A DNA stretch of 42,951 nt from the NCBI GenBank assembly GCA_016650295.1, contig JAENWA010000062.1:1-42951 (forward strand), read 5' to 3'. Below, in pieces: positions 1-42,951 of this stretch. The DNA comes from Desulfuromonadales bacterium (GTDB lineage Bacteria > Desulfobacterota > Desulfuromonadia > Geobacterales > Pseudopelobacteraceae). Within the stretch, counting starts at the first letter, position 1. The number at the start of each line of letters is the position of its first letter. The translations under genes were made by a program, and so were the position numbers. A model generated the notes under the pieces. That model searched no databases and was not told the DNA's origin. It worked only from the letters and a program-made list of their open reading frames with translations.

Positions 1-413
1 ACCACCGCCGGAAAGCGGCTGCCGTCCTTGCGGATGTAGGTCAGCTCGTAGATGTCCTCGATGCCGCGCGAGGCCTTGAATACCAGGGCCTCAAAACCGG
101 GTGTAATCGGGGTTCCCAGCTCCAGGCTCAGCTCTTCGGCGCGGGCGATAACCTCCTGCGGATCGGAGATATCGGCCGGTGTGATCTTGTTCATCACCTC
201 GGCGGCCGTGTAGCCCAGCATCCGTTCCGCGCCGACGTTGAAGATCTGGATGACACCCTTGGCGTCGGTGGCGATGCTGGAGAAGTTGGCGCTGTTGAAA
301 ATCGCGCTCTGAAGCGCACCCGCCTTGAGCAGGGTTGCTTCGCTACGGACCTCGGAGATGATCTCCCCCGTTTCGGCGGCTGGTGACATGCTCTTGTCTT
401 TGTCGATTCCCAT
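1..413 (-). CDS. PAS-domain sensor protein, N-terminal part (runs off left edge)
   Basis: The minus-strand frame opens at an ATG at 413-411 and stays open to base 1, about 137 codons, so only the N-terminus is seen. After a short polar lead (MGIDKDKSMSP) comes a PAS fold: the stretch around FNSANFSSIATDAKGVIQIF is the usual PAS core start, followed by NVGAERMLGY and, near the cut, YIRKDGSRFPAVV, the typical late-PAS strand. PAS domains bind ligands or cofactors and feed signals to kinase, cyclase or chemotaxis outputs. This PAS type is common at the front of Geobacter hybrid histidine kinases, but the output domain lies outside the window. No signal peptide or membrane helix is seen in this part, so a cytoplasmic sensor is likely. 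An AGAGAG stretch about 9 nt upstream is a weak ribosome site. It is divergent from the next gene across a 608-bp gap. Confidence 0.85.
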   Translation of the reverse strand, partial: MGIDKDKSMSPAAETGEIISEVRSEATLLKAGALQSAIFNSANFSSIATDAKGVIQIFNVGAERMLGYTAAEVMNKITPADISDPQEVIARAEELSLELGTPITPGFEALVFKASRGIEDIYELTYIRKDGSRFPAV

Positions 414-501
414 TGCTAACTCTCTTTTGTCCTGGATTTGGTTAATCCGACCGAATCATAGATTACCACATCAGGTTCCATCGTCCACATAAATACTTCA
501 A

Positions 502-560
502 TTATTGTGGATTCCGCAAATTTAGCCTCAATTTATTACGGAAGCCACAATAAACTGAGG
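502..560 (-). repeat. Overlapping alternative hairpins upstream of the PAS gene
   Basis: Arms 502-516 and 539-553 are 15-bp inverted repeats with one mismatch (TTATTGTGGATTCCG against CGGAAGCCACAATAA). A second pair, 526-537 and 549-560 (CCTCAATTTATT / AATAAACTGAGG, one internal mismatch), uses the same bases, so the two hairpins exclude each other. They lie 90-150 nt before the PAS start codon, in its possible leader. The rest of the 414-1021 gap shows no gene that I can support. Confidence 0.5.
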
Positions 561-893
561 AAATATATTCATTTTATTCTCTCCGGCTTTCTCTGCTATC
601 CGCATAACTTACCGATATTGAATGACAATACACGATCAAAACATATTTTAAAACGTTGGCAGGTTATTTGCCTAACAACAGCTTAGATTCTGATCATCTC
701 ACCCGACAGTGATTTCCTGTCGTGTATGGGAAGGGGATATTGCGTAACGAAGGGCTATGAAAGTTGATTCACGGAGGCAAAAACGGATATGGGATAAGTG
801 AGCGTAGGCAGGGAATAATGAACTATCGTGATTTTACCAGGATTTTACCAAACATTCAAAAGGGGATTTTATGAAAAGATTTACAGCACCGAA

Positions 894-933
894 AGCCTGC
901 CTTGTAACTATGTTGGTTATGGGGAGGCAGGCT
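894..933 (+). other. 9-bp hairpin in the leader of the DUF3494 gene
   Basis: AGCCTGCCT (894-902) and AGGCAGGCT (925-933) are perfect inverted repeats around a 22-nt loop, about 90 nt upstream of the start at 1022. There is no T-run after it, so it is not a standard terminator. It may be a leader structure. I do not recognise a riboswitch class in it. Confidence 0.4.
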
Positions 934-1021
934 ATATTTTGCAGACTGTCTCCCCTTTGGTTGCCTGGATTGCCACTAAACGAGCTTCACAATTTAAAAA
1001 GTTCCCAAGGAGGGGACAAAC

Positions 1022-2074
1022 ATGAATAACTGCAAAGTGTTGTCAAAGATATGGCTGCTGGTGCTGCTGCTCGTCACAATTGTGGCCGGGTGCGGAGGAA
1101 ATGATACCGTAGCCCAAAATTCCAACTCTTCAAAGGCCATTACCGCTTTTTCGCTTGCCGGGGCAACAGGAACCATAAATGAAACGGCAAAGACGATTGC
1201 GGTAACCGTGCCTTTCGGGACGGATGTAACGGCATTGAATGCAACATTCACGACTACGGGCTCTGGTGTAAAGGTAAGTGCGGTAGCCCAGACGAGCGGT
1301 GCCACGGCGAACAACTTCACAAGTCCGGTGGCATACTCGGTAACCGCTACCGACAGTACAACGGTAACATATACCGTATCCGTAACCGTTTCCGGTTCCG
1401 CAGGTCCCGCGCCGGTAAACCTCGGAACAGCCGGCAATTTCGTGATTCTGGCTAAAACAGGGGTTTCAACCACGGGAACCACCGCAGTAGTTGGAGATAT
1501 CGGTCTTAGTCCGGCCGCCGCGAGTTTCATAACGGGATTTTCACTGATCGCGGATTCCACGAATACATTTTCAACATCATCTTTGGTGACCGGTAAAGTA
1601 TACGCATCCAACTATGCTCCGCCTACTCCTGCTGTTATGACCACAGCTGTGAGCGATATGGAAACCGCGTTCACCGATGCAGCCGGAAGAACAACACCTG
1701 ATTTTACTGAGCTGGGGACAGGAAACATAAGCGGGATGACACTTGTTCCAGGCCTCTACAAATGGGGTACCGGAGTTTCGATGTCAAGTGCCGGCGTTAT
1801 TCTTTCGGGCGGTGCAAATGACGTCTGGATCTTCCAGATTGCCGGCGATCTCACCGTAGGCAACAGCGCCATTGTATCCCTGATCGGCGGTGCACAGGCC
1901 AAGAACATCTTCTGGCAGGTAGCCGGCCAGGCAAACCTTGGAACAGCGGCTGACTTCAAGGGAATTATTTTGAGTCAAACGCTGATTTCTCTGAATACCG
2001 GTGCAAAGATGACCGGCAGGGCGCTGGCACAGACCGCGGTTACATTAAACGCAACCGCCATTACCGCCCCGTGA
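1022..2074 (+). CDS. DUF3494 (ice-binding-like) lipoprotein
   Basis: This 350-aa protein starts with a hydrophobic signal and lipobox (LVTIVAGC, Cys at about residue 24), so it should be a lipid-anchored exported protein. Residues about 38-127 form a beta-rich Ig-like domain (ITAFSLAGATGTINETAKTI, then VTYTVSVTV). Residues about 130-350 match the DUF3494 ice-binding protein fold: NLGTAGNFVILAKTGVS, VVGDIGLSPA, FTELGTGNISGMTLVPGLY, WIFQIAGDLTVG, KNIFWQVAGQANLGT and KGIILSQTLISLNTGA. DUF3494 proteins bind ice in some microbes, but many members have no shown ice activity and may act in adhesion. The start is set by AGGAGGGG seven bases before ATG 1022. It stands alone, closed by a strong terminator at 2111-2152. 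Family assignment is firm; the function here is inference. Confidence 0.85.
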   Translation: MNNCKVLSKIWLLVLLLVTIVAGCGGNDTVAQNSNSSKAITAFSLAGATGTINETAKTIAVTVPFGTDVTALNATFTTTGSGVKVSAVAQTSGATANNFTSPVAYSVTATDSTTVTYTVSVTVSGSAGPAPVNLGTAGNFVILAKTGVSTTGTTAVVGDIGLSPAAASFITGFSLIADSTNTFSTSSLVTGKVYASNYAPPTPAVMTTAVSDMETAFTDAAGRTTPDFTELGTGNISGMTLVPGLYKWGTGVSMSSAGVILSGGANDVWIFQIAGDLTVGNSAIVSLIGGAQAKNIFWQVAGQANLGTAADFKGIILSQTLISLNTGAKMTGRALAQTAVTLNATAITAP

Positions 2075-2110
2075 GGCTTGCACTTTAGTTTGAAAGCTGG
2101 ATAGTAATAA

Positions 2111-2152
2111 GGGAGACAGACTGATTATGGTATTCGGTCTGTCTCCTTTTTT
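2111..2152 (+). terminator. Rho-independent terminator after the DUF3494 gene
   Basis: GGAGACAGAC and GTCTGTCTCC form a perfect 10-bp stem around a 15-nt loop, followed directly by six T. It lies 37 nt past the stop codon. Confidence 0.9.
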
Positions 2153-2355
2153 GCAAGTACCGGAATTTGTAGTTCGTTTTAAACCCACCTTGTATGCCTC
2201 TGATGTCTGAATTAACCACTCACAATTGAATCACTTCACTCCTGATCTTCTGGTCTCAATTGCATCCTTGATGAGATCGTTCGCACGCGCTCGAACCGGA
2301 GACTGCGGAAAACCCGGTCGGAATTGCCTCCAAAGCAAATTTAATCCTGCCGGTC

Positions 2356-2383
2356 TTGCGTTTTGGATTTCGTTGGTTATACT
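2356..2383 (+). promoter_or_regulatory. Putative sigma-70 promoter of the porin-cytochrome operon
   Basis: TTGCGT (2356-2361), a 16-bp spacer and TATACT (2378-2383) lie 42 bp before the start at 2425. The rest of the 2153-2424 gap shows nothing else that I can support. Pattern match only. Confidence 0.4.
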
Positions 2384-2424
2384 ATCCCGAAATCGGCGTT
2401 TTATTACTCTATAGGAGCCAGACC

Positions 2425-3744
2425 ATGAAAAAGATTTGTTGCCGCTTTATCTGCTCCGCTTCACTTTTTGCCTTTCCTCTCGCTGCCGCAGCGGCGGACA
2501 TCTCCGTTGATTCATCCACAATTTTCAGATTTGAAAGTCGAGACATTAGCGGCGCTAAAAAACAAACGCTGCTCCCGGCCACAAAGTTTCTTGGTCTGGA
2601 TGTCGATAAACTGGCCGATGGTAACCTTTCGCTGCACTTCAACGGATGGGGACGCTACGATCTGGCGGACAAAAGCTTCAACAATGAGAAAACCGGCGGC
2701 AGTTTTACCTATGGATACCTGCAGTACCGTCTCAATGCGGCCAATGCGGATATCCGGGCCGGTCGCTTATTTGTTCATGAGGGCATTGTCAATGAACAGA
2801 TTGATGGTGTGAGTGTCCGCACAGATCTGCCGCTCGGTTTCGGGTTCTCGGCTTTTGGAGGCGCTAATGTGCACACCAGGCATCTGGCAGATGAAAATAG
2901 TGACGGTAAAGGTGACGGCAACTTCGGCGGCCGTATAAACTATCGCTACAAAGGGATGTTGGAACTTGGTGCTTCCGGTCAGTATGAAACCAATGCCCCT
3001 ACATTGATTAATCACATCACAGTCAACCACCGCCTGGTGGGTGGTGATGTCTGGCTCAGTCCGCACAAGTCCGTCGAACTGATGGGGCATACCAGCTACA
3101 ACACGGAAACCAGGGGCGTCGCGGAGCATACCTATCTGTTGAATGTCAAGCCGCTGAAGCACCTGGTGTTGACTGGCGAATTTAATGAACACCGCGAACG
3201 TAATTATTTCTACACATGGGTAATGTTCTCTCAATTACGAAATCCTTCCGAGAAATCTCGCTCCCTTGGCGGCAGCGCCTCCTACGAATTCTCTAAAGCG
3301 GTCGAGGTCGCTGCGGATTACAAACACTATACCCGCGAATTTGGCAATGCCGATCGATACGGCGCCGATCTCAAATTATCCTTCCTTGACCATTCCGTAC
3401 GAAGCGGACTCGGTTATCACTACTTACGAGCCGGCAGGGAGTTTGCCATATCGGGTTCGGGTAACCCCAGCGCCTCTTATCACGAACTGCGTGCCTATGC
3501 CATGCATGACACCAAAACATACTTTGCCTCCGTAGACGTTCTCGATTTTATCTTCAACGATAAAATAAATAACGAAAAGAATGCCTGGGAGGCGCAGGCC
3601 TCTCTGGGATATCATTTCACCCCCGCACTGGCTGTATCCGGTGACTTCAGCTACGGCAGAAACCCCGAGTTCACCGAAGAGATAAAAGGACTCGTCCGTT
3701 TGACCTACAATATGACCTTTGATAGCAAAGGAGGGAAAAAATGA
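2425..3744 (+). CDS. Outer-membrane beta-barrel of a porin-cytochrome conduit
   Basis: I take ATG 2425 as the start, because TAGGAG lies just upstream and the product (439 aa) then begins with a clean signal peptide (MKKICCRFICSASLFAFPLAAAAADI). An upstream in-frame ATG at 2356 would add residues with no signal character. The mature protein is a run of alternating aromatic and polar strands (for example GGSFTYGYLQYRLNAANADI, GFSAFGGANVHTRH, LRAYAMHDTKTYFASVDVLD) ending in TYNMTF, as in large outer-membrane barrels. It has no haem motif. Its stop overlaps the next start (ATGA), and two lipoprotein cytochromes follow. This barrel plus lipoprotein-cytochrome order recalls the Ext/Pcc conduits of Geobacter, in which the barrel holds cytochromes across the outer membrane. 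The specific family was not searched. Confidence 0.75.
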   Translation: MKKICCRFICSASLFAFPLAAAAADISVDSSTIFRFESRDISGAKKQTLLPATKFLGLDVDKLADGNLSLHFNGWGRYDLADKSFNNEKTGGSFTYGYLQYRLNAANADIRAGRLFVHEGIVNEQIDGVSVRTDLPLGFGFSAFGGANVHTRHLADENSDGKGDGNFGGRINYRYKGMLELGASGQYETNAPTLINHITVNHRLVGGDVWLSPHKSVELMGHTSYNTETRGVAEHTYLLNVKPLKHLVLTGEFNEHRERNYFYTWVMFSQLRNPSEKSRSLGGSASYEFSKAVEVAADYKHYTREFGNADRYGADLKLSFLDHSVRSGLGYHYLRAGREFAISGSGNPSASYHELRAYAMHDTKTYFASVDVLDFIFNDKINNEKNAWEAQASLGYHFTPALAVSGDFSYGRNPEFTEEIKGLVRLTYNMTFDSKGGKK

Positions 3745-4217
3745 AATTTTTACAGCAGATATTTCCCGCTCTGGCACTTGGCGGACTGGTCTTGATACTC
3801 ACCGCCTGTGCCCAGATGAAGGCCATTCCCGGTCTGCCCGCTTCCCATCCTGAAGCGCTGGTCGCAGGTCAGCAGGTCAGTTGTGCCGAATGTCACGAAG
3901 ACCAGCAGAAAGGTACTCTGAAGGCATTTGACGCCTTCAGCCATACACCTTCCTTTGTCAAGAATCATCGTTTCTACGCTTCCTCCGATGACCGTCTCTG
4001 TTCCATCTGCCACAAAAGTTCGTTCTGTAACGACTGCCACACCAATCAGGTCGAGATGAAGCCTTCCATTAAATACGGCAATCGTCCCGATCGTGAAATG
4101 CCGCATCGCGGAAACTTCATGACGCTGCACAAGATTGAAGGCAAGCTAGATCCGGCCAGCTGTTACCGCTGTCACGGCAGAGGCAATAACGAACGCTGCA
4201 TCACCTGCCACCGATAG
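3741..4217 (+). CDS. Five-haem c-type cytochrome lipoprotein
   Basis: This 158-aa protein has a signal peptide with lipobox (LILTAC, Cys at about residue 24) and five CX2CH haem-attachment motifs: CAECH, CSICH, CNDCH, CYRCH and CITCH, the last at the extreme C-terminus. Extra His residues (FSHTPSF, KNHRF, MPHRGNF, LHKIEG) can serve as distal haem ligands. The ATG overlaps the stop of the barrel gene by four bases, with AAAGGAGGG before it, which points to translational coupling and a matched product ratio. It is likely the lipid-anchored cytochrome that sits in or against the barrel and passes electrons between the periplasmic and outer faces. The haem count comes from motifs only. Confidence 0.85.
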   Translation: MKFLQQIFPALALGGLVLILTACAQMKAIPGLPASHPEALVAGQQVSCAECHEDQQKGTLKAFDAFSHTPSFVKNHRFYASSDDRLCSICHKSSFCNDCHTNQVEMKPSIKYGNRPDREMPHRGNFMTLHKIEGKLDPASCYRCHGRGNNERCITCHR

Positions 4218-4227
4218 GAGAATGCAT

Positions 4228-5775
4228 ATGAAGATATTTTACTATGGTCTTGTACTGCTCTGTTCTGTGACATTATGGGGCTGCAGCAAAGGTAACACTA
4301 ATGCGCCGGCTACGATTGATCCGGCAACCGGAAAACACGCAGTGGCCAACTGGGTCAGCCCGACTGTTCACGGTGGTCTTGATTTTGGTGCCAGTAAAAA
4401 TATGGGTGCATGTCAAGAGTGCCACGGCAATGATTTTGCCGGTGGTATTTCAAAGGTGTCCTGTCTGAATACCTCCGGTTGCCATGGTGTCGGTGTTTTT
4501 TCGCCCCATCCGCAAAAACCCTGGAGAGGAGGTGGCTTGATAACTCATACGCTTGTCAATGTCGATAATGCTCTCGTATGTGCCGCTTGCCACACAAAAG
4601 GCCAGAATCTTTCGACCCCGATTTTATCCAGTTACGCCACGGGCGCCCCCGGGTGTTTTAACAGCACTCTCTGCCATGGCGAGGTAGGTCACGCAAACGA
4701 TCCGCAGCCCTGGTCGGCCCCTGCAAATCACGGGGCAAACCCCGGCCTCATCGGGAGGCCGGGCGCCAAATTCAGTATTGCGGCCTGTCAGCCGTGCCAC
4801 GCAGTCCCGTCCACCGGCCAGAATCCGTTATTTACTGTTCCAAAGACCGGTATGCCGGGTGGATGTTCTTCTGCGGGCTGCCACGATCAGAATATCAACC
4901 TTGCCCATCCCTTTGTATGGCTGCCAAACCGGGTGGCGGGTATAACAACAAGTCATGCAACAGCCGGAGATTTGAGCAATTCCTGCGGGCTCTGTCATGG
5001 GATCGCTCTTAATGGAGTTGGTGGTGTACCATCGGCACCAACGTGCTTTGGCCCTGGTTCCTCAAAGACTTTTGGTGCGATAACACTACGATGTCATGCG
5101 ACATCTCCTGCGGCAGCGCCAATCAACTGCACGTCGTGCCATAGCTCCCCACCAAATGGTACCGTTTCACCAAACCAGGCCAACGCGCATACGGCTCATT
5201 GGGCGATCCCCGGTCTTGCCGCCATTGCCAATTTCGGAGGTTGTGATACTTGTCACAATGGGAATGGGTTCGGGAAAGCAACCCATGCTGATGGAACCGT
5301 TAATGTTGCTCTGTCGCCAACCTTCCAGGCAAAAACCGGCGGGGCGGCTACATTTGATCCAAACCTCGTCAGATGCTCTAATGTCAGTTGCCACGGAGGA
5401 CAGATAACACCGCCGTGGACTACGGGAACTATCAACGTCAACACAGACTGCAACAATTGCCACATACTTGGCACTACACAGTTTAACAGCTACAATTCCG
5501 GCCGATTTACAGATCCTGGTCCTCCTGCAACTATTGTAAATTTACATGATTTTCACTTGAACAGTGTCGGACTTGTTTGCACCGATTGCCACAATACTTC
5601 AAACCTGGCAGTGAACCACTTTACGCATCTGGAAACGCAGATCATGGAAGGACCAGCTTCGGCTACGATTGGTGGCGGGACCACCAGCGTAACAACGTAT
5701 GTTGCCGGTGTTCCTGGAAGCGGAAGTTGTACTCCAAGCCCAACCAGTCCCTGCCACGCCACCAGAACCTGGTAA
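4228..5775 (+). CDS. Multihaem c-type cytochrome lipoprotein, outer-surface candidate
   Basis: Starting at ATG 4228, which has AGGAG seven bases upstream (an ATG at 4222 sits too close), the product is 515 aa. It has a lipobox (VTLWGC, Cys near residue 19). I count eight CX2CH motifs (CQECH, CAACH, CQPCH, CGLCH, CTSCH, CDTCH, CNNCH, CTDCH) and two CX4CH (CSSAGCH, CSNVSCH). There are also odd ones with longer spacing: CLNTSGCH and CFNSTLCH (CX5CH) and a C-terminal CTPSPTSPCH (CX7CH). CX4CH mixed with CX2CH is typical of Geobacter cytochromes. It closes the three-gene conduit operon ten bases after the five-haem gene and is the likely terminal electron carrier on the cell surface. Whether the CX5CH and CX7CH sites carry haem is open. 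Confidence 0.85.
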   Translation: MKIFYYGLVLLCSVTLWGCSKGNTNAPATIDPATGKHAVANWVSPTVHGGLDFGASKNMGACQECHGNDFAGGISKVSCLNTSGCHGVGVFSPHPQKPWRGGGLITHTLVNVDNALVCAACHTKGQNLSTPILSSYATGAPGCFNSTLCHGEVGHANDPQPWSAPANHGANPGLIGRPGAKFSIAACQPCHAVPSTGQNPLFTVPKTGMPGGCSSAGCHDQNINLAHPFVWLPNRVAGITTSHATAGDLSNSCGLCHGIALNGVGGVPSAPTCFGPGSSKTFGAITLRCHATSPAAAPINCTSCHSSPPNGTVSPNQANAHTAHWAIPGLAAIANFGGCDTCHNGNGFGKATHADGTVNVALSPTFQAKTGGAATFDPNLVRCSNVSCHGGQITPPWTTGTINVNTDCNNCHILGTTQFNSYNSGRFTDPGPPATIVNLHDFHLNSVGLVCTDCHNTSNLAVNHFTHLETQIMEGPASATIGGGTTSVTTYVAGVPGSGSCTPSPTSPCHATRTW

Positions 5776-5850
5776 TTTATTTATCAATCCAACGGCGTCG
5801 CTCCTTTTATGCGGGAGCGGCGCCGCCTCCCGAAACTGTAAAATTAAATG

Positions 5851-5879
5851 TTGACAGAAACTATCAAGCTGTGAATAAT
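5851..5879 (+). promoter_or_regulatory. Putative promoter of riboswitch copy 1
   Basis: TTGACA (5851-5856), a 17-bp spacer and AATAAT (5874-5879), with TG three bases before the -10 box. Initiation here would start the transcript about 15 nt before the GEMM aptamer. Confidence 0.55.
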
Positions 5880-5901
5880 AAAAATAGAACCATGGTTTGA
5901 A

Positions 5902-5984
5902 ACGATACACGATAATACTAAACCATTCGCGAGAATGGGGCGGAAAGCCTACAGGGTCTCAACGAGACAGCCGGGTTGCCGAAA
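5902..5984 (+). promoter_or_regulatory. GEMM-type cyclic-dinucleotide riboswitch, copy 1
   Basis: The core AAACCATTCGCGAGAATGG (hairpin closed by a GCGA tetraloop), then GGGCGGAAAGCCTACAGGG, then AGACAGCCGGGTTGCCGAA matches the GEMM-I pattern known from the Vibrio Vc2 aptamer. Aligned without gaps to Vc2, the base at the ligand-contacting G20 position is A (in AATACTAAACC). In known GEMM-Ib members of Geobacter this selects 3',3'-cGAMP. The 3' half of the aptamer is also the 5' arm of the terminator at 5972-6019, so ligand binding and termination compete. Confidence 0.88.
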
Positions 5985-6019
5985 TATCCATTGGATATAT
6001 TGGGCAACCCTTTTTTTTT
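5972..6019 (+). terminator. Riboswitch-controlled terminator, copy 1
   Basis: GGGTTGCC (5973-5980) pairs with GGGCAACCC (6002-6010), with an inner ATATCCA/TGGATAT stem, followed by nine T. The 5' arm lies inside the aptamer, the standard on-switch layout. Confidence 0.85.
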
Positions 6020-6130
6020 GTCTTGAGGAAGATTAATGATGGATTACTGCACAAATTAGTTTATCAACCCAACGGCGCCGTTCCTTTATTTACGGGGGCA
6101 ACGCCACCTTCCGCAACTGAAAAATTAATG

Positions 6131-6159
6131 TTGACAAAATAAGTCAAGTTCTAAATAAT
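6131..6159 (+). promoter_or_regulatory. Putative promoter of riboswitch copy 2
   Basis: TTGACA (6131-6136), a 17-bp spacer and AATAAT (6154-6159), in the same place relative to the aptamer as in copy 1. Copy 2 could therefore be transcribed on its own or as part of the copy 1 transcript. Confidence 0.5.
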
Positions 6160-6181
6160 CAAAATACAAGCACAGTCTAAT

Positions 6182-6264
6182 ACGATATACGATAATACTA
6201 AACCATTCGCGAGAATGGGGCGGAAAGCCTACAGGGTCTCAACGAGACAGCCGGGTTGCCGAAA
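6182..6264 (+). promoter_or_regulatory. GEMM-type cyclic-dinucleotide riboswitch, copy 2
   Basis: The core is identical to copy 1, including the A at the G20-equivalent site, and ends 46 nt before the start codon at 6311. It directly precedes the NHL-repeat gene and should control it by transcription termination. Confidence 0.88.
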
Positions 6265-6297
6265 TATCCACTCGATATACTTGGTAACCCTTTTTTT
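6252..6297 (+). terminator. Riboswitch-controlled terminator, copy 2
   Basis: GGGTTGCC pairs with GGTAACCC (one G-U pair), followed by seven T. The inner stem differs from copy 1 but keeps the fold. The T-run ends 13 nt before the start codon of the next gene. Confidence 0.85.
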
Positions 6298-6310
6298 GTC
6301 TGGAGGATTC

Positions 6311-7948
6311 ATGTTGGATTTCGGCACCAAAGTTGTCTACATCCTTGGGGTGGCAAGTTGTATTCTTCTGGGAAGCGCACCAGTGCCTTCTCAAGCACAG
6401 GGTGCAACAATTCCAGTGGTCGGTGTTCTTGCATCAGTCACGGATGGTGTCAGCACACCGGTCAGACTTGCCACCGATTCATCCGGCAACATCTATGTAA
6501 CCGATCCGCGCGGTGGCGGAATCCTCAAGTATGACAATTCCGGCGCATTGATTCAAACTATCTCAACCCTGAAAAACGTGATGGGTGTTGCGATTGCCAC
6601 TAATGGTGATCTGCTGGTCAGCCAGGGAAGTTCCGTGGAGGTTCTTGATAAAACCAGTGGTGCGTTGCTATCCCAGTTCGGCAGTTTCCTGAGTTCCAAC
6701 GGCATTGCCGTAGACGGCGGTGGTAATATTTATGTAACAGACAGCTTGGATAACTGTGTACAGGTATTCAACTCCGCCCATGCGCCGGTAAGCACCGGTA
6801 CAGCGGCAGCAGGCAAGCCAATCAACAGTTTCGGATCTGTCGGCAGGGCAACCGGCCAGTTCATGCGACCGACTGGTATCACCTATGAAAAAATCTCCAA
6901 TCAACTTGCCATCGTAGACACCCTGGCCGGCCAGGTTCAGTTTTATTCCACTGCAGGAATCTATCAGTCCAGCATCGGTTCTTTTGGAGCCGGTCCGCTC
7001 AAGTTCACATCCCCACAAAGCATCGCCTTTGAATACACCAAAGACAGCCTGACCCTGAGCCGCATGTATGTTGTTGATTCCTTCCAAGGCAATGTTCAGG
7101 TCATTGATGCAGCTACGGGAGCTTTTCTAAGCTATATCGGCAGTTACGGTCTGGCCGGCGGCGAGCTTGCCACTCCCGGCGATGTTCTCTACGATCATTT
7201 TGACCCGCTCAACAACCGTCTGCTGGTAGCCAACGGTTCCGGAGTTCTTTCTCTGTTCAGCATCGATATGGTAACGGGAACGTGCGGAACCTCCAATAAC
7301 AATGCTTTCATGGTTGCTCCGACAGCCAACCTCTGCAGAAACGGAATCGTGACAAATTTTATCGGAAGCGGTCCTTGGAGCTGGAGTTGCGCCGGCCAGA
7401 ACGGCGGTACCACCGCAACCTGTTCCGCATCTCTTCTGACTAATCAGATCGCTGTCAACATTATCGGAAGTAACGGCGGCAACGGCAGCGTAACAAGCAA
7501 TCCAGGCGGCCTGAATTGTCTCAACGGAACCTGTACCGCAAACTTTGTCGCAGGCAGCAGCGTCACCCTGATACCACTCGCCACTGCCTCTTCAACATTT
7601 GTCGGCTGGTCAGGCGACTGCAGCAGCGCCGGAACCGGAGACTGTACCGTCAGCATGACGGCTGCCCGCAACGTTACCGCCACCTTTGCACTGATTCCGA
7701 AAGCAAGATCAAACAGTACGCCGTATGGAACAATTGCCTCGGCTTATGCAGCAATCAATGTAAGTGGTACAATTGATGCTCAGTCCAGCACCTTTGTTGA
7801 AAACCTGATTTTCAATAGAGGAAGTGTAGTAACACTGAAGGGTGGATACGATTCAATCTACAGCACTCGCACCGGCTACACCGTGCTTAACGGAACCTTG
7901 ACCATCAATTCCGGAAAACTGGTAGTTGACAGGTTGATTATAAAATAA
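6311..7948 (+). CDS. Secreted NHL-repeat beta-propeller protein with InlB-like repeat
   Basis: ATG 6311 is chosen because TGGAGG lies four bases before it; the frame is open further upstream but would run through the riboswitch. The 545-aa product has a signal peptide (about residues 1-32, ending APVPSQAQG) and no haem motif. Residues about 40-320 carry NHL-type repeats: DSSGNIYVTDPRGGGILKYD, VDGGGNIYVTDSLDNCVQVF and MYVVDSFQGNVQVID. Residues about 405-460 form a bacterial repeat of the InlB/Listeria-Bacteroides kind (GNGSVTSNPGG, FVGWSGDC, NVTATFA). The tail (residues 470-545) is a beta-rich segment with LKGGYDSIYSTRTGYTVLNG. NHL propellers are binding scaffolds. Placement behind cGAMP-type riboswitches and between cytochrome genes suggests an extracellular role in electron transfer or attachment; this is inference. 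Confidence 0.82.
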   Translation: MLDFGTKVVYILGVASCILLGSAPVPSQAQGATIPVVGVLASVTDGVSTPVRLATDSSGNIYVTDPRGGGILKYDNSGALIQTISTLKNVMGVAIATNGDLLVSQGSSVEVLDKTSGALLSQFGSFLSSNGIAVDGGGNIYVTDSLDNCVQVFNSAHAPVSTGTAAAGKPINSFGSVGRATGQFMRPTGITYEKISNQLAIVDTLAGQVQFYSTAGIYQSSIGSFGAGPLKFTSPQSIAFEYTKDSLTLSRMYVVDSFQGNVQVIDAATGAFLSYIGSYGLAGGELATPGDVLYDHFDPLNNRLLVANGSGVLSLFSIDMVTGTCGTSNNNAFMVAPTANLCRNGIVTNFIGSGPWSWSCAGQNGGTTATCSASLLTNQIAVNIIGSNGGNGSVTSNPGGLNCLNGTCTANFVAGSSVTLIPLATASSTFVGWSGDCSSAGTGDCTVSMTAARNVTATFALIPKARSNSTPYGTIASAYAAINVSGTIDAQSSTFVENLIFNRGSVVTLKGGYDSIYSTRTGYTVLNGTLTINSGKLVVDRLIIK

Positions 7949-8483
7949 GATTCGTCGCAGTAATTAATCCACGACTTTTGTTCTTTAACAAATAAATAGC
8001 ATGAGTTCATTCAGTTAGTTCTGTGTTGCATAGTAATATCCGGATTGCAGTTGCTCTTGCTCAATGTATTACTGGTTTCTCTTCTGCAACAAACACCACG
8101 TCCTGCAAAATATCCTGCACCGCTTTTTTTGTGCCCTGCTGGACAATACGTGCTTAACATCATGATAAGACGGTTAAATATATATATTGACGGTGGTACA
8201 GATATTGCGTCCTTATGAACAGGTTCTATCCCGGGGCCGGGATATTAGCGTATATCGGGCGCAGAAAAGTGCCTTGCTGGTGAAATGTTTATTCTCTGAT
8301 ATAATACTTTCACTGGTATGCAAGTGAAAAAACAATTTTTCGGGTCATGTTCAGAACCCGTTCATATTATTGCAAATATCGAATCAACACATGCTATCGC
8401 CTATAAAAATCCGGTATAAACACCTCACAGTACTTCTACATCGCGCGTAGTAACTTTTTGTCTACTCTGTCCAGGAGTTTCTT
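7949..8483 (+). other. 535-bp intergenic leader of the first giant cytochrome
   Basis: I see no gene here. An extended -10 element TGATATAAT lies at 8297-8305 without a well-spaced -35 box (TTGCTG at 8274 is 20 bp away), so a promoter there is only possible. A weak hairpin TTTCACT/AGTGAAA follows at about 8307-8330. No GEMM core was found in this gap. Confidence 0.35.
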
Positions 8484-11400
8484 ATGAATAGATTGGTTTG
8501 GGTGGCCTTGTCATTGATGTTGTCTGTCCTCATGACTCCCTTATGTGCAGACGCCGTTGATGCTCCCCACTTCGGCGGGACCTCCGGTTTTACCTGCGCC
8601 ACATGTCACACGGCTCAGCTGACGCTCGGCACCACCGGCTACAATAATATCTGCCTGAACTGCCATCGCTCCGGCGACCCGGCCGCCGGGAAGAAACCGT
8701 TCACTTCGGCAGATGCTTCCAATGTTTATGGGAACCATTCCCCAACGGGGACGAAGTTATATCAAACTTCGCACCGTTGGGACGGACCGGACATCGTTCC
8801 GGCCGCTGGCGCCTTGCCTCCGATTCAAGCCGCCCTGACCAGCAACAACCTGCGCGGCCGCACCGGCAATGCACTGGCCTGTGTCCGTTGTCATGACCAG
8901 CACTCCAATACCAACGGGAAATTTCTCAGGGTAGCCAACGATCAGGATCAACTCTGTCTGGATTGTCACCGTTCGCGTAATGTCCAATCCCATCTTCAGG
9001 GGAGTCATCCGGTCAAGATCAACTACAACAGCGCCCCCGGTTCCTTCAACAAACCGCCACTAAATTCCAATCCCGCAAACCCCACCTCGGATCTGAACGC
9101 ACGATTGGCCGCCTCGGGGGGAAATCTGCTCTGTTCCACCTGTCACGGCGTCCATTATACAGATTCTCGCAGCAGTACCGTTGACGGCAGCGCCAACTTT
9201 ACGACAATCAGCAGCAGCAATGGTTTCCTGTTACGTACCGACATGCGCGGTGCCAAGATAACCAGCGGTTTGCCTGACAAATCAAATATCTGCACCAACT
9301 GTCATGCCGGCAAGAAAAACCACAACCAGGCTGGACAGGACATTCAGTGCATTGACTGCCATGGCGCTCATGTGGAGTTCGACCCGAACGACCCCACCGC
9401 CAGCAAGGGCACCAATGTCTTTCTAATACGTAGAAATATAATCAACAAGGCCACCGGACAACCCAGCCAGATATACTTCCGTTATACCGGCAGCAAACGC
9501 GAATACAAAAATGCTCAAGGGACCGGTGTTTGCCAGGGGTGCCATGCCGTGCCGGCGGCAGGCACGTTTAATGCGCCCCCCGAACACGCCAGTACGGACC
9601 CCAAGGTTTGCAACTCGTGCCATTTTCACAACAGCCCCATCGGCTCCTTTTCAGGAGCCTGCACCTCTTGCCATGGGTACCCTCCGACCACCGCCACGAT
9701 TGGAGGTCCCACGGGACTGGCCACGCCCGCTACCGGTGCTACTGCCGCCAATCCCGGTGCCCATGCGACACACGCAAAAGGGCGCCTGATGGCCTGCACT
9801 ACCTGTCACAACGGATTTACAAGCAAAACAATGCCAAGTAACAGCATTGACATTGGATTTTCAATCAATGGCGGCAACTTCCCCGGTTTTGGCGGCAGCG
9901 TTACGACAGGCACATACATAACTACAACCCCGCTTGCTGCTCCGTACACATTTTCCGGCTCCGTAAGTTCAACCGGCACCAATCAAACCTGCGTAAACAT
10001 CTATTGTCACGGTGCCACACTGTCCGGCGGAACGAGCACCACACCACTTTGGACCGGTACCAACCAGGCGGCCTGCGGCACATGCCACGGTGTTACGCCG
10101 GCAACCGCACTATCTTCAGGAAGCCACCTCCGTCATGCCGGTTCAAGTTCCGCCGGACTGCTGGCATTGGCCTGCTCAACGTGTCACGGTGCAACAACCG
10201 ACAATACCCATATCAACGGAAGCGTCAAATGGGACTTGTCCGCACTGGGCGGCGCTGCCGGCTATAAAACTCCTGCCGGCGCTTATGCGCCGACCGGAAG
10301 TACCGGAACGATTGCTCCGAGCGCTGCCTATGGCCAATGCACAAACATTTATTGCCACAGCAATGTTCAGGGGATCTTCGGTTCAGGGGCACCTACTGTT
10401 TACAGCCAGCCTGTCTGGGGTGGATCAACCCTTGGCTGTGCCGGGTGCCACGCTGATATGGCCACCGATGCAACCGGCACTGGCAGTCACCGGGTCCATA
10501 CCATATCTACGGGAGCCAACTTTGATTGCGCAGTCTGCCATGCCGGATACACCAAAACCTCCACGGCACCGGCAACTCATGCTAACAGACTGATCGAACT
10601 TGGGGCAACCGGTGTCACATACTCCCAGGGCACAGCGCACGCTCCCGGAAGCGGCTATGGCACCTGTTCGGCGTCAACGTGTCATGGTTCCGCAACAGTC
10701 CCCTGGGGAGGGACACTCTGGTCTGCAACCGATCAGTGCGGAAAGTGCCACGCCAGCAACGCCGCCGGAGCAATAACAGTCGCTTCGCCCTTTCACGGGA
10801 CTTCTTTCCCGACCAGGGTATCCGCAGCTACGGATGCAAAGGTCGGTGCACATACCGCTCATGTTGCAAGCATCGACAGCATATCGGCTGCAATAGACTG
10901 TGCCGGCTGTCACGGTAGCGTGACACTAAAAGGCGCAACCCATATGAACGGGACCACCAACTTCGTCTGGAACGCGCTGGCAACTAAAAATGGCGCCCTG
11001 ACACCGACCTATACAGCTGCCACAGGAACCTGCGCCAACGTTTACTGCCATGGTGCTGCCATGCCCGGCGGCGACACCAGCGGCACCAACAGGGTTCCGG
11101 TCTGGAACAGCAACACCTATCTGCCGTCAACCCTCAGCGCGGCAGCTTGCGGAACCTGTCACGGCTTCCCGCCTTCAACCGCTTCCGGCCACCCGTCGAT
11201 CATTATCCCGGCAGGTTTCCCTGCCAGCGCCTCGATCAGCACAACATGCAGCTGCCATTCCAATATTAATCCCGCCGGCAACAGCTACGCCAATATCTTT
11301 GTCAATATCGCCCTTCATATCAACGGAACCCTTGATGTTTCCGCTGGTGGGGCTTGTGATTCCTGCCACGGCTATCCGCCAGCCGGTGCCGGTTTTGTCG

Positions 11401-11738
11401 GAACCCACGGCAACTGGTCCAGCGCTAAGGTTGAGAATTACCTGGGCGGCGGCGGCGCCCATACCATCCTGAACCATATCAGCAAACTGGCCAAGCCGAG
11501 TGAAGGCTTTGCCAATTGCTCCAATTGCCACTCAGCGACCGATCACCAGATGAGCCCGATTGCATTCAACCCGAGCAAGAATATCAAGGTATCGGGTAAC
11601 CAGCGAAACAGGTTTGTAGCTGCCAAGCAGTTCAAATACAGCTCCAATCGACTGGACGGGAATTCGCACGTGACCGGTAGCTGTTCCAACGGCAGCTGCC
11701 ACTTCGGAGCCACTCCAAAATGGGATCCAAAACATTAA
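8484..11738 (+). CDS. Giant multihaem c-type cytochrome A (1084 aa)
   Basis: ATG 8484 follows CAGGAG. A signal peptide spans about residues 1-25 (MTPLCADAVDA); no lipobox. By eye there are 20 CX2CH motifs, from CATCH near residue 39 to CSNCH near 1015. Five are CX4CH (CVNIYCH, CTNIYCH, CSASTCH, CANVYCH, CSNGSCH) and one is an odd CXCH (TTCSCHSN). The N-terminal third has the doubled-CXXCH look (FTCATCH, CLNCHRSGD, CVRCHDQHSNTNGKFL, LCLDCHRSRNV, CSTCHGVHYTD). The C-terminal 500 residues are built from modules shared with the next two genes (SHRVHTISTGANFDCAVCHA, CGTCHGFPPS, GGACDSCHGYPPAG, SNRLDGNSHVTGSCSNGSCH). Such proteins carry electrons in the periplasm or outside the cell. The protein is likely secreted; exact location and partners are unknown. 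Only 57 bp separate it from the next cytochrome. Confidence 0.88.
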   Translation: MNRLVWVALSLMLSVLMTPLCADAVDAPHFGGTSGFTCATCHTAQLTLGTTGYNNICLNCHRSGDPAAGKKPFTSADASNVYGNHSPTGTKLYQTSHRWDGPDIVPAAGALPPIQAALTSNNLRGRTGNALACVRCHDQHSNTNGKFLRVANDQDQLCLDCHRSRNVQSHLQGSHPVKINYNSAPGSFNKPPLNSNPANPTSDLNARLAASGGNLLCSTCHGVHYTDSRSSTVDGSANFTTISSSNGFLLRTDMRGAKITSGLPDKSNICTNCHAGKKNHNQAGQDIQCIDCHGAHVEFDPNDPTASKGTNVFLIRRNIINKATGQPSQIYFRYTGSKREYKNAQGTGVCQGCHAVPAAGTFNAPPEHASTDPKVCNSCHFHNSPIGSFSGACTSCHGYPPTTATIGGPTGLATPATGATAANPGAHATHAKGRLMACTTCHNGFTSKTMPSNSIDIGFSINGGNFPGFGGSVTTGTYITTTPLAAPYTFSGSVSSTGTNQTCVNIYCHGATLSGGTSTTPLWTGTNQAACGTCHGVTPATALSSGSHLRHAGSSSAGLLALACSTCHGATTDNTHINGSVKWDLSALGGAAGYKTPAGAYAPTGSTGTIAPSAAYGQCTNIYCHSNVQGIFGSGAPTVYSQPVWGGSTLGCAGCHADMATDATGTGSHRVHTISTGANFDCAVCHAGYTKTSTAPATHANRLIELGATGVTYSQGTAHAPGSGYGTCSASTCHGSATVPWGGTLWSATDQCGKCHASNAAGAITVASPFHGTSFPTRVSAATDAKVGAHTAHVASIDSISAAIDCAGCHGSVTLKGATHMNGTTNFVWNALATKNGALTPTYTAATGTCANVYCHGAAMPGGDTSGTNRVPVWNSNTYLPSTLSAAACGTCHGFPPSTASGHPSIIIPAGFPASASISTTCSCHSNINPAGNSYANIFVNIALHINGTLDVSAGGACDSCHGYPPAGAGFVGTHGNWSSAKVENYLGGGGAHTILNHISKLAKPSEGFANCSNCHSATDHQMSPIAFNPSKNIKVSGNQRNRFVAAKQFKYSSNRLDGNSHVTGSCSNGSCHFGATPKWDPKH

Positions 11739-11795
11739 CAGGCTGATCAGTCACATAAAACCAGTATTGGTACTTGAGTGAAAAAGGAGTCGCAT

Positions 11796-14303
11796 ATGAA
11801 AAGAACGCTTGTCGCCGGTATGTATTCAAGCATGTTGGCAATTATTTCACTGCTGGTTTTGTCACTTACTGAAGTCCCGGCACAGGCGGTTAGTGTGCTC
11901 AACTCCTGTACAACTTACTGCCACGGCATGCCGCCGCGAGATGCCGCACGCAAGGGGAACCCCCGCTTCGGATCTCAATCCAGCGCCTTCATCGGCAACC
12001 ACAGGAACCATCTTTCGGGTGCTCCGGTCGCCAGCGACTGCAGTATCTGTCACACACCGGTTGCCCCCACCAACTTCGGCCACCAAACTGGCGTCATTAA
12101 CATGGCAAACAGTCTGAAAGGCTATTCTTCCGCCGCGTTGCGTGCCAGGTACGACAAGGGCGTTTTCTTCAACCAGACCTCAATCCCCAACCTGAGCAAC
12201 GCCACCTGCTCCAACGTCAGCTGTCACTTCGAGAAGAAAACACCGGTCTGGGGTTCTGCTGCATTTGTTGCACCCGTGGACTGTAATGCCTGTCATGGCG
12301 CCCCGCCCAGCGGTGGAGCGGCCGGTGCCGTCGGCAGCCATGCCCGGCACGACGCCTATTTCCCGGGAACCAGCAACTGTCAGAAGTGCCATCCCAATCA
12401 CGTGACCTTCATCCATGCCACCAGCGCCGGGAGTCCCCTGCAGGTTCAGGGCTTCCTGCGTGACCCGCTCAATACCCTGGAAGCAACCGGTACCTACACC
12501 GGTACCGGCCTCAACTATCTGCCCAGCAAAAATGCCTCCCAGGTATTCGGCAGCTGTAACAACATCTACTGCCACAGTATCGGCCAGTCTGTAACCGGCG
12601 TCGGCGCCGGCACTGCGGTAACAACACCCGCATGGGGCAGCGCTGCGCTTACCTGCGGTTCCTGTCACCAGAACATGGGCCCGGCGGTCAACGCCAATGC
12701 CACCGGCAAACATTCCAAGCATGCCCAGACCGCCGGTATCGCCTGCTCTGTCTGCCATGGCGCAAGCTACACCAGCAGTACAGTTCCGACCGGCGCCGGC
12801 ACTACCCATGTGGACAAGAACATCAATCTGGCCTTCAGCGGAGTTGCCTCGTCACCAGCCACCACCTACTCCAAAGGAAATACCTTCGCCGCTGGAGTAT
12901 CGGTATACGGAAACTGTTCCAACAGCTACTGTCACAGCACCGTGCAGAATGCAACCACCGGCCTCGCCGGAGCAACGTACAGGTCCGTCAGCTGGACCAC
13001 TGCAACTAACCTGACCTGTGCCGGCTGCCATGTTGACATGACCACCGACGCAACCGGCAGCGGCAGCCACCGGGTCCACACCATTGCAACCGGCGCCAAC
13101 TTTGACTGCGCTGTCTGCCATGCCGGTTACACCAAAACATCAACCGTACCGGCAACCCATGTCAACGGCCTGATCGAACTGGGTGCCGCCGGCTTCACCT
13201 ACTCCCAGGGCGCGGCTCATGCTCCCGCCAGCGGCTACGGTACCTGTTCCGCCAGTGTCTGTCACGGTCAGGGCGCAGTCACCTGGGGCGCCACCTTCGT
13301 CGCCGGCACAACATTCCCCTACTCGACCAGTCAGTGTGACAAGTGTCACGCAGGGACAACCGCAGCGCCGTTCTACTCAACCGCAATACCTAAAGTCACC
13401 TCCAACACCGATGCCAAGGTCGGCGCACACACCTCGCACCTGACATCGACGGACAGTCTGGCTTCTGCTTTTGCCTGCTTCGATTGCCATGGTACGGTCA
13501 CGCTGAATTCGGCCAATCACATGAAAGGCACCACCAGCTTCAGCTGGAGTGCTCTGGCGCAAACCGGCGGATTGACTCCGACCTACTCAGCCGGCTCCTG
13601 CGCCAACGTCTACTGCCACGGCGCCGGAATGCCGGGCGGCGACACCAGCGGAACCAACCGGACGCCGACCTGGAATGTTCCCTTCCTGCCGGCAACTCTC
13701 ACCTCGGCAGCCTGCGGAACCTGTCACGGCTTCCCTCCGTCAGCTGCTTCCGGACACCCGGCGGTCACCATTCCGGCCGGTTTCCCGACAACCGCCTCGA
13801 TCGGCACCACCTGCAGCTGCCACGCCAACATCAACACATCAGGCAACAGCTACGCCATCATCTTTGTCAACAAGGCCCTGCATATCAATGGGACGGTGGA
13901 TGTTGCCGTCGGTGGCGCCTGCGATACCTGCCACGGCTATCCTCCTGCCAGTGTCGGCTTTACCGGAACCCAGAACAACTGGTCCACTGCCAGGGCTGAA
14001 AACTACCTGGGCGGCGGCGGTGCCCATACCATCGCAAGCCACATCAGCAAAACAGCCAAACCTGGCGAAGGATTTGCCAACTGTACGAAATGCCACAACG
14101 CTTCGGACCACGTCATGAGCCCGGTTGCCTTTAACCCGAGCTCAAACATCAAAGTCAGAGTTAACCCGCGATACAGGCTTGAAGCTGCCAAGCAGTTCAA
14201 GTATAGTTCCAACCGTCTGAACGCGACTTCACACGTGACCGGAACCTGCTCTAACAGCAGCTGCCACTTCGGTGCCACCCCCAAGTGGGACCCGGCCCAT
14301 TAA
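11796..14303 (+). CDS. Giant multihaem c-type cytochrome B (835 aa)
   Basis: I choose ATG 11796, with AAAAGGAG eight bases upstream; a GTG at 11778 lies before that ribosome site. The signal peptide ends at VPAQAVS (about residue 32). Motifs by eye: 12 CX2CH, six CX4CH (CSNVSCH, CNNIYCH, CSNSYCH, CSASVCH, CANVYCH, CSNSSCH), one CX3CH at the mature N-terminus (CTTYCHGMPPRD) and one CXCH (TTCSCHAN). The N-terminal half matches cytochrome C (GSQSSAFIGNH, SNVSCHFEKKTPVWGSAA, QKCHP, QVQGFLRDPLNTLE). The C-terminal 300 residues match cytochrome A down to the end (FGATPKWDPAH). It is therefore a mosaic of its neighbours. A predicted periplasmic or secreted electron carrier. Confidence 0.88.
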   Translation: MKRTLVAGMYSSMLAIISLLVLSLTEVPAQAVSVLNSCTTYCHGMPPRDAARKGNPRFGSQSSAFIGNHRNHLSGAPVASDCSICHTPVAPTNFGHQTGVINMANSLKGYSSAALRARYDKGVFFNQTSIPNLSNATCSNVSCHFEKKTPVWGSAAFVAPVDCNACHGAPPSGGAAGAVGSHARHDAYFPGTSNCQKCHPNHVTFIHATSAGSPLQVQGFLRDPLNTLEATGTYTGTGLNYLPSKNASQVFGSCNNIYCHSIGQSVTGVGAGTAVTTPAWGSAALTCGSCHQNMGPAVNANATGKHSKHAQTAGIACSVCHGASYTSSTVPTGAGTTHVDKNINLAFSGVASSPATTYSKGNTFAAGVSVYGNCSNSYCHSTVQNATTGLAGATYRSVSWTTATNLTCAGCHVDMTTDATGSGSHRVHTIATGANFDCAVCHAGYTKTSTVPATHVNGLIELGAAGFTYSQGAAHAPASGYGTCSASVCHGQGAVTWGATFVAGTTFPYSTSQCDKCHAGTTAAPFYSTAIPKVTSNTDAKVGAHTSHLTSTDSLASAFACFDCHGTVTLNSANHMKGTTSFSWSALAQTGGLTPTYSAGSCANVYCHGAGMPGGDTSGTNRTPTWNVPFLPATLTSAACGTCHGFPPSAASGHPAVTIPAGFPTTASIGTTCSCHANINTSGNSYAIIFVNKALHINGTVDVAVGGACDTCHGYPPASVGFTGTQNNWSTARAENYLGGGGAHTIASHISKTAKPGEGFANCTKCHNASDHVMSPVAFNPSSNIKVRVNPRYRLEAAKQFKYSSNRLNATSHVTGTCSNSSCHFGATPKWDPAH

Positions 14304-14310
14304 CCTGCCA

Positions 14311-14332
14311 GCGGGAGGGGCAACCCTCCCGC
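14311..14332 (+). other. Stable GCAA-loop hairpin between cytochromes B and C
   Basis: GCGGGAGGG and CCCTCCCGC form a perfect 9-bp stem with a GCAA tetraloop. No T-run follows, so it is more likely an mRNA-stabilising or attenuating hairpin than a full terminator. It starts eight bases after the stop of cytochrome B. Confidence 0.6.
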
Positions 14333-14390
14333 CTTACATTGTACGGTTTGACAGATTGAGTGTTATGTTGCCAGAGAGAAGGAGCTGACC

Positions 14391-17300
14391 ATGGGGAAAA
14401 ATAGCGCGAGCAGAAGAAGATACTCGCAGGTCGTTGCAGGATTTGCCGCACTGGTGTCACTTTCGTTCGGTACGTGTTTAGCCGAGGCCGCCAGTTTCCT
14501 CAACAGCTGCACCACCTATTGTCACGGCACGCCTCCGCGGGATGGCGCTCGAAAAGGCAACCCGCACTTCGGTTCCCAGTCCAGCGCCTTCATCGGCAAT
14601 CACAAGAATCACCTCTCTGCTGCACCATCCACTAATGACTGCAGCATCTGTCACGTTCCGGTTGTCGCCACCGGCTTCGGCCATCAGAACAACGTCGTTG
14701 ATATGGCCGTAAAACTGAAGGCGTACTCGACCACAACCGGACGGGCCAGGTATGACAAGGGGGTCTTCTTCAACATGACCTCGATTCCCAACCTGACCAA
14801 CGCCACCTGCTCCAACGTCAGCTGCCACTTCGAGAAGAAGACCCCAGTCTGGGGATCGGCTGCCTATAACATAGCCACCGACTGTAACGCCTGTCACGGC
14901 GCACCACCGGCCGGAACTGCTGCAACTCCCGCCGGTGGTCTGACCGGCAGCCATGCCCGTCACGACGTCTACTTCCCGGGAGCCGGCAACTGTCAGAAAT
15001 GCCACCCCAGCTACACGACCTTCATCCATGCCACCAGCGCCGGACGTGCCTTGAAGGTACAGGGTTTCCTGCGCAATCCTCTCAATACACTGGAAACATC
15101 AGGAACTTACTCCGGCAGCGGAGCCAATTATCTGCCCAGCAAGAGCGCCTCCCAGGTGTTCGGTTCCTGCAACACGATCTACTGTCACAGCACCGGCCAG
15201 TCAGTAACCGGGACCGGTACCGGCCTAACCTTTAAGGCGGTTACCTGGGGCAGCGCCGCTCTGACATGCGCCAGCTGCCATGTTGATATGGCCACCGACG
15301 CAACCGGCACCGGCAGCCACCGGGTCCACACCATTGCAACCGGCGCCAACTTTGACTGCGCCGTCTGCCATGCCGGTTACACCAAAACTACGATAAGTAC
15401 GGCAACACATACCAATGGCCTGATCGAACTGGGTGCCGCAGGTTTTACCTACTCCCAGGGGAGCGGCGCAACACATCCGGTCGCAAACGGCTACGGAACA
15501 TGCTCCGCCAGCTCCTGCCACGGTCAGGGTACCGTTACCTGGGGCGCCACCGCCGCAGCGCCGGTCAACGGTTTCCCCTTTTCGGCCAGCCAATGCGACA
15601 AGTGTCACTCCGGGACAGCCGCCGCACCGTTCTACTCAACAGCCATTCCGAAAGTTATTATCAATACAAATGCCAAGGTTGGCGCACATACCTCGCACCT
15701 GACGGCGCCGGACGGCCTGGCCACTGCATTTGCCTGTACCGATTGCCACGGCGCGGTTACGCTTAACTCCGCCACCCATATGAATGGCACAACCAACTTC
15801 ACCTGGAGTACCCTGGCGACCAAGAGCGGCGCTCTGGCACCAACCTACACGGCTGCCACCGGAGCCTGCGCCAACGTCTACTGCCACGGCGCCAGCATGC
15901 CCGGAGGTGACGCTTCAGGAACCAACAGGGCTCCAGCCTGGAACAGCAGCACCTATCTGCCGGCCACCCTTACCGCAGCAGCCTGCGGAACCTGTCACGG
16001 CTTCCCGCCGTCTGCAGTTTCCGGACATCCGGCGGTAACTGTTCCGGCCGGTTTCCCGGCTACCGTCACTATTGGTACCACCTGCAGTTGCCACTCTAAT
16101 ATCAACACTGCTGGAAACAGCTATGCCACTATGTTCGTCAGCAAGGCACTGCATATCAACGGGACGGTTGAAGTGTCGGGTGGACACGCCGTACCGTTCT
16201 ACGCTCACACCACACCACCGTTCACCTCCTGCACCGGATGCCATAACGCATCCGCAGCAGGTGCGTATCCGGCCGCAGTTGCCGGAACATCCCCGAACTG
16301 CCGCGGCTGCCACATTACATCCGACCCGACAGTCACCTCGACCGGCTGCTCCTCCTGCCACACCAGTCCGCCGAGCGGGACGACCCATCCGAACGCCGTC
16401 GGCAGCCATGTTAAGCACGGCCTCCTGGCGGGTGTAACCATGCCATGCACGGTCTGCCATAACGGAGCGGGCTCCGGCAGCGGCGCTTCCCACGGCCCCG
16501 GCAACAAGGGAACCAACCCGGCGGTTGATAATGTCATCTTCACCGCAGCGCAGGCCGGCGCTTCCGCAACCTGGACCGCCGCGACCAAGACCTGCTCCAC
16601 CACCTATTGCCATGGTGCTACTCTTACCGGCGGCACTAACAAGAGCCCGGTCTGGGGAACGACACTCACCGGCTGTGGGCTGTGTCACGGTGATCCGCCT
16701 GCCACCACAACACACTCGGGTGTTACGGTAACCCAGTGTATTACCTGCCACGATCATGTAAATGCGGCCGGCACCGGCTTCACCAATGCTGCCCTGCACA
16801 TGAACGGTGTCATTGATGCCAGTGGTGGAAGCTGTATCAGTTGTCACGCCAGTGTTCAAACTGGTACCCATGGTACGCCACGAGATGCGATCATGACTGA
16901 ATTCGGTCTTGCCTGGGGTCACAAGAAGACAGGTCGTGGGGCGGTAACCGATGCGGACTGTATCGTCTGTCACCTTGAAGGGGATTTTGCAACCCAGAAA
17001 CCCTCGCCAAAACATAAGGACGGCAACATCGATCTGCGTGACCCGGATGGAGTTGGTGAAGTCCCCATCAAGAACATATCCGGAGGTGTCTTTACCTTTA
17101 CAAAGTTTGCAACATCGTATGCTGCCGGTTCAAGAACATCCACCGGTCATCTGTCCAATACCGATAATGCCAATGTTATATCGCAGAAGTTCTGTCTGAC
17201 GTGCCATGACAACAACGGTGCTACAAACACAACGGCTCGTTCAAATAACGGCGGCACCGGCACGGCTGCGATGCCTTTTGGCGGCAGGGCACTTGGTACC

Positions 17301-18020
17301 ACTTATACGGCGGCAAACAACGCTATCGGAACCCAGGGACTTATAGACGTCAAGACTCAGTTTGCGTTAACAAATTCTTCGCGTCACCCTGTGCTCGGTC
17401 CACGGACGAGAGACTTCCCCTATTCGACACGGCTTGCAGTTCCGTATAATAATATCGGGACAGCAAGGGATACCAATGCTGCCGCTGGACATACTACCGC
17501 AGCCAGCGTCGTTTTGAACTGTTTCGACTGCCACAATACTCCTACAACCCCGCTGACGTCACGTACCGTTGCAGCCCACGGTAATGCAGTGACGCTGCGG
17601 GGTACCGTTTATGCGGGGTCGGCAGCGTCTACACTCTGCACAACGTGTCATACGGGTTATACCGGGACAGGTCAGCACGGTACTGGATCAGCGTGGTCAG
17701 TTACAGGATCAAGCCATAATGTGTCCCGTGGTTGTGAGTATTGCCATGGAAGCCAAACTAGCACAACAGCTCAGGTGCGGCCGATCCGCGCTCAGGATTA
17801 TCATGGCAGTAACGCGAGAGTTGGTGGTGGTTTGTGGCCGACAGTAAATTCACGCCCCTATGCCTTTATTAGAGGCTGGAGCGGCACTGCCTATCACAGG
17901 CCGTACAGGGCTACTGAGTTTACCACTGGCAGTGCAACCTGCGGAGCAGGGACCTGTCCGGGTGGTGGCCAGGTAGCTGACGGTTCGACTCGTACCTACA
18001 CAGCAGGCGGCACATATTAG
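14391..18020 (+). CDS. Giant multihaem c-type cytochrome C (1209 aa)
   Basis: ATG 14391 follows GAAGGAG by six bases. A signal peptide ends around residue 35 (GTCLAEAAS). By eye: 20 CX2CH, five CX4CH (CSNVSCH, CNTIYCH, CSASSCH, CANVYCH, CSTTYCH), one CX3CH (CTTYCHGTPPRD) and one CXCH (TTCSCHSN). Residues 1 to about 590 run parallel to cytochrome B, at places nearly base for base (compare 13044-13140 with 15292-15388). From about residue 600 it diverges. A second haem-rich stretch (CTGCH, CRGCH, CSSCH, CTVCH, CGLCH, CITCH, CISCH, CIVCH) is followed by a haem-poor region (about 860-1080) and a C-terminal part with CTTCH and CEYCH. The conserved tail of A and B is absent. A terminator at 18047 ends the cluster. 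Predicted secreted or periplasmic electron carrier. Confidence 0.88.
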   Translation: MGKNSASRRRYSQVVAGFAALVSLSFGTCLAEAASFLNSCTTYCHGTPPRDGARKGNPHFGSQSSAFIGNHKNHLSAAPSTNDCSICHVPVVATGFGHQNNVVDMAVKLKAYSTTTGRARYDKGVFFNMTSIPNLTNATCSNVSCHFEKKTPVWGSAAYNIATDCNACHGAPPAGTAATPAGGLTGSHARHDVYFPGAGNCQKCHPSYTTFIHATSAGRALKVQGFLRNPLNTLETSGTYSGSGANYLPSKSASQVFGSCNTIYCHSTGQSVTGTGTGLTFKAVTWGSAALTCASCHVDMATDATGTGSHRVHTIATGANFDCAVCHAGYTKTTISTATHTNGLIELGAAGFTYSQGSGATHPVANGYGTCSASSCHGQGTVTWGATAAAPVNGFPFSASQCDKCHSGTAAAPFYSTAIPKVIINTNAKVGAHTSHLTAPDGLATAFACTDCHGAVTLNSATHMNGTTNFTWSTLATKSGALAPTYTAATGACANVYCHGASMPGGDASGTNRAPAWNSSTYLPATLTAAACGTCHGFPPSAVSGHPAVTVPAGFPATVTIGTTCSCHSNINTAGNSYATMFVSKALHINGTVEVSGGHAVPFYAHTTPPFTSCTGCHNASAAGAYPAAVAGTSPNCRGCHITSDPTVTSTGCSSCHTSPPSGTTHPNAVGSHVKHGLLAGVTMPCTVCHNGAGSGSGASHGPGNKGTNPAVDNVIFTAAQAGASATWTAATKTCSTTYCHGATLTGGTNKSPVWGTTLTGCGLCHGDPPATTTHSGVTVTQCITCHDHVNAAGTGFTNAALHMNGVIDASGGSCISCHASVQTGTHGTPRDAIMTEFGLAWGHKKTGRGAVTDADCIVCHLEGDFATQKPSPKHKDGNIDLRDPDGVGEVPIKNISGGVFTFTKFATSYAAGSRTSTGHLSNTDNANVISQKFCLTCHDNNGATNTTARSNNGGTGTAAMPFGGRALGTTYTAANNAIGTQGLIDVKTQFALTNSSRHPVLGPRTRDFPYSTRLAVPYNNIGTARDTNAAAGHTTAASVVLNCFDCHNTPTTPLTSRTVAAHGNAVTLRGTVYAGSAASTLCTTCHTGYTGTGQHGTGSAWSVTGSSHNVSRGCEYCHGSQTSTTAQVRPIRAQDYHGSNARVGGGLWPTVNSRPYAFIRGWSGTAYHRPYRATEFTTGSATCGAGTCPGGGQVADGSTRTYTAGGTY

Positions 18021-18046
18021 CAAGTATCTATGATTAGAGTAGTTAC

Positions 18047-18080
18047 AAGCCCTGCCTGTGAAGGCAGGGCTTGTTTTGTT
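18047..18080 (+). terminator. Rho-independent terminator after cytochrome C
   Basis: AAGCCCTGCC and GGCAGGGCTT form a perfect 10-bp stem with a TGTGAA loop, followed by TGTTTTGTT. It lies 27 nt past the stop codon. Confidence 0.85.
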
Positions 18081-18133
18081 AATGATAAGTCACATCACTG
18101 AAGTTGATTTAATTAATTAAGAAGCGGAGTGAC

Positions 18134-19543
18134 ATGGACGTGAAGAATTTATCAACGGTATCCTTTTGTATCGTATTCCTTTGTATAGTCTCGTTTTTGT
18201 CTGTTGTTGCCGGCTGCAGCGGGGAACAGGAGAAAACCAAAGTCGCACAACAATCCAGCGGTGCAATTGTATCTGACACCACTCTTTTGGCGACTATCGC
18301 TGACGGTGATAAACCGCCTCAGGCAATCCCTGGTCATGCGGCAGATCCTGCGTCACAGGACCAGCCGGCTTCTTTTCAGGTGATATTCAGCGAGTCAGGA
18401 ACTGGTGTGGCTTATGTTGCCAATAATGGCGGTATGTTTTTTGTTGTGCATAACCAGAACAGGGGCAAGAAATATTCTGCTATCGGTACAATTGTGCTCA
18501 GTTCTGACGGTCGTCGCATAGCCTACGGAGCGCTTGCGGACGGCAAGTGGCGTATGGTTGTTGATGGCAAGGAGGGCAGATCTTATGATACGGTTCTATC
18601 GCCCATATTCAGCCCTGACGGCCAACACGTTACATATCAGGCTCAGGAAGGCTCAAAATGGTACGTCGTTGTGGACAACACACCAAACGCCGGGACGACG
18701 GCCAGTTATACTACACCACAGTTCAGTTCTGACTCGACCTTGATCGCCTATGTTGAAGCAGCGGCTTCCAACAGCAAGATGCGATTGATCATTAGTGATC
18801 TGACGTTCGGCAAGCAGAGTGTCAAGGAATCCATCGGGGATCTGTTGTTTACAACAAATAAAGCCAATACCAGAATTGCAGCGGCGCAGGTTGTCGATAA
18901 TAAACATCGAATCATCGATTTTAATTTTGCCAAACCCGACGCTGTTCATGAGGGTCGGCTCTATGACCTGATTGAACAGCTGACGCTTAGTGATGACGGG
19001 ACGTCGATGTCCTACTGTGCTCTAAATGGTCGTAACCGACTGATGGTACTCGATAGCAGAGTAGAACAGCTTCCAGATGGGCGCGCTCCTGAGTTGCCGG
19101 TTATCCGGCCTGACAAAAAAGGAGTAGGTATTTTGCTTGGCTCGCAAAATCGTATTTATCTGCATCAGTCATTTATTAGCAGTAAAAACAAAGGAAAAAA
19201 GTACGATGAAGCGGCCAACCTGACCTATAGCAAGGATGGTAGCTATGCCTATGCGGCAAGAACCGGGAAAAACTGGTTTATAGTCGTGAACGGCATTGAG
19301 GGACCGGCATTTGACCGGACGATCGAACCGCTGTTTAGCCCGGACAGCAGATATGTGGTGTATCGCGCCCGTAAGGATAGCAAGCGTTTTGTGGTGGCAG
19401 CTGATGCTAAAGATGGCAGGATTATCAGGCAGCACCCGTCCTACGAGCAGGTGTTTCAGCCTGTGTTTACTGCCGCCGGCACGACAATCGGATATGGAGT
19501 CAAGGATGGCAGCAAGCTGATCTGGAAGGTGGAACCTTTATAA
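18134..19543 (+). CDS. Lipoprotein with WD40/TolB-like beta-propeller repeats
   Basis: This 469-aa protein has a lipobox (SVVAGC, Cys at about residue 28) and then a low-complexity linker. From about residue 80 to the end there are repeated blades with the PD40/TolB signature: LSSDGRRIAYGALADGKWRM, FSPDGQHVTYQAQEGSKW, FSSDSTLIAYVEAA, LSDDGTSMSYCALNGRNRL, YSKDGSYAYAARTGKNW and FSPDSRYVVYRARKDSKRF. It has no haem motif. GGAG four bases before ATG 18134 supports the start. Such propellers bind proteins or small ligands. Its position between giant cytochromes and a cytochrome c assembly gene suggests an accessory role on the cell envelope; this is inference. No specific family beyond the propeller repeats is recognised. 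Confidence 0.75.
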   Translation: MDVKNLSTVSFCIVFLCIVSFLSVVAGCSGEQEKTKVAQQSSGAIVSDTTLLATIADGDKPPQAIPGHAADPASQDQPASFQVIFSESGTGVAYVANNGGMFFVVHNQNRGKKYSAIGTIVLSSDGRRIAYGALADGKWRMVVDGKEGRSYDTVLSPIFSPDGQHVTYQAQEGSKWYVVVDNTPNAGTTASYTTPQFSSDSTLIAYVEAAASNSKMRLIISDLTFGKQSVKESIGDLLFTTNKANTRIAAAQVVDNKHRIIDFNFAKPDAVHEGRLYDLIEQLTLSDDGTSMSYCALNGRNRLMVLDSRVEQLPDGRAPELPVIRPDKKGVGILLGSQNRIYLHQSFISSKNKGKKYDEAANLTYSKDGSYAYAARTGKNWFIVVNGIEGPAFDRTIEPLFSPDSRYVVYRARKDSKRFVVAADAKDGRIIRQHPSYEQVFQPVFTAAGTTIGYGVKDGSKLIWKVEPL

Positions 19544-19620
19544 ATAGTCATCTGGGATATTGTTGATTTCCAGCTGTTTATACCGCTTTGGTCTTGGTTA
19601 CCTATTAATAATGGGAAATT

Positions 19621-20799
19621 ATGAAAACAGAACATGTATCATCTGAAACCGAAAATGAATCCTACCCGGTGGAACCCCATTATCACCCGGTCCATAAAAT
19701 CCCTCGAAAAATCTACAACTTTTTTGCATCTGCCAAGCTTGCCATGGCGTTGCTGGTTGTTATTCTCTGCTGCTGTCTTGCCGGTGTCACCATCTGGCGG
19801 GGTGTTGCGGCAGGACGGGTCATTTTTAATACGCTCTGGTTCAACGGGCTGTTGGTGCTGCTTGTTATCAATGTTGCATGCTGCTTTTTCGGCAGAATCT
19901 GGGGGCGCCGGGTCACGGTAATTTCTTTCGGCATGATACTGTTTCATATCAGTTTTGTGCTGATGTTTCTGAGCATCGTCTACAACAGTCTCTTCTATTT
20001 TCGTGGTAATATCCGCCTGACCGAGGGGGAGACGCTGGTGAGCGGCGATCCGAACAGTTATGATATTCATGAAGCGGGCCGTTTTTTTTCGTTTTCGCGA
20101 TTGAAGGGGGATACAACCCTTATCAGGATGCATACTGACTATAAGGTTGGCAATGAAGATAAGCGTGCTGCCTACGAGATCGAAGTCGGCGAGCAGGGGG
20201 ATAAAAAAGACGGGTTTATCTATATTACCCACAAATTGAGTCATCATGGTGTTGATTATTTCAACGACAGACAGGGGTACTCATTGCTGGTGACGCTGGG
20301 GGATAAAGCGGGCAGGGAATTATACGGAGGATTTATTCCACTTCAGAGCGTTCAACGGTCTGACAAAAGTTATATCTACGTCTCCGGTTACAAGGAAGGC
20401 GATAAGGTCGTTGCATCTGCGTCAAATTTCCCGGTTGAACCGGAGCAGCCAAAGTTCGGTCTAAAGGTGGCATTATCCAAGCCAAAACTGGATGACCGGA
20501 GCGGGGATGTGGAGTTTAGTGTCTATCGACTTTCCGGTAAAAAGGCTGACGGTAGTGAAAAACCATATTTAGTTGTGAATAAGCCGCTTAACCAAGTTGT
20601 TGTGTTTGATGAATTTCAACTGGCAGCCAGAGAGGTGCGTTATTGGGTCGGTATGTCTGTACGGTACGAACCAGGCAAGCCGATTGTGCTGTTCAGTCTA
20701 TGTATGGGGCTGGCCGGAATGATTATTACAACAGCAGGGCGGATCTTCAGGAAAGGAGTTCGCGGTCAGGTGGTAGTGCAGCAATCTGAAACGGTTTAA
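19621..20799 (+). CDS. ResB-like cytochrome c biogenesis membrane protein
   Basis: This 392-aa protein opens with a polar, His/Pro-rich tail and then PRKIYNFFASAKLAMALLVVI, the typical ResB start (a short amphipathic stretch followed by TM1). TM2 is near residues 76-92 (NGLLVLLVINVACCFFG) and TM3 near 98-122. A large periplasmic domain follows (about 125-350), and a last TM (about 356-376) carries the late ResB motif YWVGMSVRYEPGKPIVLFSL. ResB works with ResC/CcsA (system II) to carry haem across the membrane and attach it to CXXCH apocytochromes. No ResC/CcsA gene is in the window. The weak site GGGAAATT precedes the ATG. It converges on ruvA. Location after the giant cytochromes fits a role in their maturation, possibly with non-standard motifs. 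Confidence 0.85.
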   Translation: MKTEHVSSETENESYPVEPHYHPVHKIPRKIYNFFASAKLAMALLVVILCCCLAGVTIWRGVAAGRVIFNTLWFNGLLVLLVINVACCFFGRIWGRRVTVISFGMILFHISFVLMFLSIVYNSLFYFRGNIRLTEGETLVSGDPNSYDIHEAGRFFSFSRLKGDTTLIRMHTDYKVGNEDKRAAYEIEVGEQGDKKDGFIYITHKLSHHGVDYFNDRQGYSLLVTLGDKAGRELYGGFIPLQSVQRSDKSYIYVSGYKEGDKVVASASNFPVEPEQPKFGLKVALSKPKLDDRSGDVEFSVYRLSGKKADGSEKPYLVVNKPLNQVVVFDEFQLAAREVRYWVGMSVRYEPGKPIVLFSLCMGLAGMIITTAGRIFRKGVRGQVVVQQSETV

Positions 20800-20863
20800 A
20801 CAAATTGACAGATTGAATAGATGAAGGCATAAAAAAAGCACTATATTTTTAAGTAAGTCATGC

Positions 20864-21460
20864 TCACTTCATCAAGATTTTCAGTGCCTGTTTCAACAAT
20901 TCCTCCACGCCCGCTCCTCCGCTGGCATCCAGTCCTCCCAGGGCTTTTCTGACCTGCGGTTCCTTATATCCCAGATTGATCAAGGCCGAGGTCACATCAT
21001 CCATGACATCGACGGCCGGAATCCCGCGCGGCTCGGATTTCGGCAGTGCCGAGATATCCAGTTTTCCAGCCTTGTCCTTCAGCTCCAGTACCAGGCGCTC
21101 GGCGGTCTTCTTACCAATGCCGGGGATCGTGGAAAGCTTGTGGATATCACCCTGCCCAAGGGCCTGGGCCAGCGCTGCCGGCTGAATGTTGGAGAGAATA
21201 TCGCGGGCCAGTTTGGGGCCGATGCCGGATACGGAGATCAGCAGCTGGAAGAACGACTTTTCCAGGCTGGTGCGAAAACCGTACAGCTGGATGGCGTCTT
21301 CCCTGACGTTGGTGTGGATATGCAGGGTGACGGCTCCCTCTTCGGGCAGTTCATAATAGGTGGAAAACGGAATCATGACCCGGTAGCCGACCCCATTCAC
21401 GTCAAGAATGATGTGGTCGGGAGTCTTGAAGGCGATCTTTCCGGTCAGCAGTGCAATCAT
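20864..21460 (-). CDS. ruvA: Holliday junction branch migration protein RuvA
   Basis: This 198-aa protein is full length for RuvA. It has the N-terminal OB-fold (MIALLTGKI to [11 protein letters not shown]) and two helix-hairpin-helix motifs ([14 protein letters not shown] near residue 75 and [17 protein letters not shown] near 110). The C-terminal domain III ([11 protein letters not shown] to LLKQALKIL) contacts RuvB. RuvA tetramers clamp Holliday junctions and load the RuvB motor. The ATG overlaps the ruvC stop (ATGA), so the two are translationally coupled. The usual next gene, ruvB, is absent: the neighbouring gene is the convergent ResB-like gene. Confidence 0.97.
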
Positions 21461-21987
21461 GGTTTATAGTTCCTCCAGGAGGTCTGGCGCTTCGGGACAG
21501 CAGGACCGGCCTGTTGACGAAGAACGCGGGAGTTGATGTGACAGACCGCCACTGCCAGGGCATCCGAGGCGTCGGCCTGGGCGACCTCCGGCAATCCGAG
21601 CAGGGCTTTGAGCATCTTCTGTACCTGGCCCTTCTCGGCCCGTCCTTGCCCCACCACAGCAAGCTTGACCTGCAAGGCGGAGTATTCGGCAACCGGCAGC
21701 CCGGCATGGACCGCCGCGACTATGGCGGCTCCCCTGGCCTGCCCCAGCTTGAGAGCACTCTGCACATTGGTGGAGAAGAATATGTTTTCAACGGCGACCT
21801 CATCGGGGTGAAACTCTGCGATGACGGTCGAAAGCCCTTCAAAGATCCGCTTCAGGCGCCCGGCAAAGTCCGTCGCACTATCGGTAAAGATCGCGCCGTT
21901 GTCCACATGGATCAGTTTGTTACCCTGCTGCTCCACGATACCGTAACCGGTGATACGGGAACCGGGGTCTATGCCGAGAACTCTCAC
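21457..21987 (-). CDS. ruvC: Holliday junction resolvase RuvC
   Basis: I place the start at the GTG at 21987-21985, with CAGGAG six bases upstream. This gives 176 aa, the family length; the open frame extends further but without RuvC-like sequence. The acidic catalytic set is visible: Asp in [12 protein letters not shown], Glu in [11 protein letters not shown], and the two Asp in [14 protein letters not shown]. The QARGAAI and [14 protein letters not shown] stretches are also typical. RuvC is a dimeric nuclease that cuts Holliday junctions symmetrically within RuvABC. It is followed by ruvA with a four-base overlap and preceded by msrA. Confidence 0.95.
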
Positions 21988-22094
21988 TTCAATCTCCTGA
22001 ACTTTCTGCGAAGTCAAGTCTGGATGACTGCCAAGGCGGCAAGGAGCATACGACGCAGCCAACGCCGGCAGGCGCCAGAATCGACTTCGCACCA

Positions 22095-22562
22095 TCAGAA
22101 TCCGCAGCCTCCACCATTCTTCTGGTGATACTTCTGATGGTATTCTTCCGCTTCCCAGAAGGTCGCGGCCGGGACGATCTCTGTCACGATACTGCGGCGT
22201 AGCCGTGCGGATCGGTCAAGCCGTGCCAGCGACTCCTCTGCTGCCTGTTTCTGGGCAGCAGAGTGATAAAATATGGCCGAGCGGTATTGGGTGCCGTGGT
22301 CAGGCCCCTGGCGGTTGAGCTGGGTCGGGTCATGGCACTCCCAGAAGATGTCCAGCAGCCTGTCATAGGATATAACCGCCGGATCAAAGGTCACTTCTAC
22401 CGCCTCGGCATGCCCGGTCATCCCGGAACAGACATCCTGATAGGTGGGCTGCTCCCTGCTGCCGCCGGTATAGCCTACCCGTGTTGAAACAACACCAGGG
22501 GTCGAAATGAAGGAATCCTCTACACCCCAGAAACAGCCTGCTGCAAATGTAGCCTGCTCCAT
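22095..22562 (-). CDS. msrA: Peptide methionine sulfoxide reductase MsrA
   Basis: The start at 22562 is set by GGAGG five bases before the ATG and gives 155 aa. The active-site motif GCFWGVED sits at residues 8-15 with the nucleophilic Cys. Other family marks are [48 protein letters not shown] and [10 protein letters not shown] resolving Cys is likely near the C-terminus (GGGCGF). MsrA reduces methionine-S-sulfoxide in proteins with thioredoxin. It lies between yebC and ruvC on the same strand, an unusual guest in that block. The gap to ruvC is 107 bp. Confidence 0.95.
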
Positions 22563-22639
22563 AGCAACCTCCGATTCCAAAAGACAGGATAGTGCGTCAG
22601 CCAAATTATTTTCTGCGAAAATAATTTGTAACGTACTAA

Positions 22640-22663
22640 AGCAAAAGGGGGCCGCAGCCCCCT
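22640..22663 (-). terminator. Rho-independent terminator after yebC
   Basis: On the minus strand GGGGGCTGCGGCCCCC is followed by TTTTGCTTT. It lies just past the yebC stop and separates yebC from msrA. Confidence 0.75.
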
Positions 22664-22669
22664 CTCTGA

Positions 22670-23413
22670 TTACATCATCTTTTCCATCTCGTCAGCCGAA
22701 ATATCGAAGTTGGAGTAGACGTTCTGAACGTCATCGCAGTCTTCCATCTTGTCCATCAGCCGCAGCATGCTCTCGGCCTGTTTACCCTCCAAAACCGCCA
22801 GGGTCTGCGGGATCATGGTAGTCTCGGCATTGAGATGCTTGAAGCCTTTGGCCTCCAGCGCCTCGCGTACCTCGATAAACAGGCCCGGATCGGTAGTCAC
22901 CTCAATCTGTTCATCCTGCTCGGCCACATCATCGGCGCCAGCCTCAAGGGCAGCCTCGAAGAGCTGGTCAAAGTCAACTGACTTGTCATAGAGTATCAGT
23001 CCCTTCTTGCTGAACATCCAGGAAACGCAGCCGGCCTCGCCCATATTGCCGTTGTTTTTGGAAAAGATGCTACGCACCTCGGAGACCGAACGGTTACGGT
23101 TATCGGTCAGCACCTCCACCAGCACCGCTGCGCCTCCGGGTCCGTAGCCCTCATAGACAATCTCCTCGTAGGTAACACCCTCCATGCCGCCGGAGCCCTT
23201 CTTGATGGCACGTTCGATGTTATCCTTGGGCATGTTCTCGGCCTTGGCTTTATCGATTGCCGTCCTCAGGCGAGGGTTGGCAACCGGATCGCCACCGCCC
23301 AGCTTTGCTGCAACAGAAAGTTCCTTGATGATCTTGGTAAAGACCTTGCCGCGCTTGGCATCAGCGGCACCCTTTTTGTGCTTGATCGTACTCCATTTAT
23401 TATGACCCGACAT
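22670..23413 (-). CDS. yebC: YebC/PmpR-family protein (TACO1-like)
   Basis: The start at 23413 gives [20 protein letters not shown], the invariant YebC N-terminus, with AAAGGAG ahead of it; 247 aa is the normal length. Further family marks are [51 protein letters not shown] and [11 protein letters not shown]. YebC proteins were described as transcriptional regulators; recent work on family members links them to ribosome rescue at proline-rich stretches. The gene commonly sits upstream of ruvC, as here. Confidence 0.95.
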
Positions 23414-23679
23414 GGTTCCCGCTCCTTTGAAAGGTATGTAATAAATCACAACTATCAGAAAAAACGAAAAATAATAGCATGGTGCCTATGCACTGTCCAG
23501 AGCAAAAATGGCAGTTTGGCTCACCACGGTATCAGTCACCTTGAGCGTAAAATCGTTGCAGACATAGTCATAGCAACAGCGCGGGGGCATGACGACAAAA
23601 AACCGGGTCATGAAAGCGTAATTAGCGATTGACAACACGGGGGTAACTTCTATATAAATACAAACTCGTAACGTGATAC

Positions 23680-23754
<75 letters not shown>

Positions 23755-23763
23755 ATAAATACA

Positions 23764-23794
23764 AAGGGTTAGCTCTAAATGCTAACCCTTTTTT
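23764..23794 (+). terminator. Rho-independent terminator of tRNA-Cys
   Basis: AAGGGTTAGC and GCTAACCCTT form a perfect 10-bp stem with a TCTAAAT loop, followed by T residues. It starts 10 nt after the tRNA. The remaining stretch to 23988 holds nothing that I can support. Confidence 0.9.
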
Positions 23795-23988
23795 GCGTTC
23801 CACGTGGCCTCTTGCGTGGCCTTGGTTGCAATGTGTATTTGATATGTTGCTCTATTTGGACATTCGCTAACACGGTCGGCATATTAGAAAGGACGTTCAA
23901 TCGGTAGAGGTGTGGCTCTTTTGTCATGGGCGAATACTAGCAAAAAATCGTAATTTATTCACATAATTAGGACTATTTTATCTTGGTG

Positions 23989-24017
23989 AAAGAAAAACCC
24001 CCTGCCAAAACAGGGGG
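23989..24017 (-). terminator. Rho-independent terminator of the small-protein pair
   Basis: On the minus strand CCCCCTG-TTTTGG-CAGGGGG is followed by TTTTTCTTT, 27 nt past the stop at 24044. Confidence 0.9.
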
Positions 24018-24043
24018 CCATCTTTCTAAATCACGGTTATTTA

Positions 24044-24217
24044 TTACTTTTCTTTCCGTACACCTTTGAAAGGTGTGCCGTCTGCCTTCTGGTCAATGAA
24101 TCTTCCTGTGTCAGTATCCCGTTTCACCCAAGTATCAGTCTTCGGGTTAAAAGTCTGACTTCTGTCCCTTACCATCCCATTTCTGTGACCGTCACCGGTC
24201 GGCGGATTTGTTGCCAT
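24044..24217 (-). CDS. Small conserved hydrophilic protein (57 aa)
   Basis: The frame runs from ATG 24217 to TAA at 24044, with AGAGGAG eight bases before the start. The protein begins MATNPPTGDGHRNG and ends PFKGVRKEK, and is rich in Gly, Lys, Arg, Asp and Thr with no membrane segment or Cys. I recall this start (NPPTGDGHRNG) and end (FKGV.KEK) as a recurring small hypothetical family in bacterial accessory regions, but no function is known to me. A dedicated terminator follows. The preceding gene on the same strand is another tiny ORF, so the two may form an operon. Family recognition is from memory and unverified. Confidence 0.75.
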   Translation of the reverse strand: MATNPPTGDGHRNGMVRDRSQTFNPKTDTWVKRDTDTGRFIDQKADGTPFKGVRKEK

Positions 24218-24246
24218 TTGTTTATCTCCTCTTGCTTGCAGGTTGC

Positions 24247-24269
24247 GGAGGGGGATTTTTCCCCCCTCC
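24247..24269 (-). other. Perfect GC-rich hairpin between the two small genes
   Basis: GGAGGGGG and CCCCCTCC face each other around six to seven A/T bases, with no T-run after the stem in the direction of transcription. It may tune expression between the two small genes. Confidence 0.5.
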
Positions 24270-24279
24270 TGGTTTTCAT

Positions 24280-24405
24280 TTAGGCATCAACCCAAATTGG
24301 GAATGCCTTTTTTCCGTACTGACTTGCGTAGCGGCGAACACCCTTAATGGTGATATACGCGACGTAAATCAGACGCTTCCCTGGTCTATCCGTGATTTTT
24401 TCCAC
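24280..24405 (-). CDS. Very small basic protein (41 aa), partner of the 57-aa protein
   Basis: A GTG at 24405 preceded by GGAAAGGTAGG opens a 41-codon frame ending TAA at 24280. The product (EKITDRPGKRLIYVAYITIK, then GVRRYASQYGKKAFPIWVDA) is basic and beta-rich. The pattern YI-x-KG-x-R-x-YASQYGKKAF recalls a small family often seen next to the 57-aa protein or in mobile regions; I know no function. An in-frame stop lies 30 bases before the GTG, so no longer form exists. Support: ribosome site, recognisable pattern and co-orientation. The start codon is not certain. Confidence 0.6.
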   Translation of the reverse strand: MEKITDRPGKRLIYVAYITIKGVRRYASQYGKKAFPIWVDA

Positions 24406-24524
24406 GGTAGTACCTACCTTTCCGATAGGCGAACTTTAGACCTTGCAAGCAGGGAGTTTGTTTGTTATGATAATTTCCCTAAATTGTTTCCCGTTGCAAG
24501 CCCCCAAAGCCTAACTTTTGGGAG

Positions 24525-24556
24525 AAAGCCTTGATGCGTCAACATCGAGGCTTTTC
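24525..24556. terminator. Bidirectional hairpin terminator after the ImmA-like gene
   Basis: AAAGCCTTGATG and CATCGAGGCTTT form a 12-bp stem with one mismatch around CGTCAA. It is flanked by T on the plus side and a T-containing run on the minus side. It sits six bases past the pseudogene stop. Confidence 0.65.
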
Positions 24557-24561
24557 TAATT

Positions 24562-25145
24562 CTATATCTTCAGCGCTTTCAACCTCACTTTCAAAAACGA
24601 AATATTTACCGCAAAATATTCTGCCATATCAAACTGACTAACCTCATCCATTAACATCATCCGAAGTGGTTTTACCGGCATCAGCAATGCTCCGGCGAAT
24701 CGCCATGCCTGCCATTCAGGGTTACAGTAGATTGGAATATTATCTTTCCTGTAAAGATGGATACTATCGTCACCCTTTGCCTGTCTGAAAACTTGTTTTC
24801 GGTTTATTGTCCGGAGTTGAGGAACATGCATAATGCAGTGACCTGTTTCATGTGCCAGCGTCGAACGGAAAAAGTTTCACTTAACGGGTCTTCGGCAAGA
24901 GCGGCTTGAATTTCGAGTCGATTCTCCGCGCTATCTGTCAAACCGAATATTTCTGGAGGTAATTCGTTAGTATAAACGGGCATTACACCGGTCATATCTT
25001 CCAGCTTTGTATCAACGAATCGGTGAATGTCGAAGGCTTCATTGCCCTTCAGAACTTCTGGTTGATAATGAGAGATTATTGTAGTGGCAAGCAGTTCAAT
25101 TTTAGCGCCACTCGTAGGTTGGAACGAGAAGTTAGGGAACGTCAT
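24562..25145 (-). pseudogene. ImmA/IrrE-type metallopeptidase, frameshifted
   Basis: Two minus-strand frames together make one protein. The first (25145 down to about 24873) reads MTFPNFSFQPT to PLSETF. The second (down to 24562) carries FFRSTLAHETGHCIMHVPQL, whose HETGH is the zinc-binding HEXXH of ImmA/IrrE peptidases, then a family-like tail (EWQAWRFAGALLMP, FAVNISFLKVRLKAL). They join perfectly if one base is added to the A5 run at 24869-24873 (T5 on the coding strand); without it the frame misreads the HEXXH and stops. ImmA proteases cleave or release a partner XRE repressor, and the XRE gene lies directly upstream with a 14-bp overlap. The cause could be a real mutation, a slippage-based frameshift or a homopolymer sequencing error. 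Confidence 0.85.
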
Positions 25146-25494
25146 TCGGATGACCCTTCCTTTTTAACATATCATTTATCATTTCAGTAAGCTCCTCCTC
25201 GGAACAGTAATCTGCTGCTCGAAGCAACTGCATATTCAATTCAGGGCGTTTTCGGAAAATCGTTCTTACTTCAGACTGAATGTTCATTTCGGCTTGTGCA
25301 GCATTCACCAGCACCCCATTTGCCAAGCCAAGAAACAACTCGATTTTTTTGACCACATCAAGAGATGGTGCTTTACGCCTTTCTTGTTCCATGTCGGAAA
25401 TGTAACTCAGCGATAGCCCTGCTGCTTGGCTGACCTCCTTCAAGGTCTTTTCTTGTTTTTTTCGAGCTTCCTTCAAGAGTTGCCCGAAACTCAT
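25132..25494 (-). CDS. XRE-family helix-turn-helix regulator
   Basis: This 120-aa protein begins MSFGQLLKEARKKQEKTLKE, a standard HTH_3 domain (residues 5-60) with recognition-helix region QAAGLSLSYISDMEQERRKAPS. The C-terminal half is helical (LFLGLANGVLVNAAQ, LRAADYCSEEELTEMINDML) and may dimerise. AAAGGAG precedes the ATG. The start of the ImmA-like gene overlaps its end, so the two are co-transcribed, the usual repressor and anti-repressor protease pair of mobile elements. Two copies of TTACGC-N7-GCGTAA flank its promoter, suggesting autorepression. Confidence 0.9.
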   Translation of the reverse strand: MSFGQLLKEARKKQEKTLKEVSQAAGLSLSYISDMEQERRKAPSLDVVKKIELFLGLANGVLVNAAQAEMNIQSEVRTIFRKRPELNMQLLRAADYCSEEELTEMINDMLKRKGHPNDVP

Positions 25495-25535
25495 GGCCGT
25501 ATCTCCTTTCTCCCGTAGTAGTCATGACATATCAG

Positions 25536-25554
25536 TTACGCAGCTTTTGCGTAA
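25536..25554 (-). promoter_or_regulatory. Operator 1 of the XRE regulator
   Basis: TTACGC (25536-25541), seven bases, GCGTAA (25549-25554): a perfect inverted repeat between the -10 box and the XRE start codon. Confidence 0.75.
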
Positions 25555-25558
25555 AACC

Positions 25559-25588
25559 ACTATACCTTTTGGTATAAATATGTGTCAA
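25559..25588 (-). promoter_or_regulatory. Sigma-70 promoter of the XRE/ImmA-like operon
   Basis: On the minus strand TTGACA (25588-25583), an 18-bp spacer and TATAGT (25564-25559). The spacer holds a second small palindrome, TATACC-AAAA-GGTATA. The promoter is framed on both sides by the operators. Confidence 0.75.
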
Positions 25589-25594
25589 GCACTT

Positions 25595-25613
25595 TTACGC
25601 TGATTTTGCGTAA
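25595..25613 (-). promoter_or_regulatory. Operator 2 of the XRE regulator
   Basis: TTACGC (25595-25600), seven bases, GCGTAA (25608-25613): the same inverted repeat as operator 1 with a centre-to-centre distance of 59 bp, placed just upstream of the -35 box. Confidence 0.75.
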
Positions 25614-25944
25614 GATCCTCATGGGTTCGCAAAGAGACGAAAACACTTCTGCATCTTGTGTTGTAATTTAAAATTAAACACAACATATAGAATAGTATTT
25701 GCAATGTCAACCTGTAATTATATAAGCAAATATCAGATATTTAAGGTTTTTGTATACAATATACACACAAGAAAGCGTAGAATATATTTTCAACACACAG
25801 CATCCCTAAATCTCGATGAAAATAGAGCTGAATATACAAACAGTCAGCCATGTTGTGCTGACCTTCATATCTTTAAGAAAATATTATGCAGAAGCTTACG
25901 TTCTATATTCATTTAAACGAGGGTTGGTGCGAAGTACTCAGGGG

Positions 25945-26036
25945 GTGGCCGAATTCAATCGGAATAGGTGGCCGACTTCAATCATATTGGGTGGCCGAGT
26001 TCAATCGGAATCAGTGGCCGACTTGGTGCGGAATCC
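25945..26036 (+). repeat. Four tandem 23-bp repeats (GTGGCCGA units)
   Basis: GTGGCCGA occurs at 25945, 25968, 25991 and 26014, exactly 23 bp apart, each followed by a variable TTCAATCGGAAT-like part. The last copy is degenerate. Similar GTGGCCGA/TTCAATCGGAAT repeats are, from memory, found at ends of some IS21-family elements, but no transposase is present. The rest of 25620-26285 is AT-rich and shows no gene that I can support. Confidence 0.75.
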
Positions 26037-26054
26037 GCAACTTCACTTCGTTAC

Positions 26055-26090
26055 AGCGTGTTCAGCACATAAGGCCTTGCTGAACACGCT
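26055..26090. repeat. Perfect 13-bp inverted repeat
   Basis: AGCGTGTTCAGCA (26055-26067) and TGCTGAACACGCT (26078-26090) around a 10-bp centre that contains AAGGCCTT. No T-run follows. It lies 18 bp after the tandem repeats. Confidence 0.7.
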
Positions 26091-26285
26091 TCCAGTCTGT
26101 TCCGTTACGACGGCGTCATATTACCGCGTCTGATTGCACTTAGTGTGGTTTTACCGGAAGATGATCAATAATCAGCCAAGCGGAACGAACAGAATTTCGA
26201 GGCATGCCAGCTGAAATAATGAAGTTGAAATATAATCAAAGCTGATTGGGCGGGAATTGACGCAGCCAACAGAAGGAATGACACA

Positions 26286-27068
26286 ATGCAAAACACTATT
26301 CTTGCCAACCTCGAACAAATTGAACAAGAGCAGAACGTTTGTATTCTCTTCGCCGTGGAGTCTGGCAGCCGTGCCTGGGGCTTCGCATCAAAGGACAGCG
26401 ACTATGATGTGCGCTTCATATATCTGCATCCGCTGGAATGGTATCTCTCAATCCGCAAACAGCGGGATGTGATTGAATGCCCCATATCCGGCGACCTGGA
26501 CATTAGCGGCTGGGACCTGCCGAAGGCACTCGGATTGTTTCGCAAGTCAAACCCTCCTCTTCTGGAATGGATTGGTTCTCCTCACGTCTATCTTGATCGT
26601 TACGGTCTTGCGGACCGGTTGAGGGAACTGATGACTGTTTATTACTCACCCAAACGCTGCCTGCTTCACTACCTGCACATGGCGCGGGGAAACTTCCGGG
26701 AATACCTGAAGGGGGAGACGGTACGTATCAAGAAATACTTCTACGTCCTGCGGCCCGTTCTGGCTTGTCTGTGGATAGAGAAGCACAACAGCATGCCGCC
26801 GACTGAATTCGCCGAATTGTACAAGGACGCAGGACTTTCGCCATCAATTTCAGCAGAGATTGACAGGTTACTGCTTCGAAAAATTGCAGGAGACGAGCTG
26901 GATATGGAGCCCAAGATTGAGGTAATCAATGCCTTTCTTGAGCAACAGATTGACCATTGTTCGGCCTTTGTTGAGGGTATGGAGATGGTGGATGTTGATG
27001 AAGATGTATTGGACGAGTTTTTCCGGGAGATACTGGGGAGGGTATGGAAGTCAGAACCGGCCATATAA
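26286..27068 (+). CDS. RlaP-like predicted nucleotidyltransferase
   Basis: This 260-aa protein has the polymerase-beta-type nucleotidyltransferase signature near the N-terminus: AVESGSRAWGFASKDSDYDVRF (about residues 25-46), with the GS motif and the DSDYD metal ligands. The downstream part (WDLPKALGLFRKSNPPLLEW, then YLHMARGNFREYL, KKYFYVLRPVLACLWIE) matches the COG3541/RlaP group, which is associated with RNA repair operons. The actual substrate of this protein is unknown. AGAAGGA precedes the ATG. It lies alone among defence genes; such proteins are frequent cargo of islands. Domain call is firm, the RlaP assignment moderate. Confidence 0.78.
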   Translation: MQNTILANLEQIEQEQNVCILFAVESGSRAWGFASKDSDYDVRFIYLHPLEWYLSIRKQRDVIECPISGDLDISGWDLPKALGLFRKSNPPLLEWIGSPHVYLDRYGLADRLRELMTVYYSPKRCLLHYLHMARGNFREYLKGETVRIKKYFYVLRPVLACLWIEKHNSMPPTEFAELYKDAGLSPSISAEIDRLLLRKIAGDELDMEPKIEVINAFLEQQIDHCSAFVEGMEMVDVDEDVLDEFFREILGRVWKSEPAI

Positions 27069-27193
27069 TCTGTACTTGAGAACTCAAATCAAATCGCCGA
27101 AATGAAAAGTTGTGGCGATTTTTGTTTAGCTTCAATATTGAGTGAAATTCATATAATATCGGTTGCGTTTCCAAATGCTGTCATGACCGGGAA

Positions 27194-27385
27194 ATGGCCG
27201 GCAAGAAGAGGCAGTGGTTTATCAAATTTGATGCGTTACTTAGGTCCAAACAAGGGAAAAAATGGGGCGGATGGGGAGTGGACGGCAAGAAGCTGGCGAA
27301 GAAGCAGAATGGACGGTTGTTGCAGGGGAGGACGTGGGATGCGGTGCCGTTAGCACCGACACCCAGCCAATGTTCTATAGTTTGA
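27194..27385 (+). pseudogene. Probable 3' remnant of a DUF5131 (phage Gp37/Gp68-like) gene
   Basis: The frame from 27194 to 27385 encodes WFIKFDALLRSKQGKKWGGW, then GVDGKKLAKKQNGRLLQGRTWDAVP. Its second half resembles the C-terminal tail of DUF5131 proteins (FFFKQWG..., GRLLDGRTWDEMP). Only this tail is present, with no ribosome site and altered residues at the FFFKQWG position, so it looks like a decayed fragment. It sits in the 427-bp gap between the nucleotidyltransferase and the Gabija-like pair. The comparison is from memory of the family. Confidence 0.35.
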
Positions 27386-27410
27386 AATTTCAAGCTCGTG
27401 AAGTGGGCGG

Positions 27411-27438
27411 TTGTTGCCTGTTTGAGATTTTGTAAAAT
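27411..27438 (+). promoter_or_regulatory. Putative promoter of the Gabija-like operon
   Basis: TTGTTG (27411-27416), a 16-bp spacer and TAAAAT (27433-27438), 58 bp before the start at 27496. A weak match. Confidence 0.3.
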
Positions 27439-27495
27439 GTGTAGCTCCGGTATTTATGTTTTCACCTTATGTTTTCTTGCACGCTAGGGGGCAAC

Positions 27496-29286
27496 ATGTA
27501 TCTTGATACGATTACGATAAGTAATTTTCGGTCATTTGATAGGATAGAAATCCCCCTCTGCAAGGACCTCACGGTTTTCGTGGGAGAGAATAATAGTGGA
27601 AAGAGCAATGCAATTGACGCGATTCGTCTTATCACTACTCCGCTCGGAGGCCGGCGTGAAATATACGCTGAGTTGACAGACATTCGGTTTGGTAGTGTTG
27701 ATCGTAAATTCGAGATTGAAGCGCTTTTCAGCCATCTGAGCCCACCTCAGCAGGGGCGCCTACTTTCAGCGACAACAGACCATTCGCTCGAATCTGTCAG
27801 GTTCGGGCTGGCCTATGACGACAACACAAATAGCTATCCGGTCAGGCCGACACTATGGGCGGGCAAGTCAAAAGGAACACCGGAACCCGGCTGCCACGAA
27901 ATGATTCGTCACGTCTATCTCCCGCCGCTACGAGATGCAAAACGTGTCTTGGCCTCCGGCAACCCGACCCGAATCTACGCATTATTGAAACATTTTCTTG
28001 ATAATGACGACCCCGACGAGCTCGCACAGATGCTTGCTCGAAACTCGACTAATCCGATTCTTGGCAAGGTCGATGTCGCAGTCGAAATAGGCCTTTCCGC
28101 TCTAACTTCCGGAGTTCGGCAGCAAGTCGCATCGCTCGGTTTTGCGAACGATGAGAAGCTCATTGACATTGCGCGTGACCTTCGATTTAAACTCGCTGAC
28201 CATGGCATCGAACCGGAGGACCTAAGATATTCGGGTCACGGATACGCCAATCTTCTCTACATGGCAACGATCGCGGTTGAACTGGAGAAGGTAAATAATG
28301 CTGATTTGACGCTGTTTCTGGTTGAGGAACCGGAGGCGCATTTGCATCCACAACTACAGGCCGCGGTTCTCAGTTTCCTTGAAGAGCAGGCCGAAAAGTC
28401 CAATATCGAGAAACCTGAAATTACAGGTCCGGCCGGCCAGATACAAGTTCTCGTTGCGACTCATTCCCCTAATTTGTCCGCTTGGGTCGAAAACAAGAAT
28501 CTTGTGTATTTCAGGTCATTCATGCCCACAGATTCTCTTCCGACAGCAGAGAAAAAAAAGGTTGAGAAGTCTGCGCTGCGCCGCTCAACACGTTGTATCC
28601 CCCTCGCAAAGCTGAATCTGACTGATGTCGAGCGCAGAAAGATAGATCGCTACCTCGATGTCACAAAATCCGCATTCCTGTTTGGCGGACGTGCCCTTCT
28701 GGTTGAAGGTATCGCCGAAGCCTTGCTACTACCGATCATCGCCAAGTATTTAGTTTTGAAGGACAAGCCCGAACAACTCAGATTGTTCCGATCAGCGGCC
28801 TTCGTACCGATTGATGGTGTAGACTTTTTGCCTTACGTCAAACTCCTATTAAGTCCATTCAACGGCGTCTGTATCGCTGATCGCGTCGTGGTCATTACCG
28901 ACGGCGACAAGACGAAGGCAACTAGCGGCAAATCCAATCCGGGAGAACTCAGGAAAATAGAGCTAGAAGGGCACGCGAAGGACTTTGGCTCATCTGCTTT
29001 TTTAGAGGTGATTGTGAATACGTATTCATTGGAAACCGAACTGATCACAGCCGGAAATGGCGACCTTCTGAAGACGGTCTATCTTGAACTGCATAAAAAC
29101 TCTGAAACGAAATGGGCGGATGCAGTTGCGAAAACCGGCGATGAACAGGCGAAGGAGATTCAAGCGCTCTTCGGTACAACTCGTAAGGGCGACTTTGCGC
29201 AAATCCTTGCTGAGAAGATAACCAAGGGCGCATTTTTCTTAGTCCCTACGTATATTAGGACTGCCATTGAGGCACTTGTCGAATGA
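27496..29286 (+). CDS. gajA: Gabija-like GajA: OLD-family ATPase/TOPRIM nuclease
   Basis: I use ATG 27496, behind AGGGGG, giving 596 aa starting MYLDTITISNFRSFDRIEIP; an ATG nine codons upstream lacks a ribosome site. The ABC-type ATPase part has Walker A GENNSGKS (residues 30-37), a signature-like SGHGYANLL (about 247) and Walker B LFLVEEPEAHLHP (about 273-285). The C-terminal TOPRIM part has ALLVEGIAEALLLP (about 400-412) and VVVITDGDK (about 463-471), the acidic residues expected for a metal-dependent nuclease. In Gabija, GajA cuts phage DNA when nucleotide levels drop. Its stop overlaps the start of a UvrD-type helicase gene (ATGA), the diagnostic gajA-gajB layout. Size is close to known GajA (about 580 aa). 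OLD plus UvrD pairs outside Gabija exist, so the label is strong inference. Confidence 0.87.
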   Translation: MYLDTITISNFRSFDRIEIPLCKDLTVFVGENNSGKSNAIDAIRLITTPLGGRREIYAELTDIRFGSVDRKFEIEALFSHLSPPQQGRLLSATTDHSLESVRFGLAYDDNTNSYPVRPTLWAGKSKGTPEPGCHEMIRHVYLPPLRDAKRVLASGNPTRIYALLKHFLDNDDPDELAQMLARNSTNPILGKVDVAVEIGLSALTSGVRQQVASLGFANDEKLIDIARDLRFKLADHGIEPEDLRYSGHGYANLLYMATIAVELEKVNNADLTLFLVEEPEAHLHPQLQAAVLSFLEEQAEKSNIEKPEITGPAGQIQVLVATHSPNLSAWVENKNLVYFRSFMPTDSLPTAEKKKVEKSALRRSTRCIPLAKLNLTDVERRKIDRYLDVTKSAFLFGGRALLVEGIAEALLLPIIAKYLVLKDKPEQLRLFRSAAFVPIDGVDFLPYVKLLLSPFNGVCIADRVVVITDGDKTKATSGKSNPGELRKIELEGHAKDFGSSAFLEVIVNTYSLETELITAGNGDLLKTVYLELHKNSETKWADAVAKTGDEQAKEIQALFGTTRKGDFAQILAEKITKGAFFLVPTYIRTAIEALVE

Positions 29287-31028
29287 TTGCGGAAGTGTTT
29301 AAACCTACCAAAGAGCAGGACAAGGTCATTCGCCACTCAGGATCGGCCTTCATAACGGCTTGTCCAGGAGCTGGAAAGACCCGCGTGATGGTCGAACGGG
29401 CTCGGGAGATACTGAGCTCAAGGTATGACGCCCGCGGAATTGCGTTCTTGTCATTTACGCGTGCGGCTGTATCGGAGCTGGAAAACAGATTGCGGCGAGA
29501 GGCTCTGCTGAGTTCTCCCGCTTTTCCCCATTTCATCGGAACATTCGATAGCTTTATTTGGCAGTTTTTCATAGCCCCGTTCGGGATTCCGGATACGGAA
29601 GCCGTACCCCATCTTATCCCCGATATGGGTAGCCGAATAGTTCAGCCCTTTGATAAAGCGCAGCCGCTTACTTTCTCATGCTTTGACCGTAGTACCGGCA
29701 AGATTGACGCCGCTGCAGCGATTCGATCAGGCTTTAACATAAGCAATAAAGGGCCTGCAATCATAAAGGCATACGAGACTTCCGCCAAAAAAATGCTCGC
29801 CCGGTTTCGTGAACGTGGTGAGCTGGACTTTGAAGATGCACGTGTGCTAGCAGTAACTCGACTTGCCAATGAGGATTTTGCCGTGCGGTTCTCTTTAGTG
29901 CTCGCTGCGAGGTTCAGCGAGGTTATAGTTGATGAGGCGCAGGACTGCAATCCAGCTGATTTAGAGATCATCAGATGGCTTCGCGATGCAGGGATTCCAA
30001 CTAAAGTGGTCTGCGACCCGCATCAATCGATTTATGAGTTTCGCGGGGGCATCACAGATCAACTTGTCTCTTTTGCCTATTCGTTCGACAAAAACGACCA
30101 GCTCGGTATGAGCGGAAATTTTCGCTCTAGCGACAATATATGCAAAGCAATTGTTATGTTGAGGGCAGTAGAATCCAGAAAAATAGTTGATGAACCTCTT
30201 GGCAAATACAAGCATGAGTTGGCGAATATCTATGTTTTATCGTATGCGGGTAATTCAGTTCCAGCGACGATCGGTGGGAAATTTGTTGAACTCTTAAATG
30301 AACTAAAAATTGACGTAGCCAGCGCCCCGGTGCTAGCCAAAACCAGAAACAGCGGCTCTAATGCAATAGGTCAGCCTGTGATCAAAACGACAAGGGATCT
30401 GACCTTCCGTCTTGCAGAAGCTGTCAGTGATTTCTATTTCGCAATCGATTTGGGCAACCAGAAGTCCGCGATCGAAGAGGTGCATAAGATCATTCTAGAG
30501 CTTGAAGGCCGTTTGTCGGGCAAGAGCTATCACCAGTGCGTTGTCGCTCACGACATAAAGTCGGATGATTGGCGACCGCAAGTATTGCATGTTCTGCGTG
30601 CACTCCGGTACGACCCCAAAGTATTTGCCGATGCTGATGTGTGGCACAGCCGGGCAAAAGAGCTTCTCGAGCCTTTTCTGCCTGCAAACAGTCCATCGAT
30701 ATCGCAGAAACTGAAGAAGAACCGAGATATTGCAGGGGTTCTGGTGGTCGCTCCTGTTGAATGCCCACCAGCAAAGACCATTCACTCGGTGAAAGGAATG
30801 GAGTATCCTGCTGTCTGCGTTGTGACCGTCGCTCAAAACGTGAAAGGCATCCTGGATTATCTCGAAACTGGCGCGCCAGTAGAGAAAGCCGAAACTGCCC
30901 GAGAGCTTTACGTTGCAGCTTCGAGAGCGCAACGCCTTTTGGTAATTGCGACCCCAAAGAGCCAATCCGCACGGTTCGCTGCGCACCTTCGAACCACTGG
31001 AGCCGCGGTCACAGTACTGGACATTTAA
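29283..31028 (+). CDS. gajB: Gabija-like GajB: UvrD/PcrA-type helicase
   Basis: This 581-aa superfamily 1 helicase starts at the ATG that overlaps the gajA stop by four bases. Motif I is ACPGAGKT (residues 25-32). Motif Ia is FLSFTRAAVSELENRL, motif II VIVDEAQDCNPADLE (about 214-228), motif III VVCDPHQSIYEFRGG and motif IV-like GNFRSSDNIC. Motif V is TIHSVKGMEYPAVCVVT and motif VI ELYVAASRAQRLLVI near the C-terminus. All helicase motifs look intact. In Gabija, GajB pairs with GajA in a large complex and is thought to sense DNA ends and use up nucleotides. It is somewhat longer than the well-known GajB (about 494 aa). No other gene lies between it and the type III methylase, which starts 41 bp later. 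Confidence 0.87.
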   Translation: MIAEVFKPTKEQDKVIRHSGSAFITACPGAGKTRVMVERAREILSSRYDARGIAFLSFTRAAVSELENRLRREALLSSPAFPHFIGTFDSFIWQFFIAPFGIPDTEAVPHLIPDMGSRIVQPFDKAQPLTFSCFDRSTGKIDAAAAIRSGFNISNKGPAIIKAYETSAKKMLARFRERGELDFEDARVLAVTRLANEDFAVRFSLVLAARFSEVIVDEAQDCNPADLEIIRWLRDAGIPTKVVCDPHQSIYEFRGGITDQLVSFAYSFDKNDQLGMSGNFRSSDNICKAIVMLRAVESRKIVDEPLGKYKHELANIYVLSYAGNSVPATIGGKFVELLNELKIDVASAPVLAKTRNSGSNAIGQPVIKTTRDLTFRLAEAVSDFYFAIDLGNQKSAIEEVHKIILELEGRLSGKSYHQCVVAHDIKSDDWRPQVLHVLRALRYDPKVFADADVWHSRAKELLEPFLPANSPSISQKLKKNRDIAGVLVVAPVECPPAKTIHSVKGMEYPAVCVVTVAQNVKGILDYLETGAPVEKAETARELYVAASRAQRLLVIATPKSQSARFAAHLRTTGAAVTVLDI

Positions 31029-31068
31029 GGAGAGGGTCTTGCCCCTCTAAAAAATAGGAGTTTTTCAT

Positions 31069-32859
31069 ATGCCGACACTGGAATTTAAAGGGAAACAGTT
31101 TGTCTATTCCCATCACTTGAGCGTGCCTTTCCGGGAGCTGAAGGTAGATGCAGCCAAGTCTCTGCCCGCCGAAGGCCAAAAACCTTCGCTGGACGACAAC
31201 CTGATCATCCACGGTGATAACCTGGAGGCGCTCAAGGCTCTGTTACCCACTCATGCTGGTAAGGTAGATTTCATCTTCATCGACCCGCCCTACAACACTG
31301 GCAACGAGGGGTGGTGCTACAACGACAACGTTCGTTCACCGTTGATGAAGGAGTGGTTGAAGAAGTCGGCCAATCCAGTGGACAAGGAAGACTTGGAGCG
31401 ACATGACAAGTGGTTGTGTATGATGTGGCCGCGACTGAATCTGTTAAAAGAGCTTTTGCACGAAGATGGTTTATTGTTTATTTCAATTGACGATAACGAA
31501 GCAGATAAACTTCAGGTAATTGTTTCTGAAATTTTCGGTGATGAATCTGTTCTCGGAAGATTTATTTGGAAATCTCGGCAGAATAAGGACAATAGAAACA
31601 TTACTGGCCTCTCAAACGACCATGAATATGTATTGATCATCGGCAAACAAATTGAAGGAGATACCCGTTCAGGAAATGGCTTCTCAAATCCTGACAAAGA
31701 TCTACGAGGAGCTTGGACAAGTGGCAATATGGTTGGTTTGGCCTCAAAAGAGGAAAGGCCCAATCTACATTATGATCTTCTTGATCCAGATACAAAGATC
31801 CATTATGGATGTCCTCCGAGAGGGTGGAGATACGATCCTTCAACGATGGATAAATTAATACAGGAAAAGCGTATTCTTTGGCCTACTTCAGCAACTGGAA
31901 GGCCACGAGAAAAATGTTTTTTGGATAACTTGCCTGAGAAAACAAATGCCTCAACAGTGATTGATAGACCTATATTTACGCGAAATGGCACTGATACCTT
32001 TGAAAGGATAATGGGGAATAGAAACTTCGCGTTTCCAAAGCCACCAGAGCTCATAGAATATCTTCTCGGGCAACATTATAATTCCAACGCCATAATTCTC
32101 GACTCTTTTGCCGGTTCCGGCACCACCGCCCATGCCACTATAGAAGCAAACAATAATGATGGCGGCAACCGCCGTTTCATCCTGATCGAGTGCGAGGAGT
32201 ATGCCGACACGTTGACCGCCGAGCGGGTGCGGCGGGTCATCAATGGCTATCCCTTCAGCGGTACACAGCGCGAAGAGTTGTTCAATGAGAAAATCACCTG
32301 GACCAATTTCTCCAAAAAATCACAGAAATTGCTTCTTCAGGTCGAGCATATCGAAAAAACTAAAGGCGCGGCCTTTGATACGGTAAAGAAGGAGATCAAG
32401 GACGGTGTGCTGACAGTTACCGGTGAGAGGAAGATTACCGAGACCGCGCCGGGTCTGGGCGGCAGCTTCACCTTCTGCACCCTGGGCGAACCGATTGAGA
32501 TTGAAAACCTGCTGACCGGCAAGGGATTGCCCGGCTTTGAGGCCCTGGCACGGTATGTTTTCTACACTGCTACCGGACAATCTCTGGAGAAAGTTGCTGA
32601 ACCGTCCACCAATGGTTTTGTCGGTGAGACCGAGTTATTCCGTATTCATCTCTTCTATCACCCGGATACCGCTTGGCTCCGTTCCAACGAAGCTGCACTG
32701 AATGCCGAACGGGTAGCGGCGATTGTTTCGGGGAACAAATCCGGCAAACGTTCCATTGTCTTTGCCGTGGCCAAGTTCATGAGTCAGAAGGAGTTGACCA
32801 AGGAACGCATTGAGTTTTGTCAGTTGCCCTATGCGGTACACCGTATTCTGGGGGCCTGA
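31069..32859 (+). CDS. mod: Type III restriction-modification DNA methyltransferase (Mod)
   Basis: This 596-aa protein is a beta-class amino methyltransferase: the catalytic motif FIDPPYNTGNEGW is near residue 70-82 and the SAM-binding motif SFAGSGTTAHA comes later, near 345-355. The middle segment (about 170-320) is the probable target recognition domain. LILIECEEYADTLTAERVRRVING-like sequence near 372-392 is typical of type III Mod. Mod methylates adenine in one strand of an asymmetric site and supplies specificity to Res. GAG-rich sequence followed by AATAGGAG precedes ATG 31069. It is the first gene of mod, DUF559, res; a palindromic repeat starts 24 bp after its stop. The target site cannot be read from sequence. 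Confidence 0.92.
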   Translation: MPTLEFKGKQFVYSHHLSVPFRELKVDAAKSLPAEGQKPSLDDNLIIHGDNLEALKALLPTHAGKVDFIFIDPPYNTGNEGWCYNDNVRSPLMKEWLKKSANPVDKEDLERHDKWLCMMWPRLNLLKELLHEDGLLFISIDDNEADKLQVIVSEIFGDESVLGRFIWKSRQNKDNRNITGLSNDHEYVLIIGKQIEGDTRSGNGFSNPDKDLRGAWTSGNMVGLASKEERPNLHYDLLDPDTKIHYGCPPRGWRYDPSTMDKLIQEKRILWPTSATGRPREKCFLDNLPEKTNASTVIDRPIFTRNGTDTFERIMGNRNFAFPKPPELIEYLLGQHYNSNAIILDSFAGSGTTAHATIEANNNDGGNRRFILIECEEYADTLTAERVRRVINGYPFSGTQREELFNEKITWTNFSKKSQKLLLQVEHIEKTKGAAFDTVKKEIKDGVLTVTGERKITETAPGLGGSFTFCTLGEPIEIENLLTGKGLPGFEALARYVFYTATGQSLEKVAEPSTNGFVGETELFRIHLFYHPDTAWLRSNEAALNAERVAAIVSGNKSGKRSIVFAVAKFMSQKELTKERIEFCQLPYAVHRILGA

Positions 32860-32882
32860 AAGCGCCCTGCGTGGCGAGAAAA

Positions 32883-32993
32883 TCCCCCTCCCTAACCCTC
32901 ACCCGCTGGGTGAGGGGACTTATAATCCTCCCCCTCCTGGGGAGGGAACGAAAAGCTCCTCCCCCCAGCGGGGGGAGGTTGGGAGGGGGGAGA
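32883..32993 (+). repeat. GC-rich nested palindromic repeat R1
   Basis: Starts TCCCCCTCCCTAACCCTC and ends GGAGGTTGGGAGGGGGGAGA, so the ends are inverted copies of each other. Inner palindromes include CCCTCACCCGCTGGGTGAGGG and TCCCCCCAGCGGGGGGA. It is homologous to R2 and more loosely to R3. R1 lies between mod and the DUF559 gene. Confidence 0.9.
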
Positions 32994-32996
32994 AGT

Positions 32997-33425
32997 TTGG
33001 CAATAGCGAGTAAGGAGCCAGCAACGGACACTCCAGCCAAAAAACTGTTCATACCAGCGCCCGTGCCGGTTCCGCTTCTTGAAGCGGCCCGCTCCTTGCG
33101 GAAAAATATGACAGACGCGGAGCAACTGCTCTGGTATTGTCTGCGGCGTAAACAGCTGGGCGGTTTCCGTTTTCGGCGGCAACATCCGTTTGAACAGTAT
33201 GTGCTTGATTTTTTCTGTTTTAAAGCTCGGTTGGTCGTTGAACTGGATGGCGGACAGCACAATTCTCCAGAGATTCATTTGCGAGATAAGGAACGGACTC
33301 TATTCCTGAAACAACACGGAATTCAGGTTGTAAGATTCTGGAATAATGAGGTGTTCAGTAATCTGGAAGGTGTGCTGCAGTCGATTTATGATGTGCTGCA
33401 AGAAAAAACCTCTCCCCCTCCCTAA
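32997..33425 (+). CDS. DUF559 (Vsr-like) endonuclease-domain protein
   Basis: The conserved part runs from about 33063: PLLEAARSLRKNMTDAEQLL, LRRKQLGGFRFRRQHPF, YVLDFFCFKARLVVELDGGQ and FLKQHGIQVVRFWNNEV, all hallmarks of DUF559, a PD-(D/E)XK-type fold related to Vsr repair nucleases. Asp in YVLDF, the Glu-Leu-Asp and the Gln are the likely catalytic set. The start is unclear: TTG 32997 has a purine-rich GGGAGGGGGGAGAAG before it (the end of repeat R1), while GTG 33063 would give a more usual DUF559 N-terminus but lacks a ribosome site. The last codons and the stop (33423) lie inside repeat R2. It sits between mod and res, where type III systems normally have nothing, and looks like an inserted unit. 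Activity is inferred. Confidence 0.8.
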   Translation: MAIASKEPATDTPAKKLFIPAPVPVPLLEAARSLRKNMTDAEQLLWYCLRRKQLGGFRFRRQHPFEQYVLDFFCFKARLVVELDGGQHNSPEIHLRDKERTLFLKQHGIQVVRFWNNEVFSNLEGVLQSIYDVLQEKTSPPP

Positions 33426-33523
33426 CCCTCCCCCGCTGGGGGAGGGGACTTAAACCCTCGCTCACTGCGGGAGGGGACTTAGAATCTCCTCCCCCCAGCG
33501 GGGGGAGGTCGGGAGGGGGGAGA
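33411..33523 (+). repeat. GC-rich nested palindromic repeat R2
   Basis: Same orientation and same ends as R1 (TCCCCCTCCCTAACCCTC at 33412; GGGAGGGGGGAGA at the end), sharing TCCTCCCCCCAGCGGGGGGA. R2 supplies the final codons and stop of the DUF559 gene and lies before res. Confidence 0.9.
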
Positions 33524-33551
33524 CTTTCCCTAACGGAAACCGGAGTAGTTC

Positions 33552-36200
33552 ATGGAACTGAAAGAATACCAACAGGGTGTCTTGCGCAAGATGGACAATT
33601 ATCTTGCGGATCTATCTGAACAGACCGAAAAGGTTGAAAAGGTCAAAGCTCTGATTGCTGAACAGGGTCTTGATCTCGATATTGGCGATCCTTGCCAAAA
33701 AACATGGGATCATCTCAATAACGAACGGGTTCTGCCCTACCTTCGTGACATCAACGGCAATACTGTTGTTGCCCCCTATCTCAGCCGTCATGATGGCCTG
33801 AACCGCTCTATCCCCAACATCTGCCTGAAAGTGCCGACCGGTGGCGGCAAAACCCTGCTGGCTGCTTGCACGATTGAGCGGGTCCAGACCGACTATATCA
33901 AGCTCCAAACCGGTTTTGTGCTCTGGGTCGTTCCGTCTGACGCTATTTACCGCCAAACCTGGAAACAGCTTGCCAATCGGGAGCACCCCTATCGCCAGAC
34001 CCTTGAACGCGCCTCCGGCGGCCGGGTCAAGCTGCTGGAGAAGGGAGACGCCTTCACTCGTCTGGATGTGGAAGGCCAGCTTTGCATTATGCTGCTGATG
34101 CTTCCCTCGGCCTCCCGCCAGTCAAAGGACACCTTGAGGATGTTCCGCGATAGTGGCCGCTTTACCTCGTTTTATCCACCTGAAGATGATAGCGATAAGA
34201 ACCGCGTCTTGCTTGATACTGTGCCCAATCTGGATATCAACGACCTGGCCGACCTTGGCTATATGGACGGTGTTATTCCCGGTTCGCTCTCCATCAAGCA
34301 GAGTCTGGGTAATGTGCTGCGACTGGTGCGGCCGCTGGTGATCATCGACGAAGGACACAAGGCCTATTCGGACACTGCCCGCGCAACGCTGTGCGGCTTC
34401 AATCCGCGCTTTATGCTGGAACTCTCCGCCACCCCCAATACGGGCGGCAAGCACCAATCGAACATTCTGGTAAATGTTCCCGGCGGCGACCTCAAAGACG
34501 AAGAGATGATCAAGCTGCCAATCAATGTGGAAAATGAGGACAAGGGCGGTTGGAAGCACTCCCTTACCCTGGCTCACCAAAAACTTGAGGTATTGGCACA
34601 GGAGGCGGCTCAGCTGCAAACGGAATCCGGTCGTTACATCAGGCCGATCATGTTGGTTCGGGTGGAACGGACCGGCAGGGAACAGCGCGATGCGGCCTTT
34701 GTGCATGCTGAACACGCACGGGAATACCTCCAGGACAAACTGGGGGTCAAGGCAGAAGAGATCCGTCTCAAAACTTCGGAAGATGATGAGCTGGGGGATG
34801 AGGACCTGTTAGCCGAAAACTGTCCGGTTCGCTACATCATCACCAAGGATGCTTTGCGGGAAGGCTGGGATTGCCCCTTTGCCTACGTACTGGCAATCCT
34901 TTCCAAAACCACAGCCAATACTGCCTTGACCCAGATGATCGGGCGTGTGCTGCGTCAGCCCCATGCGCAACTGACACATAAACAAGCACTCGACGAGTGT
35001 TATGTCTTTACCTTTGATCAGGATGTTAACGAAGCGGTAAATGGCGTACGTAAGGGCTTGCAGGATGAGGGGATGGGAGATCTTGCTTCCAGCGTTAAGG
35101 TTGTTGGTGGCGGCACAGGCAATCAGCGAGTAACAAAAAAGACGACTCTGAACCGCCGAGAGGCTTTTGCCAAGTTGCCGACAATATTTCTGCCAAAGAT
35201 TCTGGCCCGCGATGAAGAGGCACCTAAAGGATATCGCCTGCTTGACTATGACCGGGATATTCTGGGAGAGCTTGACTGGGAGGCGTTTCGTTATCTGCAA
35301 GCCGACAGCGTCAAGGTAGAGGAACAGGACAAGCTCAAGCGGACCATCGCCCGTGTAGATTTGGACAAAAAGAAAGAAGACGAAGAAAAACTTTTCTCAC
35401 ATGAAATGGTTGATGAACTGCCGGATGAAGGGCTCGATATTGCTTTTCTGGTGAGGCAGCTGCTTGATGTGGTTCCGAACCCTTGGCAGGGGATGAGAAT
35501 TCTTGATGATACGTTGAACATTTTGCGCAGCCGTGATGTCAGCGAAAAACGGTTATATGTAAATCGGCTTGATCTGTTGAAGGCAATGAAGCTGGACTTG
35601 CGAATACAGGTTGACACCGCTGCTGAAACGCTTTTTCGCAAAAAGCTGGAAAGCGGCGCAATCTCCCTGCGGCTGGTATCATCGGGAGACGCCAAACTGA
35701 ATTGGGAACTGGCTAAAACCCTGGAGATCGACGTTGCCGAAGAGGACCGGCTTTTGCACCGCAAGGATGGCGGCGATATTGAAAAGAGTCTGTTTGAGAG
35801 GGTATACCAGCGTGACTTTAATGATCTTGAAAAAGACACCGCCTGGTATCTGGACACTCGCCAGTCAGTCTACTGGTGGCATCGGATAGCGGTTAATCAG
35901 CGTTCCTACAGCTTGCAAGGCTGGCAGCGCAACCGGATTTATCCCGATATGCTGGCGTGTGTTCACAGCACCGAGGATGGCAAATTCAAATTCAGCGTGC
36001 TGGAAACCAAGGGTGAACACTTGAAAGGTAATGATGATACCGAGTACAAGCGCAAGATGTTTGAATTGCTGACGGCACATGTGGATACAGCTATTCGGGC
36101 GGGAGAACTGGACTTGGGTGAATCGGCACAGCAGATGAGCTTTACCATGCTTATGGAAAAGTCCTGGCAGCAGGAGATATTGAAAACGGGCGTTGTGTGA
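33552..36200 (+). CDS. res: Type III restriction enzyme Res subunit (helicase-nuclease)
   Basis: This 882-aa protein has the superfamily 2 helicase set: motif I VPTGGGKTLLAA (about residues 93-104), motif II VIIDEGHKAY (about 262-271), motif III ELSATPNTGG, motif V-like TKDALREGWDCPFAYVL and motif VI TQMIGRVLRQPHA. The C-terminal nuclease domain shows D-x-n ETKG (IYPDMLACV near 797, VLETKGEHLKG near 815), the PD-(D/E)XK pattern of type III Res. Res with Mod cuts DNA near pairs of unmethylated sites using ATP. CCGGAG precedes ATG 33552. All motifs look intact, so the enzyme should be active. It ends four bases before repeat R3. Mod and res are about 690 bp apart because of the DUF559/repeat segment. 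Confidence 0.93.
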   Translation: MELKEYQQGVLRKMDNYLADLSEQTEKVEKVKALIAEQGLDLDIGDPCQKTWDHLNNERVLPYLRDINGNTVVAPYLSRHDGLNRSIPNICLKVPTGGGKTLLAACTIERVQTDYIKLQTGFVLWVVPSDAIYRQTWKQLANREHPYRQTLERASGGRVKLLEKGDAFTRLDVEGQLCIMLLMLPSASRQSKDTLRMFRDSGRFTSFYPPEDDSDKNRVLLDTVPNLDINDLADLGYMDGVIPGSLSIKQSLGNVLRLVRPLVIIDEGHKAYSDTARATLCGFNPRFMLELSATPNTGGKHQSNILVNVPGGDLKDEEMIKLPINVENEDKGGWKHSLTLAHQKLEVLAQEAAQLQTESGRYIRPIMLVRVERTGREQRDAAFVHAEHAREYLQDKLGVKAEEIRLKTSEDDELGDEDLLAENCPVRYIITKDALREGWDCPFAYVLAILSKTTANTALTQMIGRVLRQPHAQLTHKQALDECYVFTFDQDVNEAVNGVRKGLQDEGMGDLASSVKVVGGGTGNQRVTKKTTLNRREAFAKLPTIFLPKILARDEEAPKGYRLLDYDRDILGELDWEAFRYLQADSVKVEEQDKLKRTIARVDLDKKKEDEEKLFSHEMVDELPDEGLDIAFLVRQLLDVVPNPWQGMRILDDTLNILRSRDVSEKRLYVNRLDLLKAMKLDLRIQVDTAAETLFRKKLESGAISLRLVSSGDAKLNWELAKTLEIDVAEEDRLLHRKDGGDIEKSLFERVYQRDFNDLEKDTAWYLDTRQSVYWWHRIAVNQRSYSLQGWQRNRIYPDMLACVHSTEDGKFKFSVLETKGEHLKGNDDTEYKRKMFELLTAHVDTAIRAGELDLGESAQQMSFTMLMEKSWQQEILKTGVV

Positions 36201-36204
36201 CCAT

Positions 36205-36293
36205 CTTCCCCCCTCCCAACCTCCCCCCGCTGGGTGGAGGAGATTTTAAGTCCCCTCCCCCAGCGGGTCAGGGAGGGGGAGGGGGAGGGGGGA
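36205..36293 (+). repeat. GC-rich palindromic repeat R3
   Basis: Begins TCCCCCCTCCCAACCTCCCC just past the res stop, contains CCCCCGCTGGGTGGAGGA and TCCCCTCCCCCAGCGGGTC, and ends in a G-rich run GGGAGGGGGAGGGGGGA. It shares the end motifs and the CCCAGCGGG core with R1 and R2 but is more diverged. Confidence 0.85.
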
Positions 36294-36321
36294 TTTTAGT
36301 GCTTCAAAAACGAGGGCAATC

Positions 36322-36942
36322 ATGCCGGTCCTGCACACCTACCGCAAAAAAGAAGGTCATTACATCCTGGCCGGTGTCCAGGGCAGAATTGTTACCTATC
36401 GCCTCAGTTCCGACGGCGCAGGCTTCCTGAAAGACAACAGTATAACCGATGGTGAAAAACTCTCCTGGGCAATGCTCCTGGAGCTTATTCGCAAAGGAGA
36501 CTCTTACACCAGCACTGCCGGAGAGGCTGACGAGGATTTATCAGGATGGACGCAGCTTGGGCTGCTCTTCAACATACAGGAAAACGAACCGTCCGCCGCA
36601 GACCTTGTACCGCTTTGCGCTTGCGGCTCCTTGGAAGGGCTGCATATTGCTGAACTGTCTGACTCGAAAACTGCTTCACTTCTATGTAACGAATGCCGCA
36701 CATCCCGCCGCAACCAGATAGACGCCAGTGTTCCAATCTACATGATCACCACCCCGCCAACACTCGACCATCTTCTTGAACGCTCCGGACTAACGCCGGA
36801 CGATTCGGTGACAGCATATCGTGAACTCTTGAACGCAAGCCTCGCGGCAAAGTGGAACGGAAGGATACGCCCCAAAGGCAAGACGGTGCAGACCGGCCTG
36901 TTTGAAGAACCGGAAAAACCGCAGCAGAGCTTGTTATATTAA
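36322..36942 (+). CDS. Unknown 206-aa protein with possible zinc-binding cysteines
   Basis: I do not recognise this family. ATG 36322 follows GAGGG. The N-terminal part (LHTYRKKEGHYILAGVQGRI) looks beta-rich. The middle has LVPLCACGSLEGLH and SLLCNECRTSRRN, giving a CXC...CXXC set about 40 residues apart that could hold zinc. The C-terminal part is helical (TLDHLLERSGLTPDDSVTAY, RELLNASLAAKW) and ends in a short TGLFEEPEKPQQSLLY tail; TGLFE/QxSLLxF-like ends can resemble sliding-clamp-binding peptides, which is speculation. It is co-directional with res and separated from it only by R3, so it may be an accessory gene of the restriction system. Confidence 0.6.
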   Translation: MPVLHTYRKKEGHYILAGVQGRIVTYRLSSDGAGFLKDNSITDGEKLSWAMLLELIRKGDSYTSTAGEADEDLSGWTQLGLLFNIQENEPSAADLVPLCACGSLEGLHIAELSDSKTASLLCNECRTSRRNQIDASVPIYMITTPPTLDHLLERSGLTPDDSVTAYRELLNASLAAKWNGRIRPKGKTVQTGLFEEPEKPQQSLLY

Positions 36943-37409
36943 ACTGACGGGATAATCTGTGACATCCAGTTTGTGCCTTCAGTGCGGATAAAACCATGTG
37001 GGCTGTATAGGGCTTCGTGACGATCAGTGGCGAGCTGCAAAGCGATGTAGCGAAGTGGCACTTTGGTAGCAATGTCTGCCGCCATAAGCAGGGCCTGGCC
37101 GATCAGATATTCAGATATTTTGATGGGCGGCTCGCCAAGTTCGGGGTAGGTCTGCTTGCGGAAGGGGACGGATGTAAACAGGTAATCGATTTTGATGCTT
37201 GGCACGTTGTTGTAGTCACCGACAGACAGCGCAATAAAGCCGCAAGGAGTACCGTCGTTTTTTAGGACGTGAACCTTTGCGGCTTTTTTATGGGCAAGCT
37301 GGAACACTTGGCGGACATAGTTCTGTTCGTCGGGGCTATCATATCGAAAGTTTCGGAAAAGACCGCTTGGCAACAAGGCCGAACCTGACGCCAGGGCAAG
37401 ATCGAACAT
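36939..37409 (-). CDS. GNAT-family N-acetyltransferase, candidate toxin
   Basis: Start at ATG 37409, which overlaps the stop of the upstream small gene (TGATG), giving 156 aa. The fold is GNAT: KVHVLKNDGTPCGFIALSVG (strands 2-4), KIDYLFTSVPFRKQTY, ISEYLIGQALLMAADIA (the acetyl-CoA loop helix region) and RYIALQLATDRHEALYSPHG (strand 5 and helix), then FIRTEG. This spacing and the pairing with a small upstream gene recall TacT/AtaT-type toxins, which acetylate aminoacyl-tRNA. The acetyl-CoA loop is less conserved than the RxxGxG/A consensus, so activity is uncertain. It converges on the 206-aa gene, whose stop touches its own. A plain acetyltransferase is the alternative. Confidence 0.7.
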   Translation of the reverse strand: MFDLALASGSALLPSGLFRNFRYDSPDEQNYVRQVFQLAHKKAAKVHVLKNDGTPCGFIALSVGDYNNVPSIKIDYLFTSVPFRKQTYPELGEPPIKISEYLIGQALLMAADIATKVPLRYIALQLATDRHEALYSPHGFIRTEGTNWMSQIIPSV

Positions 37410-37609
37410 CAATAGTGCAAGGCGACTTTGGCTTTGGCAACAATCTCCATAAGCCTGACGGCCTTCTTGGAAGGTTTCTGCCGGGCCAGCTTCTTTTTAG
37501 CTGCTTCGGAAAGTTCAGGCGGCTTTGCACCAACAATAAACTTGATGGGTGGCTTGTCCGGCGGATTGATTGTCATTGCTGTAAGTTTCATATGCTGAAT
37601 ATATTCCAT
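37409..37609 (-). CDS. Small basic protein upstream of the GNAT gene, candidate antitoxin
   Basis: This 66-aa frame ends at the TGA that overlaps the GNAT start codon, so the two genes are coupled. The protein has a short N-terminal part (MKLTAMTINPPDKPPIKFIV) and a Lys-rich helical C-terminus (PELSEAAKKKLARQKPSKKA, VRLMEIVAKAKVAL). It is not a recognisable ribbon-helix-helix DUF1778 antitoxin, which is the usual partner of GNAT toxins. The ribosome site before ATG 37609 is poor; an internal ATG at 37591 is another option. The function is inferred only from the gene order. Confidence 0.5.
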   Translation of the reverse strand: MEYIQHMKLTAMTINPPDKPPIKFIVGAKPPELSEAAKKKLARQKPSKKAVRLMEIVAKAKVALHY

Positions 37610-37710
37610 TTTTTATCGAAAAACAACATCAGGTTTTCAACGCGAACAGAGTTCGTTATGTGAATGCCTGGAGTATCCGGAACAACGCCTCTGCGTCTGA
37701 CCCGAGGCAG

Positions 37711-37783
37711 GAGCCGTATGCGGTAGTGCCGCATGTACGGATCTGCGCGGGGGGTGGCGGGCAACCGCCATCCCTACCTCGAC
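37711..37783 (+). other. 3' end of a group II intron (domains V and VI), ORF-less
   Basis: GAGCCGTATGCGG-TAGT-GCCGCATGTACGGATC (37711-37743) forms the 34-nt domain V hairpin with the AGC-type base and two-nucleotide bulge. The next stretch TGCGCGGGGGGTGGCGG-GCAA-CCGCCATCCCTACC is domain VI. GCCTCTGCGTCTGACCCGAGGC (37688-37709) is a hairpin just before it. No reverse transcriptase frame and no 5' intron end are visible upstream, so this is a fragment. The rest of 37613-38103 holds nothing else that I can support. Confidence 0.75.
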
Positions 37784-38039
37784 TGATTAGTTGACTAACT
37801 CGATACTTGATCGACAATGTTGTTTATCTTCTGTCCTGGAATGTGCGGTTTCATGCACTTTGCAGGGCGTTTTCCAGTTTGGTTGAACATGACGATAGAG
37901 AGAAGAGAAATGAAGGGCGTTCCGGACTCGCACGGTAGTTATGTGCGTGTCGGGTCGTCCCGCAATGGAATGAAACGTATCGTGATGTGAAATGCTTTGT
38001 CTGGGAATTGAGGGGAAAGGGTAGGGCGGGGTGGTTATA

Positions 38040-38061
38040 ATATTATATAATATTAGGTTTG
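38040..38061 (+). repeat. 22-bp direct repeat, left copy (flanks mqsRA)
   Basis: ATATTATATAATATTAGG followed by TTTG, identical to 38891-38912. It contains the palindrome ATATTATATAATAT. Confidence 0.85.
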
Positions 38062-38068
38062 GGGATCA

Positions 38069-38096
38069 GGCCGGGAAGATCCTCTTCTCGGCCTGG
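38069..38096 (-). other. Hairpin after mqsA
   Basis: AGGCCGGGAAGA and TCTTCTCGGCCT form an 11-12-bp stem with one mismatch and a very short loop. It has no T-run and may act as a factor-dependent stop. Confidence 0.45.
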
Positions 38097-38103
38097 TTGA
38101 TTG

Positions 38104-38517
38104 CTATGCAGCCATAACCTCTTTTAGCAATTCTGGGTGTTTGTCCAGAAGCTTTAACAGCTTGATAACGGCTGGAAGCGGTTTCACTTCACCTCGTTCA
38201 TAGCGTGAGAAGGCGTTATGGCCTCCACCGGTAATTTGAGCGGCTTGTTTCTGTGTCAGTTTCAGTTTTTTGCGGATTCGTGTGAGTTCATCAGCTTCTT
38301 CCTTATCTATCTTCGCAATAAATTCATCAAAAAGTGGCTCTGTTATGCCTGCTTCTTTACCCGTCAATATCACTTCGTTGCAGTGATTGCACCATGCGCC
38401 GATCTGTTCATACTCTAAAGTACGCCCTCGATATTCGAATGAACTTCTTTTTTTGCCATGTTTCAATGTCCCTTGAAAACAAACAGGGCAGGTTGTGCCG
38501 TTTCGCTCTTTACTCAT
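38104..38517 (-). CDS. mqsA: MqsA-type antitoxin
   Basis: This 137-aa protein has the two-part MqsA layout. An N-terminal zinc domain has CPVC at residues about 10-13 and CNHC near 43-46, with the YRGRTLEYEQIGAWC link. A C-terminal HTH domain (about 73-137) has LTQKQAAQITGGGHNAFSRYERGEVKPLP, nearly the textbook MqsA recognition sequence. MqsA binds and blocks the mRNA-cutting toxin MqsR and represses the operon. Its ATG overlaps the mqsR stop (ATGA). Length matches E. coli MqsA (131 aa). Confidence 0.95.
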   Translation of the reverse strand: MSKERNGTTCPVCFQGTLKHGKKRSSFEYRGRTLEYEQIGAWCNHCNEVILTGKEAGITEPLFDEFIAKIDKEEADELTRIRKKLKLTQKQAAQITGGGHNAFSRYERGEVKPLPAVIKLLKLLDKHPELLKEVMAA

Positions 38518-38819
38518 TCGTTACGCTCCTTGAACGATACAATGAAATAATCTTCGTATCGCTGAAACTTGATATAAAGCGGTGTACCTTTCCAGTCGGC
38601 ATGATACACGTCTTGCCATACTCGATGATCGTCGTACACCGTCATGGATTTATAAAAGTCTGCCATCGAAAGACCCTGCATGACAAGCCATGCATCCTGC
38701 AATTTCATCTTTGCCGATTTGATCCCATTTCTAGCGGAACCAGTTATACTCAATGTATCAACAGAATTCATCTGCTGCTTGATTGACTCAAGATCATAAT
38801 GCGGACGGCGTTTTTCCAT
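38514..38819 (-). CDS. mqsR: MqsR-type mRNA interferase toxin
   Basis: This 101-aa protein matches MqsR length (98 aa) and pattern: MEKRRPHYDLESIKQQMNSV at the N-terminus, then TGSARNGIKSAKM, MADFYKSMTVYDDHRVWQDV and YHADWKGTPLYIKFQ with YFIVSFKE at the end. MqsR is a RelE-fold endoribonuclease that cuts mRNA, mainly at GCU. As in E. coli, the toxin gene comes first and the antitoxin second. The residues look intact. An inverted repeat directly upstream is the likely MqsA operator. Confidence 0.93.
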   Translation of the reverse strand: MEKRRPHYDLESIKQQMNSVDTLSITGSARNGIKSAKMKLQDAWLVMQGLSMADFYKSMTVYDDHRVWQDVYHADWKGTPLYIKFQRYEDYFIVSFKERNE

Positions 38820-38828
38820 TTTTCACCA

Positions 38829-38845
38829 TAACCCTTCAAGGGTAA
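38829..38845 (-). promoter_or_regulatory. Probable MqsA operator
   Basis: TAACCC-TTCAA-GGGTAA, an inverted repeat with one mismatch, 10 bp upstream of the mqsR start. It resembles the AACCT/AGGTT half-sites bound by E. coli MqsA and overlaps the ribosome-binding region. Confidence 0.5.
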
Positions 38846-38890
38846 TTTATCAATTTATTTTCAGAATGAGGGTTGGGCAGGGGGTATATT

Positions 38891-38912
38891 ATATTATATA
38901 ATATTAGGTTTG
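38891..38912 (+). repeat. 22-bp direct repeat, right copy (flanks mqsRA)
   Basis: Identical to 38040-38061 and in the same orientation; the pair brackets mqsRA and lies 851 bp apart. Otherwise the 38820-39013 gap shows nothing that I can support. Confidence 0.85.
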
Positions 38913-39004
38913 ATGGGTGGAGAATGATGCGGCGCGGGTGATTTCATCAATAGCACTGACCACATGGCTAATGATGAAGCACAGTACGTAATATATATCA
39001 GATT

Positions 39005-39046
39005 AAATAAAATAATGGCTGTCCGGGAAGAAGCCAGACAGCCATT
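39005..39046 (-). terminator. Terminator of the TRL-like lipoprotein gene
   Basis: AATGGCTGTC and GACAGCCATT form a perfect 10-bp stem (39014-39023, 39037-39046), followed on the minus strand by TTATTTTATTT-like sequence. Confidence 0.75.
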
Positions 39047-39081
39047 GCATGTTATTATACCTAGATTGAATGATATGTTAC

Positions 39082-39381
39082 TTATTTGCCATAAACTATA
39101 GTGCAGAATCTTTGGAAAAATATGTAATCTTCAACTTTGTAATCGACAACCTTAACCTTAGATATACTTGCCTTGTTTGCAGCTTCATCTATCCCACCAT
39201 TGCCAAATGGTGGAAAAACCAATATTTGTAATCTGCAGGCTTCCGCTGATTTCCAAGACTTACTTTCAGAGAAATCAATATCATTAATCTGAGAGTTGCT
39301 TATAACTGGTGATACTTGTGATACACATCCGGCCAGGTAAAACATGCTGACAACTGCTAACAACAAAGACAATTTTTTCAT
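39082..39381 (-). CDS. TRL-like family lipoprotein
   Basis: This 99-aa protein has a signal peptide with lipobox (MFYLAGC, Cys at about residue 19). The mature part fits the TRL-like family: a Lys/Ala/Cys start (SWKSAEACRLQILVF), a middle GNGGIDEAANKASISKVKVV and the end DYKVEDYIFFQRFCTIVYGK. In the family the middle normally reads GDASIEAAAKAGGI. The function of the family is unknown. AAGGAG lies just before ATG 39381. It stands alone with its own terminator. Base composition is clearly AT-richer than the cytochrome region. Confidence 0.75.
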   Translation of the reverse strand: MKKLSLLLAVVSMFYLAGCVSQVSPVISNSQINDIDFSESKSWKSAEACRLQILVFPPFGNGGIDEAANKASISKVKVVDYKVEDYIFFQRFCTIVYGK

Positions 39382-39614
39382 AAAATCTCCTTTTAACTCT
39401 TCTCTGATTTTACAGTATAAGATCGCAATAATCTATAAATTAATTATGTTAGCTTATTCAAGAAGTTATGCCTGCATCAGCGACCAAAAACTTATAAATG
39501 CTCAGGTATTGAGTGAAGAGATATCTTTTGATTTAAGTGATGTCCTTGCCAGCAATCATGAGAAGCATCTGTGTCTGTTCCCCCAAATAGAACCGCCAAG
39601 AAGTGGCACCAAGA

Positions 39615-40175
39615 TTAAATTGTTAATTTATCCATGTGATATCCCATAAATGCAATCATCGTAGAGAAGAACATGCCGATGAGTATAGTGATGATTAGAC
39701 CCAGAACAATCCCCGCCGTGATTACCCACCTATGAACTCCGCCCACCTCTTGAAAAACGAGATTCATATTCTGTTGTGACGGTATCGCTCGTATTTCAAG
39801 TATCTTCTGTTTAACATGCCCGTAGTAAAGATAGTTTCCCACTACGCCAGCAACGATATGCAGGAGGATATTTACTCCCGGAATGCAGAACACAATGAAG
39901 GTTAGGACAGCAAGGAGATACATTTTCCTGTACAACATCCAGAGGAACGTAAATCCAAAACAGGACCAATTCCATGTCATGCATAATTTCTCGGTTCCTG
40001 TTAAGTTGAACTTTGAAAACTGCTGGAGATAATAGTGGGAATTGGACCCAATAAACGTCCGTATTTCGTCCGTGGTGATGTTATCGGGTGCAGGGTCAGC
40101 GTTGAGCATCGAACCGCAGAAGCGACACTTGATAGCTCCATCCAGAATTGTTTCTTTACAATATGGACACGTCAT
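39615..40175 (-). CDS. Membrane protein with N-terminal zinc ribbon (DUF2628-like)
   Basis: I place the start at ATG 40175 (GAGGAG 11 bases upstream), giving 186 aa beginning MTCPYCKETILDGAIKCRFCGSML, a double CXXC zinc ribbon. The frame continues upstream only to a TTG with no ribosome site. The middle segment NWSCFGFTFLWMLYRKMYLL and FIVFCIPGVNILLHIVAGVVGNYLYYGHV is the DUF2628 pattern (two close membrane helices, typical of proteins with a preceding zinc ribbon). A last helix is WVITAGIVLGLIITILIGMF. The role is unknown. It may be a sensor or anchor in the inner membrane. Confidence 0.7.
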   Translation of the reverse strand: MTCPYCKETILDGAIKCRFCGSMLNADPAPDNITTDEIRTFIGSNSHYYLQQFSKFNLTGTEKLCMTWNWSCFGFTFLWMLYRKMYLLAVLTFIVFCIPGVNILLHIVAGVVGNYLYYGHVKQKILEIRAIPSQQNMNLVFQEVGGVHRWVITAGIVLGLIITILIGMFFSTMIAFMGYHMDKLTI

Positions 40176-40410
40176 TGAAGGGAAGTCTCCTCGCAATATA
40201 TATAGTATTTCATCGTCATACTTCTTTTGTATATCTACATGAAAAATACTTTGAGCTCCCATAGAGCTATCGCAGCCTAACGTATCAGCCAAAATAATTC
40301 AAGTCCCCTACCATCCTTAATAGCTCAATCAGCATTAAAACCCTTCAAATTGCAGTAGATTCATGCTATGGGTATCTAATTTAAGCCTGCCTCTTCATGG
40401 GAGTAAACAA

Positions 40411-40785
40411 ATGCTTTTAAGTAAATCCAAGTTGATTATCTGGTGCATTTCAGGAGTATTATTTATTGTAGGTTCTTTCGCTGTCTATACGTGGATTGCC
40501 TTGAATTGGAGTTTTTCCAATGGAGAGCGTGCAGGATACGTCCAGAAGTTTTCCAAGAAAGGTTGGGTATGTAAAACATGGGAAGGTGAATTGCAAATGA
40601 TACCTGTACCAGGAGCAATTCCTGAGAAGTTCCTATTCAGTGTACGGAATGATGTAACAGCCCAGAAGATTAATAATGCAATGGGTAAGAAGGTTGCTCT
40701 GCATTATGAGCAACATAAAGGTGTTCCAACAAAATGTTTTGGTGAGACGGAGTATTTTATTTCGGATATTAAGGTCATAGATTAA
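40411..40785 (+). CDS. Small single-TM protein of a conserved unknown family
   Basis: ATG 40411 with GGGAG seven bases upstream gives 124 aa. One N-terminal membrane helix (IIWCISGVLFIVGSFAVYTW) is followed by an outside domain with SNGERAGYVQKFSKKGWVCK, TWEGELQMIPVPGAIPEKFLF and KKVALHYEQHKGVPTKCFGE, then TEYFISDIKV. I recall GYVQKFSKKGWxCKTWEGEL proteins as a widespread family of unknown function, at times mislabelled 6-phosphogluconate dehydrogenase. No function should be assigned. Confidence 0.75.
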   Translation: MLLSKSKLIIWCISGVLFIVGSFAVYTWIALNWSFSNGERAGYVQKFSKKGWVCKTWEGELQMIPVPGAIPEKFLFSVRNDVTAQKINNAMGKKVALHYEQHKGVPTKCFGETEYFISDIKVID

Positions 40786-40893
40786 TATCAGTCCGTTGGA
40801 GGATGACAAATTTTCTTGAAGATGTTCCAGTGGCATAGGTTTATATGCATATTAAATTGAAGTAAATACTGTCAAAGAGGAGAACTACATATA

Positions 40894-41250
40894 ATGGCAA
40901 AGCGGATTCTGATTGCAGAAGATAATCCTGGAAGCAGAGAACTTATAACAATACATGCAAAGAATCATGGATATGAGGTTGTCGCTGTCATTGATGGAGT
41001 TGATCTATTGACTACTTATTCTACTGAACGGTTCGATCTGATTATCACCGATCTAAAGATGGATAATCTGGATGGAGCATCAGCCACAGAAATCATGAAA
41101 ATGCAAGGTAACTCAACTCCTGTTATAGCTTTGACGGCATTTTCTCGAAATGAAATACATCTTGTTGAAGATAAATTTACAAAAATATTTTACAAGCCTT
41201 GTGATTATAAAGAGTTGTTTAACTATGTAGAATCATTAATAGGTAAATAA
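40894..41250 (+). CDS. Single-domain response regulator (CheY-like)
   Basis: This 118-aa protein is one receiver domain: acidic pair E9-D10, phosphorylated Asp D53 in LIITDLKM, the Thr of VIALTAFS and the Lys of FYKPC. AGAGGAG precedes ATG 40894. There is no output domain, so it probably acts by protein-protein contact in a phosphorelay, with its kinase elsewhere. Such stand-alone receivers are common in Geobacter. It is AT-rich compared with the MFS gene that follows. Confidence 0.92.
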   Translation: MAKRILIAEDNPGSRELITIHAKNHGYEVVAVIDGVDLLTTYSTERFDLIITDLKMDNLDGASATEIMKMQGNSTPVIALTAFSRNEIHLVEDKFTKIFYKPCDYKELFNYVESLIGK

Positions 41251-41372
41251 GAATATTGATAAAATCAGACGTAAGGACCCCTTACACCTGAAAAACTTGT
41301 ACCTGCAGCTTCAGTGCTTGAAACCAATTGGTTAGCCCCTTTTTTTCTTACACAACCATTTTATGATAATGT

Positions 41373-42605
41373 ATGCCTGACGCATCCACAAAACCGGAAC
41401 TCACGTTGTCTATTCTGCTGCACAAGCCGTTCCGGCTTTTCTGGCTGGCGCGTGTTTCATCCACCATTGCAATCCAGATGCAGGCGGTCGCCGTGGGGTG
41501 GCAAATCTACGCGCTCACCGGAAGCGCCTTCTACCTGGGTCTGGTGGGGCTCGCACAATTCCTGCCGATGTTTCTTCTGACACTCGTCGTAGGACACACC
41601 GCCGACCGCTATGACCGTCGGCGTATCGCTGCCGTTTGCCAGGTTATTTCAGGAGCGGCACTGACCTGTCTTGCCGCCGGCAGTTACGGCGGCTGGCTCG
41701 GCAAGGAGGCGATCCTCGCCATTGTTTTTCTGATCGGGGCGGCACGCGCCTTCGAAGGGCCGACCATGCTCGCGCTGGTTCCGGGTCTCGTCCCCCAGGA
41801 ACTGATCCCGCGCGCCTCGGCCTGGTCCGCTTCGGCCAACCAGACCGCCAGCATTGTCGGTCCGGCGCTGGGCGGCCTGCTCTACGCAATAAACCCCACC
41901 GCGGTCTATGCCGCGGCGGGGCTGCTCTTCTTCGCGGCCAGCGCCTTGGTGCTGGCGATCCGTATCACCCGTGTCCCTGTCAAACGCGAACCGGTCAGCG
42001 TCAGGTCGCTTTTTGCCGGCATTGCCTTTATCCGGAGCCGCCCCGAGATACTGGGCGCCATCTCCCTGGACCTGTTCGCCGTGCTTCTGGGAGGCGCTAC
42101 GGCGCTTCTGCCGATCTACGCGCGGGATATCCTGTCAACCGGTCCCTGGGGACTTGGTCTTTTGCGCAGCGCACCGGCGCTTGGCGCCCTGGCCATGTCG
42201 ATCTTCCTGGCGCGTAACCCCTTGCGGCACAGGGTAGGGCGGATCATGTTCACCAGCGTGTTCATTTTCGGTGTCGCCACCATTGTCTTCGCCCTGTCCA
42301 CCTCGTTCGCCCTCTCGATGTGCACCCTGGTCGTGCTGGGCGCTGCCGACGTGATCAGTGTCGTGATCAGGAGTTCTCTGGTACAGATCGAAACCCCGGA
42401 CGAGATGCGGGGCAGGGTGAGCGCCGTCAATTCCATGTTCATCGGCACCTCGAACCAGTTGGGCGAGTTCGAATCGGGGGCCACCGCCGCACTGTTCGGC
42501 ACGGTTCCCTCAGTCCTCATGGGAGGCATCGGCACCATCATCGTCGTGCTGCTCTGGATGCGCCTCTTTCCGAAGCTCGTTCGAATCGACTCGTTGAGAC
42601 ACTGA
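41373..42605 (+). CDS. MFS transporter (MFS_3/EntS-like exporter)
   Basis: This 410-aa membrane protein has the MFS_3 pattern: FRLFWLARVSSTIAIQMQAV in TM1, GWQIYALTGSAFYLGLVGLA leading into TM2, the loop 2-3 motif GHTADRYDRRRI (MFS signature GxxxDRxxRR) at about residues 73-84, then EGPTMLALVPGLVPQELIPR and ANQTASIVGPALGGLLYAIN in TM4-5, with a C-terminal half including VLGAADVISVVIRSSLVQIE and PDEMRGRVSAVNSMFIG. Proteins of this group export siderophores, drugs or other small molecules; the substrate is not predictable. The ribosome site before ATG 41373 is weak. GC content is high, like the left side, so this gene probably lies outside the island. Confidence 0.9.
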   Translation: MPDASTKPELTLSILLHKPFRLFWLARVSSTIAIQMQAVAVGWQIYALTGSAFYLGLVGLAQFLPMFLLTLVVGHTADRYDRRRIAAVCQVISGAALTCLAAGSYGGWLGKEAILAIVFLIGAARAFEGPTMLALVPGLVPQELIPRASAWSASANQTASIVGPALGGLLYAINPTAVYAAAGLLFFAASALVLAIRITRVPVKREPVSVRSLFAGIAFIRSRPEILGAISLDLFAVLLGGATALLPIYARDILSTGPWGLGLLRSAPALGALAMSIFLARNPLRHRVGRIMFTSVFIFGVATIVFALSTSFALSMCTLVVLGAADVISVVIRSSLVQIETPDEMRGRVSAVNSMFIGTSNQLGEFESGATAALFGTVPSVLMGGIGTIIVVLLWMRLFPKLVRIDSLRH

Positions 42606-42670
42606 ACAGATAAAATCACATGCTGTGTTCCTCGCTTATTCGCAATTGCAACCAAGATGGCATAATCACC

Positions 42671-42697
42671 GTAGAGACGCATGCAATGCGTCTCTAC
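42671..42697. repeat. Perfect 12-bp palindromic hairpin
   Basis: GTAGAGACGCAT and ATGCGTCTCTAC around GCA. This GTAGAGACGCAT palindrome is, from memory, a widespread dispersed repeat in several phyla. It may also end MFS transcription. Confidence 0.75.
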
Positions 42698-42769
42698 ACA
42701 TGATCACCCTGCAATTTCGTCGTCCCCCCACCCATCCCCAGACAGAGGGCGGTGTATAGGGACAAGGGG

Positions 42770-42821
42770 ACGTTCCTTTCTATTTGACTAACCATGCATA
42801 AACTCAAATAGAAAGGAACGT
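42770..42821. repeat. 18-bp perfect inverted repeat upstream of the right-edge gene
   Basis: ACGTTCCTTTCTATTTGA (42770-42787) and its exact reverse complement (42804-42821) around a 16-nt loop, preceded by GGGACAAGGGG. Similar GGGACAAGGGGACGTTCC palindromes precede REP-associated tyrosine transposase genes in many genomes (from memory). The rest of 42606-42948 is AT-rich and shows no gene. Confidence 0.7.
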
Positions 42822-42948
42822 TATATGTTAGTTTAGATACAACAAAATCAATAAGTTTATCTATTATAAGCTAATTATAACAGACTAGTAGTTCTATTTG
42901 TCATCTGTTAATTGAATATATATATTCTACTAACAGGAGGTAAATAGT

Positions 42949-42951
42949 ATG
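42949..42951 (+). CDS. Start codon of a gene continuing beyond the right edge
   Basis: The window ends with ACAGGAGGTAAATAGTATG: a strong AGGAGG ribosome site eight bases before ATG. The product cannot be seen. The palindrome upstream makes a transposase-like gene possible, but this is a guess. Confidence 0.5.

Follow-up and report, generated by a model that had tools for sequence, protein, structure and literature searches.

Among the known tandem arrangements of riboswitches, the pseudo-cooperative ones unite two full riboswitches of the same class in a single leader, and of all tandem classes one survey counted c-di-GMP-I riboswitches most often, with 347 doublets and 12 triplets (PMC9481103; here and below, papers are cited from excerpts of their text). 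A leading explanation of tandem arrangements given there is a steeper, more digital response. Tandem pairs of cGAMP-type GEMM-I riboswitches are known in Geobacter sulfurreducens, for example before omcAHG (GSU2885; excerpt of PMC6456294). A different combination, the adenine/T-box(Tyr) tandem of certain clostridial strains, has promoters before and between its RNAs (excerpt of PMC9481103). A literature search returned no paper on a tandem riboswitch with an internal promoter, nor on the duplication of a riboswitch together with its promoter; the passage on a second promoter in the excerpt of PMC2258182 concerns antisense arrangements.

Here, we describe a tandem leader in the draft genome (123 contigs) of a Desulfuromonadales bacterium, found in a stretch of 42,951 nucleotides that was analysed as a whole and that we call the window. 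Two riboswitches of one class lie in one leader without an intervening long open reading frame. The arrangement shares with the GEMM-Ib riboswitches of Geobacter the aptamer family, the cGAMP type, cGAMP as activator, the tandem pairing and the cytochrome context (excerpt of PMC6456294), and it appears to differ from them in that the promoter, ribosome binding site and start codon were copied too. With the pseudo-cooperative tandems it has in common that two full riboswitches of one class share a leader (excerpt of PMC9481103), whereas its near-consensus promoter 2 would let transcripts bypass the first switch. As in the adenine/T-box(Tyr) tandem, candidate promoters stand before and between the RNAs; however, the RNAs of that tandem sense different ligands, while the units in the window are copies. 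The tandem cGAMP-type pair is real and well formed, and its kind is already known. What distinguishes it is the apparent duplication of a whole leader with a candidate second promoter. We consider it probable that the duplicated leader acts as two parallel cGAMP-switched promoters.

The whole window was scanned with cmscan against Rfam 15, which gave one tRNA and two RF01051 (c-di-GMP-I, gathering 35) matches over gathering. Both RF01051 matches are on the plus strand, aptamer 1 at 5907-5983 (47.9 bits, E 1.9e-6) and aptamer 2 at 6187-6263 (48.2 bits, E 1.6e-6), with a start-to-start distance of 280 bp. This covariance-model result bears out the membership in the GEMM-I family that a preliminary description had proposed from the letters of the DNA. 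The same description held the aptamer cores to be identical; over their full length the aptamers are alike at 76 of 77 positions. Around the aptamers extends a 178-nt repeat with 87% identity and no gaps. RF03167 (c-di-GMP-I-GGC), a model of the same Rfam clan, was retained as the best clan member in an E-value search despite scores of 51.6 and 52.0 bits, under its gathering cut-off of 59; filing the aptamers under this variant was dropped for these scores, and a literature search found no paper on a c-di-GMP-I GGC variant riboswitch. Model position 11, a consensus G, is aligned with an A in both copies, at 5917 and 6197, and by the sequence and numbering of Vc2 we take this position to be the equivalent of Vc2 G20. 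Proper alignment hence agrees with the cGAMP-type A that the preliminary description had placed at the specificity site. Two P1b pairs, read from the model alignment, are changed from G-C/C-G to C-G/U-G, and the helix is maintained.

Each aptamer is preceded by a candidate sigma-70 promoter. Within 5700-6400 a consensus scan (threshold 9/12, a level reached in shuffled sequence by a mean of 1.0 sites, sd 1.2) reported two promoter-like sites only, promoter 1 at 5851..5879 and promoter 2 at 6131..6159, both on the plus strand, both TTGACA-17-AATAAT and both 11/12 to consensus. In each unit the aptamer begins after 27 further nt 3' of the promoter. The likeness of the copies is uneven. It amounts to 62/78 columns (gapped) 5' of the promoter, 12/12 in the hexamers, 9/17 in the spacer, 19/27 in the leader, 76/77 in the aptamer, and 30/36 in the remaining terminator and T run. 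If the hexamers are compared with the spacer and a 31 nt leader (4 aptamer bases included), Fisher's test gives p 0.013; measured against all 122 upstream columns (90/122 alike), 12/12 has a chance of about 0.03. The retention of the hexamers suggests, as no stronger than a hint, that both promoters are maintained. Gene conversion could also preserve the likeness of the aptamers.

Downstream of its aptamer, each unit has a putative intrinsic terminator on the plus strand. Terminator 1 (5973..6019) consists of a hairpin at 5973-6010 (-23.1 kcal/mol) followed by 9 T, and terminator 2 (6253..6297) of a hairpin at 6253-6290 followed by 7 T, which at -18.2 kcal/mol folds weaker than terminator 1. 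A consensus terminator scan missed both and listed three other sites, of which two lie within the aptamers on the minus strand and the third at 5761-5773; bulges and internal loops in both hairpins may be the cause. In both copies the 5' arm of the terminator, GGGUUGCC, is the 3' strand of the aptamer (5973-5980, and 6253-6260 inside the aptamer match). Because the 5' arm belongs to the aptamer match, terminator and aptamer should be mutually exclusive, and the ligand-free minimum-energy folds of both full leaders show the terminator. These hairpins fit the terminator platform proposed beforehand, and cmscan, promoter scan and folds together confirm two complete promoter-aptamer-terminator units 280 bp apart. 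The pilM cGAMP riboswitch has the same arrangement of terminator and aptamer; in this ON switch C75, which pairs with the ligand, is sequestered by the terminator (excerpt of PMC9262584). Since the arm is shared, the ligand should switch the gene on, and each unit should be a transcriptional ON switch. The architecture recurs in the tandem groups of relatives considered below, where a script located 64 of 67 aptamer 3' strands. A T run follows 61 of these 64 (the exceptions are G026a, G003a and the C15 pair of the own genome), and all 61 have a preceding hairpin that uses the aptamer strand, in folds that started inside the aptamer, so that the full aptamer was no competitor.

Repeats D1/D2 (spacing 280) and a global alignment delimit unit 1 as 5774..6053, plus strand, a duplicated leader that starts directly after the stop codon of the upstream cytochrome gene and runs to a relic gene start. 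Unit 2 (6054..6310, plus strand), set on the same basis of repeat and alignment, adjoins the NHL-repeat gene. The relic in copy 1 (6025..6059, plus strand) was recognised by eye against 6302-6334: GAGGA followed by ATGATGGATTACTGCACAAATTAG lines up with GGAGGA and then ATGTTGGATTTCGGCACCAAAGTT where the NHL gene starts. Thus, the copied piece apparently extended into the NHL gene, leaving in copy 1 a relic frame that is now a 7-codon ORF at 6036-6059 (MMDYCTN*). By eye this is the only start with a ribosome binding site between the aptamers; frames of 81-107 codons that span the leader were not counted as genes. A MAFFT end alignment at the relic start is gappy, with 22/46 columns alike, and where copy 1 has the relic start the orthologs carry GGAGGAAGA..ATG.

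The gene at 6311..7948 (plus strand, ATG at 6311) encodes a 545 aa protein with an NHL beta-propeller (Pfam NHL 36.9 bits, cut-off 20), a divergent InlB B-repeat (Flg_new_2 26.4 bits, cut-off 23.6) and, by eye, a signal-peptide-like N-terminus; it would be the regulated gene. Upstream, at 4222..5775 on the plus strand, lies a multiheme cytochrome gene with 8 CXXCH motifs (Cytochrome_C7 40.2 bits), which has a homolog in the same place in three orthologous loci (tblastn, 50-53% identity). Elsewhere in the window, three multiheme cytochromes of large size are encoded at 8484-18020; they have 20, 12 and 20 CXXCH motifs and 5, 7 and 6 of the wider CX3-4CH motifs, and two of the three have MtrC/MtrF-like domains. 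The protein encoded at 1022-2074 contains an ice-binding-like domain (Pfam 252.5 bits). A likely defence island occupies 26286-36200. It encodes RlaP and a DNA methylase as well as a type III restriction subunit, and in it a UvrD-like helicase comes after an AAA/OLD-TOPRIM protein, an order that we take to be Gabija-like.

The three syntenic orthologs (G030, G057 and G077; protein identity 72-74%) have one unit each, and all three have TTGACA-17-AATAAT, the hexamers and spacing of promoter 1. The leaders of G057 and G077 are alike at 247/250 positions, and because they are nearly identical these two count as a single line of evidence. Six other homologs that were scanned (L100-L104 and L046) have a best promoter score of 8 to 10 of 12 and lack AATAAT. 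Among the seven homologs L040-L046 a single RF01051 match lies upstream of the gene in three (L040, L041, L046), and of the eleven loci L099-L109 six have a single match; two matches occur in none of either set. The sets seem to overlap, since L101 and L102 are apparently the loci L040 and L041. Hence the double unit is confined to the window among the homologs examined. GC-rich hairpins without a T run lie 5' of the promoters, at 5793-5825 (-26.4 kcal/mol) and, weaker, at 6074-6105 (-13.6 kcal/mol); by eye the hairpin was not seen in the three syntenic orthologs. As to a repeat-element origin of the GC-rich hairpin, 5776-5847 searched against the own genome returned itself and a 20-base match only, in a low-sensitivity search that missed unit 2.

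We compared the leader with tandem groups from 18 genomes, the 4 of the genus and 14 hand-picked ones of the family, the latter each with at least 10 RF01051 matches. Family members with few or no matches (for example G004, G011 and G027) and some with at least 10 (G025, G028) were left out. Tandem pairs were chosen by eye, with a spacing of up to about 280 bp, and all 18 genomes contained one or more, in total 33 groups. The spacing in the window is 280 bp, versus 136-258 bp in the other 32. Promoters were sought in up to 80 nt upstream of each aptamer, for copy 2 from 45 nt past copy 1; in 9 of the other 32 groups the stretch to scan is shorter than 35 nt, the results have no value for copy 3 of the G026 triplet, and the scan reaches 10/12 in 11 of 33 copy-1 regions, that is, it misses many promoters. 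At this low sensitivity, the tandem of the window is the only one of the 33 groups whose copy-2 upstream region reaches at least 10/12 (it has 11), and the next best has 9 (G021). Its upstream regions are also the most alike of the 33 groups (local score 38.5; the highest score among 200 shuffles was 15.5). Copied leaders are found as well in G007b (24.5 versus 12.0) and G030a (16.5 versus 12.5), which correspond to L133 (G007:C27) and L154 (G030:C53); their units lie 200 bp apart and the inner promoter looks decayed by eye. The relatives also contain a mixed tandem, at locus L161 (G006:C3), in which an aptamer with A, of cGAMP type (1428-1504, 43.0 bits), is followed 181 nt downstream by a canonical c-di-GMP aptamer with G (1686-1776, 80.4 bits). 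It is possible that this pair works as a two-messenger gate, and a pair of its type is absent from the two-input table in the excerpt of PMC9481103.

The observed part of the explanation that we favour is the homology, the A at the specificity site, the overlap of terminator and aptamer, the duplication with its relic start and the identical hexamers. From these we infer the ligand, the firing of the promoters, the direction of switching and the output logic of the tandem leader. An ancestral leader, made up of sigma-70 promoter, cGAMP-type GEMM-I aptamer, terminator, ribosome binding site and first codons, would have been copied head to tail in this lineage. When the ligand is absent, the aptamer 3' strand GGGUUGCC would pair with the downstream GGGCAACCC in copy 1 or GGUAACCC in copy 2 and transcription would stop; 3',3'-cGAMP would stabilise the aptamer and let transcription continue. 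If both candidate promoters fire, as their sequences predict, transcripts from promoter 2 would reach the gene via one switch and those from promoter 1 only past both. The main effect would then be a larger amount of inducible transcript, supplied by two switched promoters in parallel, with little gain in steepness and a nearly additive output.

How far this differs from a gate in series can be seen in a simple model, in which f is the fraction read through and there is no leak. One promoter with two switches gives f squared, with an EC90/EC10 of 40 and an effective Hill coefficient of 1.19. For two equal promoters the output is f + f squared, with 66 and 1.05, and for a single switch the values are 81 and 1.00. 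The steeper response from a second gate in series, which the preliminary description had considered, is weakened by the position of promoter 2 downstream of switch 1: transcripts from promoter 2 would meet one switch, and the effective Hill coefficient would be 1.05 rather than the 1.19 of the pure series. A serial pseudo-cooperative gate, in which promoter 1 is dominant and two cGAMP-controlled terminators provide a steeper response and a tighter OFF state, is nevertheless the published expectation for tandem identical riboswitches (excerpt of PMC9481103), and RNA past the second omcAHG riboswitch was undetectable without gacA (excerpt of PMC6456294). It also accords with the copy-2 regions of the other tandem groups, of which 0/32 reach at least 10/12 in the low-sensitivity scan, and with the fold ranges of the model, which at 10% leak are 100 for the series, 18 for two equal promoters and 10 for a single switch. 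However, promoter 2 retains 11/12 with its hexamers unchanged, its output would bypass switch 1, and with two equal promoters the modelled steepness is largely gone. We therefore think it unlikely that the pair is mainly a serial gate.

It is likewise doubtful that the duplicate is unselected, with copy 1 a relic or the source of a short terminated RNA without a role. The relic start and its truncated ORF do speak of decay outside the RNA elements, three syntenic orthologs manage without a second unit, and with 62/78 columns still alike 5' of the promoters the time for decay may have been limited. Set against this, aptamer (76/77), hexamers (12/12) and terminator have been kept, while spacer (9/17) and leader (19/27) have diverged along with the upstream columns. 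An assembly artefact as the source of the duplicate is unlikely, since the two copies differ in sequence.

The parallel reading, in which the duplicated leader supplies two cGAMP-switched promoters, can be extended to the tandem groups at large, although we hold this extension only tentatively and would not put it at even chances. Whole-leader duplication may create the tandems, with the inner promoter usually lost later, so that a parallel arrangement turns into a series. The window would then show either the stage at which both promoters are alive or a selected parallel design, and G007 and G030 would be cases in which the inner promoter has decayed.

Concerning the ligand, the own genome has 18 RF01051 matches above cut-off, and by eye the specificity site is A in 13 of 18 and G in 5 of 18. 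The UACUNAAC / GGAAAGCC type of the window is, also by eye, common to 11 of the 13 A-bearing aptamers; two others, L004:974-1048 and L005:1501-1578, have A at the site yet, by eye, a canonical GC P1b. A likeness of the window's aptamer to the crystallised cGAMP aptamer was sought with an approximate sequence of the latter, at up to 3 mismatches in 12 genomes; one 3-mismatch match (G046) and nothing closer came up, and the comparison was set aside. The genome has 20 GGDEF domains, with Asp at the selectivity site in 16, Ser in 2 (L036, L037) and 2 unread by the script (L023, L039). The Rec-GGDEF protein L036 has 459 aa, and its best match in the PDB (E 1.4e-65; next entry 1.6e-39) is 6d9m, a lysozyme-cyclase fusion; the GHLVGS stretch is aligned and the Ser of L036 aligns with 6d9m. 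We take this entry to be the structure of Geobacter metallireducens GacA, with a lysozyme-fused GacA domain. A G. metallireducens GacA structure is described in the excerpt of PMC6456294, where Ser at the GGDEF selectivity site is given as the Hypr signature. The genome thus encodes a close relative, and predicted counterpart, of the cGAMP synthase GacA with the diagnostic Ser, which supports the cGAMP-type reading independently of the aptamers. Ser also occupies the Hypr selectivity site of another GGDEF protein, L037 (G000:C115:2834-3304), in a 360-codon open frame.

In riboswitches of this class, G at the selectivity site goes with c-di-GMP and A with c-AMP-GMP (excerpt of PMC9481103), and the position of G11 in Cd1 and G20 in Vc2 is called a selectivity factor (excerpt of PMC9262584). 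An A at the G20 site shifts the preference and is no proof of cGAMP over c-di-GMP, but the ligand of both aptamers is probably cGAMP. That they sense c-di-GMP, or both dinucleotides, rather than mainly cGAMP is quite improbable: a selectivity factor is not a hard filter (excerpt of PMC9262584), the Rfam models matched are those of c-di-GMP-I and the canonical Asp prevails in 16 of 20 GGDEF domains (Ser 2, unread 2), but the specificity-site A and a P1b of Geobacter type argue against it, as does the GacA-like synthase that the genome encodes.

Tandem cGAMP-type switches are common in the GEMM-I-rich relatives, in 18 of the 18 genomes examined. If promoter 2 of the window fires, the duplication would raise output more than steepness; if it is silent, the pair would be an ordinary series gate. 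A promoter copied together with its switch, beside relatives in which the inner promoter is unseen or looks decayed, offers a route to study the evolution of series gates, and the case of the window lets one ask whether dosage, not steepness, was the first benefit.
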